From: Ottowia thiooxydans DSM 14619
GTDB taxonomy: Bacteria > Pseudomonadota > Gammaproteobacteria > Burkholderiales > Burkholderiaceae_C
Reading direction: 5' to 3'
NCBI RefSeq assembly: GCF_000422885.1
Contig: NZ_AUGX01000011.1
Span: 62,001 to 126,000 of the forward strand
DNA: 64,000 nt
The notes below the pieces were generated by a model. The model saw nothing but the letters and a program-made list of their open reading frames with translations. It searched no databases and was not told the origin of the DNA. Shown here piece by piece: positions 1 through 64,000 of this stretch. Each line of letters opens with the position of its first letter. The stretch's first letter is position 1. The position numbers and the translations under genes are program-made.

Positions 1-1
1 C

Positions 2-1447
2 TCCCTCATGGACCGCATAGAGCTCATCAGGGAAACACTGCGCGATCCCCGTCGTTTGCCTGATTGGCTGGCTGCGACTCGTTCACTGTTGGAGGTGTCG
101 GGCCTTTGGCAAAGCCTGACGACAGATACCGCGGGCGAGGCTGTGATCGCTGCCTTGGGATTGCACGAAGGCAAGCAAGCTGAGCTGCATGCATGGCCCG
201 CTGCCCAGCGCCGGATGTCGCTGTCTGAGTTCACGGCATGGGCGGGTGCTGCGCTGGAAGCCGTGAACTTCCGGCCCCTGGCGTATGGCGAGGCACAGGC
301 CGTCATTTTGCCCATGAGTCAGTTGCTGGGCAGGCCTTTTCCCGCACTGGTTTTGCCAGGTGCAGATGAACAGCGCCTGCCTGCCGCGCCAGAGCCACCG
401 GGATCGTGGAGCACCGCTCAGCGCATAGCCATGCGCCTGCCCACGCGCACCTTGCTCGAAACCGCCCAGCGTGAGGCTTGGCGCGTGGCGCTGCAAACCC
501 CGGTGGTGGATGTGCTGTGGCGTTGCAGTGATGACAGCGGGGAGTCTCTACTACCTTCTCCCTTGGTACAGGCACTTCGCTTGCGCGGTGAAGGTGAGCA
601 GGGGAGCGACCCCAGAGCGCCACGTACCGTGGTGCCGCAGCCCGTGTTTTCGCCGCAGCCGCGCGGTGATGCTCTGCCTGCCATGCCGCTGTCTGCCAGC
701 AGTTACGACATGCTGCGCTCTTGTCCCTATCGCTTTTTCGCCTTGCGCCAGTTGGGCTTGCAAGATGAAGGGGAGCTGGACGTCGATGTGGACAAGCGCG
801 ACTTCGGAAATTGGGTGCACCTGGCGTTGAGTCGCTTTCACGAAGCCCTGAAAGCCAGCCCCGATGCTGACCGCGTGGCTTTGCTGGATACCGCCGCCCG
901 CGAAGCTACCCAAACGCAAGCTCTGGACGAGGGTGAGTTTCTGCCGTTTGGTGTAGGGTGGCAGGGGCTGCGCGATGGCTATTTGCGGTGGTTGACGGAG
1001 CACGAAGCCACCGGCGCCGTGTTCGAAGCCTCAGAGAAAGATGCTCGGGTAACGCTGGGTACTTTGCAACTGCGAGGACGCCTTGATCGTGTGGATCGCT
1101 TGCCCGATGGCGCCCCACTGGTCCTGGACTACAAGACCGAGGCTCTCAAGCGCACCACGGATCGCTTGAAGGCGGGCAATGAAGATACTCAGCTGCCTTT
1201 CTACGCCTTACTCTCTGGCGCTGATGCGCCGCGGGCGGCTTATGTGAATGTGAGTGAGCGGGAAGGCACGAGCCTGCATGAGCCGGCCGATCTGCTTTTG
1301 CTGGCCGAGCAGTTGTACGAAGGTATGCAAAGTGATATTGACCGGATATCGGCGGGCGAGCCTTTGCTCGCCTTGGGAGAGGGCGCTGTGTGCGAGTGGT
1401 GCGAGGTGCGAGGCTTATGTCGCAAGGATTTTTGGAGTGGAGAATGA
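2..1447 (+). CDS. addB: AddB-like PD-(D/E)XK nuclease, 3' part (cut by window start)
   Basis: The reading frame is open to the left edge, so only the C-terminal ~480 residues of a protein normally over 800 residues long are seen. The C-terminal nuclease domain carries GRLDRVD followed by DYKTE (about residues 357-377 counted from the first Met at 8), the PD-(D/E)XK core. Four cysteines frame it: one in LRSCPYRFF (about 239) and three in the terminal CEWCEVRGLC. This is the spacing of the AddB/Cas4-type [4Fe-4S] nuclease. AddB works with the AddA helicase in processing double-strand breaks for RecA, and an AddA-like gene follows 88 bases downstream. The family is clear; whether this subfamily uses Chi is not visible. 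Confidence 0.85.
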   Translation, partial: SLMDRIELIRETLRDPRRLPDWLAATRSLLEVSGLWQSLTTDTAGEAVIAALGLHEGKQAELHAWPAAQRRMSLSEFTAWAGAALEAVNFRPLAYGEAQAVILPMSQLLGRPFPALVLPGADEQRLPAAPEPPGSWSTAQRIAMRLPTRTLLETAQREAWRVALQTPVVDVLWRCSDDSGESLLPSPLVQALRLRGEGEQGSDPRAPRTVVPQPVFSPQPRGDALPAMPLSASSYDMLRSCPYRFFALRQLGLQDEGELDVDVDKRDFGNWVHLALSRFHEALKASPDADRVALLDTAAREATQTQALDEGEFLPFGVGWQGLRDGYLRWLTEHEATGAVFEASEKDARVTLGTLQLRGRLDRVDRLPDGAPLVLDYKTEALKRTTDRLKAGNEDTQLPFYALLSGADAPRAAYVNVSEREGTSLHEPADLLLLAEQLYEGMQSDIDRISAGEPLLALGEGAVCEWCEVRGLCRKDFWSGE

Positions 1448-1535
1448 ACCGGGTATTTCCATATTTCCCGTTTATTCGCAGACACAGCGATTGCATGAAA
1501 TTGAATGCTGAAGCTTGGTTAATGGATGTGACGGC

Positions 1536-4500
1536 ATGAACCCAGCTTACGAACACAACGGCCAACCCTGCTCCCGCGAGGCCTTTTATGCCATTGCCTG
1601 CGACCCTCGCCGAAGTGCGGCGGTCGAAGCGTGCGCAGGGGCCGGCAAGACCTGGATGCTGGTTTCGCGCATCCTCAGGGCTTTGATAGATGGTGCAGCG
1701 CCGCACGAGATTCTTGCCATCACCTTTACCAAGAAGGCCGCTGGCGAAATGCGCCAGCGCCTGCAGGAATGGCTCGCTGACTTTGGTCAGGCGAAACCTG
1801 CCGAGACCCAAGCAGAGTGGGCAGACCGTTTACGGAAAGAGCTGATTGCACGAGGTGTTCAGCCCGCGGCCGTGGGCGCGCAAGCTGAACGCCTGCAGGG
1901 CCTTTATCGCTCAGTCCTTGAGCAGGCTCGGCCGGTACAGATCCGCACCTTTCATAGCTGGTTCGCAGCGCTGCTGCGCACGGCACCCTTGCAGGTACTC
2001 GATGATTTGAATTTGCCTTCGGCCTACGAGCTGCTTGAAGACGATCAAGACGCGGTGGCTGAAGTGTGGCGCCGTTACCTGCGCACTGTGGCAGTCGATG
2101 AGGTGCTACGTGCGGACTACTCGGCGCTGGTGTCAGCGCATGGGCGCCACCAGGCTCACCAGGCGTTGCACGCTGCGCTTTCTCGGCGAGTTGAGTTCAA
2201 CATGGCAGAGGCGGCGGGTGTACTTGATGAAGCGGTACCCCCATTTGAAGCGGTGGTTCCCGAATTGGCGGGCTTGTCTCAACCTGCCGATTCGCTCGCC
2301 TCGGAGTCCGCGCGGGCACGCTGGCTGGAGCGTGCAGCCTCCTTGGGTGGGCAGTCCAACAAGACCCCACAGAAAGCAGCGAACGCCATCATCGATGCGT
2401 TTGACTTAACCGATCTTCCTGCCCGCCTGGCTGCGTTGCGCAAGGCCTTTTTCGTCGCCAGTGAAGACCGCTTGACGCAGCACCTGAAAAAATTTGATGC
2501 CGCTCAAGCGGCTGAGGCTGAGCTGCAGCGTCTGCTGCTTGCCGCCTGCCAGTATCGCGGTCGATTGCATCAACAGAGGCTGGTGAGGCTGTCGCGCTGT
2601 TTGATTGATGAGTTCGCGAAGCTGAAACGCGAGCGAGGCTGGATCGACATGGGCGACATCGAACGCGCGGCGCTCACCATGCTGAGCGATCCGGTTCTCT
2701 CGGGTTGGGTGCAAGAGCGCCTGGATGCACGTGTTCGCCACCTGCTGATCGATGAGTTTCAAGACACTAATCCGCTGCAGTGGCAAGCCCTGAATTCATG
2801 GCTCTCAGGTTACGCTGGTTCGGGTGGCGGAAACACCGCTCCGAGCGTATTTATTGTGGGCGATCCCAAACAAAGCATCTATCGTTTTCGGCGTGCAGAT
2901 CCGCAGGTGTTTGTCGCCGCCAGGGAATTCGTGAAGAACGCTTTGGGTGGTGATCTGCTGGCGTGCGATCACACCCGACGCAACGCCCCCGGGGTGCTGG
3001 AGACGGTCAATACCGTGATGCTGGCTGCGCAGGACGCAGGTGAGTTCACGGGTTATCGCGCGCACACCACGGAATCCAATATTCAAGGTGAGATAAAGGC
3101 CCTGCCGGCCATTCCACGCCCGACACGTACGGGCACTGCAGATGCTGATCCGCTTTTCTGGCGCGACAGCCTGAACGCTCCGCGCACGGTGTTGGAAGAC
3201 ACGCTGCGCACGCTGGAATGCCGCCAGGCGGCGCAATGGATCGCTGCGCAAGTGCAGGCCGGTGTCGCCTTGCGGGAAATCATGGTTCTGGCGCGTAAGC
3301 GGGAGCCACTGGGAATTTTGCAGGCCGAGCTTCGACGCATCGGGATTGCCTGCGAGCAACCAGAAGAGCAAATTCTTGGAGAGCTGCCTGTCGTGCAGGA
3401 TGTGCTCGCCTTGGTCGACGCGCTGATTTCTCCTGATCACAACCTGTCGCTGGCGCGCGCGCTCAAGTCACCTTTATTCGGTTTGGGCGATGATGATCTG
3501 GTGCGTATGGCGGTGGCTGCGCGTGCTGATGCCCACAGAGGCCTCAATTGGCTTGATTTGCTGCCCCACGTGGCGCTTGATGCTGCCGACGGAGCCGCCT
3601 TGCATGCCGCTTTAACGCAATATCAGCGCTGGCTCACAAGCTTGCCTCCGCATGACGCCTTGCAAGCCATCTATAGCCACGGCGACGTTCTGGCGCGCTA
3701 CGCCGCCGCCGCACCTGCATCCGAGCGAGACCACCAGTTAGTGGAGTTGCGCGCGCTGCTCGCCGCCGCATTGCAAGTAGGTGGTGGGCGTTACCTGACG
3801 GCCTACCAACTGGTTCGCGCCTTGCGCCGCCAGCGCGTCGCCGCGCCGCGCCAAGCCAACCCTGATGCCGTGCGCTTGCTGACAGTGCATGGTGCCAAGG
3901 GGCTGGAGGCCAATACCGTGCTGCTGCTTGATTCCCAAGCCGCTCCGCCACGGGCCAAGAGCATGGGCGTGTTGATCGAATGGCCTGGTGAGTCGCCCGC
4001 GCCGCACCAGTTTATTTTCGTGGAGAGTGAGAAGGAAATGCCCCCCAGCGCTTTCGATCTCGCGTCAACAGATCGTTTTGACGCTGCCCGCGAGGAGCTC
4101 AACGCGCTCTACGTCGCCATGACCCGGGCTCGCGAACGCCTGGTGCTGTCCAGTGTGACGCCTCATACGCAACCGGCCAACAGCTGGTGGCAGCGCATTG
4201 AAAAACTGGCGCAAGCAGAAGAGGCTCCCAGCGCTGAATATTCGGATGAGTTGGTGGAGCAGGCCTCATTTGAGTTGCTCGAGGTGCCTCCGCTAGCGGG
4301 ACTGCAAGCACTCCCCGGGGGGGGCGATGTCGTTGTAGCGACCATCGCGCCTGAACCAGAGGCCAGTGAGGCTTCCCGCTTGGGCCAAGCCATGCATTGG
4401 CTGTTGGAGCACGCGGCCGATACCCCGCTTGGCTGGCGGCCCGAGCGGGTAGGCCAGGCTATTCAGCGATTTGATGTCAGCGCAGAACAGGTGGCTCGCG

Positions 4501-4832
4501 CTGAAGCGCTCGCTCGCCGAATATTGGAGGGTGAGGGTGCCTGGGCGTGGAACACCGACCACGTCATGGAGCATTTCAATGAGGTCGAATTGCTCCACGA
4601 AGGCCAACTGCTTCGCATGGACCGACTTGTGCGTCGCCGCGCAGGCCCGCATGGGCCGCAAGCCTGGTGGGTGCTTGATTACAAAAGCGCAGCCAGACCT
4701 GAGAACGATCCTCTGCTGCTCGCGCAACTGGCACGGTACCGCACGGCAGTTCAAATGGTTCACCCGGAGCAGGTGGTGTTTGCCGCCTTCCTGAGCGCGG
4801 ACGGGCGTATGGTGGTTGCGGCAGATGCGTAG
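1536..4832 (+). CDS. addA: AddA-like UvrD-family helicase-nuclease
   Basis: An SF1A helicase of about 1098 residues. Motif I is ACAGAGKT, motif Ia AITFTKKAAGEMRQR, motif II LLIDEFQDT, motif III GDPKQSIYRFR, motif V LLTVHGAKGLE and motif VI ALYVAMTRARE. The last ~150 residues hold a RecB-type nuclease core (RMDRLVRRR then WWVLDYKSA). ATP-driven DNA unwinding coupled to cutting, as partner of the AddB-like product upstream, is the expected role in recombinational repair. The frame is open back to a TTG at 1515, but ATG 1536 (MNPAYEHNGQ) is the first ATG and fits the family N-terminus. The two genes are probably one operon. Confidence 0.9.
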   Translation: MNPAYEHNGQPCSREAFYAIACDPRRSAAVEACAGAGKTWMLVSRILRALIDGAAPHEILAITFTKKAAGEMRQRLQEWLADFGQAKPAETQAEWADRLRKELIARGVQPAAVGAQAERLQGLYRSVLEQARPVQIRTFHSWFAALLRTAPLQVLDDLNLPSAYELLEDDQDAVAEVWRRYLRTVAVDEVLRADYSALVSAHGRHQAHQALHAALSRRVEFNMAEAAGVLDEAVPPFEAVVPELAGLSQPADSLASESARARWLERAASLGGQSNKTPQKAANAIIDAFDLTDLPARLAALRKAFFVASEDRLTQHLKKFDAAQAAEAELQRLLLAACQYRGRLHQQRLVRLSRCLIDEFAKLKRERGWIDMGDIERAALTMLSDPVLSGWVQERLDARVRHLLIDEFQDTNPLQWQALNSWLSGYAGSGGGNTAPSVFIVGDPKQSIYRFRRADPQVFVAAREFVKNALGGDLLACDHTRRNAPGVLETVNTVMLAAQDAGEFTGYRAHTTESNIQGEIKALPAIPRPTRTGTADADPLFWRDSLNAPRTVLEDTLRTLECRQAAQWIAAQVQAGVALREIMVLARKREPLGILQAELRRIGIACEQPEEQILGELPVVQDVLALVDALISPDHNLSLARALKSPLFGLGDDDLVRMAVAARADAHRGLNWLDLLPHVALDAADGAALHAALTQYQRWLTSLPPHDALQAIYSHGDVLARYAAAAPASERDHQLVELRALLAAALQVGGGRYLTAYQLVRALRRQRVAAPRQANPDAVRLLTVHGAKGLEANTVLLLDSQAAPPRAKSMGVLIEWPGESPAPHQFIFVESEKEMPPSAFDLASTDRFDAAREELNALYVAMTRARERLVLSSVTPHTQPANSWWQRIEKLAQAEEAPSAEYSDELVEQASFELLEVPPLAGLQALPGGGDVVVATIAPEPEASEASRLGQAMHWLLEHAADTPLGWRPERVGQAIQRFDVSAEQVARAEALARRILEGEGAWAWNTDHVMEHFNEVELLHEGQLLRMDRLVRRRAGPHGPQAWWVLDYKSAARPENDPLLLAQLARYRTAVQMVHPEQVVFAAFLSADGRMVVAADA

Positions 4833-4890
4833 CTTGCTACTACCGGATATGACGTCAAAGGCGGATACTTTGAACTCCATGGAGATGACA

Positions 4891-6252
4891 ATGCACGAAT
4901 TCAAGAGCATCGATCAAGACGGCAACACCGTGAAAGTGCGCACCCGGGCAGGGGAGATCGTCGGGCGTGTGCTTGGCAAGCCTGACGATGCCTTAGGCCA
5001 AGCAGGGTGCTGGATGAATGTGCCCTATGCCCGCGCGCCGGTGGGACCCCTTCGCTTTTCTCCACCTCAGCCACTTCCCAAATCCGGCAATCAATCTACC
5101 CAGGTGGATGCGCGCTCTCCCGATCCCATCGTGGCGCCGCAACTGCCTTCGCGGCTGGAAGACGTACTCGGCAGCTTCGCAGGAACGCAACAGGAAGACT
5201 GTCTGCGTCTGAACATCTGGTCGCCTCTTGAAGCACTGGGTAGTCAGCCGACCCGCCCCGTGCTGGTCTGGCTGCATGGTGGTGCCTGGATTACCGGGGG
5301 AGGGGGGATTTCCTGGTACGACGGCACCCAGTGGGCGCGAGAGGCCGGCATCGTCGTGGTTGGTGTCAACTATCGATTGGGTGCGTTGGGCTGGCTGGCG
5401 GGAGATGACGCCGAACAGAACAACCTGGGTTTGCAAGATAGCCAAATGGCGCTGCAGTGGGTGGCTGAACATATTGGCGCCTTTGGCGGCGATCCCAGCC
5501 GCGTGACCGTCATGGGGCAGTCGGCCGGAGGCGACAACATCGGTGCGCTCATGCAATCGCGCCGCTCGTTGCTCTTCCAGCAAGCCGTTTTACAGAGCGC
5601 TCCTCTTGGCAGGGAGCTGCGCACGCTGGAAGAGGCGCACGCGATTCGCCAAGTGGTGATGCAGCAGTGGGGCGCGAGCAACCTGAATCAAATTCAGCAG
5701 TTGCCCTTGGATGCCTTGCTCAAAGGCCAGTCCAATCCCGCCGTGATGGCGCAAATGAAAGCACTCGGCATTGCGGGCCAAGCCTACATGGTGGTGGCAG
5801 ACGACTTTCACGTGAACGCCGAAGGCCGCGAGCGCTATCTAAAGTCAGCCGCACGGGTACCGAGCATCGTGGGCGCCACGACGGATGAGATGACCGCGTT
5901 TCCGGACATGCAGCGCGTGGATTCGGATTTGGCCATTGGTCGCCGGATATTCAACGCTGGCGCCGAACGGTGGCAACGCGAGGCCGAAGCCGCTGGCCAA
6001 AAATGCTGGCGCTACGAGTTCCAGTTTGGTCCCAACCCGCGCTATGGGGCCTGCCATTGCATTGAGTTGCCATTCACGTTTGGCACTTTGCCTGCGTTTT
6101 CTGAGGCCCCAATGCTTGTGGGAGGCCATGCTGCCCAGATGGACGCCTTGTCGCGCCGGTGGCGTGGCGCTTTGCAGAGTTTTGTCATTCAAGGCGACCC
6201 GCTTTGGCCAGAACGCCAGGGCGGCGTCCATAACGTGGATGCCGCGCACTGA
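4891..6252 (+). CDS. Type-B carboxylesterase/lipase family protein
   Basis: An alpha/beta hydrolase of 453 residues from ATG 4891, chosen because GGAG lies at 4880-4883; two ATGs a few codons upstream are possible. The nucleophile elbow is VTVMGQSAGG (GxSxG). The oxyanion region is VLVWLHGGAWITGGG, a conserved DEMTAF segment may supply the acid, and GACHCIELPFTFG the catalytic His. These are the marks of the carboxylesterase/para-nitrobenzyl esterase family that hydrolyses carboxylic esters. No signal peptide is seen, so it is probably cytoplasmic. A Bug receptor follows after 44 bases, suggesting that an imported ester is the substrate; that link is inference. The gene starts just after addA but is functionally unrelated to it. 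Confidence 0.85.
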   Translation: MHEFKSIDQDGNTVKVRTRAGEIVGRVLGKPDDALGQAGCWMNVPYARAPVGPLRFSPPQPLPKSGNQSTQVDARSPDPIVAPQLPSRLEDVLGSFAGTQQEDCLRLNIWSPLEALGSQPTRPVLVWLHGGAWITGGGGISWYDGTQWAREAGIVVVGVNYRLGALGWLAGDDAEQNNLGLQDSQMALQWVAEHIGAFGGDPSRVTVMGQSAGGDNIGALMQSRRSLLFQQAVLQSAPLGRELRTLEEAHAIRQVVMQQWGASNLNQIQQLPLDALLKGQSNPAVMAQMKALGIAGQAYMVVADDFHVNAEGRERYLKSAARVPSIVGATTDEMTAFPDMQRVDSDLAIGRRIFNAGAERWQREAEAAGQKCWRYEFQFGPNPRYGACHCIELPFTFGTLPAFSEAPMLVGGHAAQMDALSRRWRGALQSFVIQGDPLWPERQGGVHNVDAAH

Positions 6253-6296
6253 TCGCTAGTCATTTCTGAACCCCTTTCGAACCCTCTGGAGCTCAT

Positions 6297-7298
6297 ATGT
6301 TTTCATCGTCAAAAGCGCCGAGACCCCTTACCCGCCGCGACTTGTTGCAGCGCGCTGCTGCGGGGGCTGTGGTGGTGGGCGCTCCGGCATCGGTTTTTGC
6401 CCAGGAAGCATGGCCTCAAAGGCCTGTGACCATGATGGTGGCCAATGCTGCCGGTGCACCGGTTGACGTGGCCATACGTCTGGTGGCCAAGGAACTGGAA
6501 GCCAAATGGGGGCAGGCAGTGGTGATCGACAACCGAGTAGGCGGTTCGGGCTTGGTGGCCTTGCGCACACTCGCGCGTGCCAAACCAGACGGCTACACCT
6601 TCGGCACCTTGTTTGGCGCCATCTACACCACCTTGCCATTTGCCGTGGAGCAGATGGAGATGGATCCGCTTACCGCGCTGGATGCGGTGAGCCTGGTGGC
6701 GCGCACCCCATTTGTCTATATGGTCGCGAAGGAAAGTCCACTGCAAACCTGGCAGGACTATGTCAAACTGGCTCGTCAGAAAGACACGACGGTGGGCTCT
6801 TATTCCGTTGGTACTGCGTTCCATTTGACTTGGGCGCAAACGGCCCACGCCGCCGGCATCAAGGCCGTCTATGCAGCCTCGCCCACCGCCGGGAAGACTC
6901 AGATGGATTTGATTGGGGGATTGCTGGACATTGCCCTGGACGCGCCGTCCAGCGCCAAGGGTCTGATCGAAACAGGTCGAGTTCGGGCACTGGCTGTGAC
7001 CAGCTCCAAACGCCTGCCCATGCTTCCCGACGTTCCCACTCTGGCCGAGCAGGGCCTACCTGGCTTCTCCAGTGATCCCTGGTTTGCCATGGCCGCACCT
7101 AAAGGCGCGCCGGCAGCCATTCTGGCCAAGGTTCAGCAGGATTTGAAAGAGGTTATGCAGCATGCGTCCCTGCGCGAGCGGCTGGAAGGCATGGCGATGG
7201 TGCCGGTGGCCTCGACTGCAGCGCAGATGCGAAGCGTCATTGAAGGCGATCGCAAAGTGATTGAGCCACTGGTCAAGCAACTGGGCATTCGCATGTAA
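6297..7298 (+). CDS. Bug/TctC-family periplasmic solute receptor
   Basis: A 333-residue tripartite-tricarboxylate-type binding protein. The N-terminus has a twin-arginine-like signal (TRRDLLQR, then an Ala-rich stretch ending VFAQ). Mature hallmarks are WPQRPVTMMVANAAGAP, VVIDNRVGGSG, AKPDGYTFG and the late LPDVPTLAEQG, which are typical Bug motifs for binding carboxylates between two lobes. GGAG at 6287-6290 precedes ATG 6297. It follows the carboxylesterase and is probably cotranscribed with it. No TctA/TctB membrane partners are nearby, as is usual for orphan Bug receptors. The ligand cannot be read from sequence. Confidence 0.9.
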   Translation: MFSSSKAPRPLTRRDLLQRAAAGAVVVGAPASVFAQEAWPQRPVTMMVANAAGAPVDVAIRLVAKELEAKWGQAVVIDNRVGGSGLVALRTLARAKPDGYTFGTLFGAIYTTLPFAVEQMEMDPLTALDAVSLVARTPFVYMVAKESPLQTWQDYVKLARQKDTTVGSYSVGTAFHLTWAQTAHAAGIKAVYAASPTAGKTQMDLIGGLLDIALDAPSSAKGLIETGRVRALAVTSSKRLPMLPDVPTLAEQGLPGFSSDPWFAMAAPKGAPAAILAKVQQDLKEVMQHASLRERLEGMAMVPVASTAAQMRSVIEGDRKVIEPLVKQLGIRM

Positions 7299-7394
7299 GA
7301 GCGGCTTCACGCTCTCAGCATAACGTCGCCCGGGTTGACGTACGGCGCGAACGGCGGAAACTCTCCAAAAGTAATTGAGGAGAAAAACGCCGAA

Positions 7395-7631
7395 TCAGCC
7401 GAGACGCTGAGCCCGCCAACGGTTGAGGCCGTAGCGGATCAGGAATGCGCAGCCCAGTACCAAAGCGAACCAACCAGGCAAGTAGGCTTGGCGCAGGATT
7501 TCTGCCATGTCGGGCGAGCGCGCAAAATGTGGCCCAATCAGAATGACTAAGCCGATGAGGGCGCAAATAACACCCTTGAACAACAGTTCGGAATCCTGTT
7601 TGCTCTGGGTTGTTTGGTTGGGAGAGGGCAT
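7395..7631 (-). CDS. Small two-helix membrane protein
   Basis: A 78-residue protein with two clear hydrophobic segments, LLFKGVICALIGLVILIG (about 17-34) and GWFALVLGCAFLIRYG (about 53-68), and a basic C-terminus. The topology suggests an inner-membrane hairpin protein. No family was recognised with certainty. It lies alone between the Bug gene and the divergently transcribed flavoprotein gene, with a long perfect hairpin in the upstream gap. I call it real because of its amphipathic layout and the lack of a better frame there. Confidence 0.6.
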   Translation of the reverse strand: MPSPNQTTQSKQDSELLFKGVICALIGLVILIGPHFARSPDMAEILRQAYLPGWFALVLGCAFLIRYGLNRWRAQRLG

Positions 7632-7714
7632 GAAACATTATCCCTTGACGCGTGCCTGCCCCTCATTCGTGAAACTACGCAACGCGTTTGAGGCCACATC
7701 GCAGGCAGCGCACA

Positions 7715-7757
7715 CAAGCTTGGCGGTTGCTGGTCCAACCAGCAACCGCCAAGCTTG
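7715..7757. repeat. Perfect 20-bp inverted repeat with 3-base loop
   Basis: The arm at 7715-7734 (CAAGCTTGGCGGTTGCTGGT) is exactly complementary to 7738-7757, leaving only CCA as loop. It sits in the gap between two divergently transcribed genes. No T-run follows on either strand, so it is not a standard intrinsic terminator. Confidence 0.9.
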
Positions 7758-7790
7758 GTAACCTCAGGTGTTCGAATGAACGTTTTCTGA

Positions 7791-9146
7791 TTGAGCCAAG
7801 CTTTGCTGATCCCACCCGTTTCCATTGCCATCATCGGCGCCGGACCTGCCGGCCTCATGGCCGCACAGGTCCTTTCTGAAGCCGGCCTGCAGGTCGACCT
7901 GTTCGATGCCATGCCGTCTGTTGGCCGCAAGTTCCTGCTGGCAGGCCGTGGCGGGCTGAACTTGACCCATTCCGAACCCTACGAAGCATTCGTCTCCCGC
8001 TACGGTGCGCGCCAGTCAAACATCGCTCCACTTTTGCAAGACTTTGGTGCTGATGCGTTGCGCGCCTGGGCCACTGAATTAGGGGTGGAGACCTTTATCG
8101 GCACCTCCGGGCGCGTGTTCCCCAAGGAAATGAAAGCCGCGCCCCTGTTACGTTCATGGTTGCAGCGCTTGCGTCACCCTGGAATGGGCGGCGTGCCGGT
8201 GCGTTTTCATATGCGGCACCGTCTGGTCGACTGGGCGCCGGTTGCTGAGGGCGGTGGTGGGGATTTTCGCTTTCAGACTCCAGCGGGTGAGGTGTGCGTA
8301 CAGGCAAACGTCGCGGTGTTAGCCCTGGGAGGTGCCAGTTGGCCTCGGCTCGGATCTGATGGCGCCTGGGCACCCTGGCTGGCCAAGCATGGCATCGATG
8401 TAGCGCCACTGATCCCAGCCAATTGTGGCTTCGACGTAGCTCTTACGGCGGCCCGTCGAACCGAGCAGACTGAGCCTCACGCGAATGAGGCCGCTCAGCC
8501 GCAAGAGGGGGGCTGGTCAGCCTATTTTCGCCAGCGTTTCGCAGGGCAGCCGCTTAAATCTGTCGCCATCACTGTTCAGGGCGATGATGACGCTCCAGCT
8601 TTTTATCGGCGCGGGGAATTCGTGGTAACTACCACCGGTGTTGAAGGCAGCTTGGTCTATGCGGCTTCTGCGCTGCTGCGTGATGAGTTGGCGGCACGGG
8701 GATCGGCCACGATGCTACTGGACTTGCTGCCCGCGCATACCTCTACGCAGGTGCTCTCCGCTGTGCAAGCACCACGTGACGGCCAAAGCCTGGCCAATCA
8801 CCTGCGTCGTCGCCTGCGGCTTGATGGCGTAAAAACGGCGCTGCTGCACGAGTTATTGCCGCGCGAATCGCTGCGAGATCACGATTTGCTCGCCCGCGCC
8901 ATTAAAGCCCTGCCGGTGATTTTGGCTGCGCCACGCCCCATTGAGGAGGCTATCAGTACGGCAGGTGGAGTGCGCTTTGAAGCGCTTGATGAAGCATTGC
9001 AGATCAAACGTGTCCCCGGGGTGTTCTGCGCCGGTGAGATGCTGGATTGGGAGGCCCCTACAGGCGGCTATCTGCTGACAGCGTGCATGGCCAGTGGCGT
9101 GCGAGCGGCTCGGGGGGTACTTGCGATGGAAACGAAGGCGGCCTGA
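7791..9146 (+). CDS. NAD(P)/FAD-dependent oxidoreductase, HI0933/BaiN-like family
   Basis: A 451-residue flavoprotein. The N-terminal dinucleotide fold is IAIIGAGPAGLMAAQVL, followed by VGRKFLLAGRGGLNLTHSE, diagnostic of the HI0933/PP_4765-type family. The C-terminus has ISTAGGVRFEALDEA, FCAGEMLDWEAPTGGYLL and the final FAD-contact stretch. Members are poorly characterised; some reduce double bonds. No ATG lies before the fold in this frame, so a TTG start at 7791 is inferred from the family N-terminus, and a slightly later TTG is possible. It is a single-gene unit ending at the terminator at 9252-9280. Confidence 0.85.
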   Translation: MSQALLIPPVSIAIIGAGPAGLMAAQVLSEAGLQVDLFDAMPSVGRKFLLAGRGGLNLTHSEPYEAFVSRYGARQSNIAPLLQDFGADALRAWATELGVETFIGTSGRVFPKEMKAAPLLRSWLQRLRHPGMGGVPVRFHMRHRLVDWAPVAEGGGGDFRFQTPAGEVCVQANVAVLALGGASWPRLGSDGAWAPWLAKHGIDVAPLIPANCGFDVALTAARRTEQTEPHANEAAQPQEGGWSAYFRQRFAGQPLKSVAITVQGDDDAPAFYRRGEFVVTTTGVEGSLVYAASALLRDELAARGSATMLLDLLPAHTSTQVLSAVQAPRDGQSLANHLRRRLRLDGVKTALLHELLPRESLRDHDLLARAIKALPVILAAPRPIEEAISTAGGVRFEALDEALQIKRVPGVFCAGEMLDWEAPTGGYLLTACMASGVRAARGVLAMETKAA

Positions 9147-9251
9147 GGCAAGAGCGAGATCGAGAGACGCCAGAGGTCATTTCTGGTGTCGAAGCGCCCG
9201 CGTGAATAGTGGCACGCGAAACCAGTTAGCAAAAATGGGGACGCATCAAAC

Positions 9252-9280
9252 AAAAAGGAGCGCATAAAGCGCTCTTTTTT
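9252..9280. terminator. Intrinsic terminator, probably bidirectional
   Basis: The stem GAGCGC (9258-9263) pairs with GCGCTC (9269-9274) around loop ATAAA. It is flanked by an A-run on the left and TTTTTT (9275-9280) on the right, so both strands end in U-tracts. It lies between the convergent flavoprotein gene and ompW-like gene and can serve both. Confidence 0.85.
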
Positions 9281-9325
9281 GCATGTTCAGAAACTAAGCT
9301 CTGAAGTCTGCGGAAGCCAGGCGAA

Positions 9326-10006
9326 TCAGAACCTATAGCCTACAGACAACGCCGCAGTGGTCGGGTTTAACCGAGCGTCTATGGTTTGCCCGCTCGATAA
9401 GGTCGTGGTGGTCTTGATGAAGGTCTTGCCAATCATCGCCTCAATGAACCAGCGCTCATTGATGGAATACACCATGCCGATGATCACCGTGGGCGCGAGC
9501 TTGGACTGAATGCTTATGCTCGTAGGAACGCTGGGTGATCCACCGGTAATCGAGCTGAGCGTATTGCTGGCAGTCTCCTTGAAGAACTTGGCGTAGGTCA
9601 GGCCGCCGCCAATGTACGGACGAAATTTGGCGTTCGCTGCACCGAACCGATACTGTCCAAAAACGGATATCGGCAAGCTCTTGGTGTGTCCAAGCTCTCC
9701 GGCACCTCCTACGGCGCCAGCGCCCACGATCTTGTGTTTGAAGGGCAAGGCCAGGGGAACGTCGACCGCGATGTTGTCAGTCACCATGTAGGTAATGCCA
9801 CCGCCGAGTTGCGTGGCAGATTCCACATCGATCTTGGAGCCTGGCAAGCTCGGAGCGGTCAGGTCGCCACTTGAGACTGAAGGGGCAATGTGGATAGCTC
9901 CCAAGCGAACCTGAAAGGTGCCTGCACTTTGAGCGAACGCGCCACCCGCTGCGGTAACTGCCACCACAGCCATGAGGGAATGTGAAATCTTGCGGAAGGT
10001 TTTCAT
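9326..10006 (-). CDS. OmpW-family outer membrane protein
   Basis: A 226-residue outer-membrane beta-barrel protein. The signal peptide (MKTFRKISHSLMAVVAVTAA, cleavage after AFAQ) is followed by FQVRLGAIHIAPS, GGGITYMVTDNIAVDV, FRPYIGGGLTYAKFF and SINERWFIEAMIGKTF, which are OmpW-family strands and loops. The chain ends in Phe (ALSVGYRF), the usual barrel sorting signal. ATG at 10006 is preferred over the in-frame TTG 18 bases upstream. OmpW proteins form narrow eight-stranded channels for small hydrophobic molecules. It is probably a single gene, with a terminator at 9252-9280 just downstream. Confidence 0.88.
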   Translation of the reverse strand: MKTFRKISHSLMAVVAVTAAGGAFAQSAGTFQVRLGAIHIAPSVSSGDLTAPSLPGSKIDVESATQLGGGITYMVTDNIAVDVPLALPFKHKIVGAGAVGGAGELGHTKSLPISVFGQYRFGAANAKFRPYIGGGLTYAKFFKETASNTLSSITGGSPSVPTSISIQSKLAPTVIIGMVYSINERWFIEAMIGKTFIKTTTTLSSGQTIDARLNPTTAALSVGYRF

Positions 10007-10042
10007 GATGGGCTTCTTATTCAAATTTATGACGCCGAGCCA

Positions 10043-11209
10043 TCACAGCCAGCCGGCCTTGGCCAGATCAACGGTGACCATCTGGGCCATCAACTGATAT
10101 CCGTACGGAGTGGGGTGGAAGCTATCCGCAAAGGCATACGTCGTCCACCAGTTGGTACCGCCAGTGCTCCCTGCGGGAGGTGTCATGGCAGACAGGGAAG
10201 CGGCCGTACAGGTGGCGAAGCTGTATGTAGGCAAGCCATCGCTTCCAACGCCGCTAGGTGGGCAAGCTGGCGTGGTTACGTTGGTGAGGCCGTATTGTGC
10301 GGGGTTCTTCATTTCGTTGACGAAATTCGTGTAGAAGTCGACCACGATCACGCGCTTTTCTGCACCCACCTCTTGTGCCAGGCGAGCGTTGAAGGTTTGA
10401 ACCCACACATCAAACAGAGCTCCTGCCTGTGCGCTGGCTGCTTCGCCTTGCGCAGCCGCAATGGCTTTCAGAACCATCTGGAAGCGGGGGGTGAGCGTGA
10501 CAGGCGGCATGTTCAGAACGGCCACGTGTTCGGCGCCCTGATCAAGTGCTTGCGACTTGATGGTGCCGTAGAGCAGGTCAGCCAGCGCGGTCATGTAAGC
10601 GCCGCCTGCTTTTTCAGCACCCTGAGGCTGGGCCATTAGCGCTTGTAGAGTGGCTTGTGGCAATAGCGAGCCGAGCAACGCTGCATAGGCTGCGCCCCCA
10701 TCCCTTGCGGCTCCAATGTAGGCGCCGATCAGGTCAGCTGCATCGTTGCCGCCGCCATCAATCAGAACAAGATCGCTTTTCTGGAAACCGGTGCCGGCCT
10801 TGGCAGCATCAGTGATCTGTTTGACCACCGACAGGGGGCTTTGCTGTCCGCCCGGTTGCGTGAAGGCGTTGATGCGGCCTCCACCAATGGCGAAGCTGGT
10901 GCAGCCTGGAGTGGGCGTGAATCCGCTGCCGTTGAAGCGGTAATAAGCGCACATGGGAGACGCGCCCACGTTGGCTGCCACACGCTCAGTCCAGATCACA
11001 TTGGGTTCGCTGCTGCTGCCCTGAACGGTGAATGTGCGGGACATACCCGGAATGCCTGCAAAGGTGCCGTTGTCAGCCAGGCTATCGCCCATGACCTTGA
11101 CGGTCTTGATGCCCGCCGGATTGCCCGCCGGCTCTGTACCACCGCCACCACAGGCGGCCAAAATTGCACAAGCGGCCAGTACCGGCAAAGTCCAAAGGTT
11201 TCGTTGCAT
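10043..11209 (-). CDS. SGNH/GDSL-family lipoprotein hydrolase
   Basis: A 388-residue secreted esterase-like protein. It begins with a lipoprotein signal, lipobox LAAC with Cys20 followed by a Gly-rich linker. Block I is VKVMGDSLADNG with nucleophile Ser43. Block III is LIDGGGNDAADL, and block V is FADSFHPTPYG with catalytic Asp and His near residues 362 and 365. The enzyme is expected to be anchored to the envelope and to hydrolyse lipid or polyester-type esters. The gene lies upstream of the OmpW gene on the same strand with 36 bases between, so cotranscription is possible. Confidence 0.88.
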   Translation of the reverse strand: MQRNLWTLPVLAACAILAACGGGGTEPAGNPAGIKTVKVMGDSLADNGTFAGIPGMSRTFTVQGSSSEPNVIWTERVAANVGASPMCAYYRFNGSGFTPTPGCTSFAIGGGRINAFTQPGGQQSPLSVVKQITDAAKAGTGFQKSDLVLIDGGGNDAADLIGAYIGAARDGGAAYAALLGSLLPQATLQALMAQPQGAEKAGGAYMTALADLLYGTIKSQALDQGAEHVAVLNMPPVTLTPRFQMVLKAIAAAQGEAASAQAGALFDVWVQTFNARLAQEVGAEKRVIVVDFYTNFVNEMKNPAQYGLTNVTTPACPPSGVGSDGLPTYSFATCTAASLSAMTPPAGSTGGTNWWTTYAFADSFHPTPYGYQLMAQMVTVDLAKAGWL

Positions 11210-11526
11210 AGCTGTTGTACTCCTCAGATGGGCAAAAGTAATTCTTTAGTTACGGCAGAGATATTAGCCTATGAATCACTGAACCTGGGAGTGGGGAAAC
11301 CCGTGTAAGCTTTTAGACCATATAAAAAGGCGCGCGGGATCGCCTGCTCTGTGAGTGAGCGATCACGTTCTTTGGTTATCCAGGCAGGCTGCAGCTCAGC
11401 CTAAGCCGCGCCCTAATACGGCGCGAGGTACGGGCGATTTCGGTGAAAAACACTACAACATCAGAGGCTCGCGCGGCAAGCCCTGATGATAAAAATGAAT
11501 TCTTTATTACTAATCCAATGAACTGA
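11210..11526. other. Intergenic region, 317 bases
   Basis: No convincing coding frame. It separates two genes on the minus strand and should hold the GDSL lipoprotein gene's promoter. A short GC-rich dyad (CGCGCC with GGCGCG near 11408-11425) is visible but has no T-run. Confidence 0.5.
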
Positions 11527-12993
11527 CTATGCAACTCCCACGCATAGATACTTCATCTCCAGGTACTCATCAATACCGTGTCGTGAGCCCTCTCGGCCCA
11601 AGCCGGATTGTTTGACTCCGCCAAAAGGCGCCTGCTCCACTGAAATGATGCCGGCATTGATGCCCACAATGCCGTATTCCAGTGCTTCTGAAACGCGCGT
11701 AATGCGGCCGATGTCGCGTGCATAGAAATAGCTGGCCAGCCCGAAGATGGTGGCGTTGGCGGCATCAATGGCTTCCTGCTCCGTCTTGAAGCGGAAAACG
11801 GGTGCCAGCGGGCCGAACGTTTCCTCGCTTGCCACGAGCATCTTCGCCGAGGCATTGGCGATGACCGTGGGCGGGTAGAACTGCCCGGCAAGCTTTTGAC
11901 CGCCCGTGACTACCTTGCCGCCTTTCTTGACTGCATCAGCCACGTGCCTGGCGACTTTTTTCACAGCCGCATCTTCGATCAGCGGACCTATGGTGACGCC
12001 TTCTTCAAAGCCGTTACCGACTTTCATCTTCGCCACTTTGGCGGCCAACTTTTTGACAAACTGGTCGTAGACGCGGTCTTGCACGTAAAGGCGGTTGGCG
12101 CAGACGCAGGTCTGGCCGGCGTTGCGGTATTTGCTGGCAATGGCGCCCTCCACAGCGGCGTCAATGTCAGCATCGTCAAACACAATGAAGGGCGCGTTGC
12201 CGCCCAACTCGAGCCCGAGCTTTTTGACGGTAGAAGCGCATTGCGCCATCAGGATACGCCCGACTTCAGTGGACCCTGTGAAGGAGAGGTGGCGAACGAT
12301 GTCGCTCTCGCAAAGAACCTTGCCGTAGGCGGCGCTATCTGTTCCGGTGATCACATTCAATACACCTGCAGGAATACCTGCACGCAATGCCAGCTCTGCG
12401 GCGGCCAGCGCCGTGAGTGGGGTGAGTTCAGCTGGCTTGATGACCACCGGACAGCCCGCGGCGAGCGCTGGTGCCACCTTGCGCGTGATCATGGCGAGAG
12501 GAAAATTCCAGGGGGTGATGGCAGCGCACACGCCTATGGGCTGGCGCAGCACCGAAAGTCGTTTTGTGGGGTCAGAGGTGGCCAGTGTTTCACCGCCCAC
12601 ACGTTTGGCTTCTTCAGCGAACCACTCGACAAAGCTCGCCCCGTAGGTGACTTCACCCCTGGCCTCGGCAAAGGGCTTGCCCTGCTCGGCCGTCATGATT
12701 CGGCCCAGATCATCCTGATTGTCCATCAGTAGCTGAAACCATTTCATCATGATGGCATGGCGCTGCTTACCCGTTTGTGCGCGCCAAGCCGGCCAAGCTG
12801 CGTTTGCGGCAGTAATGGCATTTTTGACATCTTTGGGCTCTAGATCGGCCACATCAGCCAGCACTTGGCCAGTGGCTGGATCTGTCACTTCGAAGCGCTT
12901 CTTGCCCTTGATCCACTTGCCGTTGACAAGGCCATCGGTCTTGAGAAGGCTGGGGTCCTTGAGTAGAGCGAGGGGGTTGGGTTTGACGGTCAT
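11527..12993 (-). CDS. gabD: NAD(P)-dependent succinate-semialdehyde dehydrogenase
   Basis: An aldehyde dehydrogenase of 488 residues. PWNFPLAMITRKVAPALAAG, FTGSTEVGRIL, the Glu motif LELGGNAPFIVFDDAD, the catalytic Cys motif NAGQTCVCANRLYVQ, EETFGPLAPV and the terminal GIDEYLEMKYLCVG match the GabD type of succinate-semialdehyde dehydrogenase. It oxidises succinate semialdehyde to succinate, typically in 4-aminobutyrate or 4-hydroxybutyrate use. The frame is open to a TTG 12 bases upstream, but ATG 12993 is more natural. No gabT is adjacent, so the physiological route is not shown. Substrate preference among close ALDHs is inference. Confidence 0.85.
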   Translation of the reverse strand: MTVKPNPLALLKDPSLLKTDGLVNGKWIKGKKRFEVTDPATGQVLADVADLEPKDVKNAITAANAAWPAWRAQTGKQRHAIMMKWFQLLMDNQDDLGRIMTAEQGKPFAEARGEVTYGASFVEWFAEEAKRVGGETLATSDPTKRLSVLRQPIGVCAAITPWNFPLAMITRKVAPALAAGCPVVIKPAELTPLTALAAAELALRAGIPAGVLNVITGTDSAAYGKVLCESDIVRHLSFTGSTEVGRILMAQCASTVKKLGLELGGNAPFIVFDDADIDAAVEGAIASKYRNAGQTCVCANRLYVQDRVYDQFVKKLAAKVAKMKVGNGFEEGVTIGPLIEDAAVKKVARHVADAVKKGGKVVTGGQKLAGQFYPPTVIANASAKMLVASEETFGPLAPVFRFKTEQEAIDAANATIFGLASYFYARDIGRITRVSEALEYGIVGINAGIISVEQAPFGGVKQSGLGREGSRHGIDEYLEMKYLCVGVA

Positions 12994-13053
12994 GGGGTCT
13001 TTCAAAAATGTCTTGAGGCGATTTTAGGCAGGGGTAGCAAGCGATAGCGACGT

Positions 13054-14505
13054 CTACAGCAATGGCGAGGCCAGCCGCGCCACAGCTTCAAAGAGCCGCT
13101 GTGGTGCAGGTGCGCGGCGCTGCGGATGCACCCGTTTGCAGTCCGAGAGGTCCTGTTCGAACATCGCTGCCAATTGTTGGTTGAAATCAGCGCCGAACAC
13201 GGCAGCCGCTACTTCGAAGTTGAGCCTGAAGCTGCGGTTGTCGAAGTTGGCGGATCCCACCATGCCGTAATACTGGTCAATCAATAATGTCTTGGCGTGG
13301 AACATGCGCCCTGTGTATTCAAACACCAATACACCCGCATTTTGAAGTTCCTCGAAATACGAGCGCGCAGCTGCGGTGACTACCCTTGAATCGCTTTTCT
13401 CGGGCACCATCAGCTTGACCGAAACTCCCCTTAGCGCTGCGTTGGTCAGCGCCATCAGTGCAGACTCCGTGGGCACGAAATAGGGCGTGGCAAGCCATAT
13501 CCGTTCCCTTGCCATATGGATGGCATCGATCATGGCGCGGTGGATGGCTTCACTGTCGTTGTCGGGCCCGGAGGCCACGATATGCACGTGCACCGAGCCA
13601 GGTTTGTCATCGGGCAGCATGTCCTCATCCGTGATCTGCCGGCCTCCTGCATAACCCCAGTCTTGCAGGAACAGGTATTGCAGCCACCTTACGGCGCCGC
13701 CGCGCAGCAGAAGATGAGTGTCGCGGTAGGCCTCTTTGGGGCGCACACGTTCGTTCTCGTCATCTGTAATGTTGATGCCGCCCAGCAGGCCTGCGCGCCC
13801 GTCAATGATGGCGATCTTGCGGTGCGTGCGCAGGTTGACCAGGGGTCTAAGACGGTCCAGCTTACGTGGGTGGAAGATCGCGAACTGCCCGCCCGCCTTG
13901 AGGTAATCAGCCAAAAACCTGTTCCCGCTGCGCGAGCAAAGTCTTGACGAGCCGATCGCATCAACCAACAGCCGTACCCGTACACCTTCTCGCGCCTTGG
14001 TAGCCAGCGCCTGTAGCACGGCCTGCCCCGTAATATCAGGCTCAAAAATGTAGTATTCCAGGTGGATATGCTTTTGCGCGGCAGAGATCTCTTGCAGCAG
14101 CGTATCCAGCGTGGTGGCTCCGCTGGGTAAGAGTTTGACTTCCTGGCAACTCGCCAGTTGAAGGCCACAGCTGCGCTCGATCAATTCAGCATGCTGAAGC
14201 GCCCAGATGGGAGGTTCAGGCCGGTCTTTGCGCAGGGTTTTTAGATCTTCCTGGGACATCAACGCCGCCCGCTTGTGCCAGCGTTTGAGTCGCTGCCGCT
14301 TGACACGCTGCGGGCCAAAATACGCGTAAACCGCCAAGCCCACAACGGGCAGGAGGTTCAGCGTGATGATCCACGCCAAAGTGGACACCGGTGCGCGGCG
14401 CTGCATCACGATCCAGGTCGTCAGCACAAGGCTTGATAGCGTCCATATCCACCCGAGCCAGTAGGTCCAGGCGTGGCCAGCGATCGTCCATTCGGACAGG
14501 TTCAT
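13054..14505 (-). CDS. cls: Cardiolipin synthase (phospholipase D family)
   Basis: A 483-residue membrane enzyme. Two N-terminal transmembrane helices (about 14-34 and 41-62) match the PLDc_N region. Two HKD motifs follow, HRKIAIIDG at about 228 and HAKTLLIDQ at about 403, each with downstream GGxN/GSxN elements (LLGGINI, VGSANFDNRSF). It joins two phosphatidylglycerol molecules, or a phosphatidyl donor and alcohol, to make cardiolipin at the inner membrane. Length and layout fit ClsA. It lies 18 bases downstream of the ArsC-like gene on the same strand, so the two may be cotranscribed. Confidence 0.9.
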   Translation of the reverse strand: MNLSEWTIAGHAWTYWLGWIWTLSSLVLTTWIVMQRRAPVSTLAWIITLNLLPVVGLAVYAYFGPQRVKRQRLKRWHKRAALMSQEDLKTLRKDRPEPPIWALQHAELIERSCGLQLASCQEVKLLPSGATTLDTLLQEISAAQKHIHLEYYIFEPDITGQAVLQALATKAREGVRVRLLVDAIGSSRLCSRSGNRFLADYLKAGGQFAIFHPRKLDRLRPLVNLRTHRKIAIIDGRAGLLGGINITDDENERVRPKEAYRDTHLLLRGGAVRWLQYLFLQDWGYAGGRQITDEDMLPDDKPGSVHVHIVASGPDNDSEAIHRAMIDAIHMARERIWLATPYFVPTESALMALTNAALRGVSVKLMVPEKSDSRVVTAAARSYFEELQNAGVLVFEYTGRMFHAKTLLIDQYYGMVGSANFDNRSFRLNFEVAAAVFGADFNQQLAAMFEQDLSDCKRVHPQRRAPAPQRLFEAVARLASPLL

Positions 14506-14523
14506 TTTCCGGCGGCGACTTAG

Positions 14524-14892
14524 TTATCGAGCCAGCTGATTGGCCCAAACATCCGCGTTGAATCCCACCGTCACATCCTCAGCCACTGGCGTCCATTCCA
14601 CCACCGGTCGTTTGATCACGCTGGGCTGTGCCAGCATCAAGGTGGCGGCGCTTTTGGCATCGTGAATTGCGGCCTGTTCTGCTGGTGTCAGTTTGCGCCA
14701 GGTCGTGCCCTGACGATTGAGTAATTTCTCCCATCCCACAGCTTGTATCCACCGCTGAAGCTGAGCTGGCGGCACCCCATCTTTCTTGAAATCGTGAAAG
14801 CGATGGGTAACATCGTGCGCGGCCAACCAGGTGCGTGATTTTTTCACGGTGTCGCAATTGGGAATGCCGTAAAGCGTCAAGGAAGTGGTCAT
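14524..14892 (-). CDS. ArsC/Spx-family (YffB-like) protein
   Basis: A 122-residue thioredoxin-fold protein beginning MTTSLTLYGIPNCDTVKKS. The GIPNCDTVKK motif has a single Cys where classical thioredoxins have CxxC, and KDGVPPAQLQRW, LLNRQGTTWR and SVIKRPVVEW follow the ArsC/YffB pattern. YffB-type proteins are thought to be glutathione-dependent thiol reductases; real arsenate reduction is doubtful. The start at 14892 lies 39 bases from the divergent folC start. The frame runs a further 176 codons upstream, but that part is antisense to folC and not real. Confidence 0.85.
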   Translation of the reverse strand: MTTSLTLYGIPNCDTVKKSRTWLAAHDVTHRFHDFKKDGVPPAQLQRWIQAVGWEKLLNRQGTTWRKLTPAEQAAIHDAKSAATLMLAQPSVIKRPVVEWTPVAEDVTVGFNADVWANQLAR

Positions 14893-14931
14893 AGCGGCGA
14901 TGATGCCACGCCTCGGCGAGAATCCTCTTAT

Positions 14932-16221
14932 ATGAATACTCTTGAAGACTGGCTCGCACACGCTGAGCGGTTGCATCCCAAGGCCATCGACATGGGCCTG
15001 GACCGGGTGCGCGCTGTGGCCGAACGCATGGCGCTCGGCTTTTCCTGCCCGGTGTTCACCGTGGCGGGCACCAATGGCAAGGGGTCCACCTGCGCCATGC
15101 TCGAATCCGTCCTGGAGCGCGCCGGCTGGCGTACCGGGGTTTTTACCTCGCCGCACCTGGTGCACTTTGAAGAGCGTTGCCGGCTCCATGGTGAACCCAT
15201 CAAGGCGGAGGCGCTGATCGCGTCCTTTGAACGAGTGGAGTCGGCTCGGGGAGAAATTACCCTTAGTTACTTTGAGTTCACTACGTTGGCGATTCTCCAT
15301 GCCTTGGCCAGTGCAGGCCTGGACGCGGTGATTCTGGAAGTGGGCCTGGGTGGGCGTCTGGATGCGGTAAACATCATCGATACCGATTGCGCCATCATCA
15401 CCAGTATTGATATCGATCACGCCGAGTTACTGGGTGATACGCGCGAGAAAATCGGGGCAGAAAAGGCTGGCATCCTGCGCACGGGCCGCCCGGCCATCAT
15501 CAGCGATCCAGTGCCTCCGCAGAGCGTGATTGACCGCGCCCGCGAGATCGGAGCGGATCTTTGGTTGCTGGGCCGCGACTTCAATTACAACGGTGATCCC
15601 CAGCAATGGGGCTGGGCCGGGCGTGGAAGGCGTTACGCCGGCATGGCTTACCCTGCACTGCGAGGCGCTAACCAGCTCCTCAATGCTTCTGGTGTGCTGG
15701 CGGCGGTGGAGGCCATGCGCTCCCGCCTGCCCGTGACCGCTCAGGCTGTGCGCAGCGGATTGGCGCTGGTGCAGTTGCCGGGGCGCTTCCAGGTGGTGCC
15801 CGGCCAGCCGGCGCTGGTACTGGATGTGGCGCACAACCCACATTCCGTTGCCGCGCTGGCCCTCAATCTGGATGCCATGGGGTTCTTTCCCACCACCCAC
15901 GCCGTCTTTGGTGCCATGGCAGACAAGGATCTTGCTCCCATGCTGGAGCGCATGGACCCGATCATTGATCGCTGGTATTTCACCGATCTGCCTACGCCCC
16001 GTGCTGCGGCCGGTTCTGCTCTGCAGGCCGCCTGGCAAAACATGACGCGTCGCAAGGATGCATCTGCGAGCGTTTATGCGGATCCGCAAAGCGCTCTGCA
16101 GGCCGCTGCGGGGGCTTCTACCCCCGCTGATAGAATCGTCGTCTTCGGTTCGTTCTACACGGTGGGAGATGTGCTGAGGCACGGCGTGCCCCGCCTTCAT
16201 GCTGGCCGCGCTGGCGACTAA
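14932..16221 (+). CDS. folC: Bifunctional folylpolyglutamate synthase/dihydrofolate synthase
   Basis: A 429-residue Mur-ligase-fold enzyme. The ATP loop is TVAGTNGKGSTCAMLES. The folate-binding stretch TSPHLVHFEERCRLHGEPI, EVGLGGRLDAVNIID and the C-terminal LDVAHNPHS are all present. FolC adds glutamate to dihydropteroate and then to reduced folates. It heads the row folC, SPOR protein, cvpA and purF, a conserved arrangement in beta- and gammaproteobacteria. ATG 14932 gives the expected N-terminus MNTLEDWLAHAERLHP. Confidence 0.95.
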   Translation: MNTLEDWLAHAERLHPKAIDMGLDRVRAVAERMALGFSCPVFTVAGTNGKGSTCAMLESVLERAGWRTGVFTSPHLVHFEERCRLHGEPIKAEALIASFERVESARGEITLSYFEFTTLAILHALASAGLDAVILEVGLGGRLDAVNIIDTDCAIITSIDIDHAELLGDTREKIGAEKAGILRTGRPAIISDPVPPQSVIDRAREIGADLWLLGRDFNYNGDPQQWGWAGRGRRYAGMAYPALRGANQLLNASGVLAAVEAMRSRLPVTAQAVRSGLALVQLPGRFQVVPGQPALVLDVAHNPHSVAALALNLDAMGFFPTTHAVFGAMADKDLAPMLERMDPIIDRWYFTDLPTPRAAAGSALQAAWQNMTRRKDASASVYADPQSALQAAAGASTPADRIVVFGSFYTVGDVLRHGVPRLHAGRAGD

Positions 16222-16224
16222 TAA

Positions 16225-17181
16225 ATGGCGTTCTTCAAGTTCCGGCTGCGCGGGCAGCCCGCTGATTCGATCCCCCCAACAAGACGCGGGTCTTCCAAGA
16301 GCGCAGCCGCGCCAACGGAAACCGTAGAAACGCTGCGGCGCCGAGCGCGGTACCGCCTCATTGGCGCCGCCGTTTTGGTGGGCATTGCCGTGATCGCGTT
16401 TCCCTTGCTGTTTGATACCCAGCCGCGCCCAGTGGCGTTGGATGTACCCATCACCATTCCAGATCGCGAGCGAGTGGCCCCTCTTACGCCGCCTGGCACG
16501 CCAGGGCGTACCGGACAGGTTACCGCCGCGGCAAGTTTGGATGCCCGCGAGGAAATGGTGGCGGAGAACTCCACTGCTCGTTCGCCCACGCCACCGCATG
16601 TAGCCCCAGTGGCCCCTCGCGTGGAAAAGCCCGTTGAGCGCACCCCTGAGCGTGTCTCGGAGAAGCCCGCCGAAAAGCCACCAGCAAAGCCAGTGGAGAA
16701 GCCGGCTGAAAAACCTGCGGAAAAACCGGCCGAGAAGCCAGCGGAAAAACCTCCCGAGCGCAAACCCACTCCCACGCCCGTAACACCTCGCACCAGCGAT
16801 GCGCCTTCGCGCGAAAGTACTGATCGCAACTCGGCTGAACCACGTGCACGCACCGATGATGCAGCTCGCGCTCGTGCTTTGCTAGAAGGTCGCAGCCCCG
16901 ACCGGGCCACTGCGGCACGGCCCGAGGCCAAGCCCTCAGCGGCTGCAGGCGCCGGTCGCTTCATTGTTCAGGTGGGCGCGTTTGCGGATGCCAGTTCCGC
17001 TCGCGAAGCGCGCAGCAAGGCCGAGCGCGCTGGCGTCAAAACTTACACACAGGAAGTCGATACGCCGCAGGGCAAACGCATTCGCGTGCGGGTCGGCCCC
17101 TACTCCAGCCGAGAAGAGGCTGACAAAGCCGCTGCCGCGATCAAGAAATCCGGCTTGCCGGCCTCAATCCTCTCGCTTTGA
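16225..17181 (+). CDS. SPOR-domain cell-division protein (DedD-like)
   Basis: A 318-residue inner-membrane protein starting three bases after folC. A short cytoplasmic N-terminus is followed by one transmembrane helix (about 44-63), then a long Pro/Lys/Glu-rich periplasmic linker containing a run of near-perfect KPAEKP repeats (about 148-178). The C-terminal SPOR domain of about 74 residues starts at RFIVQVGAFADASSAREA. SPOR domains bind denuded glycan strands at the division septum. The position between folC and cvpA matches dedD of Enterobacteria. Confidence 0.88.
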   Translation: MAFFKFRLRGQPADSIPPTRRGSSKSAAAPTETVETLRRRARYRLIGAAVLVGIAVIAFPLLFDTQPRPVALDVPITIPDRERVAPLTPPGTPGRTGQVTAAASLDAREEMVAENSTARSPTPPHVAPVAPRVEKPVERTPERVSEKPAEKPPAKPVEKPAEKPAEKPAEKPAEKPPERKPTPTPVTPRTSDAPSRESTDRNSAEPRARTDDAARARALLEGRSPDRATAARPEAKPSAAAGAGRFIVQVGAFADASSAREARSKAERAGVKTYTQEVDTPQGKRIRVRVGPYSSREEADKAAAAIKKSGLPASILSL

Positions 17182-17693
17182 GCGGCGTCGACTGGATTTG
17201 CCTCACCGTGGCCGTCGCCTCGCTGCTTCTGGGCGCTTGGCGGGGCTTCCTATACGAGGTGCTGGCGCTCGGCAGCTGGGTATTTGCTTTTTTTGCCGCG
17301 CGCTGGGCTGCGCCCGTAGTGGGCCTTTGGCTGCCTATGGGCGAATCCCCCGAAGGCGTCCGCTATGCCGCCGGTTTCGCGTTAGTGTTCATCTCGGCAG
17401 CTTTTCTGGGCGGCATGCTGGCATGGGCAGCGCGCCGCGGCGCCACGGCTTTGGGCGTGCGCCCTGTAGACCGCGTGTTTGGGGCTGTATTTGGCGCTGC
17501 GCGCGGTCTGGCCCTGCTCTTGGTAGGTGCGGCCATCATCGGCATGACCCCGGCGCGCGAAGCGCTTTGGTGGCAGGAGTCAGTTAGTGCCCACTGGCTG
17601 GAAGCCACCCTGGGTGCGCTTCATCCCATGCTGCCCGAGCCTGTCGGAAAGTATTTCCCACCATCATTGGGGGAGCAAGGTGATCGCAAATAG
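17178..17693 (+). CDS. cvpA: CvpA family membrane protein
   Basis: A 171-residue protein with four hydrophobic helices. It starts with TTG at 17178, overlapping the SPOR gene stop by four bases (TTGA), and the DWICLTVAVASLLLGAWRGF N-terminus is typical of CvpA. Family members are inner-membrane proteins first linked to colicin V production and later to stress tolerance; the molecular role is unclear. Its place directly before purF is conserved widely. No upstream ATG exists in this frame that would fit. Confidence 0.88.
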   Translation: MSGVDWICLTVAVASLLLGAWRGFLYEVLALGSWVFAFFAARWAAPVVGLWLPMGESPEGVRYAAGFALVFISAAFLGGMLAWAARRGATALGVRPVDRVFGAVFGAARGLALLLVGAAIIGMTPAREALWWQESVSAHWLEATLGALHPMLPEPVGKYFPPSLGEQGDRK

Positions 17694-17829
17694 CCCCTAC
17701 TGCCCTGGCGGTCAGCTTGAAATAGCCCTTGCGCGCCGCCATTGTTTAAAAATCTCGCCGCTTGAACCATGGCTTCGGCCTGACAATCGGAGTTTCGACC
17801 TTTCACCCTTACCCTAGGAGCAGCACCCA

Positions 17830-19338
17830 ATGTGCGGCATCGTCGGCGTTGTCAGCAACGCACCAGTCAATCAGCTTATCTACGACGCCCTGTTGCTATT
17901 GCAGCACCGCGGGCAAGATGCCGCAGGCATCGTGACGCAGCATGAGCGCAAATTCTTCATGCACAAAGCCAAAGGCATGGTGCGGGACGTGTTTCGTACC
18001 CGCAACATGCGTGCGCTCCCCGGCGCTTCGGGGTTGGGGCAGGTGCGCTATCCCACCGCAGGCAATGCCGCTAGCGAGGAAGAGGCGCAGCCCTTCTATG
18101 TGAATGCACCTTTTGGCATCGTGCTGGTGCACAACGGCAACCTGACCAACGCCCACGCCCAGAAAGCGGAGCTTTTCAACACCGACCATCGGCATACCAA
18201 CACCGATAGCGATTCCGAAGTACTGCTGAACGTGCTGGCGCATGAACTCGAGAAAGCCACGCGTGGCACCCACTTGAGCGCCGCTGAAGTATTTACCGCC
18301 GTGGCCGGAGTGCATCGCCGTGTGCGGGGCTCCTACGCGGTCATTGCTCAGATTGCCGGGCATGGCCTGCTCGCTTTCCGTGATCCCTATGGCATCCGGC
18401 CTCTATGTATGGGTCGCAGCAGCGATGGCACCGTCATGCTCGCCAGCGAATCGGTCGCGCTTGAGGGCACGGGCCACGTTTTTGAGCGGGATGTCGCTCC
18501 TGGCGAAGCCGTGTTTGTCGCCCTGGATGGTACGGTCCACGCCCAAAGCTGTTCCGATCATTCGCAACTGTCGCCTTGTATCTTCGAGTTCGTGTACCTG
18601 GCCCGGCCTGATTCCGTGCTGGATGGCATATCTGTCTATCAAGCGCGGCTGAACCTCGGCAAAACCTTGGCCAAACGCGTGGTCTCCATGGTGCCGCCTG
18701 ATGAAATCGATGTGGTGATCCCCATTCCGGAATCCAGCCGCCCAAGCGCTACCGAACTGGCCCATTGGCTGGGCAAGCCTTACCGCGAAGGTTTCGTGAA
18801 AAATCGCTACGTGGGCCGCACCTTCATCATGCCCGGTCAGTCTGTGCGCGCGCGTTCAGTGCGCCAGAAGCTCAACGCGATCGCCAGCGAATTCGAAGGC
18901 CGCAATGTGCTGCTGGTAGATGATTCCATCGTGCGTGGTACCACTTCTCGCGAAATCGTCCAGATGGCACGCGAGGCCGGCGCTCGCAAGGTTTACCTGG
19001 CGAGCGCAGCGCCTCCTGTACGCCACCCTAATGTCTACGGCATCGATATGCCCACCAAAGAAGAGTTGGTGGCTCACGGCCGTACACAAGAGGAAGTGCG
19101 CCAACTGATCGGTGCAGATGCCTTGATCTACCAGGACGTTGATGCTATGAAGCACGCGGTCGGCGCGCTCAATTCAAGCATTGGCGATTTCGATGCGTCG
19201 TGCTTCGATGGCGTCTACGTCACCGGCGACATCACTGATGGCGATATCGCCCGCTTGAACGAGCAGCGCGTGGTTCCTCAGCAGGAGGGTGAGGAAGATA
19301 CCTCGCGCCTGTCCTTGCCAAACGCCACCCCGGTTTGA
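17830..19338 (+). CDS. purF: Amidophosphoribosyltransferase
   Basis: A 502-residue enzyme for the first step of purine synthesis (PRPP + glutamine to phosphoribosylamine). It begins MCGIVGVVSN, so the N-terminal nucleophile Cys is exposed after Met removal. The glutaminase domain contains LQHRGQDAAGIV and LVHNGNLTNA. The C-terminal phosphoribosyltransferase domain has the PRPP loop NVLLVDDSIVRGTTSREI. GGAG lies just before the start (17817-17820). A 136-base gap after cvpA suggests an additional promoter. Confidence 0.96.
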   Translation: MCGIVGVVSNAPVNQLIYDALLLLQHRGQDAAGIVTQHERKFFMHKAKGMVRDVFRTRNMRALPGASGLGQVRYPTAGNAASEEEAQPFYVNAPFGIVLVHNGNLTNAHAQKAELFNTDHRHTNTDSDSEVLLNVLAHELEKATRGTHLSAAEVFTAVAGVHRRVRGSYAVIAQIAGHGLLAFRDPYGIRPLCMGRSSDGTVMLASESVALEGTGHVFERDVAPGEAVFVALDGTVHAQSCSDHSQLSPCIFEFVYLARPDSVLDGISVYQARLNLGKTLAKRVVSMVPPDEIDVVIPIPESSRPSATELAHWLGKPYREGFVKNRYVGRTFIMPGQSVRARSVRQKLNAIASEFEGRNVLLVDDSIVRGTTSREIVQMAREAGARKVYLASAAPPVRHPNVYGIDMPTKEELVAHGRTQEEVRQLIGADALIYQDVDAMKHAVGALNSSIGDFDASCFDGVYVTGDITDGDIARLNEQRVVPQQEGEEDTSRLSLPNATPV

Positions 19339-19351
19339 AGGCGAGCATTCG

Positions 19352-20590
19352 ATGAATACAGGTTCCAAACCCTCTCCTGATCTACCCGAAGGTCTGCACC
19401 CTGACACTCTGGCCGTGCGTGTGACCGTGCCTCGCAGTCAGTATGGGGAGCACTCCGAGGCGGTATACCTCACCAGCTGCTTCGTGCAGCCGGATGCGGA
19501 AACGTCTGCGCGCCGGTTTGCCAGCCAGGAAGAGGGCTACACCTACACGCGTACTGGTAACCCTTCTGTGACCAGCTTCGAGCGTCGGTTGGCAGCGCTC
19601 GAAGGGGCTGAGAGTGCCGTGGCCACTGCCAGCGGCATGTCTGCCATTCTGCTGATGGGCATGGGTTTGCTCAAGAATGGTGACCACGTGATCTGCTCGC
19701 AGTCCATGTTCGGCTCCACCATCAAGATGTTTGGAACCGATTTTGCAAAATTCGGCGTAGAAACCTCATTCGTTTCTCAGACTGACCCTGCCGCATGGCA
19801 GGCTGCGGTCAAGCCCAACACGCGGCTGCTGTTCGCCGAAACACCCACCAACCCTTTGACCGAGGTGTGCGACATCGCCGCACTTGCGGCCATTGCACAC
19901 GATGCGGGTGCACTCTTGGCTGTGGACAACTGTTTCGCCACCCCCGTTCTGCAGCGCCCCCTTTCAATGGGCGCCGATCTCGTGATCCATTCCGGTACCA
20001 AGTTCCTGGATGGCCAGGGCCGTGTGATGGCTGGCGCCATCTGCGGGCCAAGCAAGTATGTCGACCAGATATTTGCTCCCTTGATCCGATCAGCCGGCAT
20101 GGTGCTGTCACCCTTCAATGCCTGGGTGGTCACCAAGGGGCTCGAAACACTGTCTCTGCGTGTCAAGGCGCAAAGCGCGAATGCCCTGCAAATCGCCAGT
20201 TGGCTGGAGCAACACCCCGCCATTGAGCGCGTTTTCTACCCCGGGCTGCCTTCCCATCCCCAGCATGCGCTCGCGATGGCCCAGCAGTCCGGTATCGGTG
20301 GTGCGGTGATCGCTTTCAGTGTGCGGGGTGATTCACCGGAGCAAACCAGGGCGCGTGCATTCCACGTGATCGACAGCGCTCGCGTATGCAGCATTGCCAC
20401 CAACCTGGGCGATGTTAAAACGCTGATTAGCCATCCTGCCAGCACATCTCATGGCCGCCTGACGGAAGAACAAAGGCAGGCAGCTGGTGTGGTGCAAGGT
20501 TTGATCCGTTTGGCTGTTGGCCTTGAACACGTTCCTGATATTCAGACCGACCTGGCACGTGGCCTGGACAGTTGCCTGGCCATAGCCTGA
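19352..20590 (+). CDS. metZ: O-succinylhomoserine sulfhydrylase
   Basis: A Cys/Met-metabolism PLP enzyme of 412 residues. YTYTRTGNPSVTSFERRLA, ASGMSAILLM, FAETPTNPLTEVCDI and the PLP lysine motif LVIHSGTKFLDGQGR with the substrate region VCSIATNLGDVKTLISHPAS are characteristic. MetZ makes homocysteine from O-succinylhomoserine (or O-acetylhomoserine) and sulfide. The start at ATG 19352 follows GAAGGCGAG; an in-frame codon at 19289 would overlap purF and is rejected. The purF-metZ order is common in Burkholderiales and Pseudomonas. Confidence 0.93.
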   Translation: MNTGSKPSPDLPEGLHPDTLAVRVTVPRSQYGEHSEAVYLTSCFVQPDAETSARRFASQEEGYTYTRTGNPSVTSFERRLAALEGAESAVATASGMSAILLMGMGLLKNGDHVICSQSMFGSTIKMFGTDFAKFGVETSFVSQTDPAAWQAAVKPNTRLLFAETPTNPLTEVCDIAALAAIAHDAGALLAVDNCFATPVLQRPLSMGADLVIHSGTKFLDGQGRVMAGAICGPSKYVDQIFAPLIRSAGMVLSPFNAWVVTKGLETLSLRVKAQSANALQIASWLEQHPAIERVFYPGLPSHPQHALAMAQQSGIGGAVIAFSVRGDSPEQTRARAFHVIDSARVCSIATNLGDVKTLISHPASTSHGRLTEEQRQAAGVVQGLIRLAVGLEHVPDIQTDLARGLDSCLAIA

Positions 20591-20646
20591 TTCCCACTTA
20601 CTTGAGCGCTAGCTCCTTGTGCCTTTGCGGCATAAACGATTGAAAA

Positions 20647-22056
20647 ATGTCAGAAAAACCGTCTTCTACTTCCCAGCGCGTGCGTACTCGCTTTGCGCCT
20701 TCGCCAACGGGTTTCATTCACCTGGGAAATATCCGCTCGGCGTTGTATCCCTGGGCTTTTGCACGCTCGCAGGGGGGTGATTTCATCCTGCGCATAGAAG
20801 ACACGGATCTGGAGCGCTCTACTCAGGCAGCCGTTGATGTCATTGTCGAAGGCATGGCCTGGCTCGGACTCGATCATGACGAGGGGCCCTTCTACCAGAT
20901 GCAGCGCATTGATCGGTACAAGGAAGTGCTTGCCCAATTGCAAGCCGCCGGCCATGTTTACCCCTGCTACACCAGCGTGGCTGAGCTAGACGCCCTGCGT
21001 GAACGCCAAATGGCCGCCAAGCAAAAGCCTCGCTACGATGGCACTTGGCGCCCCGAGCCAGGAAAGACGTTGCCGCCTGTGCCTGAAGGCGTGCAGCCGG
21101 TACTGCGCTTCCGCAATCCCTTGGACGGCATCGTGGCCTGGGACGACAAGGTCAAAGGCCGCATCGAAATTGCCAACGCCGAACTGGATGATCTGGTGAT
21201 TGCGCGCCCTGATGGTACGCCCACCTATAACTTCTGCGTGGTCGTGGACGATATTGACATGCGCATCACCCATGTGATTCGCGGCGACGACCACGTCAAC
21301 AACACGCCACGGCAGATCAACATCTTCCAGGCCCTGGGCCACGAAATTCCCATCTACGCGCATTTGCCCACCGTGCTGAACGAGCAGGGCGAGAAGATGA
21401 GCAAGCGCAACGGTGCGAAGCCCGTTACGCAATACCGTGACGAAGGCTTCCTGGCAGATGCCATGGTCAACTACCTTGCGCGCCTGGGTTGGAGCCATGG
21501 CGATGATGAGCTCTTCAGCCGTCAGCAGTTTCTCGAATGGTTCAACCTCGATCACCTGGGCAGGAGCGCTGCGCAATTTGACGAAGCCAAGCTTCGTTGG
21601 GTCAATGCGCAGCACCTGAAAGCCATGGACGATACGGCCCTTGCCGCATTGGTAGCCACGCAGCTACAGCAGCGGGGCATTACCCCGGACGATCGCTTGG
21701 TGGCCATCTGCGGCCTGTTCAAAGACCGGTGCGAGACTACCGTTGCCCTGACCGATTGGGCGCAGGCTTTCTATACAGACCTGCAACCAAGCGCGGACGA
21801 CTTGGCTACGCATGTCACGGACGCTATCAGGCCCGCGCTGACTACCCTGGCCGATCTCCTGGAGAAAGCCACCTGGGACAAAGCTTCCATCGCGGCTGCC
21901 ATCAAGCAGACTCTATCGACGCACAGCCTCAAGATGCCCCAACTGGCTATGCCTGTTCGTGTACTGATCATGGGTACACCGCAAACTCCCTCGGTGGATG
22001 CCGTGCTCGCACTGCAAAATTCCAAAAAAGTTTTGGACAGTTTGCGTAAGGGCTGA
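20647..22056 (+). CDS. gltX: Glutamyl-tRNA synthetase
   Basis: A class I aminoacyl-tRNA synthetase of 469 residues. The HIGH-type signature is [19 protein letters not shown] and the second signature is [22 protein letters not shown] at the start and [13 protein letters not shown] are typical of GluRS. It charges tRNA-Glu and acts in the cytoplasm. Two tRNA-Glu genes lie immediately downstream in the tRNA cluster, a natural though not obligatory neighbourhood. Confidence 0.96.
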
Positions 22057-22071
22057 TTTTCATCGTATACT
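22042..22071 (+). promoter_or_regulatory. Candidate sigma-70 promoter for the tRNA cluster
   Basis: TTGCGT at 22042-22047 and TATACT at 22066-22071 are separated by 18 bases. The -10 ends 20 bases before the tRNA-Ala gene. It overlaps the 3' end of gltX. Confidence 0.5.
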
Positions 22072-22090
22072 TCGAGGCTCGACACCCAAC

Positions 22091-22166
<76 letters not shown>

Positions 22167-22196
22167 AAGTGTCGAATTGGTTAGTTCCAAGGTTTT

Positions 22197-22272
22197 GACC
22201 CTATCGTCTAGAGGCCTAGGACATCACCCTTTCACGGTGAGTACCGGGGTTCGAATCCCCGTAGGGTCGCCA
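22197..22272 (+). tRNA. tRNA-Glu (anticodon TTC), copy 1
   Basis: 76 bases. The acceptor GACCCTA pairs with TAGGGTC, the anticodon loop is CTTTCAC (TTC), the T-arm is CCGGGGTTCGAATCCCCG and CCA is encoded. The sequence is identical to the copy at 22481. Confidence 0.95.
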
Positions 22273-22321
22273 AGTTTGGCTGCACTTGAACTCGAAAGAG
22301 TTACAACGCAGCTACCAACGC

Positions 22322-22398
22322 GGAGTGGTAGTTCAGTTGGTTAGAATACCGGCCTGTCACGCCGGGGGTCGCGGGTTCGAGCCCCGTCCGCTCCGCCA
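22322..22398 (+). tRNA. tRNA-Asp (anticodon GTC), copy 1
   Basis: 77 bases. The acceptor GGAGTGG pairs with CCGCTCC, the anticodon loop contains TGTCACG (GTC), and CCA is encoded. It is followed by a strong hairpin. Confidence 0.95.
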
Positions 22399-22405
22399 AC
22401 TTATA

Positions 22406-22445
22406 ATGCCCTGTTGCTAAGAAATTAGCGGCAGGGCATTTCTTA
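22406..22445 (+). terminator. Strong hairpin between the duplicated tRNA pairs
   Basis: The arm 22406-22420 pairs with 22425-22439 over 15 bp (two G-U pairs) around loop GAAA, followed by TTTCTT. The stem is long and the T-run weak, so it may act as a terminator or a processing signal. Confidence 0.6.
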
Positions 22446-22480
22446 TCCATGATTTTTGGGTAAGAATGTGTTCGTTTGAT

Positions 22481-22556
22481 GACCCTATCGTCTAGAGGCC
22501 TAGGACATCACCCTTTCACGGTGAGTACCGGGGTTCGAATCCCCGTAGGGTCGCCA
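22481..22556 (+). tRNA. tRNA-Glu (anticodon TTC), copy 2
   Basis: 76 bases, identical to the gene at 22197 including the encoded CCA and the following CAAGTTTGGC spacer. Confidence 0.95.
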
Positions 22557-22604
22557 AGTTTGGCTGCACTTGAACTCGTAAGAGTTGCAACGTAGCCACC
22601 ACGC

Positions 22605-22681
22605 GGAGTGGTAGTTCAGTTGGTTAGAATACCGGCCTGTCACGCCGGGGGTCGCGGGTTCGAGCCCCGTCCGCTCCGCCA
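22605..22681 (+). tRNA. tRNA-Asp (anticodon GTC), copy 2
   Basis: 77 bases, identical to the gene at 22322, ending in an encoded CCA just before the terminator at 22688. Confidence 0.95.
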
Positions 22682-22687
22682 TAGTTT

Positions 22688-22724
22688 GAAAGCCTTGCAG
22701 GTCAATGATCTGCAAGGCTTTTTA
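22688..22724 (+). terminator. Intrinsic terminator of the tRNA cluster
   Basis: AGCCTTGCAG (22691-22700) pairs perfectly with CTGCAAGGCT (22710-22719), followed by TTTT. It directly follows the last tRNA-Asp. Confidence 0.85.
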
Positions 22725-22877
22725 ATTTCTATTCCAAAGTTTGGAATATGACTTCTTGGTGAGACCTTTGGCCTATCCCGTGGGCGTCGGTGTCCGAATT
22801 CAGCTTGTCCGGCGTGCACTGCCCTTGGTAGGTCAGTACTGCAGGCTTAAAGCCCGGTCGGCCATGTAGTGGTCAGA

Positions 22878-23414
22878 CTATGGGCAAGATTTATCCTTGT
22901 GCACAGAGTACACGCCACCCCGCAGACAAGTATAGAGAATGAGGTTCTTAATGGGCAATAGCAGTCCTGGGTGACTGTTTTTCCCCTTAACTCGTAATGT
23001 CTCGATGTAGTCCAGAAGTGTCTCGCCCTTTGTGTTTGGCATGTTGAGAATCTTTGGAAAGATCTGCGGCTCTTTTCTCTTCCGTGAGTAATACAGCCAG
23101 ATGCTATGAAGGAAGTCAGCACGAGATTCAGGAGCATCTGCGATTGAGTGAATCATCGGACTTTTCACGGCGCGGGAATAGTTCTCTGACTGGCACTTAT
23201 TGTGAAAAAAATACTCGTCAGCGGGAAACGGGGATTGCTCGAACTCTTTAATCAGGCTCCCCACCAACTCTTTTGGAGTCTGGTCAAATTTCATGCAATA
23301 TTTTTCGATGTAGTCTTCTTGTGTGGGTTCAGTTTCCGCAGATGTGGCAGTCGCGAACATTAGGAGCGTGAGCGACAGTGCAGCAAGTTTCTTAAAGTTG
23401 AATGGTTTGTTCAT
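22878..23414 (-). CDS. Hypothetical secreted protein
   Basis: A 178-residue protein of unknown function. ATG 23414 starts a clear signal peptide (MNKPFNFKKLAALSLTLLMF, cleavage near TSAE). The mature part is about 150 residues and has four scattered cysteines, at YCMKFD, NKCQSEN, YTCLRG and near the C-terminus KSCP, compatible with periplasmic disulfides. Base composition looks more AT-rich than the flanking core genes. The frame extends 28 codons upstream, but the signal peptide decides the start. It stands alone just after the tRNA cluster. No family was recognised. Confidence 0.6.
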   Translation of the reverse strand: MNKPFNFKKLAALSLTLLMFATATSAETEPTQEDYIEKYCMKFDQTPKELVGSLIKEFEQSPFPADEYFFHNKCQSENYSRAVKSPMIHSIADAPESRADFLHSIWLYYSRKRKEPQIFPKILNMPNTKGETLLDYIETLRVKGKNSHPGLLLPIKNLILYTCLRGGVYSVHKDKSCP

Positions 23415-23710
23415 CTGCAATTCCATAGGTTGGCGAAATTTTGCATGATGAGAACTGACCACGCAATAGTTCTTACTTAACTGCTGTAAGCCAAGCAAAA
23501 TTAGCCGAGCCTTAAACTGAGGAGGACCTCCGTCCCGCCTAGTTCCATGTGAAGGTAAAAGCTTGGACTGGTCCTACGCTCCGAGTCCGAGGCTCTCTCG
23601 ATATCACCGAGACAGAGAGCAATGGGTAATGAGCGCCATGGTTAGAGTCAACCACGGCCAGCATATTGGTCGCCCAAGTTTTCGTTCGCATGTCCGAGCC
23701 AACGTGCCAT
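23415..23710. other. Intergenic region without recognised gene
   Basis: No frame with protein-like features is seen. A weak dyad, GCTCTCT (23592-23598) with AGAGAGC (23614-23620), is present without a T-run. The left part must hold the secreted protein gene's promoter. Confidence 0.4.
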
Positions 23711-24535
23711 CTACCGTAGATTGACTTGGCGGTTCGCCATATTCACGAGTTGCACAAGTGCAGGCCCGATGCTCTTCAAGAGGTCCGTCTGGTTTGCGCG
23801 GTATCCCGGCACGGCACAGTTGAACAGCAAATTCCGCGGGCCGTACTGGATCGTTGACGCAACGCCCACTGCCAGTATCCCCATGCCCGCATCCCCCAGG
23901 TTGATCGCAAAACCTCGCTTTGGGTATTGAGAGAAGCTGTCCTTGAGACCCTCGGAGGATCGGCTGAACTCATCTGGTCGCTCCTGCTTTGCGCGCGCGA
24001 GAAACCCGGTACGTTGTGATGCGGTGTGCTGAGACAACCAGCTGCGTCCCATTGCCGTCTCCACGATTCCCCGCACGGCGCCGACGGCCGGTCGCATCAG
24101 CGTGCCGCGCTCGTGCGCGCATGACTCCACGTAGACCACGTCGAGGTCCATCGCCACGCCGACGGACACGGCGCCTTCGAAGCGCTCTGCCATTGACTGC
24201 ATGGCGGGCCTCAGTTGCGTGATCAAAGGCATGTTGACGACATAGGGGTAACCCAATGTCAATGCGGCGGGGCCGATGAAATAGCGGTCCAGGCGATCGT
24301 CATGATCCAGGAAGCCCATCGCTTGCAGACTTCGACAAAGGCGGCTGACCGTGGGGCGGGGTAGGCCCAGGCGTTCCGCAAACTCGCTGTTGGCGTGTGC
24401 GCGAGGGTCGTGCACAAAGCACTGCAAGATCATGAGGCCCTTCGCCAGGGTGCCCGAAAAATAGGGGTCGTCGTCGCGCACCTTTTGCAGGTCCGTCCGG
24501 GTTTTGATTTGGTGCAGGGCTCGGTGTTCTGGCAT
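23711..24535 (-). CDS. IclR-family transcriptional regulator
   Basis: A 274-residue regulator. The N-terminal winged helix includes LAKGLMILQCFVHDPR, NSEFAERLGLPRPTVSRLCRSL and MGFLDHDDRLDRYFIGPA, the typical IclR DNA-binding region. The C-terminal effector domain has VVYVESCAHERGTLMRPAVG and a degraded HxR-GxA segment. It is transcribed away from the acyl-CoA dehydrogenase/CoA-transferase/Bug operon and very likely controls it from the 98-base gap. The effector is unknown; a pathway acid or its CoA ester is the usual kind. Confidence 0.9.
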   Translation of the reverse strand: MPEHRALHQIKTRTDLQKVRDDDPYFSGTLAKGLMILQCFVHDPRAHANSEFAERLGLPRPTVSRLCRSLQAMGFLDHDDRLDRYFIGPAALTLGYPYVVNMPLITQLRPAMQSMAERFEGAVSVGVAMDLDVVYVESCAHERGTLMRPAVGAVRGIVETAMGRSWLSQHTASQRTGFLARAKQERPDEFSRSSEGLKDSFSQYPKRGFAINLGDAGMGILAVGVASTIQYGPRNLLFNCAVPGYRANQTDLLKSIGPALVQLVNMANRQVNLR

Positions 24536-24575
24536 GCACCATTCTGAAGGCAGCGTGGTGCACTGGCAAATCGTC

Positions 24576-24598
24576 GTTCCAATAGTTGAAACTCTATT
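24576..24598. promoter_or_regulatory. Candidate IclR operator
   Basis: GTTCCA-N5-TGAAAC at 24576-24592 is an imperfect dyad (five of six positions). It overlaps AATAG-N8-CTATT at 24581-24598. The position between the divergent regulator and its presumed target operon supports a regulatory role. Confidence 0.4.
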
Positions 24599-24633
24599 CG
24601 ACTAATGCGAGCGGTGCCGCCTAGAGTGCGCAC

Positions 24634-25800
24634 ATGATTCGAAACGCCGCACGCTTGGAAAACCTTATTTATGGGATTCGCGTCTTTGTGCGCGAGTGCT
24701 GGCATCCGCTGGAAGATGAAGTTGATCGCACTTCCACCATTCCGCAGGATGTGGTCGAAAGGCTTCGCCGGGAGGGCTATTTTGGCTGGAGCATTCCTGA
24801 AGCCTATGGCGGGCTCGGACTGACGGCAGAAGAACTGGTGCTGTGTGCGATGGAGTTGTCGCAAGCTTCGGTGGCGCTGCGCGCCCGCGTAGGAACCAAC
24901 ACAGGCATAGGGTCAGAGGCTCTGGTGGCAGACGGTACGGAGGCGCAGAAGGCCCGGTGGCTTCCTCGAATGGCCAGCGGAGAGCTCACGGCGTGCCTGG
25001 CTCTCACCGAGCCCGACGCGGGCTCCGAGGCAAGCAACATACAGACCACGGCCCGCCGAGATGGCGACGACTACGTGCTGAACGGCGTCAAGCGCTTTAT
25101 AACCAACGCGCCGCTGGCCGATGTCTTCACTGTGATCGCGCGCACCGAAGAGGGCTCGCGCGGCAGTGCCGGCCTTACCGCGTTTTTGGTCGAACGCGGT
25201 ACTCCCGGACTGCGTACCGGTGAGCCCTACCGCAAGATGGGCCAGGCGGGCTCGCCCGTGTCCGACGTCATCCTGGAGGACTGCCGCGTACCGGCAACCC
25301 ACATCATTAGCGAGCGCGAGGGTGTTGGTTTTCACACGGTCATGAAGGTGCTGAATAAGCAGCGCCTGCACCTGGCGGCCCTGTGCACCGGGCCGGCCAT
25401 TCGCATGCTGGATCTGGCCTTGAGCCATACGCGTGCTCGCAGCCAGTTCGGGCAACCCGTGGCCAATTTTCAGCTGGTGCAGGCCATGATCGCGGACTGC
25501 CAAACCGAAATCTTCGCCGCGCGCTCCATGATCCTGGAAGCGGCCCGCGCGCGGGACCGGGGCGAAGACGTGGCGCTCGCTGCTTCCATGTGCAAATACT
25601 TTGCTTCCGAGATGTGCGGCCGTGTGGCCGATCGTTGCGTGCAGATGTTTGGCGGCTCAGGCTATGTTGCCGATTTCAGTTCCATCGAGCGCTACTACCG
25701 CGACGTTCGGTTGTTCCGCTTGTACGAAGGTACCAGCCAGATACACCAGCTCAACATTGCCAAGCTCACGTTGCGCGATCTCCAACAGGCGCGCCCATGA
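24634..25800 (+). CDS. Acyl-CoA dehydrogenase
   Basis: A 388-residue flavoenzyme of the acyl-CoA dehydrogenase family. Visible motifs are CLALTEPDAGSEASNIQT (FAD contact), LNGVKRFITNAPLADVF, HTRARSQFGQPVANFQLVQ and the C-terminal YEGTSQIHQLNIAKL carrying the catalytic Glu. It introduces a 2,3-double bond in an acyl-CoA and passes electrons to ETF. It is the first gene of an operon; its stop overlaps the next start in ATGA. The substrate is unknown and is presumably made by the CoA-transferase encoded next. Confidence 0.92.
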   Translation: MIRNAARLENLIYGIRVFVRECWHPLEDEVDRTSTIPQDVVERLRREGYFGWSIPEAYGGLGLTAEELVLCAMELSQASVALRARVGTNTGIGSEALVADGTEAQKARWLPRMASGELTACLALTEPDAGSEASNIQTTARRDGDDYVLNGVKRFITNAPLADVFTVIARTEEGSRGSAGLTAFLVERGTPGLRTGEPYRKMGQAGSPVSDVILEDCRVPATHIISEREGVGFHTVMKVLNKQRLHLAALCTGPAIRMLDLALSHTRARSQFGQPVANFQLVQAMIADCQTEIFAARSMILEAARARDRGEDVALAASMCKYFASEMCGRVADRCVQMFGGSGYVADFSSIERYYRDVRLFRLYEGTSQIHQLNIAKLTLRDLQQARP

Positions 25801-27005
25801 ACACTGCTGGCTACCCGTTAAAGGGCGTTCGAATCCTGGACATGGCAACAGTTATTGCCGCGCCGTTCGCCGCCACGCTGTGCGGTGATATGGGCGCCGA
25901 AGTCGTCAAGCTCGAGCTTCCCATAGGCAACGACCCTCTTCGAAGCCTGGCTCCTGTGCATGAAGGACACGCCCTTTTCTGGAAGACCACCAACCGCGGA
26001 AAGAAAGGCATCTCACTGGACGTTCGAAAGGCTGAAGGGCGCGAGCTGTTTCTGAAGTTGATCGGTGACTTCGATGTGCTGGTGGAGAACTTTCGCACCG
26101 ACACGATGGACCAGTGGGGCCTGAGCCTCGAAACCTTGCATGCCCACAATCCAGGGCTCATCGTTTTGCGGCTAACGGGCTTCGGCCAGACCGGCCCTTA
26201 CGCACGCCGGCCAGGATTTGCACGGATCTTCGAGGCCATGAGCGGCTTTACTCATTTGACCGGTGAGCCCGGGGGTCCGCCGCAACACATGAACTACCCT
26301 CTGGGAGATGTCACCGCGGGGTTGTTCGGCGCTTTTTCCATCTGCGCCGCACTGGCTGAGCGCAACTCAAAAATTCCTGCAGAGCGGCTGGGTGTCGAGA
26401 TTGACCTCTCCGCCACCGAGGCCATGATGCGCCTGCTCGATCCACTCGCTGCCGAGTACCGAATCGGTGGCATTGTTCGGGAGCGGGCGGGGTCGCGCGC
26501 AACCTATACATCGCCGTCGAACGTATACCAAACTGCGGATGGCATCTGGTGCACGCTCGTGGGTACCGGTGATGCGATGTTCGCCCGCATTTGTCGCGCC
26601 ATGGGGTGTGCCGAGCTGGCCGAGGATCCGCAGTTCGCAACTAACGAACAACGCATGCAAAACCTGGAGCAATTGGATGCACGCATTGCAGCGTGGTGCA
26701 AAGGCCTGCCGTTTGCCGAACTTGAGGTTCTGCTCGACCGCCACGATGTACCACACAGCAAGGTGTATTCGATCGCGGACAGTCTCCGCGACCCGCAAAT
26801 GCTGTCGCGCGGCGCGTTCATTGACCTGGTTGACCCGCAGTTGGGCGCCGTACCAGCGCCGGCACCCGTGCCGAGGTTTGTGGGACGCGAGTCCCAGCGG
26901 CTTTCCGTGGGGCCTGACACCGGTCAACACAATGAAGAGGTTTACGGCGATCTTGGCCTGACCGCGCAGGACCTGCGGGGATTGCGCGAAGCGGGTGTGA
27001 TCTAG
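25797..27005 (+). CDS. CaiB/BaiF family III CoA-transferase
   Basis: A 402-residue family III CoA-transferase. The start at 25797 overlaps the dehydrogenase stop by four bases; a longer in-frame extension to 25383 would lie inside the dehydrogenase gene and is rejected. Motifs are LKGVRILDMATVIAAPF, GDMGAEVVKLE, NRGKKGISLDV and MNYPLGDVTAGLFGA with the expected catalytic Asp. These enzymes move CoA from a donor thioester to an acid without ATP. The gene context (IclR, ACAD, Bug) suggests activation of an imported carboxylate before dehydrogenation. Confidence 0.92.
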   Translation: MNTAGYPLKGVRILDMATVIAAPFAATLCGDMGAEVVKLELPIGNDPLRSLAPVHEGHALFWKTTNRGKKGISLDVRKAEGRELFLKLIGDFDVLVENFRTDTMDQWGLSLETLHAHNPGLIVLRLTGFGQTGPYARRPGFARIFEAMSGFTHLTGEPGGPPQHMNYPLGDVTAGLFGAFSICAALAERNSKIPAERLGVEIDLSATEAMMRLLDPLAAEYRIGGIVRERAGSRATYTSPSNVYQTADGIWCTLVGTGDAMFARICRAMGCAELAEDPQFATNEQRMQNLEQLDARIAAWCKGLPFAELEVLLDRHDVPHSKVYSIADSLRDPQMLSRGAFIDLVDPQLGAVPAPAPVPRFVGRESQRLSVGPDTGQHNEEVYGDLGLTAQDLRGLREAGVI

Positions 27006-27046
27006 AAAAAGTCTCGCAATCTCTATTACTCCCCCAAAGGAACACC

Positions 27047-28009
27047 ATGAATATCGCCAAAGCCCTCTGTGTCGCCACCGCTGCGGTACTTTCTACCACC
27101 TGCCTGCAAGCTCAAGAGAGCTTTCCCAAGCGCACGGTGACCTTCGTGGTTCCTTTCGCCGCGAGCGGGGCCACCGACCACCTGGCGCGGGTGTTGGGTC
27201 TCAAATTGTCAAAAATTTGGGGGCAGGCTGTAGTCATAGAAAACCGCGCTGGCGGGGGGACCATCATTGGCACGCAATTGGTTAGCAAGGCCCCAGCCGA
27301 TGGCTACACCTTGCTATTCACCTCCTACGGCTTCACGGCCAACTCGGTGCTGCGCAAGAACTTGCCTTACGCCAGCAACGCGTTTCGTCCGGTCGCAAGG
27401 GTGGCCACCGGGTACAACGTGCTGATGGTGACCAATCGTCTGAAGGACAAGTCGCTCAAAGAGCTGATTGCGAATTCCAAGACCCAGTCCGGTGGTCTGT
27501 CGATCAGCTCGTCCGGTTTGGGCTCCAGCCCACACATCGCGGCAGAGTTCTTCTCCAAGCTGACCGGCACTACCTACACGCACGTTCCCTACAAGGGGCA
27601 AGGACCGGCCATGGTCGATCTGACCGCAGGGGTGGTGGACGCCATGTTCGACGGCATGTCTTCGTATTCGCACGTCAAGAGTGGTTATGTCGGTGCCGTG
27701 GCAATTGCTGCGCCGCAGCGGCATCCCGACGCGCCAGAGATCCCAACCTTCAAGGAGCTGGGAGTCGATTTTGTCGCGGGCTCCTGGTTCGGCATGCTGG
27801 CACCAGCCGGAACGCCAGACAGCGTTGTCGCAAAGATCAATGCCGACATGCAACTTGCCTTGCAGGACGAAGAGGTGAAAGCGCAGATGGTGAAAACCGG
27901 TGCGAGCATCGGGATCACCTCGTCTGAGGCCTTTGGGCAATTCCTGAACCAGGAGGCGACCCGGTTGCAAAACCTTGTGAACCAGGGCGCCAAGATCGAC
28001 CTGAACTGA
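27047..28009 (+). CDS. Bug/TctC-family periplasmic solute receptor
   Basis: A 320-residue receptor, third gene of the IclR-linked operon. The signal peptide MNIAKALCVATAAVLSTT ends near LQAQ. Mature motifs are FPKRTVTFVVPFAASGATD, VVIENRAGGGTIIG, APADGYTLLF, THVPYKGQGPAMVDL and ITSSEAFGQFL. AAAGGAACACC precedes ATG 27047. It probably binds the acid that the adjacent CoA-transferase activates. No membrane transporter subunits are present nearby. Confidence 0.93.
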   Translation: MNIAKALCVATAAVLSTTCLQAQESFPKRTVTFVVPFAASGATDHLARVLGLKLSKIWGQAVVIENRAGGGTIIGTQLVSKAPADGYTLLFTSYGFTANSVLRKNLPYASNAFRPVARVATGYNVLMVTNRLKDKSLKELIANSKTQSGGLSISSSGLGSSPHIAAEFFSKLTGTTYTHVPYKGQGPAMVDLTAGVVDAMFDGMSSYSHVKSGYVGAVAIAAPQRHPDAPEIPTFKELGVDFVAGSWFGMLAPAGTPDSVVAKINADMQLALQDEEVKAQMVKTGASIGITSSEAFGQFLNQEATRLQNLVNQGAKIDLN

Positions 28010-28089
28010 GCATCATGGCGTTCACGGTGGGCCTCGTGAACGCTTTGCATTTGATGAAGATCAAGGGGAGGAGAGCCGCAACGCGGCCT

Positions 28090-28120
28090 TTGACAGTTTG
28101 AGGTGAAAATAAGATATATT
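28090..28120 (+). promoter_or_regulatory. Candidate promoter of the truncated haemoglobin gene
   Basis: A perfect TTGACA is at 28090-28095. A -10 element lies within GATATATT (28113-28120), either GATATA at 17-base spacing or TATATT at 19. The -10 falls inside the NsrR-like site, so repressor binding would block RNA polymerase. Confidence 0.55.
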
Positions 28121-28133
28121 TGTAATAGATCTT
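28111..28133. promoter_or_regulatory. NsrR-type operator
   Basis: A 23-base 11-1-11 dyad: left arm AAGATATATTT, centre G, right arm TAATAGATCTT. Nine of 11 positions are symmetric, and it matches the known NsrR consensus layout (AAGATGCATTT-N-AAATGCATCTT). It abuts the ATG at 28134, and an NsrR gene lies 85 bases beyond the haemoglobin gene. Confidence 0.8.
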
Positions 28134-28574
28134 ATGAACAATGCCGCACCACCAATAGCCGCGGGCCAAGTGCCTGGAAGCGACTTCTGCACCGAAGCCG
28201 ATGTCACGAACCTAGTGCATACGTTCTATGCACAAGTCCGTGAGGATGAGGTTCTGGGCCCCATATTCGAATCACACATTGATGACTGGGATCACCACCT
28301 GGCCAAGTTAGTGGATTTTTGGTCGGCCATTCTTCGGCGTACCAATCGGTTCTCCGGCGCACCCATGCCCAAGCATGCGGTGTTGCCTGGTCTGTCTGCC
28401 GAGCTGTTCCAGCGTTGGCTGAAGCTGTTCCGGGAGAACGCGGCATCCCAGCCCAATCAGGCCATGGCCCAGCAAGCCTGTGCGATGGCTGAGCGCATCG
28501 CACAAAGCCTGTGGATGGGCTACCAGATGAGCCGTGTTCCAGATGCCATGCCTACCGAGCTGACTCATGAGTGA
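28134..28574 (+). CDS. Group III truncated haemoglobin
   Basis: A 146-residue globin. FCTEADVTNLVHTFYAQVR, DEVLGPIFESHIDDWDHHLAKLVDFWSA (in two parts) and FSGAPMPKHAVLPGL with proximal His at about residue 81 are group III (trHbP) hallmarks. Such proteins handle NO or peroxide. No Shine-Dalgarno precedes ATG 28134 because the NsrR-like operator abuts it, so the transcript may be almost leaderless or translation may start at GTG 28170. The operator and the neighbouring nsrR point to NO-induced expression. Confidence 0.88.
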   Translation: MNNAAPPIAAGQVPGSDFCTEADVTNLVHTFYAQVREDEVLGPIFESHIDDWDHHLAKLVDFWSAILRRTNRFSGAPMPKHAVLPGLSAELFQRWLKLFRENAASQPNQAMAQQACAMAERIAQSLWMGYQMSRVPDAMPTELTHE

Positions 28575-28658
28575 GAGGCATGGTTGAATGGCTGCAGTTC
28601 GAACAAGTGGGGCACGCCATGCCGCAGGCGCGTACGCTGCAATGACTAGAGTCTGCTT

Positions 28659-29114
28659 ATGCACCTGACCACGATGACTGACTACGCGTTGCGCCTTCTG
28701 ATGTACGTAGCGCAGCGGCCTGATCGCCTATGCACCATCTCGGAAGTGGCGCAGGCCCACAAGATTTCGGAAGCTCACCTGATGAAGGTCACGCACCAGC
28801 TCGGTTTGCATGGCTGGATCAAGACCCTACGCGGCAAGGGTGGCGGCATGCGCCTGGCGCATTCGCCGCGCGACATCAATCTGGGCGCTGTTGTGCGCAG
28901 CATCGAGCCAGACTTCGCATTGGTCGAATGCTTCTCCACCGGAAACCATTGCGTCCTGATCGGGCAGTGTCGCCTCGCGAACGTGCTGGAAGGGGCGTTG
29001 AGCAGTTTCATGGCGCACCTGGATGATTTCTCGCTAGCGGATTTGCTACCTGGCACTGATTTACCAGTGAGAGAGGGGCAGGGCATTAAGCTGGAACGTA
29101 AGCGCGTGCAATGA
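28659..29114 (+). CDS. nsrR: NO-sensing Rrf2-family repressor NsrR
   Basis: A 151-residue Rrf2 regulator. The N-terminus MHLTTMTDYALRLLMYVAQ and LRGKGGGMRLAHSPRDINLG closely follow NsrR. Three cysteines at about 91, 98 and 104 (in ECFSTGNHCVLIGQCRL) are placed as the [2Fe-2S]/[4Fe-4S] ligands of NsrR. Nitrosylation of the cluster releases DNA and induces NO-detoxifying genes. It follows the truncated haemoglobin gene by 84 bases on the same strand, so the haemoglobin operon may include its own repressor. Confidence 0.9.
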   Translation: MHLTTMTDYALRLLMYVAQRPDRLCTISEVAQAHKISEAHLMKVTHQLGLHGWIKTLRGKGGGMRLAHSPRDINLGAVVRSIEPDFALVECFSTGNHCVLIGQCRLANVLEGALSSFMAHLDDFSLADLLPGTDLPVREGQGIKLERKRVQ

Positions 29115-29153
29115 ACCAGGCTGTCTTTCTCCCTACTTCACCTTTTGGCTGCG

Positions 29154-29561
29154 ATGGCGCTAATTGAGTTATATCCACTTATCAAGCTCTCACACGTCTT
29201 GCTGGTGATGCTGAGCGGTGGTCTATTTTTGGGCCGGGGCTTGGGAGTGTTGCTGGGCGCAACGATGCCCATGTCCACGCCTGTACGTCGCTTGAGCCAG
29301 GTGATCGATACCGCTTTGCTTGCGGCGGCTTTGCTATTGCTGATGACGCTGCAGCTCAATCCCTTCGCTACGCCGTGGCTGTTGGCCAAGCTGATGCTGT
29401 TGGTGGCTTATATCGTGTTCGGCACGCTGGCCCTGCGGCGGGCGCCAACCCTTTCAGGGAAAGCGCTGGCATTCGCTGCGGCTTTGACCTGCTTCGTCAT
29501 GATGTTCACCATCGCCCGAACCCGTGACCCATTTGTGTTCTTGCGAATGCTGGGAAGCTGA
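29154..29561 (+). CDS. SirB2-family membrane protein
   Basis: A 135-residue protein with four hydrophobic helices. LYPLIKLSHVLLVMLSGG, RRLSQVIDTALLAAALLLL, LQLNPFATPWLLAKLMLLV and ALRRAPTLSGKALAF are typical of the SirB/SirB2 family of inner-membrane proteins, whose function is unknown. ATG 29154 is chosen; an in-frame TTG at 29145 is the only earlier option. It follows nsrR by 39 bases on the same strand and may belong to the NO-response operon, which is inference. Confidence 0.75.
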   Translation: MALIELYPLIKLSHVLLVMLSGGLFLGRGLGVLLGATMPMSTPVRRLSQVIDTALLAAALLLLMTLQLNPFATPWLLAKLMLLVAYIVFGTLALRRAPTLSGKALAFAAALTCFVMMFTIARTRDPFVFLRMLGS

Positions 29562-29622
29562 TCTTCGCGTGCGCGTTGGATCTGAGTCATCTTGGTCCGA
29601 ACTGAGGGAGTCGCCGGCGCGC

Positions 29623-30609
29623 TCAGTCCGCCTTTAGCTTGACCGCTTGAAACACTCGCTGCAGCCGCTGCGCTTCGGCGTTGTAGAAGGTCTGCGCTTG
29701 TTTAAGGGGCATGGCGCGCGTGAGGGCCACGCCACCCGCGTCGCGTGTGTAGGCGCCGAACTCAGGCCCTTGCAAGGCGGTGTCGATGGCTTTGTGCACC
29801 GCCGCCACCACCTCGGTGGGCGTCTGACGAGGCAGGAACACGCCGGTCCACACGGTGTATACGAAGTCCTTCAGGCCGCTCAGTTCGCTCAGGCGCGGAA
29901 GGCCGACCATTGGGGTGTCGGCGGTATGGGCCAGGGCGCGCAGCGTGCCAGCTTCGATCTGCTTTGCGGTGCTGCCGGCCATGGGCAGGAAGGCCAGGTC
30001 AACCTGACCACCGATCAGGTCGTTGACGGCCGGTGCCAGGCCTTTGTAGGGCACGTGGATCAACTGTGCGCCGGTCAGAGACTTGAAGTGCTCGCCCATG
30101 AGGTGGTAGAGCGTGCCGCTGCCTGGCGTGGCGTAGCTAAGGGGCTTGCTGGCTGGGTTTTTCAGGTAATCCAGCAGCGCCTGCGCCGAATGGATCTGCA
30201 GGCTGGGCCGAACGACGAGCGCGATGTGGGTGTACGAGAGCTGCGAGACCAGCACAAGGTCCTCGGGTTTGTAGCGCACACTGGGCATGGTCAACGGCGG
30301 CAGGATGGGCTCGGCGACGGTGGTGAGCAGCATGGTGTGGCCGTCGGCCGGCGCAGCCAGCACCTTGCCCACGCCTATGGCGCCGCCGACACCGGCGAAG
30401 TTTTCGACGATCACGGTCTCGCCCAGGGCCTTCTGCATCAGCGGTTGCATGACGCGAGCCACCATGTCGGCCGGGCCTCCGGCCGGGAAGGGCACCACAA
30501 CGGAGATGCGACGAGAGGGGAACGCGCCTTGTGCGCTGGTCAGCGGGGCGAGGGTGCTCAGGGCCGGCGCCAGAGCGGCGGCCAGCAGGGAACGGCGGGC
30601 GATCTTCAT
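29623..30609 (-). CDS. Bug/TctC-family periplasmic solute receptor
   Basis: A 328-residue receptor. The signal peptide MKIARRSLLAAALAPALSTL ends near TSAQ. FPSRRISVVVPFPAGGPADM, VIVENFAGVGGAIGVG, APADGHTMLL, HVPYKGLAPAVNDLIGG and LPRLSEL are Bug motifs. GGAGACAAGACACC precedes ATG 30609. The reading frame continues far upstream into the amidohydrolase gene, but that part is a shadow. It is 41 bases downstream of the amidohydrolase gene on the same strand and probably in one operon with it. Confidence 0.92.
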   Translation of the reverse strand: MKIARRSLLAAALAPALSTLAPLTSAQGAFPSRRISVVVPFPAGGPADMVARVMQPLMQKALGETVIVENFAGVGGAIGVGKVLAAPADGHTMLLTTVAEPILPPLTMPSVRYKPEDLVLVSQLSYTHIALVVRPSLQIHSAQALLDYLKNPASKPLSYATPGSGTLYHLMGEHFKSLTGAQLIHVPYKGLAPAVNDLIGGQVDLAFLPMAGSTAKQIEAGTLRALAHTADTPMVGLPRLSELSGLKDFVYTVWTGVFLPRQTPTEVVAAVHKAIDTALQGPEFGAYTRDAGGVALTRAMPLKQAQTFYNAEAQRLQRVFQAVKLKAD

Positions 30610-30650
30610 GGTGTCTTGTCTCCGGGTGTTGTAGTTGGGCACCGGGGTGC

Positions 30651-31595
30651 TCAGGCGGCGGCCTTGGTGGGCGTCGCGGTGCGGTGCTGCTTGCTCTGGT
30701 CGATGCGGTAGAGGCGTGTGGCGTTGCCGCCAAGGATGAGTTCCAGCGCGTGGTCGGGGATCTCGGGCATGTCCAGCGCGCGGGCGTGTTCGTTGATGTT
30801 CTGCACGGTCTTGTGGAAGGTCCACATGAAGGGGTTTTCCGAACCGTAGAGCAGACGCTCCCAGGGGTTGACGCAACCGAAGTCGTGGATCAGCTGATAG
30901 ACGGTACGCGGATGGTAAAAGCCCAGCGCACTGAGATCGGCGTGAAAGTTGGGGTTGCGCGCAACCACACCCATGGCCTCGGCCGCATAGGGGTAGCCCA
31001 GGTGGCAAATGACGACCTTCATCTTGGGAAAGCGCTGGCCCACTTCGTCGAGCAGCCAAGGTTGCTGTAGTTTCATGTCTGCGCCGCAGACGGGGGTGAA
31101 CCCCATGTGGAAGTGCACCGGCACGCCGAGCGCCGTGGCGGCTTCGTACAGCGGCTCGCAGGTCTTGTCGCGTGGGTCGAAGTGTGCGTAGGTGGGGTAG
31201 AGCTTGATGCCTCGGAAGTCGTGGTCGCGCACGCAGCGTTCCAGTTCGTCGGCCGCGCCCCATGGGTCAATGATTGGGTCTGCGCTGCAGATACCGATGA
31301 GCCGGCCGTTGGAGGCCTTGACCTGTTGGGCTACGAACTCGTTGGGCACGTTATAGGGGCGCTGTTCGGGCGGCAGCACGCGGTTCCAGTTGCCGGCCAG
31401 TACGCAGCACACGTCGATGCCCACATCGTCCATGACCTGAACGAGCATTTCGCCGTCGCGACGTTCGGACTTCACCTCGCTGCTGTGGTAGCGAAACCCG
31501 CGATCGCTCCAGTTCTTGCGCAGCTCGTTGTAGATGTGCTGCGAGACGTGAACACCGGGCTGACCCAGGTGAATGTGGTTGTCGACGACGAACAT
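30651..31595 (-). CDS. Amidohydrolase-family (TIM-barrel metal-dependent) hydrolase
   Basis: A 314-residue protein from ATG 31595, chosen because AGGAG lies just upstream. It begins FVVDNHIHLGQPG with the metal-binding HxH. KLYPTYAHFDPRD, PVHFHMGFTPVCG, VVICHLGYPYAAEAMG and LLYGSENPFMWTF follow the amidohydrolase_2 (ACMSD-like) pattern, in which decarboxylases and hydrolases of aromatic or lactone acids are found. It heads a two-gene unit with a Bug receptor and is divergent from a MarR regulator. The exact reaction is not readable. Confidence 0.85.
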   Translation of the reverse strand: MFVVDNHIHLGQPGVHVSQHIYNELRKNWSDRGFRYHSSEVKSERRDGEMLVQVMDDVGIDVCCVLAGNWNRVLPPEQRPYNVPNEFVAQQVKASNGRLIGICSADPIIDPWGAADELERCVRDHDFRGIKLYPTYAHFDPRDKTCEPLYEAATALGVPVHFHMGFTPVCGADMKLQQPWLLDEVGQRFPKMKVVICHLGYPYAAEAMGVVARNPNFHADLSALGFYHPRTVYQLIHDFGCVNPWERLLYGSENPFMWTFHKTVQNINEHARALDMPEIPDHALELILGGNATRLYRIDQSKQHRTATPTKAAA

Positions 31596-31637
31596 GCGGT
31601 CTCCTGAATGATGTTGCGTCAAAGTGTAGTTATCAAA

Positions 31638-31655
31638 TAGTTCGATGTCAAACTA
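31638..31655. promoter_or_regulatory. Candidate MarR operator
   Basis: TAGTTCGATGTCAAACTA is an 18-base dyad with seven of nine positions symmetric. It lies midway between the divergent amidohydrolase and MarR genes, the standard place for a MarR site. Confidence 0.5.
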
Positions 31656-31702
31656 ATAGATGGAGATGCATGTGGGGGTGCGTGCTATCCTGCCAGCTGC
31701 CA

Positions 31703-32143
31703 ATGTCTGATTTCACCCCTCCTTCTTCTCCCGCGCTCGACTCATATATCGGGTACCACCTCCGAAAAGCCCACAATCAGGCGCTACGCCGGTTGGACCT
31801 CGCGCTGGGCAAGCTGCAACTGACGACCGCCATGTATGGCGTGCTGGAGTTGTTGAGTTGCCATGTGGAGTTGGCGCAGGGACAATTGGCGCGGGGCGTG
31901 GGGCTGACCAACCCGTCTATGGTGCCGCTGGCGGACAAGCTGGCCGAGCGTGGCCTGATCGACCGCACCCGCCAGGAGCACGACCGACGCATGGTGCACC
32001 TGAAGCTCACGCCCGAAGGGCGCAAGTGCTGGAGCCGCGCCTCGCGCATTGTGCGCGAGCACGAGGAGGCGTTGCGCGGCGCGCTCTCCGATGCAGAGAC
32101 TGCTGAATTAATCCGGCTGCTGGGCAAGATCACCGGGGAGTGA
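31703..32143 (+). CDS. MarR-family transcriptional regulator
   Basis: A 146-residue winged-helix regulator. YHLRKAHNQALRRLDLAL, LAQGQLARGVGLTNPSMVPLA (in two parts, recognition region), LIDRTRQEHDRRMVHLKLT (the wing with the DxR motif) and LTPEGRKCW are typical. ATG 31703 (MSDFTPPSS) is preferred to an upstream in-frame start at 31670. It is divergent from the amidohydrolase-Bug pair with a candidate operator between, so it is probably their repressor, released by an aromatic acid or pathway compound. Confidence 0.88.
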   Translation: MSDFTPPSSPALDSYIGYHLRKAHNQALRRLDLALGKLQLTTAMYGVLELLSCHVELAQGQLARGVGLTNPSMVPLADKLAERGLIDRTRQEHDRRMVHLKLTPEGRKCWSRASRIVREHEEALRGALSDAETAELIRLLGKITGE

Positions 32144-32266
32144 ACAGAAGCCCCCCCGCGCCGCTACGCGGCTACTGTATCTATGCCTTCGTAGATTGGC
32201 CGAATGTTGCGTGACAACGGCCGGCGGCACCACGGGCGCCATCAGAGCCTGAGTCAGCCGCAAAAA

Positions 32267-32302
32267 CCTGATAGCAGCGAGCGATCAGGATAGCTGATCG
32301 CT
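32267..32302 (+). promoter_or_regulatory. LysR-type box upstream of pobA, overlapping a second dyad
   Basis: CCTGAT (32267-32272), 11 bases, ATCAGG (32284-32289) is a perfect T-N11-A LysR-type box. It overlaps AGCGATCA-N7-TGATCGCT at 32280-32302. The 14 bases GCGATCAGGATAGC at 32281-32294 recur exactly at 40075-40088 in front of the LysR gene. It lies about 75 bases upstream of the pobA start, suited to activation. Confidence 0.75.
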
Positions 32303-32363
32303 GGCTCCTCAAAGGTCGTTGTTGTCCCTAGGATGGCAACTATCTACACGGAAACCGCTGCAA

Positions 32364-33545
32364 ATGAAAACCCTAGTGACGATCATCGGCGCGGGGCCAG
32401 CCGGCATGTTGCTCTCCGAAATCCTCGCACGACAAAAGATCGACAGCATCGTCGTCGAGAGGCAAAGTCGGGACTATGTCAAATCCAGGATCCGCGCCGG
32501 CGTCCTTGAACAAACCACAGTGGACGTGCTGCGTGAGAACGGGCTAGCCGATCGGCTGGATAGTGAGGGGCATGTCCATGATGGGATGAAGATTGTCTGG
32601 GCAGGAAAGGAGAGCTTCTTCATCGACGTCAAAAAACACGTCGACAAGCAGTTTGTGGCCTATGGCCAAACAAGCATCCAGGAGGACCTTTTCGCCGCAG
32701 CGAACCGGCGCGATGCGCGAATCGTCTTCAATGCTGAGGATGTGAAGCTACACGACGTTCAGTCGAAGAAGCCGTCTGTGAGCTTCTTCAGCAACGGTGA
32801 AAGGGTGAGCATAGAAACAGACTTCATCGCGGGATGCGACGGCTTCCATGGTGTGTCTCGCCAAGCCATCCCACACGACGTACTGAAGGAGTACGAGAAG
32901 GTCTATCCGTTCGGGTGGCTTGGTATCTTGACAGAGCGGCCCCCGTTGCCGGACATCGTCTATGCGAACCATCCGCGTGGATTCGCTCTGGCATCCATGA
33001 GAAGTCCCACCTTGAGTCGCTATTACATCCAGGTACCGCTCGATGCACAGCTCGTCGAATGGACCGATGAGAGATTCTGGGAAGAGCTCAGGTCTCGATT
33101 TCCGCCGGAGATGGCGCGAGCTATTGTTGAAGGCCCATCGATTGAGAAGTCGATTGCACCCCTTCGCAGCTATGTGGCCGAACCTATGAGCTACGGAAGC
33201 CTTTTCCTCGCTGGTGACTCGGCTCACATCGTTCCCCCGACTGGGGCGAAAGGTCTCAATCTCGCAGTCTCGGACGTGTTTTATCTGAGTCGTGCGCTGA
33301 CCTCCTTCTACAAGACGGGCAATGAAGCGTTGCTGGATGAATACAGCGCGACGGCGTTGCGGCGGGTGTGGCATTCAGTGCGTACCTCCTGGTACCTGAC
33401 GAACTTGTTGCACCGATTCCCTACTGCGAACCAATTTGACCAAAAAGCACAGGAGTACGAGCTCGAATTCCTCAGATCGTCAGCGAGCGCGCAAGCGGCT
33501 CTGGCGGAGCAGTACGCTGGCCTTCCACTGGAGGAACTGAAATGA
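32364..33545 (+). CDS. pobA: 4-Hydroxybenzoate 3-monooxygenase
   Basis: A 393-residue single-component flavin hydroxylase, the usual PobA length. FAD fold: TIIGAGPAGMLLSEIL. The stretch RDYVKSRIRAGVLEQTTVDV is a PobA signature, DFIAGCDGFHGVSR follows, and FLAGDSAHIVPPTGAKGLNL is the second FAD motif. It converts 4-hydroxybenzoate to protocatechuate with NAD(P)H and O2. ATG 32364 fits the family N-terminus. It is first in the operon pobA-ligA-ligB-bug-rdhA; its stop overlaps the ligA start (ATGA). A relative acting directly on a halogenated 4-hydroxybenzoate cannot be excluded. Confidence 0.9.
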   Translation: MKTLVTIIGAGPAGMLLSEILARQKIDSIVVERQSRDYVKSRIRAGVLEQTTVDVLRENGLADRLDSEGHVHDGMKIVWAGKESFFIDVKKHVDKQFVAYGQTSIQEDLFAAANRRDARIVFNAEDVKLHDVQSKKPSVSFFSNGERVSIETDFIAGCDGFHGVSRQAIPHDVLKEYEKVYPFGWLGILTERPPLPDIVYANHPRGFALASMRSPTLSRYYIQVPLDAQLVEWTDERFWEELRSRFPPEMARAIVEGPSIEKSIAPLRSYVAEPMSYGSLFLAGDSAHIVPPTGAKGLNLAVSDVFYLSRALTSFYKTGNEALLDEYSATALRRVWHSVRTSWYLTNLLHRFPTANQFDQKAQEYELEFLRSSASAQAALAEQYAGLPLEELK

Positions 33546-33955
33546 ATCAACCACTCAGGGACTACAACGATATCCCGGGAACGTACGTCTTCGACGGCCT
33601 GCATCAGCGCCGCGGCTACTGGTTGAATACCTTCTGCAAGTCGCTTGACCACGCAGGAAACAGAGACGCGTTCAGGGCGAACCCGGCGACATACGTTGAG
33701 AAATTTCCGATGACGCCTGAGCAACGCGAAGCCGTTCGAGAAAGAGACTGGCTGGCCATGCTCCGGCTGGGGGGCAATATCTACTACACCTTCAAGCTCG
33801 CCATCTTCGACGGGTTGTCGATGCAGCACGTAGGTGCAGCGATGAATGGAAGCAAGATGACCGTTGAGGAGTTCCGCTCGATGATGGTGATGGGCGGCAG
33901 GCCGATCGATGGGATGCGCAGTCGGCGCGAGAACAGGGCGCGGGACCATGGCTAA
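33542..33955 (+). CDS. ligA: Protocatechuate 4,5-dioxygenase alpha subunit
   Basis: A 137-residue small subunit of the extradiol dioxygenase LigAB. DIPGTYVFDGLHQRRGYWLN, FCKSLDHAGNRDAF and VRERDWLAMLRLGGNIYYT (cap-forming helices) match LigA (about 139 residues). The start overlaps the pobA stop by four bases and the end overlaps ligB by eight bases, indicating translational coupling. Together with LigB it cleaves protocatechuate to 4-carboxy-2-hydroxymuconate semialdehyde. Later genes of the 4,5-pathway (ligC, I, J, K, U) are not in this window. Confidence 0.92.
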   Translation: MNQPLRDYNDIPGTYVFDGLHQRRGYWLNTFCKSLDHAGNRDAFRANPATYVEKFPMTPEQREAVRERDWLAMLRLGGNIYYTFKLAIFDGLSMQHVGAAMNGSKMTVEEFRSMMVMGGRPIDGMRSRRENRARDHG

Positions 33956-34811
33956 GGTTGTCGGTGGAGTTGGTACCTCTCACGTACCCGCCATCGGCGC
34001 AGCCGTCGATGGCGGCAGGACAGGCGATCCCTACTGGAAACCAGTCTTTGACGGGATGCAGGCGGCGCGCGATTGGATCGCCGAGGTCAAACCCGACGTC
34101 TGCATCATCGTGTACAACGACCACGCGTCCTGCTTTTCGTTGAACCTGACGCCGACCTTCGCGCTCGGCGTCGCCGAGAGCTTCCAGCCGCACGACGAGG
34201 GCTACGGTCCGCGGCCCGTGCCCGTGGTGAGAGGCGCACCCGATCTGGCCTGGCACCTTGCCGAGCAACTCATCCTGAGTGAGTTCGACATCACCATCGT
34301 TTCTGAAATGACGGTGGACCATGGACTGACGGTGCCGCTGTCGGTGCTGTTTGGCCAACCAGCCGAATGGCCGTGCCGCGTCATTCCGTTGTGCGTGAAT
34401 GTCATTCAGTACCCGCCGCCGACAGGAAATCGATGCCTGAACCTGGGAAAGGCCATCAGGTCCGCGCTGGAAAGCTTCCCGGAGGAGTTGAAGGTAGCAG
34501 TCCTCGGCACGGGTGGGTTGTCGCATCAACTGCAGGGCGAGCGTGCGGGCCTGATCAATGTGGAGTTCGACAACGCGTGGCTGGATGCGTTTGTAGACCG
34601 TCCGGCCACGGTCGCGTCCATGTCCCATCTCGAGGTGTTGAGAGAAGCGGGCTCAGAGGGGCTGGAGTGCGTCATGTGGCTCGTCATGCGCGGAGCACTG
34701 AATGAGGATGTGGATGTCCACCATCGGTTCTATCACGTCCCGGCGTCCAACACGGCCTACGGGCTTCTCGTTCTGGAGGACGCCAAGAATCCGGCGTCGC
34801 CAGGACGCTAA
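33948..34811 (+). CDS. ligB: Protocatechuate 4,5-dioxygenase beta (catalytic) subunit
   Basis: A 287-residue class III extradiol dioxygenase. GGVGTSHVPAIG gives iron ligand His12, IIVYNDHASCF the second His (about 59), and SHLEVLREAGSEGLE the likely Glu ligand. GTGGLSHQLQGER contains the catalytic His. ATG 33948 overlaps the end of ligA. It performs Fe(II)-dependent meta-cleavage of protocatechuate, consistent with pobA upstream. Gallate or a halogenated protocatechuate are alternatives that sequence alone cannot exclude. Confidence 0.92.
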   Translation: MAKVVGGVGTSHVPAIGAAVDGGRTGDPYWKPVFDGMQAARDWIAEVKPDVCIIVYNDHASCFSLNLTPTFALGVAESFQPHDEGYGPRPVPVVRGAPDLAWHLAEQLILSEFDITIVSEMTVDHGLTVPLSVLFGQPAEWPCRVIPLCVNVIQYPPPTGNRCLNLGKAIRSALESFPEELKVAVLGTGGLSHQLQGERAGLINVEFDNAWLDAFVDRPATVASMSHLEVLREAGSEGLECVMWLVMRGALNEDVDVHHRFYHVPASNTAYGLLVLEDAKNPASPGR

Positions 34812-34849
34812 TGGAATAGCGAACACCACAAGAACACCGGAGACAAGTC

Positions 34850-35842
34850 ATGACCGTTCCCTACCCCAGTATCAGCCGTCGCGTTTTGATCGCATGCTTG
34901 GTTCCGCTGTCAATGCACGCATGGCACGCCACGGCTTGGGCGTCCGGCGACTGGCCATCCAAGCCGATCAAGCTGATTGTCGCGTTCCCGCCTGGGAGTT
35001 CACCGGATGTTATCGGGCGTGCTCTCGCCCCCGGATTGGCGGAAGCCCTGAAACAACCCGTTGTCGTGGAAAACAGAACGGGCGTCACGGGAATGATCGC
35101 CGCCGAGTTCGTCGCCCGATCACCGGCAGATGGCTACACCTTTCTCATGACCTCAGGTAGCTCCGTGACGATTTCGGTGCACACGCTTGCGAAAGTGCCG
35201 ATCGATCCCTCGAAAGATCTCGTGCCCGTGGCGAGCACCGCTCGAATCGAGCTTTTCCTGGTGAGCGACGCACGGCAGGAATTCAAGTCCTTTGCTGAGC
35301 TTGTGGCGACGGCAAAGGCGCGGCCCGGCAGCCTTTCGTATGCCAGTCCTGGCAACGGCAGTGCACCTCATGTGGCGGCGGAGATGATGAAGGCTCAATC
35401 GGGCATGACCGCCGTGCATATTCCATATCGCGGCGCGTCGCCTGCGCTTCAGGACCTGCTTGGAGGGAGCGTCCAGTTTGCTTTTGACCCCGGAATTGCT
35501 CTCGAGCATGTCAGGGCGGGAAAGCTTCGCTTACTGGCTGTTGGCAGCACGAAGCGATCACCGTTGTTCCCCGGCACACCCACGCTGCAGGAACTCGGAC
35601 TGAATGGATTCGACTCCGGAACTACCCATGCGATCTACGCTCCGGCAAAAACGCCGGTAGAGATCGTGGAGCGCATGAACGCGGAAATCAACACGCTGTT
35701 GGCAAGTCCTCACGTCACCAAGATCATTCGAAATCTTGGCGCCGAGCCGACTCCTCTCAGCCCCGCGGAGCTCGCAGATCAGCTGCGCCGCGATAGCGCC
35801 CGCTACGCCGAGATCGTGAAGCTTCGTGGGATCAAGGAATAG
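34850..35842 (+). CDS. Bug-family solute receptor of the dehalogenation operon
   Basis: A 330-residue receptor. The signal peptide spans about residues 1-32 (SRRVLIACLVPLSMHAW, cleavage near AWAS). WPSKPIKLIVAFPPGSSPD, VVVENRTGVTGMIAAEF, SPADGYTFLM and VHIPYRGASPALQDLLGG are Bug hallmarks. GGAGACAAGTC precedes ATG 34850. It sits 38 bases after ligB and 15 bases before rdhA, so all five genes form one operon. The comparable bhb locus of Comamonas, as I recall it, also pairs a Bug-type receptor with a fused dehalogenase. Binding of a halogenated hydroxybenzoate is inference. Confidence 0.93.
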   Translation: MTVPYPSISRRVLIACLVPLSMHAWHATAWASGDWPSKPIKLIVAFPPGSSPDVIGRALAPGLAEALKQPVVVENRTGVTGMIAAEFVARSPADGYTFLMTSGSSVTISVHTLAKVPIDPSKDLVPVASTARIELFLVSDARQEFKSFAELVATAKARPGSLSYASPGNGSAPHVAAEMMKAQSGMTAVHIPYRGASPALQDLLGGSVQFAFDPGIALEHVRAGKLRLLAVGSTKRSPLFPGTPTLQELGLNGFDSGTTHAIYAPAKTPVEIVERMNAEINTLLASPHVTKIIRNLGAEPTPLSPAELADQLRRDSARYAEIVKLRGIKE

Positions 35843-35857
35843 CCACGAAAGCTGCAG

Positions 35858-38800
35858 ATGCGAATTTTTTCCCACACACAACGCGCCGTGCATGACGGTG
35901 CATACCCCAGTGAACGGCTTTCGCGCAGAGCGGGCTCAAGCACCCAGCCACCGATCCGAGAGACGGGCGCCCTGCAACCCCCCGCGTCAAACGAATTGGA
36001 ATTCACGCTGGCAGATTCCGTCAGCAGATTCATGTGCGCTCTCGACCAAGTGAGGGAAGGAGACCACAACAAGGAACTAGGTGAAATTCCATCGGATGCA
36101 ATGGAACGCGCACGCCATCTGAAGTCAGCTGCGTACTTCCTCGACACTTCAATTGCCGGCGTCAGCGAACTCAAACGCGAGCATTTGCTCGATCTCCGTA
36201 TCGAGCATCCCACGTTTCGCACGGCAACATACGAGCAATCCGAGACCAAGCTCCGGCTTCGCTTCAACCCGAACGCCGTTTTGCGACAGATGAAGCGGTC
36301 GATGGACCTGTGCGAGCAGGGCGTCGAGCATCACACGCACGCGCTTGTTTTGATGGTCGAGTTTCCTCGCGATCCCCAGGCCGGGGAGCCAGGAGCAGAC
36401 TGGATCGTGGGAATGCAGCAATGGCGCGCCGCGCTGAGGGCAGCTGAAACAGCCGCGGTCCTGGCCAACTACATTCGCATTCTCGGCTTTAGCGCCAGGA
36501 GCCACACGGCGACAACGACCGACGTGAACCTGCTCAGGCTCGCGGTGTCGTCCGGTCTGGCGCGTTCCGAACAAGGACGTATCTTGAACCCGTTTGTGGG
36601 TGACAGATTCGCGCTCGCAGCAGTGACGACGGATATGGCACTTGATCCGGACCTGCCGCTGGCTCCGCCATCCTTTCTGGAGTCCTTTAGGGCGAAGGGT
36701 CCGAGCTGGTGGCTGGGCTCGTCGAGCCCAAAGAATAAGTGGAATTTCCGTGAGTTTGGCGCGCGGGAATATCGGAACAGCCGCTTTCCGGTCGAAACCC
36801 TCAAGCGGGTCGAGGAGACAACGACCTTTATCGACGAGGCGCGCATTCCGCGCGTTCCGAAAAGCAGCGAATTCTTCCTGCGTGCGGCGTTTGGCGATCT
36901 CGGAAAAGCTCCCCAGGAAGCCTCAAAGGACGGCTATTCCGTAGCTAAGGCACCCCTGGCGGCGGCTCTAAGACTTGCACTGAACGTCTATTCGGTGCTT
37001 CAGCGAGGCGAGCCCGCGAAGCGCAAGCTTGCGTTTCCAGATCGCAAGAACAATGCGGACTTGGTCAAGGCAACCCTGCACTTTCTTGGCGCGGACATTG
37101 CGGGCGTTTCGCGCGCACCCGATTGGGTCTGGTATTCGCATCGCCAGGACGGCACGGAGATGCCGGTGGCGCATCCCTTTGCAGCTACGGTGATGATTGA
37201 CCAGGGCTTCGATACCATGGAAGGCGCGTCCGGTGACGACTGGATTTCAAGCGCGCAATCCATGCGAACCTACATGCGTGCGGGCTTGGTGTGTAGCGTT
37301 CTTGCCGATCACCTTAGACGCCTTGGATACGACGCCACGGCTCATTCTGCGGCAGACAGTGACGTTATACAGACACCACTCGTTCTGCTGGCGGGCCTTG
37401 GAGAGGTGAGCCGGATCGGCGAGACCATCCTCAATCCGTTCCTTGGTCCAAGAAGCAAGACGGGGGTCATGACCACGGATTTCCCCATCGAGCCGGACAA
37501 GGCCATCGACTTTGGGCTGCAGAATTTCTGCGAATCTTGCAACAAGTGTGCGCGCGAGTGTCCCTCAGGCGCCATCTCGGCCGGACCGAAAGTGATGTTC
37601 AACGGCTACGAGATCTGGAAGGCCGACGTCGAGAAATGTACGCGGTACCGGATGACGAATCTGGCAGGCTCAATGTGCGGTCGATGCATGAAAGCTTGCC
37701 CATGGAATCTTGCCGGACTTGTTCAGGAAAAGCCCTTTAGGTGGGCTGCGATGCATATTCCCGTGGCCGCCCAGTGGCTGGCAAAGCTTGACGACTACCT
37801 CAATCGGGGGGAGATCAATCCCAGGAAAAAATGGTGGTGGGACATCACGACCGAGCGCAACGGTAGCGTGGTCGCCGCGAAGGAAGTGAACGTCCGGGGC
37901 CTCAACAAGCATATTCGGCTGAAGTATGAAGACCAGACGCTCGCCGCCTACCCGGCCCCCCTCGCTCCTCTGCCATTGCCCATGCCGAGCAGAGTTGATC
38001 GCGAAGCAGGTATAGAGGCGTACAAGAATCTCCCGACACCAGACGCGTACAAAGCGCGCATCGCTTCCGGTGACACGGACAATTTGGTTCCAGGTTTGCG
38101 GCGCCTTACCGAAGAGCCACCTGTCGTCGTCGCAAAAGTCAGTCGACGCTGGGCAAGCTCGAAAGATGGAAAAATTGACCTCTTCGAGATTGTCTCTGCG
38201 CACGGATTGCCGTTGCCAAAGTTCGATGCAGGCGCGCACGTCGACGTGACGATTACGCCCGAGTTCATTCGGCAGTTCAGCCTGGCCGGAGATCCCGCTG
38301 ATCGCACCAAGTATGTACTTGGCATTCTGAGGGAGGATCAAGGCCGGGGTGGCTCCTTGAAAATCCACCAGATGCTTCGACCTGGGGTTCCAGTAGTCGT
38401 CTCCACGCCCAGAAACCATTTCCCGGTGATGCGGGAGGCACGCCGGCATCTTCTTCTGGCCGGGGGAATTGGGGTCACTCCGCTGATTGCGATGGGGCAT
38501 GAACTCTATACCGCCGGTAAAGACTTTGTCCTGTACTACAAAGCGAAGACACGAGCACAGGCCGCTTTCATTCAGGAACTCGAGTCAGTAGCATGGTCGA
38601 ATCGCGTCCACTTTCACTTCAGCGATGAGCGGCGGTTGGATATTGCAGATGTGCTGCGCGAGTATGTTCCTGGCGATCACGTCTACACCTGTGGTCCAGC
38701 TGCATTTATGGATGCTGTGTTTGACACGGCTACCACCTTCGGATGGGACGAAAGCTCCTTGCATCGAGAGTACTTCTCCGTGCCTGAGATGGACGAGCGG

Positions 38801-39073
38801 GAAAAGCTCCCGTTCAAGCTGCGTCTGGGCAGCACAGGCCAAATCATTCCTGTGAGCGCTACGCAAAACGCCGTGCAGGCGCTCGCTAGCGCGGGCCTTC
38901 AAGTAGACGTGAAATGCAGTGATGGTCTCTGCGGCGTCTGCGCAGTTCCCTATCTCTCAGGCGATGTAGATCATCGCGATTTTGTTCTTAGCAAGGAGCA
39001 GCGCAAGGTGAAGATGATTACGTGCTGCTCCCGAGCAGCCACAGCCGACGGCGAGATCGTCCTGAATCTCTAG
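35858..39073 (+). CDS. Self-sufficient catabolic reductive dehalogenase (BhbA-like)
   Basis: A 1071-residue fusion. Residues ~50-270 and ~350-550 look like two copies of the dehalogenase fold (compare RILNPFVGDRFALAAVTTD with ILNPFLGPRSKTGVMTTD). Two ferredoxin-type clusters follow: CESCNKCARECP (Cys 558, 561, 564, 568) and CGRCMKACPW (607, 610, 614) with Cys594. From ~745 a ferredoxin-reductase module carries RQFSLAG (FAD), LLLAGGIGVTPL and YTCGPAAFMD (NAD(P)H). The C-terminus binds [2Fe-2S] through Cys 1020, 1025, 1028 and 1056. No Tat signal and no rdhB anchor gene are seen, so it is cytoplasmic. Corrinoid-dependent, NAD(P)H-driven removal of halogen is known for this architecture. WYSH at 425-428 may hold the catalytic Tyr. 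Start choice is uncertain. Confidence 0.93.
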   Translation: MRIFSHTQRAVHDGAYPSERLSRRAGSSTQPPIRETGALQPPASNELEFTLADSVSRFMCALDQVREGDHNKELGEIPSDAMERARHLKSAAYFLDTSIAGVSELKREHLLDLRIEHPTFRTATYEQSETKLRLRFNPNAVLRQMKRSMDLCEQGVEHHTHALVLMVEFPRDPQAGEPGADWIVGMQQWRAALRAAETAAVLANYIRILGFSARSHTATTTDVNLLRLAVSSGLARSEQGRILNPFVGDRFALAAVTTDMALDPDLPLAPPSFLESFRAKGPSWWLGSSSPKNKWNFREFGAREYRNSRFPVETLKRVEETTTFIDEARIPRVPKSSEFFLRAAFGDLGKAPQEASKDGYSVAKAPLAAALRLALNVYSVLQRGEPAKRKLAFPDRKNNADLVKATLHFLGADIAGVSRAPDWVWYSHRQDGTEMPVAHPFAATVMIDQGFDTMEGASGDDWISSAQSMRTYMRAGLVCSVLADHLRRLGYDATAHSAADSDVIQTPLVLLAGLGEVSRIGETILNPFLGPRSKTGVMTTDFPIEPDKAIDFGLQNFCESCNKCARECPSGAISAGPKVMFNGYEIWKADVEKCTRYRMTNLAGSMCGRCMKACPWNLAGLVQEKPFRWAAMHIPVAAQWLAKLDDYLNRGEINPRKKWWWDITTERNGSVVAAKEVNVRGLNKHIRLKYEDQTLAAYPAPLAPLPLPMPSRVDREAGIEAYKNLPTPDAYKARIASGDTDNLVPGLRRLTEEPPVVVAKVSRRWASSKDGKIDLFEIVSAHGLPLPKFDAGAHVDVTITPEFIRQFSLAGDPADRTKYVLGILREDQGRGGSLKIHQMLRPGVPVVVSTPRNHFPVMREARRHLLLAGGIGVTPLIAMGHELYTAGKDFVLYYKAKTRAQAAFIQELESVAWSNRVHFHFSDERRLDIADVLREYVPGDHVYTCGPAAFMDAVFDTATTFGWDESSLHREYFSVPEMDEREKLPFKLRLGSTGQIIPVSATQNAVQALASAGLQVDVKCSDGLCGVCAVPYLSGDVDHRDFVLSKEQRKVKMITCCSRAATADGEIVLNL

Positions 39074-39081
39074 TCCTTGCC

Positions 39082-39101
39082 CTGTCATCGATCGGTGACA
39101 G
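39082..39101. terminator. Hairpin between convergent rdhA and LysR gene
   Basis: CTGTCAT (39082-39088) pairs with GTGACAG (39095-39101, one G-U) around CGATCG. There is no T-run, so it is only a possible terminator. It sits between two convergent genes. Confidence 0.35.
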
Positions 39102-39148
39102 CCGCGGCCACGTTTCCTGACCCTTCAGCGCGCAGCAAACCGTCAGCA

Positions 39149-40051
39149 CTAATCACGCATTAGGACTCGTGACATCGACTCGCACATGGCGGCAAAAGCT
39201 GACGCTGGTCTTGAAAGGGGCAAATCGGCGCGATAGATGAGTGCGTTGGACGATCCGTGAAAACGTTCCTGGATGTCCATGGCGCGGATGTTGCTGCCCA
39301 AAAGCCCCTTTTCAACAAGTCTGGAGGGTGCCAATGCCAACCAATCTGTGGAGCCTACAAGCGCAGCAAGTTGAGTGAACGATTCGCATGTTGCAGCAAC
39401 GGCAGGGGCCGCGAGCTCATTCTCATCATAGACTCGCATGATGGAGCTTCCAGGTCCACCAGGTGGTCCCAGGAGAATCCATTCTGCACTCGTGAGTTCC
39501 TTTAGCGATGTGGCCTCGGCCAGGGGATGTTCGTTCCGACAGACTACCTGCAACTGGCTATCGAAAAGATGCCTCATTATCAGACCCGGTGCGACCCCTT
39601 GGTCTGGCACTGCAGTGATTGCGATCTCAATTTCGCTCCGCTGAAGTGCTGGTTGCAGTTGCTGATGAAAGCCGATCCGCAGATGCAGTCTCACGGAGGG
39701 AAGGGCGCGGTGAAAATGCGGTGCGACTAGTGGAAGAAATACTGCGGTCGGAGTGGGCCCAAGTCCAACGTACAGCGGGCCGTCGATGTTATCGCTGGAC
39801 ACCCGGAGCTCTGATTCAGCAATAGCGGCTTCCCGTAGGATCATGCGCGCACGTGGAAGTAGCTTCTCGCCATGAGGAGTGAGGCGCAAACCGCGGGTCG
39901 ATCGTTCTATGAGTTGTACACCGAGTCCGGATTCAAGTGCCTGGAGACTCCCAGTGAGGCCCGCCTGGGAAACGCCAAGTTGCGCAGAAGCCCTTCTGAA
40001 GCTCCCGTGATCAAGAACTTCGACAAAGGCCTTCAGCTGCTGGAGTGTCAT
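39149..40051 (-). CDS. LysR-family regulator, probable controller of the dehalogenation operon
   Basis: A 300-residue LysR-type regulator. The N-terminal helix-turn-helix is MTLQQLKAFVEVLDHGSFRR plus SQAGLTGSLQALESGLGVQL, followed by the linker helix and an effector domain with LGLGPTPTAVFLPLVAPHF-like strands. It is convergent with rdhA. Ten bases separate its ATG from CTGAT-N11-ATCAG, a LysR-type box whose 14-base core is repeated upstream of pobA. It therefore probably regulates both itself (repression by blocking its own start region) and the pobA-rdhA operon. The inducer is unknown. Confidence 0.9.
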   Translation of the reverse strand: MTLQQLKAFVEVLDHGSFRRASAQLGVSQAGLTGSLQALESGLGVQLIERSTRGLRLTPHGEKLLPRARMILREAAIAESELRVSSDNIDGPLYVGLGPTPTAVFLPLVAPHFHRALPSVRLHLRIGFHQQLQPALQRSEIEIAITAVPDQGVAPGLIMRHLFDSQLQVVCRNEHPLAEATSLKELTSAEWILLGPPGGPGSSIMRVYDENELAAPAVAATCESFTQLAALVGSTDWLALAPSRLVEKGLLGSNIRAMDIQERFHGSSNALIYRADLPLSRPASAFAAMCESMSRVLMRD

Positions 40052-40061
40052 GCTTCATCCT

Positions 40062-40082
40062 CTGATCGATTAATGCGATCAG
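40062..40082. promoter_or_regulatory. LysR-type box in front of the LysR gene
   Basis: CTGAT (40062-40066), 11 bases, ATCAG (40078-40082) is a perfect T-N11-A dyad ten bases upstream of the LysR ATG. It also reads CTGATCG-N7-CGATCAG. The core GCGATCAGGATAGC (40075-40088) is shared with the pobA upstream region. Confidence 0.75.
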
Positions 40083-40137
40083 GATAGCCGAGAACGTCTT
40101 GAGTTACGTCCATGCGTTCCCTAAGCTCACTCACTTA

Positions 40138-41127
40138 TTATTCCAGTTTGATGTTCGCCTCCCGGACCAGATCGGCCCAGAGTTTGGTATCTACCGCGAT
40201 CATGTCCGCCAGTTTTTTGGGCGTGCTGCCGAAAACTTCGTAACCCTGGCCGGCCAGCTTGGCGCTGATGTCAGGATCTTTCAGAATGGTGACGATCAGG
40301 CTGCTGAGCTTTTGGACAATCTCTGGCGGGGTTTTGGCCGGTGCCAGGACACCGAACCAGGAGGTGACGTCGTAACCCGGAACACCGCTGCTCGCAATGG
40401 TGGGGACCTGGGGAGCCAGCGGGCTCTTGTCCAGGCCGGTAGTGCCCAGCAGCTTGATGTTGCTGGCACGGGCGTGGGGCAACGTAGTGGCCGGGAGATC
40501 AAACATCATCGAGATATTCCCGCCCATCACATCCGTCATCGCTGCCGCATTGCCTTTGTAGGGCACATGCATGAGGTCAATGCCTGCCATTTTCTTTAGC
40601 AGCTCGCCAGACAAATGATTGGAGGTGCCGTTGCCGGCCGAACCGAAGGAGAGTTTGCCGGGGTTGCGTTTGGCATAACTGATCAGTTCGCTAACGGAGT
40701 TGAACGGCAACTTTGGGTTGACCGCCAGAAACATGGTGTAGGAGCCGGCGCTGGAGACAGGTGCGAAGTCCTTGACCTGATATGGCAACTTGGGATTGAG
40801 GGATGGGTTGACGACCAGGGCTGCGCTGGCGGTAAACAGCAGGGTGTAGCCGTCCGCCGGCGACTTGGCGACATAGTCCACACCCAGAATGCTGCCGGCC
40901 CCCGGTTTGTTTTCAATGATGACAGGCTGGCCCAGGCTCTCCTGCATGCGCTGGCCCAGTGAGCGCGCCAGCTGGTCGGTTGGACCACCGCTGGCATAAG
41001 GCACAACCAGCCGGATCACGCGGTTGGGGTAGGTGTCGGTCTGTGCGTGGGCGAAAGGCAGCGCGAGCGCGGCGAGGCCGGTCACGCACAAAAGGCGGCG
41101 CATCTTGCGAAATGTCAGGGGTGTCAT
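40138..41127 (-). CDS. Bug/TctC-family periplasmic solute receptor
   Basis: A 329-residue receptor. ATG 41127 (MTPLTFRKMRRLL) is chosen because GGAGAC lies seven bases before it; an in-frame ATG at 41139 lacks such a site. The signal peptide ends near AHAQ. YPNRVIRLVVPYASGGPTDQ, VIIENKPGAGSILGVDY, SPADGYTLLF and LMHVPYKGNAAAMTDVMGG are Bug motifs. It is 49 bases downstream of the AidB-like acyl-CoA dehydrogenase gene on the same strand, and likely brings in the acid handled by that gene cluster. Confidence 0.93.
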   Translation of the reverse strand: MTPLTFRKMRRLLCVTGLAALALPFAHAQTDTYPNRVIRLVVPYASGGPTDQLARSLGQRMQESLGQPVIIENKPGAGSILGVDYVAKSPADGYTLLFTASAALVVNPSLNPKLPYQVKDFAPVSSAGSYTMFLAVNPKLPFNSVSELISYAKRNPGKLSFGSAGNGTSNHLSGELLKKMAGIDLMHVPYKGNAAAMTDVMGGNISMMFDLPATTLPHARASNIKLLGTTGLDKSPLAPQVPTIASSGVPGYDVTSWFGVLAPAKTPPEIVQKLSSLIVTILKDPDISAKLAGQGYEVFGSTPKKLADMIAVDTKLWADLVREANIKLE

Positions 41128-41176
41128 CAGTGTCTCCATGAAGGGTTATTGTTGTCATCTGCCGCTTGCGCGGCGC

Positions 41177-42958
41177 TCAGCTGACCAGGGACTGGGCCAG
41201 TGCCAGCGACACGGGGTCGGACTGCAGCAGCAGCTTTTCTATTTCGTTGTCGCGTTGGACGTCTTTGACACCACTTTGCAGGCGGTGCAGCAAAACTTGC
41301 CGGCTGATCAACAGGCGGCGTGCGTCGCCGCCTTGTTGGCCGATACGGGCACCTTCACCCGCCAGCAGGGCGGCGGTGACAGCGTGGTACATGCGTGAGG
41401 CGGCCTCGCGGCTGTCCACTTCACCCTCCAGGGTTGCCGCGCTCTGGTCCATCAATGCCCGCGCTTCTTCGATCGCGGCGCTGAGGAGGTTCAGCAACGG
41501 AGCCGGAATGCCGAGTGACAGCCGCAGCCAGTCGGCCATCGATTCCGCCAGGGCGTTATGAGCGCCTTCCTTGCCTGCAGCGCGTTGCACTGCGTCAAGC
41601 GCGTTGATGTTGCTGGTGCCTTCCCACAACACCCCAATGTGCGAGTCGCGAACTAGGCGTTCGTTGACAAAATCCTCGATGTAGCCGTTTCCGCCACGAA
41701 CTTCCATCGCGCCAGTCGCCACCTTTACGTTGTCCCGGCAGGCGCGGAACTTGAACAGCGGCGTGAGCATGCGCAACTCCAGTTGCGCGCGCAGGTCTCC
41801 GCTGTCTGCGCGATGCATGACGTCGGCGGCATGTACAAACATGGACAAAGCCTGTTCCGTGGGCAGCAGCAGCTTCATCAGTTGGCGGCGGTGCAGGGGG
41901 TGGTCGATCAGGCGGCGGCGAAACGCGATGCGGTAGTTGGACACCACCATGGCCTCGTTCCAGCAGCGGCGCATCATCGCCGCCGCGCGCACGCCGTGCG
42001 ACAGGCGCGACAAGTTGACCTGGTCCAGCATCTGTTTGAGGCCCTGGTGGACATCTCCGACCAGATAGGCCACGGCACCCTCGAACAGCACCTCCCCGCT
42101 GGGCATGGAACGTGTGCCCATTTTGTCTTTCAGGCGTGCGATGCGGTAGGTGTTGCGGCTGCCGTCGTCGAGGTGGCGTGGCACGGCAAACAGTGCCAGT
42201 CCCTTGGTGCCGTCCGGGCCGTCCGCCGGCCTGGCCAGCACCAAGGCCACGTCGGCATCCACCGCCGAGCAAAACCATTTGTCGCCTGTCAGGCGCCAGT
42301 GCTGGCCATCATGCGCCGCCTGCAGCCGGTTGGTGCCAATGTCCGAGCCGCCGGTGCGCTCCGTCATGAACTGCGTGCCCTTGAGGATCTTGCTGGGGTC
42401 GGTGCTGGTCATACCCGGCAGGAAACGCGCCTTGAGTTCTTCGTCGCCATACCGCTCGATCAGAAAGGTCGAACTGTCGGTCACGCTGATTGGGCACATC
42501 AGGCCAAATTCAGCCTGCACAAACACATACTGGAAGGCGTATTTCGCCAGCGGCAGGTAACGTGTTGGCCAGCCCAGCACTCCTTTGGCGCGTGACATGG
42601 CATGGATGCCGAAATCGGTGTAGCCGATTTTTTCCATCTCGCGGTAAGCCGGGTGGTAGTCGACCCAGTCCTCGTCGGCGCCAAAGCGGGTGCGGGGGCG
42701 GAGCACGGGTTTGTTCTTGTCGGCGGCCATGGCCAGCTCGTCCAGTCGGCTGCCCGCGACTTGCCCCAGCTTGTGCAGGTGAGGGGTGATGAAGTCCAGC
42801 ACCTCGCTGGGCAAACGCAGCGCCAGCAGCTCGGAGAGGGCTGGATCAAGCGTATGGAAGTTCAGGCCACGACAGTCAGGGGCGACCAGTGTTTCCGCGG
42901 AAACTGCGCCCGCCCTGTCGAGCGCCGGCGCCTTGGGAGAACTAAATACAGAGGTCAC
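41177..42958 (-). CDS. Long acyl-CoA dehydrogenase, AidB-like subfamily
   Basis: A 593-residue protein, about 200 residues longer than ordinary acyl-CoA dehydrogenases. DWVDYHPAYREMEKIGYTDF resembles the AidB N-terminal region. TQFMTERTGGSDIGTN and LTGDKWFCSAVDADVALVLA are FAD and substrate motifs, and VRGGNGYIEDFVNERLVRD leads to VLWEGTSNINALD with the catalytic Glu position. The C-terminal extension is helical. It is divergent from a CoA-transferase gene with an IclR-type palindrome in the gap, so it is probably coregulated in degradation of an imported acid. Real AidB (alkylation response) function is unlikely given the context. Confidence 0.88.
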   Translation of the reverse strand: MTSVFSSPKAPALDRAGAVSAETLVAPDCRGLNFHTLDPALSELLALRLPSEVLDFITPHLHKLGQVAGSRLDELAMAADKNKPVLRPRTRFGADEDWVDYHPAYREMEKIGYTDFGIHAMSRAKGVLGWPTRYLPLAKYAFQYVFVQAEFGLMCPISVTDSSTFLIERYGDEELKARFLPGMTSTDPSKILKGTQFMTERTGGSDIGTNRLQAAHDGQHWRLTGDKWFCSAVDADVALVLARPADGPDGTKGLALFAVPRHLDDGSRNTYRIARLKDKMGTRSMPSGEVLFEGAVAYLVGDVHQGLKQMLDQVNLSRLSHGVRAAAMMRRCWNEAMVVSNYRIAFRRRLIDHPLHRRQLMKLLLPTEQALSMFVHAADVMHRADSGDLRAQLELRMLTPLFKFRACRDNVKVATGAMEVRGGNGYIEDFVNERLVRDSHIGVLWEGTSNINALDAVQRAAGKEGAHNALAESMADWLRLSLGIPAPLLNLLSAAIEEARALMDQSAATLEGEVDSREAASRMYHAVTAALLAGEGARIGQQGGDARRLLISRQVLLHRLQSGVKDVQRDNEIEKLLLQSDPVSLALAQSLVS

Positions 42959-43065
42959 GTCATCGTCCTTATCGGTGGTCAGTAGGGGGAGATGGGCTCA
43001 TGGCTCGAGGCCTAGAAGCCTGTTGGGAGCCAGTCTAGGCAGACGGCTTGAAAGCGCAAGGAGCA

Positions 43066-43080
43066 TTCCGCACAGCGGAA
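43066..43080. promoter_or_regulatory. Perfect palindrome, candidate IclR operator
   Basis: TTCCGC-ACA-GCGGAA is a perfect 15-base dyad. It lies in the gap between the divergent AidB-like gene and the CoA-transferase gene, 75 bases before the latter. An IclR gene follows the CoA-transferase, and the geometry matches IclR-family sites (6-3-6). Confidence 0.6.
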
Positions 43081-43155
43081 AGGGGCGTTGATTTTTCAGA
43101 CACTGCACGCACACTATGAGCCGTTCCAGTTCCTCAACCTTTAGCGAAGCCGACC

Positions 43156-44379
43156 ATGCAAGGTGCTCTTTCTCATATTCGCGTCCTTGACCTGACCCGC
43201 ATCCTGGCGGGCCCGTGGTGTACGCAAAATCTCGCGGATCTGGGCGCCGAGGTGATCAAGGTGGAGCGCCCCGGTGTGGGCGACGACACACGGACCTGGG
43301 GACCACCCTGGCTGGCGGATGGCCGGGGCGGCAACCTGCCGGACTCCACCTATTTCTCCTCAGCCAATCGTGGAAAAAAATCCATCACCGTCGACATCGC
43401 AACGGACGCCGGCCAGCAGTTGATTCGCACCCTGGCCGAGAGCTGTGATGTGGTGGTTGAAAACTACAAGGTCGGTGATTTGAAGCGTTATGGCCTGGAT
43501 TATGAAAGCCTGAAAAAGGTGAATCCAGCCTTGATTTATTGCTCCATCACAGGTTTTGGCCAGGATGGACCGTATTCCCATCGCCCCGGCTACGACTTTG
43601 TTTTTCAGGGCATGGGCGGTCTGATGAGCATCACTGGCGAGAAGGACGAATTGCCGGGCGGTGGGCCGCAGAAAGTCGGTATTGCCGTGGCGGACATCAC
43701 CACCGGTATGTACGCCACAGTGGCTGTGTTGGGCGCGTTGGTGCACAGGGCCGAAACCGGTGTTGGTCAATACATCGATACAGCGTTGCTCGACTGCATT
43801 GTCGCCTTTGGATCGAACCAGATCGCGGGATTTTTCGCCACCGGCAAGTTGCCGCATCGTTATGGAAACGCCCATGCCAATGCCGTGCCTTATGGCGTGT
43901 TTTCTACCAGCGACGGGCAAATCATTCTGGCGATTGCCAACGATGGGCAGTGGCAAAAATTCTGCCGCGCGATGAACCTGCCGGAGCTGGGGCGTGATGA
44001 ATCCTTCCTGACCACGCCGCAGCGCCTGGTCCATCGTGAGCGGCTGATTCCCCAGGTTGCCCAGGCGCTGCTGCGCTGGAAACGGGATGAACTGCTGGTT
44101 TTGCTCGAGGAGCACGGCGTGTCCTGCGCACCTATCAATGACTACTCGCAAGTGTTTGCCGATCCGCAGGTCCAGGCCCGGCAATTAAAGACCGATATCG
44201 CCCATCCGGACGGGCATGTGGTGTCGACAGTCACCAGCCCGATTCGTTTGTCCGAGACACCTGTTCGCACCGACATGGCCCCGCCGCGTCTGGGTCAGCA
44301 CACTGACGAAGTGTTGGGTGAATTGCTGGGATTGCCCCCGGAAACTCTGCTAACCTTGCGTGAGAAAAAAATCATTTAG
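43156..44379 (+). CDS. CaiB/BaiF family III CoA-transferase
   Basis: A 407-residue family III CoA-transferase. LSHIRVLDLTRILAGPWCTQ, ADLGAEVIKVERPGVGDDTR, ANRGKKSITVDIA, CSITGFGQDGPYSHRPGYD and VGIAVADITTGMYA with the catalytic Asp are all present. It resembles the dicarboxylate-type enzymes (succinate or glutarate as partner acid), but the substrate is not readable. It is followed by an IclR regulator after 19 bases, in one operon, and is divergent from an acyl-CoA dehydrogenase and Bug pair. Confidence 0.92.
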   Translation: MQGALSHIRVLDLTRILAGPWCTQNLADLGAEVIKVERPGVGDDTRTWGPPWLADGRGGNLPDSTYFSSANRGKKSITVDIATDAGQQLIRTLAESCDVVVENYKVGDLKRYGLDYESLKKVNPALIYCSITGFGQDGPYSHRPGYDFVFQGMGGLMSITGEKDELPGGGPQKVGIAVADITTGMYATVAVLGALVHRAETGVGQYIDTALLDCIVAFGSNQIAGFFATGKLPHRYGNAHANAVPYGVFSTSDGQIILAIANDGQWQKFCRAMNLPELGRDESFLTTPQRLVHRERLIPQVAQALLRWKRDELLVLLEEHGVSCAPINDYSQVFADPQVQARQLKTDIAHPDGHVVSTVTSPIRLSETPVRTDMAPPRLGQHTDEVLGELLGLPPETLLTLREKKII

Positions 44380-44398
44380 CGATCACCGTCGCTGAGAT

Positions 44399-45223
44399 AT
44401 GAATGACTCGGCACCCGTAAGCACCCCTGATCGACAACTGGTCAACGCGCTGTCACGCGGGCTGCTGATCCTTGCATGTTTCCGGGTCAGCCGGCCGCTT
44501 TTGACTAATGGCCAACTCGCGGAGTACAGCGAGTTGCCGCGCTCTTCGGTGTCACGCCTGACCCATACGCTAGTCAAACTGGGATATCTCGAATACGACA
44601 GCCGCCATGCGGCTTACCGCTTGGGACCGAAAGTGTTGTCGCTGAGCTATGCCATGTTGGGTGGCATGGCGATGCGTCCGCTGATTCTTCCGCATATGAA
44701 GGAACTGGCGGAACGCGCCAACAGTCTGGTGGCGCTGGCGGCCTGTGAGGATTACGGCATGTTGATTGTCGAGACTGTGATGGGCCGCAATACCCTGGCC
44801 AAACCTATGGAGGTCGGGGCACATATGGCCCTGGACACCACTGCCATGGGCCGGGCCTACCTGGCTTCCTGCAGCGTCTCGGAACAGAAAAAGATCATCC
44901 ACCACTTGAGCAAAAGCAAGAAGCGTGATGCGCAAGAGCTGGGGGGTGCCACCGCCAAAGCGGTGGAAGAATACCGCGAGCAGGGTTATTGCACCTCCAT
45001 CCATGAATGGCGCGAAGGTGTCACTGGTGTTGCGGTTCCGCTTTACCTGAAGGACTTTGGCCGTACCATGGTCCTGACCTGCGGCGGTTCGGCCAAACAG
45101 CTGACGCCCAAACACATCACCGAAACGATCGCGCCGCTGCTGATCAGGACAGCAGCAGAAATCGAGCAGGCTTTCAAGGATTCCGGCACCATGAACTTGT
45201 TGGGCCGAGGCCGGAAGCGCTGA
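44399..45223 (+). CDS. IclR-family transcriptional regulator
   Basis: A 274-residue regulator. LVNALSRGLLILACFRVSRP, NGQLAEYSELPRSSVSRLTHTL (helix-turn-helix, in two parts) and LGYLEYDSRHAAYRLGPKVL form the winged helix. The effector domain has MLIVETVMGRNTLAKPMEVGA, LDTTAMGRAYLA and EWREGVTGVAVPL. It lies in the same operon as the CoA-transferase. The palindrome at 43066-43080 is its most likely site, controlling both divergent arms. Confidence 0.9.
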   Translation: MNDSAPVSTPDRQLVNALSRGLLILACFRVSRPLLTNGQLAEYSELPRSSVSRLTHTLVKLGYLEYDSRHAAYRLGPKVLSLSYAMLGGMAMRPLILPHMKELAERANSLVALAACEDYGMLIVETVMGRNTLAKPMEVGAHMALDTTAMGRAYLASCSVSEQKKIIHHLSKSKKRDAQELGGATAKAVEEYREQGYCTSIHEWREGVTGVAVPLYLKDFGRTMVLTCGGSAKQLTPKHITETIAPLLIRTAAEIEQAFKDSGTMNLLGRGRKR

Positions 45224-45300
45224 GTATTTTTGGTGGGCACCATGGTGCCTACGCACATATAGGCGGCGGAGCCCGGCACAGCGGCCTCGCCAGTAAAAAC

Positions 45301-46278
45301 TTAGATGGTGCGGACAAAGTCAGAGAGCGACGACTCGCTGGCGAGTACATGTTGGCCAACCAGCGTGTTCCAGTAAGCCTCTGATCCATGGGCCATGCGC
45401 CATTCGTGCAGGCGACGGGTTAACAGCTGGAGGTCGTATTCTTGGGTCACCCCGATGGCGCCATGCAAGGCATGGGCGGTTGCGGCTACCAGCGCGGCCG
45501 CTTCACTTGTGCGTGACTTGGCGATGGCACTGGCCAGCAGCGAGGGGGTCTTTCCATTTCCCTGAAAGCCGGCTTCGGCTGCGATCGAGGCGGCAGCGGT
45601 ATGCTCCGCCATCACGCTCAACTGGTGTTGCACGGCCTGAAATTTCCCGAGCGATTTTCCGAACTGAACACGGTCGTTGCAGTACTGCAGCGTCATGTCG
45701 AAGACGCGGTTCATCGCGCCGCTGAGCAAGGCCGCATGTAAGGCCGCCCCGAAGGCAGCCAGCATGCTGCCGCCGCGTGGCGCGCGCATGGCACTGCTGG
45801 CATCGGGCCAGGTTAGCGTGGCCGTCAGGTTGTGTTTGACGCCCGTGCCTTGGCGCTGGCCCGCTGCGCAAGGCAGCAGCAGCAGGGCGTCGCCGTCGCT
45901 GGCGAGCACGAAGTCGGCCAGCATGCCGTAGGGCGTCAATGTGCAAGTGATGGCGCCATCCGCTTCGCGGCGAAAGGCGGCGGCCAGCGTGATCATGCCG
46001 GCGGGCGCCGGCAACTGGGCATCCAACAGGGCGCGGGCCACAATCGTTTGCGCCAGCGGCAGCGGAACCGCGTAACGTCCCAAACAGCTCAGAACCGGAA
46101 ACAGCTCGGCTAGGGACAGGGCGGCTCCGCCGTCAACTTCAGCTGCCAGCAGCTCTAGAAATCCTGCGCCCGCGACCGCTTCCCACAATGCCGTGGGTGA
46201 GCCGCCGGCTTCGATGACCCGCACGGCGGCCGGCGTGCACTGGTTCTTGAGAATGTCTTCTATGGCTTCTGCAAACAT
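45301..46278 (-). CDS. Acyl-CoA dehydrogenase family protein, short (beta-like) subunit
   Basis: A 325-residue member without the normal catalytic end. NDRVQFGKSLGKFQAVQHQL, AAEAGFQGNGK-like helices and ATAHALHGAIGVTQEYDLQL are acyl-CoA dehydrogenase C-domain motifs, while the YEGT catalytic element is absent. Short partners like this form alpha2-beta2 enzymes with a catalytic chain in steroid and related degradation (FadE28/FadE29 type). The 385-residue chain encoded 12 bases upstream is the natural partner. The gene is the last of a five-gene minus-strand operon with dehydrogenase, SDR, thiolase-fold and DUF35 genes. Confidence 0.85.
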   Translation of the reverse strand: MFAEAIEDILKNQCTPAAVRVIEAGGSPTALWEAVAGAGFLELLAAEVDGGAALSLAELFPVLSCLGRYAVPLPLAQTIVARALLDAQLPAPAGMITLAAAFRREADGAITCTLTPYGMLADFVLASDGDALLLLPCAAGQRQGTGVKHNLTATLTWPDASSAMRAPRGGSMLAAFGAALHAALLSGAMNRVFDMTLQYCNDRVQFGKSLGKFQAVQHQLSVMAEHTAAASIAAEAGFQGNGKTPSLLASAIAKSRTSEAAALVAATAHALHGAIGVTQEYDLQLLTRRLHEWRMAHGSEAYWNTLVGQHVLASESSLSDFVRTI

Positions 46279-46290
46279 GGTTTTTCTTTC

Positions 46291-47448
46291 TTAGCGCAAG
46301 CCCAGACCACGCGCGATCATGCCGCGCAGGATCTCGCGCGTGCCGCCACGCAGCGAGTACGTGGGTGCAATCTGGCTCACATAAGCCACGGTGCGGTAGA
46401 GGTCGGCGTCCACGGGCGCATTGGGGTCCATGGCGATGGCGGCCTCTAGAACGGCCGGGATGTTTTGCTCAAACTCGGTGCCTATGTCCTTGATCAGCGC
46501 CGCTTCAACGATGGGACTTTCACCATTGACCAGTTTGCTGGTGACGGCGATGGACATATTGCGCAAGGTCGTCAAGTGTGTGGCGAAACGCCCGATAGTC
46601 TCGGCGTGGACAGCGGCGCCCGGCATACGGCGCAAGCACCGAATCCAGTGTTCCAGCAGCACGATGCTGGAGTAAATACGTTCTGGGCCACTGCGCTCGA
46701 AGGCGAGCTCGGCGTTGACTTGGGCCCAACCGCTGCCTTCCTGGCCGATCAAGGCATCGTCGGCCAGCAATACGTCGTCAAAAAAGACCTCGGAAAAATG
46801 GGCATCCCCTGCCAGGTCATGGATGGGTCGTATCGTCACACCCGGCAAGCTCAGGTCGATAATAAATTGAGACAAACCTTGTTGTCTGTCCTGCGCTTCG
46901 CCGGAGGAACGCACCAGGGCAATCATGTAGTGGCAGTGTTGCGCATTGGTCGTCCAGATTTTTCGACCGTTCAAGCGCCAGCCGCTTTCGCCGCGGGTTG
47001 CACGCGTGCCAACGCTGGCGAGGTCCGAGCCGGCGTTGGGCTCACTCATACCTATGCAAAAAAAGGCCTCTGCGGCACATATCTTTGGTAAATAGAACTG
47101 GCGCTGCGCTTCCGTACCGAACTTGAGGATCAGGGGGCCGCTCTGGCGATCGGCTATCCAGTGGGCTGATACTGGTGCGCCGGCGGTCAGCAGTTCTTCG
47201 ACCAGAACGAAACGCGAATAGGCATCCAGACTGGCACCACCGTATTGGGCGGGCAGGGTCACACCTACCCAGCCGCGTGCCGCCAGTTTTTTGCTGAAGG
47301 CGGCATCAAATCCCATCCATGAGCGAGCCCGGATGTCTGGTGGTGTGGTCTCAAAACTGGATGCGAGAAATGCTTTCACCTCGGCGCGAAACGCCTCAGC
47401 AGCAGCGGGGAGTGCGGCGAGCCGGAACGCCGATAACAGGTTGCTCAA
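46291..47448 (-). CDS. Acyl-CoA dehydrogenase, catalytic (alpha-like) subunit
   Basis: A 385-residue flavoenzyme. CIGMSEPNAGSDLASVGTRA and LNGRKIWTTNAQHCHYMIAL are FAD-contact motifs. Near the end TYSLRGGTREILRGMIARGL has GGT in place of the usual EGT, as in steroid-type dehydrogenases, where the catalytic Glu lies elsewhere in the chain. It is expected to pair with the short subunit encoded next to it. It oxidises an acyl-CoA to the enoyl-CoA with electrons going to ETF. Gene spacing of 12 and 18 bases to neighbours indicates one operon. Confidence 0.88.
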   Translation of the reverse strand: MSNLLSAFRLAALPAAAEAFRAEVKAFLASSFETTPPDIRARSWMGFDAAFSKKLAARGWVGVTLPAQYGGASLDAYSRFVLVEELLTAGAPVSAHWIADRQSGPLILKFGTEAQRQFYLPKICAAEAFFCIGMSEPNAGSDLASVGTRATRGESGWRLNGRKIWTTNAQHCHYMIALVRSSGEAQDRQQGLSQFIIDLSLPGVTIRPIHDLAGDAHFSEVFFDDVLLADDALIGQEGSGWAQVNAELAFERSGPERIYSSIVLLEHWIRCLRRMPGAAVHAETIGRFATHLTTLRNMSIAVTSKLVNGESPIVEAALIKDIGTEFEQNIPAVLEAAIAMDPNAPVDADLYRTVAYVSQIAPTYSLRGGTREILRGMIARGLGLR

Positions 47449-47466
47449 GGAATTCTCCTGCGGGGA

Positions 47467-48243
47467 TCAGACGCCGATGGTGTAACCACCGTTGGCCGAT
47501 AAATGTTGACCTGTGATGTAGGACGCGGCATCCGACAGCAGGAAGCAGACCGGACGGGCCACTTCCACCGCTTCGGCCCAGCGCCCGAGTGGGATTTGTG
47601 CGAGGTAGGTGTCGGCAAATTTTTCGCTGCGTATGGTTTCGGTCATGGGCGTCTCCACCACGCCAAAACCTACGGTGTTCACGCGCACGTTGTACTTGGC
47701 CCACTCGCGTGCGGCACACATGGTCAGGCCTAGCAAGCCGGCCTTGGCAGCCCCGTAGTTGATCTGGCCTATGGTGCCGCGCCGGCCGGCGTCGGACGAG
47801 ATATTGATGATGGAGCCTGCAGCCTTGTCGCCAGCGCGTGAACGCGTCAGCATGTGACGGCCCACGGCCTGTAAAAAATAGAAGGAGCCTGACAGATGGA
47901 CGTCGATAACCTGTTGCCACTCTTCGACACGCATTTTTTCAATCATGGCGGGCCGGGTGATGCCAGCGTTGTTGACCAGACCATGGACGGCGCCGAACTT
48001 GGTGACCGCTTCGTCCACGGTGCGTTGTGCAAATTCAATTTCGGCCACACTCCCAATCATGGGCAACACGCGGTCTTTGCCGGCTTCGTCGCGGAAGGCC
48101 TCCAGCGCGCCGGCGTTGAGGTCTACCGCCGTCACCGTGGCGCCCAGCTTCAAGGCCAGATCGGCAATAGCACGCCCAATACCCTGGGCGGCGCCAGTCA
48201 CCACAATGCTTTTGTCTTTCAGTGAGAGGGATTCGTCATTCAT
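47467..48243 (-). CDS. SDR-family (FabG-like) 3-hydroxyacyl-CoA dehydrogenase candidate
   Basis: A 258-residue short-chain dehydrogenase. VVTGAAQGIGRAIADLAL is the cofactor motif (TGxxxGIG), VDLNAG suggests NAD preference, and NNAG occurs in HGLVNNAGITRPA. The catalytic Ser-Tyr-Lys is in NISSDAGRRGTIGQINYGAAK. In this operon its likely job is oxidation of a 3-hydroxyacyl-CoA made by a hydratase, before carbon-carbon cleavage by the thiolase-fold protein. This is inference from the neighbours; the SDR fold alone does not fix the substrate. Confidence 0.85.
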   Translation of the reverse strand: MNDESLSLKDKSIVVTGAAQGIGRAIADLALKLGATVTAVDLNAGALEAFRDEAGKDRVLPMIGSVAEIEFAQRTVDEAVTKFGAVHGLVNNAGITRPAMIEKMRVEEWQQVIDVHLSGSFYFLQAVGRHMLTRSRAGDKAAGSIINISSDAGRRGTIGQINYGAAKAGLLGLTMCAAREWAKYNVRVNTVGFGVVETPMTETIRSEKFADTYLAQIPLGRWAEAVEVARPVCFLLSDAASYITGQHLSANGGYTIGV

Positions 48244-48255
48244 GACAGTTCTTTC

Positions 48256-49413
48256 TTAAAGTGTCTCTTCGGTGCCCAGTACCAACGTGGCCTGGCTGGA
48301 GAGTTCGCCGCCGTTGCCGTGGGCCACGGCCAGTTGTGCGTCTTTCACCTGGCGCTCGCCGGCTTGCCCCATCAGTTGCTGTGTCGCTTCGACCATGGTG
48401 AACAGTCCGTACATGCCTGGATGAACACACGACAGGCCGCCGCCATTGGTGTTCACGGGCAGAGCGCCGCCCGGGGCAATACGACCGTTTTCCACAAAAG
48501 CACCGCCTTCGCCCTTTTTGCAAAAGCCCAGGTCTTCCAGGAACAGAATGGTGTTGATGGTGAAGGCGTCATAGACCTCGACCACGTCAATATCGGCAGG
48601 TTTGACACCAGCCTGGGCAAAGGCGCGTGCGCCGGAGGAGACCGCTGCCGTGGTGGTCAGGTCGGGCATGGAGGTGATGTCGCGGTGGTCGGTGGCTGCG
48701 GCGGCGCCCAGCAGGTAGACCGGCCGTCTGGCCAGGTGTTTGGCACGCTCGGCACTCACCATGACCACAGCCGCTGCACCGTCGGTTACCAGGCAGCAGT
48801 CGCGCACGCTGATGGGGTCCGACACCATGCGAGCCTTGAGGTAATCCTCCATCGTGAGCGGGTCACGCATGAAGGCATCGGGGTTGAGCTGAGCCCAGCG
48901 CCGCGCGGCCAGGGCGACCTCGCCGAGTTGTTCGCGTTTCAAACCATATTCGTGCATATAACGCGAAGTCGCCAGCGCATAGGCGCCTACCGGGCGTCCG
49001 AGTTTGAAAGGCGCTTCATAGGCCGACGGCCGCATCGCGCTGACCAGTCCGCCTGCCGCGGTGCGCTGGTTGCTGCCGTAGGCAATCAGCGCCACGTCGC
49101 ATTGTCCGGCCTCGATGGCCAGAGCTGCCCACATGGCATGTGTCAGAAAGGCCGAGCCTCCGGTGCGGTTGTTTTCGGTCAGCCGGGGCTGTAGCCCCAA
49201 GTATTCGGCAAAGGTCAGGCCCGACAGGAAGTCATCGGGCAGACCAATGAACAGGCCGTCCACATCGGCGGGTTTGAGACCAACCTGATCGAGCGCATTC
49301 AAACTGGCCGACACCGCGAGGTCCATGGAACTGCGGCCCGAGGACTCGCCTATGCCATAGGTGGCGGCTGCCACGATGGCCGATTTTCCGCGCGGGAATT
49401 TGTCTTCTTTCAT
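48256..49413 (-). CDS. Thiolase-fold protein lacking the nucleophilic cysteine (Ltp2-like)
   Basis: A 385-residue SCP2/lipid-transfer-type thiolase-fold protein. Start ATG 49413 overlaps the DUF35 stop in TGATG. Where thiolases carry the acyl-accepting Cys this protein has NRTGGSAFLTHAM, and the second Cys motif near the end reads AVAHGNGGELSSQAT. VEVYDAFTINTILFLEDLGF and VNTNGGGLSCVHPGMYG keep the fold and two tyrosines. This pattern, plus a DUF35 partner gene, is that of Ltp2-type aldolases that cleave side-chain 3-hydroxyacyl-CoAs. Ordinary thiolysis is unlikely; the actual substrate is unknown. Confidence 0.85.
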   Translation of the reverse strand: MKEDKFPRGKSAIVAAATYGIGESSGRSSMDLAVSASLNALDQVGLKPADVDGLFIGLPDDFLSGLTFAEYLGLQPRLTENNRTGGSAFLTHAMWAALAIEAGQCDVALIAYGSNQRTAAGGLVSAMRPSAYEAPFKLGRPVGAYALATSRYMHEYGLKREQLGEVALAARRWAQLNPDAFMRDPLTMEDYLKARMVSDPISVRDCCLVTDGAAAVVMVSAERAKHLARRPVYLLGAAAATDHRDITSMPDLTTTAAVSSGARAFAQAGVKPADIDVVEVYDAFTINTILFLEDLGFCKKGEGGAFVENGRIAPGGALPVNTNGGGLSCVHPGMYGLFTMVEATQQLMGQAGERQVKDAQLAVAHGNGGELSSQATLVLGTEETL

Positions 49414-49796
49414 CACTTGTTTCCTGTGTCTGCGGCCATGTCGAACAACAGGAGAGGGCGCTCGTCCTGCGACCCGATACGGGCTTGCACCTTCATGCCG
49501 ATGTAGACCGCTTCAGGGGCCAACCCTTCGACACGGCTCATCACGCGTGGACCTTCTTCCAAGTCCACCAGCACCACGTTGTAAGCTTGTTGTGGTGGTT
49601 TGACGCGCACCACGGTCGTGGCATGAACGGTGCCGCGGCCCGAGGCCTCCACCCATTCGAGATCGCGCGCCCCCGTGACGGGTTCGGCCACACGGGGATA
49701 AAAACAGCACTTGCCGCTGCTGCGTGAACGCTGGAGCATGAATTTTCCTCGTGCCAGGTGTGCGAAGAATTCCTGCTCGGGTCGGATCTCAGTCAT
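49413..49796 (-). CDS. DUF35 OB-fold protein, partner of the thiolase-fold protein
   Basis: A 127-residue protein of the DUF35 family (rubredoxin-like zinc ribbon then OB fold). The ribbon is degenerate: LQRSRSSGKCCFYPRVAEP has two adjacent cysteines instead of two CxxC pairs. The OB part is LEWVEASGRGTVHATTVV, YNVVLVDLEEGPRVMSRVEG and IGMKVQARI. GGAGGAGACTATTC precedes ATG 49796. DUF35 proteins bind and activate thiolase-fold partners in steroid aldolases and related complexes, and direct gene overlap here supports that. It is the first gene of the minus-strand operon. Confidence 0.85.
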   Translation of the reverse strand: MTEIRPEQEFFAHLARGKFMLQRSRSSGKCCFYPRVAEPVTGARDLEWVEASGRGTVHATTVVRVKPPQQAYNVVLVDLEEGPRVMSRVEGLAPEAVYIGMKVQARIGSQDERPLLLFDMAADTGNK

Positions 49797-50128
49797 GAAT
49801 AGTCTCCTCCATCAAGCGCGGCCCACGGGCCGGCAAGGATGCGGGTCAAATCGAGTGCATCGAGGTGCCTTAACGCCGTTTTCATGGGGAACTCCTGTCC
49901 ATTTCTATACGCCAAGAATAGGAGGAGTGGTTGATACCGTCCAATATTTAATAATTGAATATTGATATTGTTTTGGTATCGGATGTCAATAAGTCAAGCT
50001 CAATTTAAGAATTTTGACAATTCAGTCGATACTAATTTGGTATCGATTTGTTTGATAACGATATTGGACGTTGATTTTGAAATCCTCTACGCTGGAGGTC
50101 TATGACACAGCCTGAGGAGGCCCATCCC
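49797..50128. promoter_or_regulatory. AT-rich divergent control region with GATACC/GGTATC half-sites
   Basis: About 330 bases between the DUF35 operon and the enoyl-CoA hydratase gene, clearly richer in A+T than the flanks. TCGATAC-N7-GTATCGA (50026-50046) is a perfect dyad. Further half-sites TTGATACC (49931-49938) and GGTATCGG (49975-49982) and AATATT repeats (49944-49962) lie upstream. It should hold promoters and operators for both arms; the LysR downstream is the first candidate protein. Confidence 0.55.
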
Positions 50129-50923
50129 ATGTCTGACTTTCTTTTGTACGAACAGCAAGACCACGTGGTCACGCTGACGATGAACGAGCCCGAACGCCGC
50201 AATCCGCTGACGGGCAATACGGCCGTGCCGGACTTCTTGGCCGCGATAGATCGCATTCACAACGACCGGAGCGTGCGCGCCGTCATCCTGACCGGTGCCG
50301 GCACGGCTTTCTCCTCCGGCGGCGACATCCGCGATATGGAGCGGCAGGCTTCGGGGGAAGTCAGCGGCATGCAGATTCGCCAGGAATACCGCACCGGCAT
50401 CCAGCGGCTGCCGCTGGCCTTGTTCAACCTCGAAGTTCCTGTGATTGCCGCGGTCAATGGCGCGGCCATAGGCGCGGGGCTGGACCTGGCCTGCATGTGT
50501 GATATCCGGATTGCCTCGGAGCATGCCAAATTCGCCGAGAGTTTTGTCAAATTGGGGATCATTCCGGGCGACGGCGGCGCCTGGTTGCTGCCCCGCATCA
50601 TCGGTATGTCGCGTGCGTCCGAGATGTCTTTCACGGGGGATGTCATTGGACCGGACCTTGCAGCGAACTGGGGCCTGGTGTCACGCGTGGTGCCAGCCGA
50701 TAAACTGCTGACCATGGCGAATGAACTGGCCTTGCGTATTGCAGCCAACCCACCTCATGCCGTGCGCCTGACCAAGCGGCTGCTGCGAGAAGCCATGCAC
50801 ACGCGCCTCGATACGCTGCTGGAAATGGCCTCGGCCTTTCAGGCGATGTCGCATCAGACGGATGATCACAAGGAGGCTGTCTCGGCCTTTTTGGCCAAGC
50901 GCCCCCCGGTTTTCAAGGGCTGA
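50129..50923 (+). CDS. Enoyl-CoA hydratase/isomerase family protein
   Basis: A 264-residue crotonase. ATG 50129 is preferred because AGGAGG lies eight bases upstream; an in-frame ATG at 50102 has GGAGG only three bases away. VRAVILTGAGTAFSSGGDI is the CoA-site motif, GAAIGAGLDLACMCDIRIA and LGIIPGDGGAWLLPRI hold Asp where the two catalytic Glu residues of hydratases usually stand. This occurs in several crotonase subfamilies, so hydratase, isomerase or hydrolase action is open. It is divergent from the DUF35/thiolase operon and probably part of the same pathway. Confidence 0.88.
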   Translation: MSDFLLYEQQDHVVTLTMNEPERRNPLTGNTAVPDFLAAIDRIHNDRSVRAVILTGAGTAFSSGGDIRDMERQASGEVSGMQIRQEYRTGIQRLPLALFNLEVPVIAAVNGAAIGAGLDLACMCDIRIASEHAKFAESFVKLGIIPGDGGAWLLPRIIGMSRASEMSFTGDVIGPDLAANWGLVSRVVPADKLLTMANELALRIAANPPHAVRLTKRLLREAMHTRLDTLLEMASAFQAMSHQTDDHKEAVSAFLAKRPPVFKG

Positions 50924-50963
50924 GGTGCGTGCAGGCAAGGTGGTGGTAGCAGGATGCTCCGTT

Positions 50964-51899
50964 ATGCTTGACGGCAACGACACCGCCAAACCTATGGATC
51001 TGCGACGTATACGCCACTTTGTCACGCTTGCCGAGACGCTTAATTTTCGTCGTGCGGCAGAGCGCCTGCACATGGCGCAGCCGCCGCTGACGGTTTCGAT
51101 TCAGAAACTGGAGGCGGAGCTGGGCGTCAAGCTATTCGCCCGCGAATCCACGGGGGTCACGCTGACGGCCAGCGGACGGGCGGTACTGGTGGAAGCGAAG
51201 AATCTGTTGTTTCACGGAAGTCAACTCCTTGAAACGGCCAAGGGAACGCTGGAAGGAACGGGAGGAATACTGCAGATTGGCTTTGTTGGCTCGTCGACCT
51301 ACGGGATGCTGCAAAAACTGCTGCCCCTGTTCCGTGCGGAATATCCTGGCGTTGAATTGATCCTGCGCGAAGCAACGTCGGTGGCCATCATGCAGCAGCT
51401 TCAAGACAATGCACTCGATATTGGCCTCGTCCGTGTGCCATTGCTGCAGACATCCAGGGCGACGCTGGTGCAGCTTGAGCGCGACGAATACATCGCAGCG
51501 CTGCCACGCGGCAATGCCTTGGCAGGCAAAAGGTTGCTGAAACTGTCGGATATGGCCGGCGAGTCGTTCGTCATGTATGCCCCCGATCATGCCTCTGGTC
51601 TGCACAGCACGGCCATGCTCGCTTGCCAGCACGCTGGGTTCATCCCCCGCGTCACACAACAAGCCATTCAGATTCAGACAGTCTTGGCATTGGTGGAAAG
51701 CGGGCTGGGTGTGGCGCTTGTGCCCTCGGTCATGCAGCGCTATGTCAGCAGCAAGATCGTGTATCGCCCTTTTGTGGACTTTCCAGCGGCCGCATCCATC
51801 GGGCTGGCGTTGGCCTATATGGCCGAGACGGAGAACCCGGCCGCAAGCAGGTTTCGCCAGCTTGCTTCTCGTGAGTTTCCGCCGGCGCGCCCACAATAA
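50964..51899 (+). CDS. LysR-family transcriptional regulator
   Basis: A 311-residue regulator from ATG 50964 (AGGA nine bases upstream); ATG 50994 (MDLRRIRHF) is the classical family start and equally possible. The helix-turn-helix is LNFRRAAERLHMAQPPLTVS plus IQKLEAELGVKLFARES. The effector domain shows LQIGFVGSSTYGMLQKLLPL and GLGVALVPSVMQRYV. It follows the hydratase gene by 40 bases on the same strand, likely cotranscribed, and probably regulates the divergent region 49797-50128. Confidence 0.88.
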   Translation: MLDGNDTAKPMDLRRIRHFVTLAETLNFRRAAERLHMAQPPLTVSIQKLEAELGVKLFARESTGVTLTASGRAVLVEAKNLLFHGSQLLETAKGTLEGTGGILQIGFVGSSTYGMLQKLLPLFRAEYPGVELILREATSVAIMQQLQDNALDIGLVRVPLLQTSRATLVQLERDEYIAALPRGNALAGKRLLKLSDMAGESFVMYAPDHASGLHSTAMLACQHAGFIPRVTQQAIQIQTVLALVESGLGVALVPSVMQRYVSSKIVYRPFVDFPAAASIGLALAYMAETENPAASRFRQLASREFPPARPQ

Positions 51900-52271
51900 C
51901 TTTGCCGTGCGATCCAAACGGAATAGGCATCCCTGAACCTGACTGCATTGCGCAGTGGTTACCAGTATCAGGAGCGCCATGGCTATGTGATCGAGTGCAG
52001 GTTCGACAGGCCCGGGTATTGCCACTGAATTGCCAGTCGAGTTGAGAAAATGGCGTCGACTGCAATCTTGGCGCAATGCCGGCATTACCGCGATAGATGG
52101 GGCTGTCGTAGATTTTTCCCGTTTGCGCATCCGTCAGTGGTGAAGGCGCCAACGACGGCGTCACATTTGGGCTTTCATTGCACCGTAGTTGCGGGTATGT
52201 CCTGGAATTCAGCCCAAAAACTAATTTGGCCCGCACCGCACGAATCAGTGACAGACGCATATCATTCAAGT
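51900..52271. other. Intergenic region, about 370 bases
   Basis: Frames crossing this stretch have no recognisable family or signal features. It may hold the GAF protein gene's promoter. No dyad of note was seen. Confidence 0.4.
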
Positions 52272-52712
52272 ATGGAAAATGCCCTTCAAAGCCTACGCGC
52301 CACCCTGCTCAGAGGGGGGCTGTCTGCAGGCCTGGAGCAGCTTAATCTGCGAGTTCTTCATCGGTTCACAGCGGTTTATCGCCTCGAGGGCGACATGCTT
52401 AAGAACGTCGCGATCGTCGACAAATTGGGCGAAGTAGTGCCTGAACACCTTCTCGCTGTGCCGCTTGGCAGTAGCTTCTGCCAGTTCGTCCTGCGCGATG
52501 GCGTCTTCAACCACGATGGGTCTGACGATTCGCGCCTCCTGGGCCATCCCTACAAAGGCGTCGTGAACGCCTACGTTGGCTTGCCTCTGATGAAAAATGG
52601 AGTCGACTTGCTTGGAACGTTCTGCCACTTTGATTTCTCGCCGATGCAAGTCACCGACGAAGAGTTTCAGTTTATGGAAAAGGTGGCGCGTGAACTCCCG
52701 CGATACCTTTAG
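52272..52712 (+). CDS. GAF-domain protein
   Basis: A 146-residue stand-alone GAF-like domain. LNLRVLHRFTAVYRLEGDML, VPLGSSFCQFVLRDGVFNHD, GVVNAYVGLPLMKNGVDLLGT and CHFDFSPMQVTDEEFQFMEKVA follow the GAF fold, with one Cys in the SSFCQFV position common in small-molecule or redox-sensing GAFs. No output domain is attached. ATG 52272 is the best start; the upstream in-frame extension has no family match. The gene is isolated between two LysR genes, so its partner is unknown. Confidence 0.7.
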   Translation: MENALQSLRATLLRGGLSAGLEQLNLRVLHRFTAVYRLEGDMLKNVAIVDKLGEVVPEHLLAVPLGSSFCQFVLRDGVFNHDGSDDSRLLGHPYKGVVNAYVGLPLMKNGVDLLGTFCHFDFSPMQVTDEEFQFMEKVARELPRYL

Positions 52713-52889
52713 GGCGCGGGCAACATCCCGGAGAGCCCTTCCGACGGCGTGGAGAGCATGAAACGCGTGCAAGACTCGCTCTAGCGCGGGCTCGCGAGAG
52801 GAGCCTTGCGGAAGTGTTGGCCACGGTCATCAGCGGTGTTTCCGGTTTGGGCGCCGTGATCGACATCCGCCTGCCCACCTCTCACTGGC

Positions 52890-53792
52890 TTAAGCGAGGT
52901 TCCGCTGGGTTGGCTCAGGCAGGTCAAGCGAGAGCAGGTTGCTCAGCGCGGGATGGGTGTTGTCTTGCAACCATGCCATGCCATGTGCGAGTCGGAGCGC
53001 GCCGGGCCCGAGCGGCTTGAAGACGATGCCCCCGATTTCCTCCTGGTATTGCAGCTCGCGCGGAATGATGGACACGCCCGTGCCAGCGGCGACCAGGCAC
53101 AGCAGAACTTGCGAGGTTTCGCTCTCCCGGACGACGCGGGGCGTAAATCCTGCGCGCGCGCATTCCGCGTCCATGCTGCTGCGCAGCAAGAACCCTTGGT
53201 TAGAGGGATAGGCCACAAAAGGTTCATTCGCCAGTGCGGATAGTTCGATCCTCTCTTGCTGCGCCAAAGGGTGCGTGGCGGGCAACGCCAGAACGAACTC
53301 GATGTCGGCAAAGCTGCGCGTGGCAATGGCTGGGTGCGAGAGCGGCAGGAAGCACAGTGCGACGTCGAGCTGATCCTCCAGCAGCTTCGTCCTGAGCGCA
53401 CCGCTGGGTAGTGGCCCGATAAGGTCGAGTGCTACTTCTGGAAACCGGGTACGAAAGGCGAGTAGCAGCCTCGGTAGCAGCAGGTGGCTCGCACGGCCGC
53501 TATAACCCAGGCGCAACTGACCGATCTCACCGCGATGTGCCCGCTGGCAAGCGTCTACGGCTCGGTTCAGTTGACCCAGGAGACCTTCGACCTCAGCGTA
53601 GAACGTCTGGCCAGCGTGGGTCAGGGTAACGCGGCGGGTGTGGCGCTCGAATAGCTGAACGCCCAGTTCCTCCTCGAGTTGCCGGATGCGCTGGCTCAAG
53701 GGCGGCTGGGCCATGTGCAACCGCTCGGCGGCTCGGGTGAAGCTGAGCTCCTGCGCAACGGTGAGGAAGCTCCGTAGGTGTCGTAGTTCCAT
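52890..53792 (-). CDS. LysR-family transcriptional regulator
   Basis: A 300-residue regulator. MELRHLRSFLTVAQELSFTR, AAERLHMAQPPLSQRIRQLE and ELGVQLFERHTRRVTLTHAG form the DNA-binding region. The effector domain contains LGYSGRASHLLLPRLLLAFR, and FVAYPSNQG is typical of the BenM/CatM-like branch. It is divergent from the SDR-fumarylacetoacetase-Bug operon at 53924-57092 with a dyad in the gap, and is its likely activator. The inducer is unknown; aromatic-acid intermediates are common for this branch. Confidence 0.9.
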   Translation of the reverse strand: MELRHLRSFLTVAQELSFTRAAERLHMAQPPLSQRIRQLEEELGVQLFERHTRRVTLTHAGQTFYAEVEGLLGQLNRAVDACQRAHRGEIGQLRLGYSGRASHLLLPRLLLAFRTRFPEVALDLIGPLPSGALRTKLLEDQLDVALCFLPLSHPAIATRSFADIEFVLALPATHPLAQQERIELSALANEPFVAYPSNQGFLLRSSMDAECARAGFTPRVVRESETSQVLLCLVAAGTGVSIIPRELQYQEEIGGIVFKPLGPGALRLAHGMAWLQDNTHPALSNLLSLDLPEPTQRNLA

Positions 53793-53826
53793 AGCGTAGA
53801 GGGCGTTTCCAATTAAGACCGCTGTG

Positions 53827-53852
53827 ATATGAATTGATGCGAAATTCTATAT
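53827..53852. promoter_or_regulatory. Candidate LysR binding dyad
   Basis: ATATGAATT (53827-53835), then seven bases, then AATTCTATAT (53843-53852) is a near-perfect inverted repeat with a one-base offset. It sits between the divergent LysR and SDR genes. Confidence 0.45.
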
Positions 53853-53923
53853 TGGACAGCATAAACAACGCTACCTAGAATCGCGCCTCAACGAACGCCC
53901 TCTGCGTTCATCGACGGAGACTT

Positions 53924-54715
<792 letters not shown>

Positions 54716-54739
54716 GCATTTACATACAAGCAGGACGCT

Positions 54740-56068
54740 ATGTCTAAACGCATTGACGCATGTGATCAAACGCATGACCCCGTACTCAGCAGTTGGGTGG
54801 AATCTTCCGTAGGCCACGGTGCATTTCCGATCCAGAACCTCCCGATGGGTGTGTTCTCAGAAGATGGGCGCACACGGATTGCAGTGGCCATTGGCGACGA
54901 GTTGGTGGATCTGCGCGCTGCTGCGGACGCCGGCTTTCTGGCGCAGTTGCCGGAGAGAGCTCAGCAGGCTGCCCGGGCCACTACGCTCAACGATTGGATG
55001 GCGTTGCCCGCCAGTGCGCGCACTCAGCTGCGTGCCATCGTCTCGGACCTGTTGAGCGCGAGCAGCGAAGCTGGTCACGGCGCCCGTGCCGCGCGTGCCT
55101 CACTGTTGCGACAGCAAGAAAAGGTCGAGATGTTGTTGCCCGCCGAGGTGGGTGACTACACGGACTTCTACGCTGGCATTCATCACGCTATGAACTGCGG
55201 GATGATCTTCCGCCCAGAGCAGCCGCTGCAGCCGAACTACAAGCACTTGCCGGTGGCCTACCACGGCCGGGCCTCAACGCTGCGACCTTCGGGCACGCCG
55301 GTCCGACGACCTCGCAGCCAGGTGCGCGACGAGTCAGCACACGAACCGCGTCCCCGCCTGCAGCACACCAGCCGGCTGGACTACGAGATGGAACTGGCGT
55401 TGTGGATCGGCCCTGGCAATGACCTGGCGCAGTCCATCGACATTCGCGACGCCGCAGGACATGTCGCCGGCTACGGACTGCTTAATGATTGGTCTGCGCG
55501 CGATATACAAGCCTGGGAGTCGCTTCCACTGGGACCGTTCCAGGGGAAAAACTTCATGACATCACTTTCACCCTGGGTGGTGACCAGCGATGCGATGGTG
55601 CCGTTTCGCTCCCCCCGGATGCCTCGTGACGCGCAAGATCCTCGACCGTTGGCATATCTGCACGATGACGAGGACGAGAGTCGTGGGGGTATCGACATCG
55701 CCCTTCGCGTGTATCTGCTCACACGTGCCATGCGTGAGCAAGGTGCTGAGGCCTGCCTGCTGTCAGAGGGGCGTTCGACCGCGCTGTGGTGGACGCCGGC
55801 CCAGATGGTCACTCACCACACTGTCGGCGGATGCAACCTGCGACCCGGTGACCTGTTGGGTACCGGCACGATCTCTATGGCGCAAGGAAAGGACTGTGGG
55901 TGTCTGCTGGAAATGACTGAAGGCGGGCGCAGGCCGATCCATTTGCCTAATGGCGAGGTTCGCGCATTCCTGGAGGACGGGGACGAGGTTGTCATGCGGG
56001 GTGAGTGCCGGCGTGATGGATTCGTCTCGATAGGCTTCGGCGAATGCCGAGGGACTGTTGTGGGTTGA
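54740..56068 (+). CDS. fahA: Fumarylacetoacetase
   Basis: A 442-residue protein with the full two-domain layout of fumarylacetoacetase. The N-terminal SH3-like part is GHGAFPIQNLPMGVFSEDGR. Catalytic and metal residues are visible in DYTDFYAGIHHAMNCG (Asp, His), LDYEMELALWIG (two Glu) and NDWSARDIQAWE (Asp). It hydrolyses fumarylacetoacetate to fumarate and acetoacetate at the end of homogentisate degradation. No hmgA or maiA gene is in the window, so a related 3,5-diketo acid substrate is possible. It lies between an SDR and a Bug gene in one operon. Confidence 0.9.
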   Translation: MSKRIDACDQTHDPVLSSWVESSVGHGAFPIQNLPMGVFSEDGRTRIAVAIGDELVDLRAAADAGFLAQLPERAQQAARATTLNDWMALPASARTQLRAIVSDLLSASSEAGHGARAARASLLRQQEKVEMLLPAEVGDYTDFYAGIHHAMNCGMIFRPEQPLQPNYKHLPVAYHGRASTLRPSGTPVRRPRSQVRDESAHEPRPRLQHTSRLDYEMELALWIGPGNDLAQSIDIRDAAGHVAGYGLLNDWSARDIQAWESLPLGPFQGKNFMTSLSPWVVTSDAMVPFRSPRMPRDAQDPRPLAYLHDDEDESRGGIDIALRVYLLTRAMREQGAEACLLSEGRSTALWWTPAQMVTHHTVGGCNLRPGDLLGTGTISMAQGKDCGCLLEMTEGGRRPIHLPNGEVRAFLEDGDEVVMRGECRRDGFVSIGFGECRGTVVG

Positions 56069-56132
56069 ACGGTCCACGCTCTTTCATAAAAATGGACCGG
56101 CCCATGTTGCCGGTATTCAAGGAGACTAGAAC

Positions 56133-57092
56133 ATGAAGCGAATGTTGATTGGCGTTCTTGCCGCCCTCGGGCTGACGATGGCTGGCGCACCGGCGCTAGC
56201 GCAAAGTCAGCCGGCGCGAGCCATTAAGCTCATCGTGCCTTATTCGGCTGGTGGCGTCACTGACCAGTATGGTCGGGCCTTTGCAGAATCGGTCGGCAAG
56301 AAACTTGGCCAGCCTATGGTCGTAGAGAACAAGCCTGGCGCCAACGGCACCCTGGGCGCCGTGCAGATGCTGAGCACCGACCCAGCCGGCCAGACCATCA
56401 CCATGGTGCCCATCGGTGTCTTCCGCATGCCCCATATCACCGGAACACCCTACGATCCCATGAAGGATCTGACCTATCTTGGCAGCCTTGTTGGTTTCAA
56501 CTTCTACATCGTCGTCAATGCCTCGTCCCCGTGGAAGTCGTTGGACGAGTTGATCGAGTATGCCCGTCGCAAGACAGGGCCCGTCTCGTACGGCACGCCA
56601 GGGGCCTACAGCAGCCAGCATATCGCGATGGCGCAACTAGGCGAGCTGGCACGCGCGGACTGGACCCACATTCCCTACAAGGGCGATGCCGATTCGATCG
56701 CCGCCCTGTTGGGCAACCATGTGCAGGCCATCGTGAGCGCTAGTACCGTTCTGCCCTATGTGGCTGCTGGCCAGATGCGTGTGTTGGCTGCGCTCGGAGA
56801 TCAGCGAACGGCGGATCTGCCAGATGTACGGACTCTCAAGGAACAAGGCTACGCGGTGGTTCACACGTCACCGGTGGGCTTCGCGGGTCCCAAAGGAATG
56901 GACAAAGCGGTAGTCAAGCGATTCGACGACGCCATCACGGCCACCCATGCCGACCCTGAATTCCAGGCCGCGATCAAGAAGATGGGCTTAGTGCCCCAGC
57001 ACATGAATCAAGCTGCCTACACCGACTACGCGCGCCAGATATACAACGGCGAGCGCGACGCTCTCAAGAAGCTCGCCCAGACGGTCAAGTAA
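56133..57092 (+). CDS. Bug/TctC-family periplasmic solute receptor
   Basis: A 319-residue receptor. Signal peptide MKRMLIGVLAALGLTMAGAP ends near ALAQ. AIKLIVPYSAGGVTDQYGRA, MVVENKPGANGTLGAVQ, THIPYKGDADSIAALLG and LPDVRTLKEQGY are Bug motifs. AAGGAGACTAGAAC precedes ATG 56133. It is the third gene after SDR and fahA, so it probably imports the acid that this operon degrades. A GGTCCA/TGGACC dyad (56071-56098) lies in the short gap before it. Confidence 0.93.
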   Translation: MKRMLIGVLAALGLTMAGAPALAQSQPARAIKLIVPYSAGGVTDQYGRAFAESVGKKLGQPMVVENKPGANGTLGAVQMLSTDPAGQTITMVPIGVFRMPHITGTPYDPMKDLTYLGSLVGFNFYIVVNASSPWKSLDELIEYARRKTGPVSYGTPGAYSSQHIAMAQLGELARADWTHIPYKGDADSIAALLGNHVQAIVSASTVLPYVAAGQMRVLAALGDQRTADLPDVRTLKEQGYAVVHTSPVGFAGPKGMDKAVVKRFDDAITATHADPEFQAAIKKMGLVPQHMNQAAYTDYARQIYNGERDALKKLAQTVK

Positions 57093-57122
57093 GCGATAAG
57101 GTTTGCACTTGACGCGGCACCG

Positions 57123-57148
57123 TGAGCGCTCCACAGCCGGGGCGCTCA
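57123..57148. terminator. Hairpin between convergent Bug and LysR genes
   Basis: TGAGCGC (57123-57129) pairs with GCGCTCA (57142-57148) over a 12-base loop. No strong T-run follows; its place between convergent genes suggests a terminator. Confidence 0.4.
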
Positions 57149-57180
57149 TTGGTGTTGGGGCGCACATCCCTGGTGCCATG

Positions 57181-58104
57181 TCACGGCGAGAGAATCCAGG
57201 CAGGAAATTGCCGAATTAGTTTCTGAGCAGCTTGCCTGGCTTCCGCAACCCCTTGCTCCGCAATGGATGACAAGGGTGATGCCTTTCTGCGAACGATTCC
57301 CACAGAGCGGATAGGCCCATCAATGATTCGGCACATGCGCATGCCCTTGAGGTCTAGCAAGGGCAGTATTCCAAGATACGGCTGAACAATGATGCCCAAG
57401 CCTTCGCGCACGAATCCGGCCGCGGTCCCCACTTGGTCCAAAGAGAGTTTTGGTTCGAACACCAGCCCGCGCTGAAGCAACGCCGCCTTCACATATTCTT
57501 TGGCCGTGCTCGCGTCGGTTCCACTAATTAGAGGCAGGTTAACGAGGTCCTCCATCCGAGTACGGGCTTTGACGTGTTTCCACGTTTCAGGAGCCAAAAG
57601 AACAAAGCGGTCGCGCAGGATTTCCTCGTACTCAAGTTCCGCGTGTGAAGGAGCAGCAGACGCCAATGCGAAATCCACCTCATACGTCAGCAAACGCTGA
57701 ATGCTGGAGGCGTTGGTTCCGTCATAGATAGTGAACTTTGGGTTGCCGAATTTCTCTTCTAGTCGAGCACAAACGGTGGGGAGCAAGCTATTGGCAACCG
57801 AAGGCAACGCTGCAATGGCAAGTTGATGGAATTCATGCTCAGCTTGGCTTTGAAGCCTTTCTATACCGCTGTCGAACTCGCCCACCACGCGTCGTGCAAT
57901 AGCCGTAAGGCGCCCGCCTGCCGCCGTCAGACGTACTGAACGAGTCGATCGTTCGAAGAGCGTGATTCCAAGCTCGTCCTCCAGATCCTTCACCGCTTTG
58001 CTCAGAGACGGTTGCGTCACGAAGAATTTCTCGGCGGTTCGACTGAAGTTCAAAGACTCGGCAAGAGCCAGAAAGATGCGTAACTGGCGTGGAGTGACAT
58101 TCAT
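57181..58104 (-). CDS. LysR-family transcriptional regulator
   Basis: A 307-residue regulator. MNVTPRQLRIFLALAESLNF, TQPSLSKAVKDLEDELGITL and FERSTRSVRLTAAGGRL are the helix-turn-helix and linker. The effector domain has IAALPSVANSLLPTVCARLE and FVREGLGIIVQPYLGILPLL. It is divergent from the SDR-Bug-aldehyde dehydrogenase-cupin operon, separated by about 130 AT-rich bases, and is its likely regulator. Confidence 0.9.
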   Translation of the reverse strand: MNVTPRQLRIFLALAESLNFSRTAEKFFVTQPSLSKAVKDLEDELGITLFERSTRSVRLTAAGGRLTAIARRVVGEFDSGIERLQSQAEHEFHQLAIAALPSVANSLLPTVCARLEEKFGNPKFTIYDGTNASSIQRLLTYEVDFALASAAPSHAELEYEEILRDRFVLLAPETWKHVKARTRMEDLVNLPLISGTDASTAKEYVKAALLQRGLVFEPKLSLDQVGTAAGFVREGLGIIVQPYLGILPLLDLKGMRMCRIIDGPIRSVGIVRRKASPLSSIAEQGVAEARQAAQKLIRQFPAWILSP

Positions 58105-58231
58105 GCACTACCTCTATCAATGGATCAAAAAAAAGAATTTCACCAATCAATTGTGCCCGCATACATTCTGGCCATCAAACAAAACACTGGTCGCCGAGAA
58201 AAAGATCAGTGCAAGCAAGGAGAGAGAATTG

Positions 58232-59023
58232 TTGAAGCTTACGAACAAAGTGGCACTCATCATGGGATGTGGCTCAGTGGCGCCAGGCTGGGGAAACGGG
58301 CGAACGATGGCTGTGCTCATGGCGCGCCAGGGTGCTTCTATCTTCGGCACGGATCTGCGTTTGGAAAATGCCGATGACACTAGAACGAGAATGCACGAAG
58401 AGGGCTTTCATATTGACGTTGCTCAATGCGATTCAACCAAGGCAGATGATGTGCAACGGGCCGTCCAAGCCTGCATGGAAGTTCATGGCCGCATTGACAT
58501 TCTTGTGAACAATGTTGGCCTCTCGCAACCGGGCGGCCCGGTCGATATGACAGAAGAGGTTTGGGATGCTCAGATGCAAGTCAATCTAAAGGGAGCATTC
58601 CTTGCTTGCAAGCATGTGATTCCGATCATGCAGAAAAATCGCTCAGGATCGATCATCAGTGTTTCTTCGGTGGCAGGCCTGCGTTACGTGGGCAAACCTC
58701 AAGTGGCCTATGCCGCCGCCAAGGCGGCCTTGATTCAATTCACAAAGACCACCGCCGTCATTCATGCGGCAGATGGGATTCGCCTGAACTGCGTGGTGCC
58801 AGGCCTGATGCACACGCCTCTGTTGGAGTCTTTGGTGGCGAAATATTCGCAAGGTGACCCGGAAGGATTTTTGGCCCGGCGCAACAACCAGATCCCTATG
58901 AAATACATGGGAGATGCCTGGGACACGGCGCATGCAGCCCTTTTCCTGGCCGCCGATGAAAGCCGCTACGTGACGGGCACAGAAATCGTTGTCGATGGGG
59001 GGCTGATCGCCAGTACGCCCTGA
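58232..59023 (+). CDS. SDR-family oxidoreductase with long glycine loop
   Basis: A 263-residue short-chain dehydrogenase. The start is decided by AAGGAGAG at 58217-58224: TTG 58232 (MKLTNKVALIMG) is seven bases on, while TTG 58229 is four. Frame extension further upstream overlaps the LysR gene. The cofactor loop is MGCGSVAPGWGNGRTMAVLM, longer than the usual TGxxxGIG. DILVNNVGLSQPGGPVDM and ISVSSVAGLRYVGKPQVAYA then AAKAAL carry the Asn, Ser, Tyr and Lys. It heads a unit with Bug, aldehyde dehydrogenase and cupin genes. The substrate is unknown. Confidence 0.82.
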   Translation: MKLTNKVALIMGCGSVAPGWGNGRTMAVLMARQGASIFGTDLRLENADDTRTRMHEEGFHIDVAQCDSTKADDVQRAVQACMEVHGRIDILVNNVGLSQPGGPVDMTEEVWDAQMQVNLKGAFLACKHVIPIMQKNRSGSIISVSSVAGLRYVGKPQVAYAAAKAALIQFTKTTAVIHAADGIRLNCVVPGLMHTPLLESLVAKYSQGDPEGFLARRNNQIPMKYMGDAWDTAHAALFLAADESRYVTGTEIVVDGGLIASTP

Positions 59024-59105
59024 CACTCTTGCCGTCCCGAAGTCATCGCCACCAGATCTTCAGAGAGGGTGGGCGTGTACAAATTTGAAATCGTTGGAGA
59101 CAAAA

Positions 59106-60065
59106 ATGAAACTCAATCCTCGCACCTTTGGTGCTCTTCTAATCGCTTCTTGCATAGGCGTCACAAGCACGATTGGTGCGCAGCCAATGCCGATCAGACT
59201 GCTCGTTCCTTTTGCCCCTGGCGGCGCTGTGGATCAGACCGCACGCACCATTAGCAACGCACTGGGTGAAAAGCTAGGGCAGACCATTGTTGTTGAAAAT
59301 AAACCAGGTGCAGGTGGGTCACTTGCTGCGGCCGAACTGGTGCGGGCTAAGCCGGACGGCACCACGTTGATGTTGACATTGGATACCCAGGCCGGTAACC
59401 ATCAGACGATCAAAGGGCTGCGGTATGACACGTTCAAGTCTTTCGATTACTTGAACTTGATGGTGACAACACCACAGATTCTGGTGGTGCGCCAAGACTT
59501 GCCTGTCAAGAACTTTGAGGGGCTCATCACTTACCTTCGGAGTCATCCAGGAGCGACATACGGGACTTCTGGAATCGCTTCCGCAGGTCATGTCAACAGT
59601 GCACAGATGGCATTGGCGCGCAAACTGCAGACAACGCACGTCCCCTATAAAGGTGCGGCTCCAATGATCGTCGACCTGTTGGGCGGCCATATTGACTTTG
59701 CGTTTGCCGGGGTATCTGTATTGCTACCGCATATCAATTCAGGGAAAGTTCGAGCGATCGCCGTTGGCTCATCAAAGCGCTCAGGCCTGCTTCCAGATAT
59801 CCCCACCTTGAGCGAATTCATTCCAGGGCTTGAGTATCCCACTTGGGTTGGATTGTCCGCGCCAATAGGCATGCCCCCTGAAGTGCGCAACAAGATTATC
59901 AAAGCAACACAAGAGGTCTTGCGCGACCCAGAGATTGTCAAACGCTTTTCTGAGAATGCGTTTGACGTTGTGAACAGCACTCCGGAATTGTTTGCTGCAC
60001 GGCTCAAGAAGGACTCGGATATCTTGGGAGAATTGATCCGTCAGAAGGTGATCTCAATTGACTAG
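59106..60065 (+). CDS. Bug/TctC-family periplasmic solute receptor
   Basis: A 319-residue receptor from ATG 59106, five bases after GGAGA (the frame is open to a TTG at 59085). Signal peptide MKLNPRTFGALLIASCIGVT ends near IGAQ. IRLLVPFAPGGAVDQTARTI, IVVENKPGAGGSLAAAEL, KPDGTTLMLTLD, HVPYKGAAPMIVDLLGG and LPDIPTLSEFI are Bug motifs. It is the second gene of the LysR-linked unit, probably the receptor for its substrate acid. Confidence 0.93.
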   Translation: MKLNPRTFGALLIASCIGVTSTIGAQPMPIRLLVPFAPGGAVDQTARTISNALGEKLGQTIVVENKPGAGGSLAAAELVRAKPDGTTLMLTLDTQAGNHQTIKGLRYDTFKSFDYLNLMVTTPQILVVRQDLPVKNFEGLITYLRSHPGATYGTSGIASAGHVNSAQMALARKLQTTHVPYKGAAPMIVDLLGGHIDFAFAGVSVLLPHINSGKVRAIAVGSSKRSGLLPDIPTLSEFIPGLEYPTWVGLSAPIGMPPEVRNKIIKATQEVLRDPEIVKRFSENAFDVVNSTPELFAARLKKDSDILGELIRQKVISID

Positions 60066-60118
60066 GACGTGTTGTTTCGAAATTTATTTCATTCTCACGT
60101 CTATCTGCTAGCTGAAAA

Positions 60119-61492
60119 ATGATCACCACCCTGAACCCCGCAACTGGCCAGCCTCTCGGCGAGTACAGTGAGCAAACTACAGAGGCGCTGGAGGCCACGC
60201 TCTCCGCTGCATTTTTAGCGCAACGGAATTGGGCAAAAGTTCCCATTCAGGAACGCACTCGGCTGCTCACAAGTGTGGCTATTGCGCTCCGGAAAAATAA
60301 GCATCACTTTGCGAACCTGATCACGCAAGAGATGGGTAAGCCAATCGTCGAGGCTGAAGCTGAAATAGAGAAGTGCGCCTGGACCTGTGATTTCTACGCA
60401 GAAGCCGCGCTAGCCTATTTGGCAGACATACCCGTCAAGAGCAATGCGAGCGAAAGCAGGGTGGTCTTCTCCCCGCTGGGCGTGGTTCTCGCTGTTATGC
60501 CCTGGAACTACCCCTTCTGGCAGTTCATTCGTTTTGCCGCACCGGCGCTTGCCGCCGGAAACGCCACTTTGCTTAAGCACGCGAACAACGTTCCGCAATG
60601 TGCTCTAGCGTTGGAGGCAGTTTTTCGCGAAGCGGGCGCTGCCGAAGGTTTGGTCAGTGCGCTTCTCATTGATGCCTCAACGGTTAGCTCCGTCTTGTCA
60701 GATAGCCGCGTTGCAGCAGTTACATTGACCGGGTCAACGGCTGTAGGCAAACTAGTTGCGTCGCAAGCAGCAAGCCTCATGAAAAAGCAGGTGTTGGAAC
60801 TCGGTGGGTCCGATCCCTTCATCGTGTTGGCAGATGCCGACCTTGAAGCGGCGGCCGCGGCAGCTGTCAAAGCGCGTTTTTCCAACACGGGCCAAAGCTG
60901 CATCTCTGCAAAGCGCTTCATCGTGCAAGAAGACGTCGCGGACCGCTTCGTAGAACTTTTCTGCGAAGGAGTTCGAAAGCTGAAAGTGGGGGATCCTCTC
61001 AGCCGGGAGACCACAGTCGGGCCCATGGCGCGAGCAAGTTTGAGAGAAGAGCTGCATGCTCAGGTCTCGCGCACTCTTGAGGCTGGCGCTGTCTTGGCTC
61101 AGGGTGGCCATTTCGTGGAAGGGCCTGGGTTCTTCTACGAGCCAACTGTGCTGGATCATGTTTCTGACTCCATGCCCGCCGCGACCGAGGAGACTTTCGG
61201 GCCGGTTGCAGCAGTGATGCGAGTTCGGAGTGCGGATGACGCAGTCGCTCTAGCCAACAACACAGAGTTTGGCCTGGGTGCATCGATCTGGACTTCAAAC
61301 GTGGAGCATGGCGTGCAACTGGCTCTGCAAATAGAAGCTGGGGCAGTGTTTGTCAACGGACTTGTAGCCTCGGATCCGCGACTTCCTTTTGGGGGCGTCA
61401 AGCAATCTGGCTACGGACGTGAATTGGGCGAGTTTGGGATACGTGAGTTCAGCAACATCAAAACACTCTGGATAGGCCCCGCACAGCAGTGA
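60119..61492 (+). CDS. NAD(P)-dependent aldehyde dehydrogenase, succinate-semialdehyde dehydrogenase (Sad)-like
   Basis: A 457-residue aldehyde dehydrogenase, shorter at the N-terminus than GabD and resembling the Sad/YneI type. MPWNYPFWQFIRFAAPALAA, LTGSTAVGKLVASQAA, LELGGSDPFIVLADAD (Glu), FSNTGQSCISAKRFIVQ (catalytic Cys) and EETFGPVAAVMRV are visible, with RLPFGGVKQSGYGRELGEFG near the end. It oxidises an aldehyde, perhaps a semialdehyde, to the acid. It lies 53 bases after the Bug gene and 37 before the cupin gene in one operon. Confidence 0.88.
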   Translation: MITTLNPATGQPLGEYSEQTTEALEATLSAAFLAQRNWAKVPIQERTRLLTSVAIALRKNKHHFANLITQEMGKPIVEAEAEIEKCAWTCDFYAEAALAYLADIPVKSNASESRVVFSPLGVVLAVMPWNYPFWQFIRFAAPALAAGNATLLKHANNVPQCALALEAVFREAGAAEGLVSALLIDASTVSSVLSDSRVAAVTLTGSTAVGKLVASQAASLMKKQVLELGGSDPFIVLADADLEAAAAAAVKARFSNTGQSCISAKRFIVQEDVADRFVELFCEGVRKLKVGDPLSRETTVGPMARASLREELHAQVSRTLEAGAVLAQGGHFVEGPGFFYEPTVLDHVSDSMPAATEETFGPVAAVMRVRSADDAVALANNTEFGLGASIWTSNVEHGVQLALQIEAGAVFVNGLVASDPRLPFGGVKQSGYGRELGEFGIREFSNIKTLWIGPAQQ

Positions 61493-61529
61493 CGATCTCG
61501 AAAACAACCTTCAATAGGAGCACCCACAC

Positions 61530-61943
61530 ATGATCACTACTAGTTCAAACTCTGTTCTTCTTCAACCCGACACCATCAAATCTCACGACCGTGGCGGTGG
61601 CGCTAGAACGACCCCCTTGGTTGGGAAATCGATCGGTGCCACAGCATTTATCACCGGATACACAGAGTTCAACGGAGGCGCGGAGATCCCCTTTCACCAC
61701 CACAATACAGAAGAGAGTGTGGTTCTCATTGCAGGCGATGCCATTTTTGATATTGACGGCCAGTCCATCCCCGTCAAGCAAGGCGATGTCACCTTCATTC
61801 CGCCAAACGTTCCTCATAGATTTCGGAATGCGTCATCGACAAACCCCATGAAGATACTGTGGATTTACGGGTCGATGAACGCGAGTCGGACGCTGGTGGA
61901 AACCGGAGAAACCCGCCCCATCTCGCTTGAGCACAGCGCCTAG
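61530..61943 (+). CDS. Cupin-domain protein
   Basis: A 137-residue single-domain cupin. Motif 1 is GGAEIPFHHHNTEESVVLIA with several metal-binding His and the Glu, motif 2 is VKQGDVTFIPPNVPHRFRNA. Such proteins are metal-dependent isomerases, dioxygenases or sugar/acid binding proteins. Position after the aldehyde dehydrogenase suggests a step in the same pathway, but no reaction can be read. AGGAG precedes ATG 61530. Confidence 0.8.
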   Translation: MITTSSNSVLLQPDTIKSHDRGGGARTTPLVGKSIGATAFITGYTEFNGGAEIPFHHHNTEESVVLIAGDAIFDIDGQSIPVKQGDVTFIPPNVPHRFRNASSTNPMKILWIYGSMNASRTLVETGETRPISLEHSA

Positions 61944-62019
61944 CGGAGCCGCGTAGCAAGATCTCCAGCCTGAACTTGCACCCCATAGCGCGCTGAATTC
62001 GGTTGCTTTTTAAGCCAAC

Positions 62020-62754
62020 TCATCCAAGCTCACGGTCGGCGTATGGGGAGATGCCGCCGAGGTCATGCGTAAGGGCCAGCGCTTGACGCTGCACCATGGG
62101 CAATAAGCGTTCCACTGCGGCTGGCGAAAACCGGTACAAGGGAATCACCAGCGAGATAGCGCCCAGAAGCCTGGTTCCGCGTGCAAAAACCGGGCACGCA
62201 ATCGCTGCGCTTTCAGGATCCCGTTCCTTGCTGGTCACCGCGTACCCTTGCTTGCGGATCTGGTCGTAGGGCTTGCCTGTCATCGCCTCATCCAACGCGA
62301 GAATCACCCGGCCTGCCGCGCCCTTGTCGAGCGGGAACATTTCACCCTCCAGCACATGTGTTCTCACAGTGCGCTGCGGCTGCACATGATGCAAGCACAC
62401 GCGCCGGTCTCCCTCCCGAACATACAGCCCCGCGCATTCCTGCGAATCCGCAGCGAGTTGTCGCAGTAGCGGCAACGCGAAATCAGCCAGGCGAAACGAC
62501 TGGCGATACATCTCCGCAAGTGGAAGCACCTTGGGGCCAACCACGTAACGCCCATCAGAGAGGCGCTTTACGAATCCAGCGGCGATCAAAGAATCCAGCA
62601 ATCGCAAGATAGTGCTCTCGTAGAGCCCTGTGGTCGTTGCCAGGACAGCCAGAGATTGGCCCTCCGGTGCGTGCTCGAATGCCTGCAGCACTGCCAGCGC
62701 GCGGTTGACTGCAGCGACACCTTCGGCCTTTTCGGGTTTGACGCTTTTTGTCAT
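62020..62754 (-). CDS. IclR-family transcriptional regulator
   Basis: A 244-residue regulator. VAAVNRALAVLQAFEHAPEG, LAVLATTTGLYESTILRLLD and GFVKRLSDGRYVVGPKVLPL are the winged helix. The effector domain has CAGLYVREGDRRVCLHHVQP, PLDKGAAGRVILA and SAAIACPVFARGTRLLGAIS. It is divergent from the thiolase-fold gene at 62846, with a strong promoter and an 8-bp inverted repeat between them, and so probably controls that operon. Confidence 0.9.
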   Translation of the reverse strand: MTKSVKPEKAEGVAAVNRALAVLQAFEHAPEGQSLAVLATTTGLYESTILRLLDSLIAAGFVKRLSDGRYVVGPKVLPLAEMYRQSFRLADFALPLLRQLAADSQECAGLYVREGDRRVCLHHVQPQRTVRTHVLEGEMFPLDKGAAGRVILALDEAMTGKPYDQIRKQGYAVTSKERDPESAAIACPVFARGTRLLGAISLVIPLYRFSPAAVERLLPMVQRQALALTHDLGGISPYADRELG

Positions 62755-62773
62755 CGTGTGAGCGTTTTAGTGG

Positions 62774-62802
62774 TTGACATCGGATTGATATGAAATTCTA
62801 AT
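62774..62802 (+). promoter_or_regulatory. Strong sigma-70-like promoter
   Basis: A perfect TTGACA (62774-62779), a 17-base spacer and TCTAAT (62797-62802, five of six) read toward the thiolase-fold gene at 62846. Confidence 0.7.
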
Positions 62803-62810
62803 ACTCAAAA

Positions 62811-62831
62811 AAATAGAAACCTCTTCTATTT
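62811..62831. promoter_or_regulatory. Candidate IclR operator
   Basis: AAATAGAA-N5-TTCTATTT is a perfect 8-bp inverted repeat placed just after the -10 element, around the transcription start, where a bound repressor would block initiation. Confidence 0.55.
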
Positions 62832-62845
62832 ATTTGAGGAATGAG

Positions 62846-64000
62846 ATGAGCATACATGGAAGGGCGTACATCGTGGGCGCCTTTGAGCATCCCACCCGCA
62901 AGGCGCCGCACACGTCGGTGGCTCAGCTGCACGCGGAAGTCGCACACGGCGCGCTGGTGGATGCCGGGTTGACGAAGGACGACGTAGACGGGTACTTTTG
63001 CTCGGCAGATGCCCCCGGCATGGGGCCGACCTCCATGGTCGAATACCTTAACCTTCGACCTCGTCATGTCGACTCGACAGACATTGGCGGAGCGTCCTAC
63101 ATCACATTGGTATCCCATGCGGCCCAGGCTATCGCTGCGGGGAAATGCAACGTCGCGCTGATCACTTTGGCAGGGCGCCCTCGTAGCGAAGGAGTCGCGA
63201 CAGGCACGACTCCCCGGGTGAGAAATCCCTCCCAGCCCGACTTCCAGTGGGAGTTTCCATACGGCATTGCCAATGCCAACGGGTACGCCTTGTGCGCCCG
63301 GCGACACATGTATGAGTACGGCACAACGAGTGAGCAGCTTGCCTGGATCAAGGTGGCCGCATCACATCATGCGCAACACAACCCGAACGCGATGCTTCGC
63401 AAGTTGGTGACGGTTGACGAGGTACTTCAATCACCAATGGTGGCAGACCCCTTGCACCGTTTGGATTGCTGTGTTGTGAGTGATGGTGGAGGCGCTCTCG
63501 TCATAGCCAGGCCCGAGATTGCGAGGAAGTTGAATCGCCCGCGGGTGAAGATTCTTGGGACTGGCGAGACCGTAAAACACACCAATGGAGGGGACATTGA
63601 TCTCACGTACTCGGGGGCGAAGTGGTCGGGCGCCCGAGCCTTCGCTGAGGCCGGTGTCACACCGCAGGACATTCAGTACGCGTCGATCTATGACAGCTTC
63701 ACCATCACCGTGTTGATGCAGCTAGAAGATTTGGGTTTTTGTGCTACAGGCAAAGGGGGGGATTTCGTCGCAGATGGCAACCTGATTTCCGGCGTAGGGC
63801 GCCTTCCGGTCAACACCGATGGTGGGGGACTATGCAACAACCATCCTGGCAACCGCGGAGGCATGACGAAAGTGATTGAGGCAGTTCGTCAACTTCGGGG
63901 TGAAGCCCATCCTGCTGTTCAAGTGGCGAACTGTTCTCTTGCGTTAGCCCAGGGTACGGGGGGTATGTTAGCCACGCGGCACGGTAGCGCCACCCTAATT
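62846..64000 (+). CDS. Thiolase-fold (SCP2/Ltp-like) protein without nucleophilic Cys, cut by window end
   Basis: An open frame of 385 codons to the right edge, starting ATG 62846 (MSIHGRAYIVGAFEHPTRKA) after GAGGA. Motifs are FCSADAPGMGPTSMVEYLNL, YASIYDSFTITVLMQLEDLG and LPVNTDGGGLCNNHPGNRGG. At the nucleophile position it has DIGGASYITLV with no Cys, and near the end LALAQGTGGMLATRHG replaces the second Cys motif. The gene is nearly complete. It resembles the protein at 48256-49413, but the HPGMYG tyrosine there is HPGNRG here. A DUF35 gene may follow outside the window. Confidence 0.88.
   Translation, partial: MSIHGRAYIVGAFEHPTRKAPHTSVAQLHAEVAHGALVDAGLTKDDVDGYFCSADAPGMGPTSMVEYLNLRPRHVDSTDIGGASYITLVSHAAQAIAAGKCNVALITLAGRPRSEGVATGTTPRVRNPSQPDFQWEFPYGIANANGYALCARRHMYEYGTTSEQLAWIKVAASHHAQHNPNAMLRKLVTVDEVLQSPMVADPLHRLDCCVVSDGGGALVIARPEIARKLNRPRVKILGTGETVKHTNGGDIDLTYSGAKWSGARAFAEAGVTPQDIQYASIYDSFTITVLMQLEDLGFCATGKGGDFVADGNLISGVGRLPVNTDGGGLCNNHPGNRGGMTKVIEAVRQLRGEAHPAVQVANCSLALAQGTGGMLATRHGSATLI

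Follow-up and report, generated by a model that had tools for sequence, protein, structure and literature searches.

An unbroken operon around a BhbA-type reductive dehalogenase in Ottowia thiooxydans, with a probable role in the breakdown of ortho-halogenated 4-hydroxybenzoates

Interest in aerobic, self-contained reductive dehalogenases stems from their promise in cleaning up brominated and chlorinated aromatics. Chen and co-workers reportedly described two functional rdh clusters on plasmid pBHB of Comamonas sp. 7D-2. BhbA converts 3,5-dibromo-4-hydroxybenzoate via the monobromo compound to 4-hydroxybenzoate, according to the passages of PMC13101508 that concern it, and WP_015585978 is the protein so named in the corresponding passages of PMC10463259, which also name the RdhA of Ottowia thiooxydans. 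As described there, JtRdhA of Jhaorihella thermophila shares the catabolic RdhA fold, the active site and the fused reductase of the protein studied here, whereas NpRdhA (PDB 4ras, 6zxu; ~40% identity over the fold match) has the same fold and active site without a reductase. The bhb1 operon of Pigmentiphaga kullae H8 (phbh1-pcaA-pcaB-orf404) likewise combines PobA-LigAB-type genes with a TsaR-like LysR regulator, BhbR1, whose binding site is similar to the candidate site found here, a likeness drawn from its description; its substrate is a monobromo compound, and the passages describing it name no rdhA (PMC12016517).

The window, a stretch of 64,000 nucleotides from O. thiooxydans DSM 14619, carries pobA-ligA-ligB-bug-rdhA on the plus strand (32364–39073) and a convergent lysR on the minus strand. 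Open reading frames and profile matches place all six genes where the first-pass annotation had put them, and its description of tight spacing agrees with junctions of −4, −8, +38 and +15 bases. PobA (4-hydroxybenzoate 3-monooxygenase; 32364–33545, plus strand) scores 572.1 bits with TIGR02360 (cut-off 538.7) and matches PDB 1pbb (E = 4e-142). LigA, the alpha subunit of protocatechuate 4,5-dioxygenase (33542–33955, plus strand), matches 1b4u_A and exceeds the TIGR02792 cut-off (120.1 against 108.6) while falling below those of NF009917 (137.9 against 173) and NF009918 (109.5 against 161). The beta, catalytic subunit LigB (33948–34811, plus strand) starts at the ATG at 33948, overlaps ligA by 8 bases, scores 437.6 with NF009903 (cut-off 317) and matches 1b4u_B (E = 6e-118); counted by eye on that alignment, it has identical counterparts of H12, H61, H195 and E242, which we take to be the catalytic residues of Sphingobium LigB. 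Bug (34850–35842, plus strand) belongs to the tripartite tricarboxylate transporter-type periplasmic receptors (PF03401), as had been proposed, and the uptake role assigned with it is a family-level one.

By its sequence, the product of rdhA (35858–39073, plus strand; 1071 residues) is a BhbA-type fused, self-sufficient reductive dehalogenase. It scores 202.7 bits with TIGR02486 (cut-off 160.35) and carries a C-terminal reductase-type end. The core is of the catabolic type with a doubled cobalamin-binding fold, as found with both phmmer (residues 158–738 against NpRdhA 4ras, E = 9e-160) and Foldseek (predicted fold against 4ras, TM 0.87 over the target, 751 columns). The active-site residues F291, S422, M423, Y426, K488 and R552 of NpRdhA (listed in PMC10463259, in its passages on that enzyme) correspond, counted by eye on the phmmer alignment, to F340, S468, M469, Y472, K534 and R598, and all six are invariant across 30 fused RdhA sequences. 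Two 4Fe-4S motifs (C558-x2-C-x2-C-x3-CP and C594...CGRCMKACP) precede a phthalate-dioxygenase-reductase-like end (residues 773–1069 against 2pia, E = 8e-59) with a 2Fe-2S motif, C1020-x4-C-x2-C...C; a simple pattern check found no RR.F Tat motif in the first 60 residues. Mean pLDDT of the model is 75, with values of 43–58, apart from the ends, at residues 561–630; this stretch contains Fe-S cysteines and R598, and the residue assignments therefore rest on sequence alignment. In a tree of 30 sequences the protein falls into a clade of seven (support 100/100) that also contains OM-1, three Hydrogenophaga sequences and the two RdhA copies of pBHB; it is 92.5% identical to the second pBHB RdhA and 78% to WP_015585978. 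Of the comparisons suggested by the first-pass annotation, alignment with NpRdhA showed retention of the active-site residues examined, and the tree placed the protein in the BhbA clade.

The regulator gene lysR (39149–40051, minus strand) encodes a putative TsaR/BhbR1-type protein with TsaR 3fxq as its top PDB match (E = 3e-36). A candidate LysR-type site, TGATAG-N7-CGATCA, lies on the plus strand at 32269–32287, 95 bases before the pobA start, with an additional TGATCG half-site from 32295; directly before lysR lies a palindromic candidate, TGATCG-N7-CGATCA (40063–40081), and this stretch and the operon promoter have a 14-mer in common, identical at every base. These candidates resemble the footprinted BhbR1 site of P. 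kullae H8 as presented in PMC12016517, where BhbR1 is described as responding to 3-bromo-4-hydroxybenzoate, with a moderate response to bromo-protocatechuate and the dibromo compound and no notable one to 4-hydroxybenzoate. The site also occurs upstream of pobA in three Hydrogenophaga loci (L011, L012, L013) and of a pBHB pobA remnant, for a pattern derived in part from these very sequences; with at most two mismatches allowed, the count of the 14-mer is unremarkable, two matches being reached in 11 of 100 shuffles. It is one base off in Comamonas sp. C11 and two bases off in L096, and was not found in OM-1, L094, L097 and L098, nor within 160 bases of lysR in the two Hydrogenophaga loci examined for this.

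The first-pass annotation had considered the gene combination unusual, which our comparisons do not support: it recurs on pBHB beside the published BhbA and in Hydrogenophaga. Hydrogenophaga borbori LA-38, H. intermedia S1 and a Hydrogenophaga MAG carry the five genes in the same order and on the same strand, with proteins 69–83% identical to those of the window, so the string is not a chance arrangement. Spacing and conserved order suggest a single transcription unit from pobA to rdhA; a sigma-70-type scan found no promoter-like site before pobA and one inside bug (1.9 expected). The Hydrogenophaga LysR proteins (two loci) are only 47–48% identical to that of the window, and the L012 stretch, in which little sequence follows rdhA, yielded none. 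A Comamonas sp. C11 plasmid has lysR and pobA-ligA-ligB-bug as in the window (proteins 54–72% identical) but no rdhA within a 25-kb stretch. We rejected the idea that fused RdhA genes generally sit in such an operon: among 62 loci of a genome scan, 29 extend to the reductase end, and PobA, LigA and LigB lie nearby in three of these and in none of the other 33. The scan used short peptide patterns, by which relatives can be missed, and some loci are short (L022, 5,660 bases).

The system was already known from a herbicide-degrading plasmid, and the present copy is unbroken. Alignments identify two broken versions of the five-gene operon on pBHB. Cluster 1, which encodes BhbA, keeps the order (pobA)-ligA-ligB-bug-rdhA (RdhA 78%, LigB 81% and Bug 70% identical to the window), yet its pobA lacks the 5' third and matches only from residue 117; an IS91-type transposase gene lies ~0.5 kb away. 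Its genes are nearer to Hydrogenophaga (86–92% to H. intermedia, 81–91% to H. borbori). Cluster 2 is closer to the window in bug (87%) and rdhA (92.5%), has transhydrogenase genes downstream of rdhA, and retains of pobA-ligA-ligB an out-of-frame deletion scar: positions 13473–13655 of this pBHB locus (L009) correspond to pobA codons 1–61 (87% identity), and 13651–13935, directly before bug-rdhA, to the end of ligB (84%). Identity matrices agree across genes in grouping cluster 1 with Hydrogenophaga and cluster 2 with the window. The five-gene operon is probably the older unit, and the pBHB clusters broken copies from two lineages, one Hydrogenophaga-like and the other like the window; the intact operon makes this origin testable. 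We set out the broken copies and the scar as new here, and an earlier description in print is possible; one review (PMC6100074) does not mention Comamonas, BhbA, 7D-2 or TonB.

Taken together, the locus very probably represents an intact BhbA-type operon for the aerobic breakdown of an ortho-halogenated 4-hydroxybenzoate, presumably a 3,5-dihalo compound. As an inference, the function proposed at first pass is well supported by the BhbA clade, the active-site residues examined and the genes for the lower pathway and B12 uptake. LysR, acting at 32269–32287 and at its own promoter, would turn the operon on with halogenated 4-hydroxybenzoate, and Bug, judged by its family, might bind a carboxylate in the periplasm. 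By analogy with close relatives, RdhA would draw NAD(P)H electrons through its own flavin/2Fe-2S end and, with its corrinoid and two 4Fe-4S clusters, replace a halogen ortho to the phenol with hydrogen. PobA would then hydroxylate the freed ortho position, LigAB would open the ring, and the products would enter the lower 4,5-cleavage pathway, whose genes lie elsewhere on the same contig. The genome search, also suggested at first pass, found these lower-pathway genes and B12 uptake-type genes: a riboswitch precedes the latter, and BtuB-, BtuF- and BtuC-like proteins and late-step genes are encoded. Since the BtuB, BtuF, BtuC and CobU matches all fall below NCBIfam cut-offs and CbiC was not found in the genome, B12 would be supplied by salvage at best. 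The missing CbiC and the missing consensus promoter before pobA could also mean that the cluster is decayed or silent and out of use, which we consider very improbable, given the open frames throughout, the intact state of the active-site residues examined, the conserved promoter-side site and the B12 uptake-type genes behind the riboswitch. Compact and with a likely regulator site, the operon should be simpler to work with than the rearranged copies on the plasmid.

The operon poses a biochemical question, namely whether RdhA stops after the first halogen or removes the second as well. Older biochemistry credits LigAB with the release of halide from halo-protocatechuates. RdhA might free one ortho position of 3,5-dihalo-4-hydroxybenzoate, PobA form halo-protocatechuate, and ring opening by LigAB expel the last halogen, giving 2-pyrone-4,6-dicarboxylate (PDC) for PDC hydrolase. 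We regard this as possible, though less likely than not. A PDC hydrolase gene lies on the operon's contig, and the genome encodes further PobA relatives (closest 50% and 39%) and LigB relatives (closest 59% and 45%) that could handle ordinary 4-hydroxybenzoate and protocatechuate, so that the presence of a dedicated PobA-LigAB set calls for an explanation. C11 has the unit without an adjoining rdhA, and the pobA-ligAB-type operon of H8 degrades 3-bromo-4-hydroxybenzoate through bromo-protocatechuate under a regulator that prefers this substrate to 4-hydroxybenzoate, as described in PMC12016517; RdhA may accordingly not have to remove both halogens. The kcat/KM of JtRdhA, which according to PMC10463259 is ~4-fold greater with the dibromo substrate than with the monobromo one, points the same way. 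Against it stand the reported debromination by BhbA all the way to 4-hydroxybenzoate and a literature search that found no paper on halide loss by LigAB. An evolutionary account along these lines is offered with similar reserve: a LysR-controlled pobA-ligAB-bug unit of earlier origin, serving mono-halogenated 4-hydroxybenzoates like that of H8 and perhaps C11, may have gained rdhA at its end, RdhA unblocking one ortho position and the oxygenases releasing the last halogen; pBHB would have gathered two such operons from two lineages, broken both pobA ends and kept a third, separate pobA-ligAB set. It is unlikely that the operon in nature serves chiefly some other ortho-halogenated phenol, such as a bromophenol carboxylate of natural origin, with herbicide-type compounds incidental. 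Fused RdhA relatives do occur in many Roseobacter-type records in our scan and tree, bhbA homologs are likewise placed in such bacteria in the passages of PMC13101508 that treat them, and the substrates of JtRdhA include further brominated and iodinated phenols (PMC10463259), but the co-encoded PobA and LigAB indicate a 4-hydroxybenzoate skeleton.

Regarding the origin of the operon in O. thiooxydans, a recent composite transposon was rejected, as the region 30000–42000 showed no long flanking repeats; Pfam searches of 20 window reading frames outside the operon and lysR revealed no transposase (two of the 20 had no match at all). GC3 is 0.54–0.76 in the six genes against 0.75–0.83 in five measured neighbours, which is weak evidence of gain, many other reading frames of the window lying at 0.6–0.7. 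Horizontal gain is nevertheless likely, no convincing RdhA being present in any of the other 28 genomes from this genus: of 29 genomes (17 of the 29, own included, with completeness of 90% or more and contamination of 5% or less), 3 gave a match, namely its own and two others with E-values of 9e-5 and 8e-4 across 120–167 residues. Across the family, RdhA matches were found in 13 of 399 genomes, namely its own, seven at 48–52% identity, three at 46% and two borderline.

ORF calls and family scans placed pobA, ligA, ligB, bug and rdhA in this order on the plus strand (32364-39073), separated by junctions of -4 (pobA/ligA), -8 (ligA/ligB), +38 (ligB/bug) and +15 bases (bug/rdhA), with a lysR gene downstream of rdhA on the opposite strand. 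The solved relatives are 1pbb for PobA, 1b4u for LigA and LigB, 4ras for RdhA (2pia for its end) and TsaR (3fxq) for LysR. The gene string described in the first-pass annotation is confirmed. We also strongly infer the function that it proposed, the breakdown of halogenated 4-hydroxybenzoate. The window holds at least five Bug/TctC-type receptor genes, four named by Pfam (27047-28009, 29623-30588, 34850-35842, 59085-60065) and one (40138-41139) that resembles, at 33-36%, Bug-type places in the pBHB, Nitratireductor OM-1 and Hydrogenophaga loci (L009-L013).

The window RdhA is of the BhbA kind. Its alignment to NpRdhA (PDB 4ras) retains the six active-site residues named in a passage of PMC10463259, which are invariant across all 30 fused RdhA sequences, and it shares 78% identity with WP_015585978, listed as BhbA in the same paper. 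Within the plasmid collection, where only 8 of 72,556 records cover at least 80% of it in a single place, it comes closest (92.5%) to the second RdhA encoded on pBHB of Comamonas sp. 7D-2. In a tree of the 30 proteins, one clade (100/100) unites the window sequence with both copies from pBHB, three from Hydrogenophaga and one from Nitratireductor OM-1; the remaining 23 fall outside it, 17 coming from alphaproteobacterial records, five from the window's own family and one from a Granulosicoccus MAG. NpRdhA is the top fold match of the predicted structure, whose quality is middling (mean pLDDT 75).

The operon is a well-preserved representative of an already known BhbA-type arrangement. Three Hydrogenophaga contigs carry these five genes in the window's order, and the pBHB string at WP_015585978 (cluster 1) reads (pobA)-ligA-ligB-bug-rdhA, the same order but without the 5' part of pobA: the match begins only at residue 117, the cut lying ~0.5 kb from an IS91-type transposase gene. 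Uniting a hydroxylase, a ring-cleavage dioxygenase and a corrinoid enzyme, initially regarded as odd, is therefore not unusual within this RdhA clade; among fused RdhA genes at large it is, with PobA, LigA and LigB nearby in 3 of the 29 fused loci that a genome scan gave. A Comamonas sp. C11 plasmid (L111 10945-15632) carries lysR and pobA-ligA-ligB-bug with no rdhA in the 25-kb stretch, possibly an rdhA-free form of the unit; an IS1071 transposase gene lies ~3 kb past bug. In one relative, L095 (505-1501), a lysR with 53% identity to that of the window diverges from an rdhA ~51% identical, and PobA, LigA, LigB and Bug were not found in this 5.2-kb stretch.

Directly 5' of the second pBHB bug-rdhA pair (cluster 2), pobA codons 1-61 (87% to the window's) are fused out of frame to a ligB end (84%), and the DNA upstream resembles the window's from base 32280 on. 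Such a scar is the expected remnant of a ~2 kb internal deletion in what would have been a window-type operon. Gene by gene, the identity tables are concordant: cluster 1 groups with Hydrogenophaga (PobA 86-92%, LigB 86-92%, Bug 76-86%, RdhA 83-91%) and cluster 2 with the window (Bug 87%, RdhA 93%). Judged from these comparisons, the plain reading would be that pBHB acquired two versions of the five-gene operon and lost intact pobA in both, while a third set (lysR, pobA-ligA-ligB) remains. The intact window operon bears usefully on the origin of the plasmid version; we identified the scar here, and part of the pBHB history may already be in print. In cluster 2, rdhA is directly followed by NAD(P) transhydrogenase subunit genes (L009 18292-21150), a possible NADPH supply, whereas lysR follows it in the window.

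A search of the genome for lower-pathway genes gave, ~86 kb away on the same contig, matches to 4-oxalomesaconate hydratase (2gwg), LigK (TIGR02798), 2-pyrone-4,6-dicarboxylate hydrolase (4d8l) and PmdC (9azo), along with a LigAB fusion, and these genes could plausibly complete degradation. Since the genome also encodes further relatives of PobA (closest 50% and 39%) and LigB (closest 59% and 45%), the operon's private PobA-LigAB set hints at halogenated intermediates, which is suggestive but no proof. A cobalamin riboswitch lies ahead of genes for a receptor resembling BtuB, for BtuF- and BtuC-like proteins and for late cobalamin steps, several of the genome's B12 matches scoring below NCBIfam cut-offs; CbiC was not found in this genome by a search that matches 7 of 14 control genomes, and the corrinoid is therefore probably salvaged. 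At 7.05 Mb, the genome greatly exceeds in size the 28 others searched in the genus (1.3-4.5 Mb, several incomplete).

The operon promoter and the region ahead of lysR share an exact 14-mer (at 32281 and 40075). A search with up to two mismatches gives the same two window matches, a count reached by 11 of 100 shuffles, so that exactness and placement are informative and the number is not. The LysR-type pattern TGATMG-N7-CGATYR has two window sites (three matches over both strands, against a mean of 0.07 in 100 shuffles of which none gave three, a figure that is not independent because the pattern derives partly from these sequences), and six places in the genome versus one for the reversed control pattern. 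It occurs in 8 of 108 loci, including the window's own two places. All three Hydrogenophaga loci have it ahead of pobA; on pBHB it stands 5' of the scar and, in cluster 3, separates lysR from pobA. L095 has it between lysR and rdhA, and L014 also has a match. It was not found within 160 bases of the Hydrogenophaga lysR (two of two) or in OM-1, L094, L097 and L098; the nearest form is one base off in Comamonas C11 and two off in L096. Closely similar is TGATAG-N7-TTATCG, included in the BhbR1 footprint of Pigmentiphaga kullae H8, where 3-bromo-4-hydroxybenzoate is the inducer and a notable response to 4-hydroxybenzoate is absent (PMC12016517). LysR would control the window operon through the shared site. 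On pBHB, a minus-strand OsmC-family gene (L009 7865-9073) also has the pattern ~80 bases upstream (L009 9153-9171) and may belong to the same regulon; in Nitratireductor OM-1, an OsmC-family gene (L010 6971-8155) lies ~1.8 kb before rdhA.
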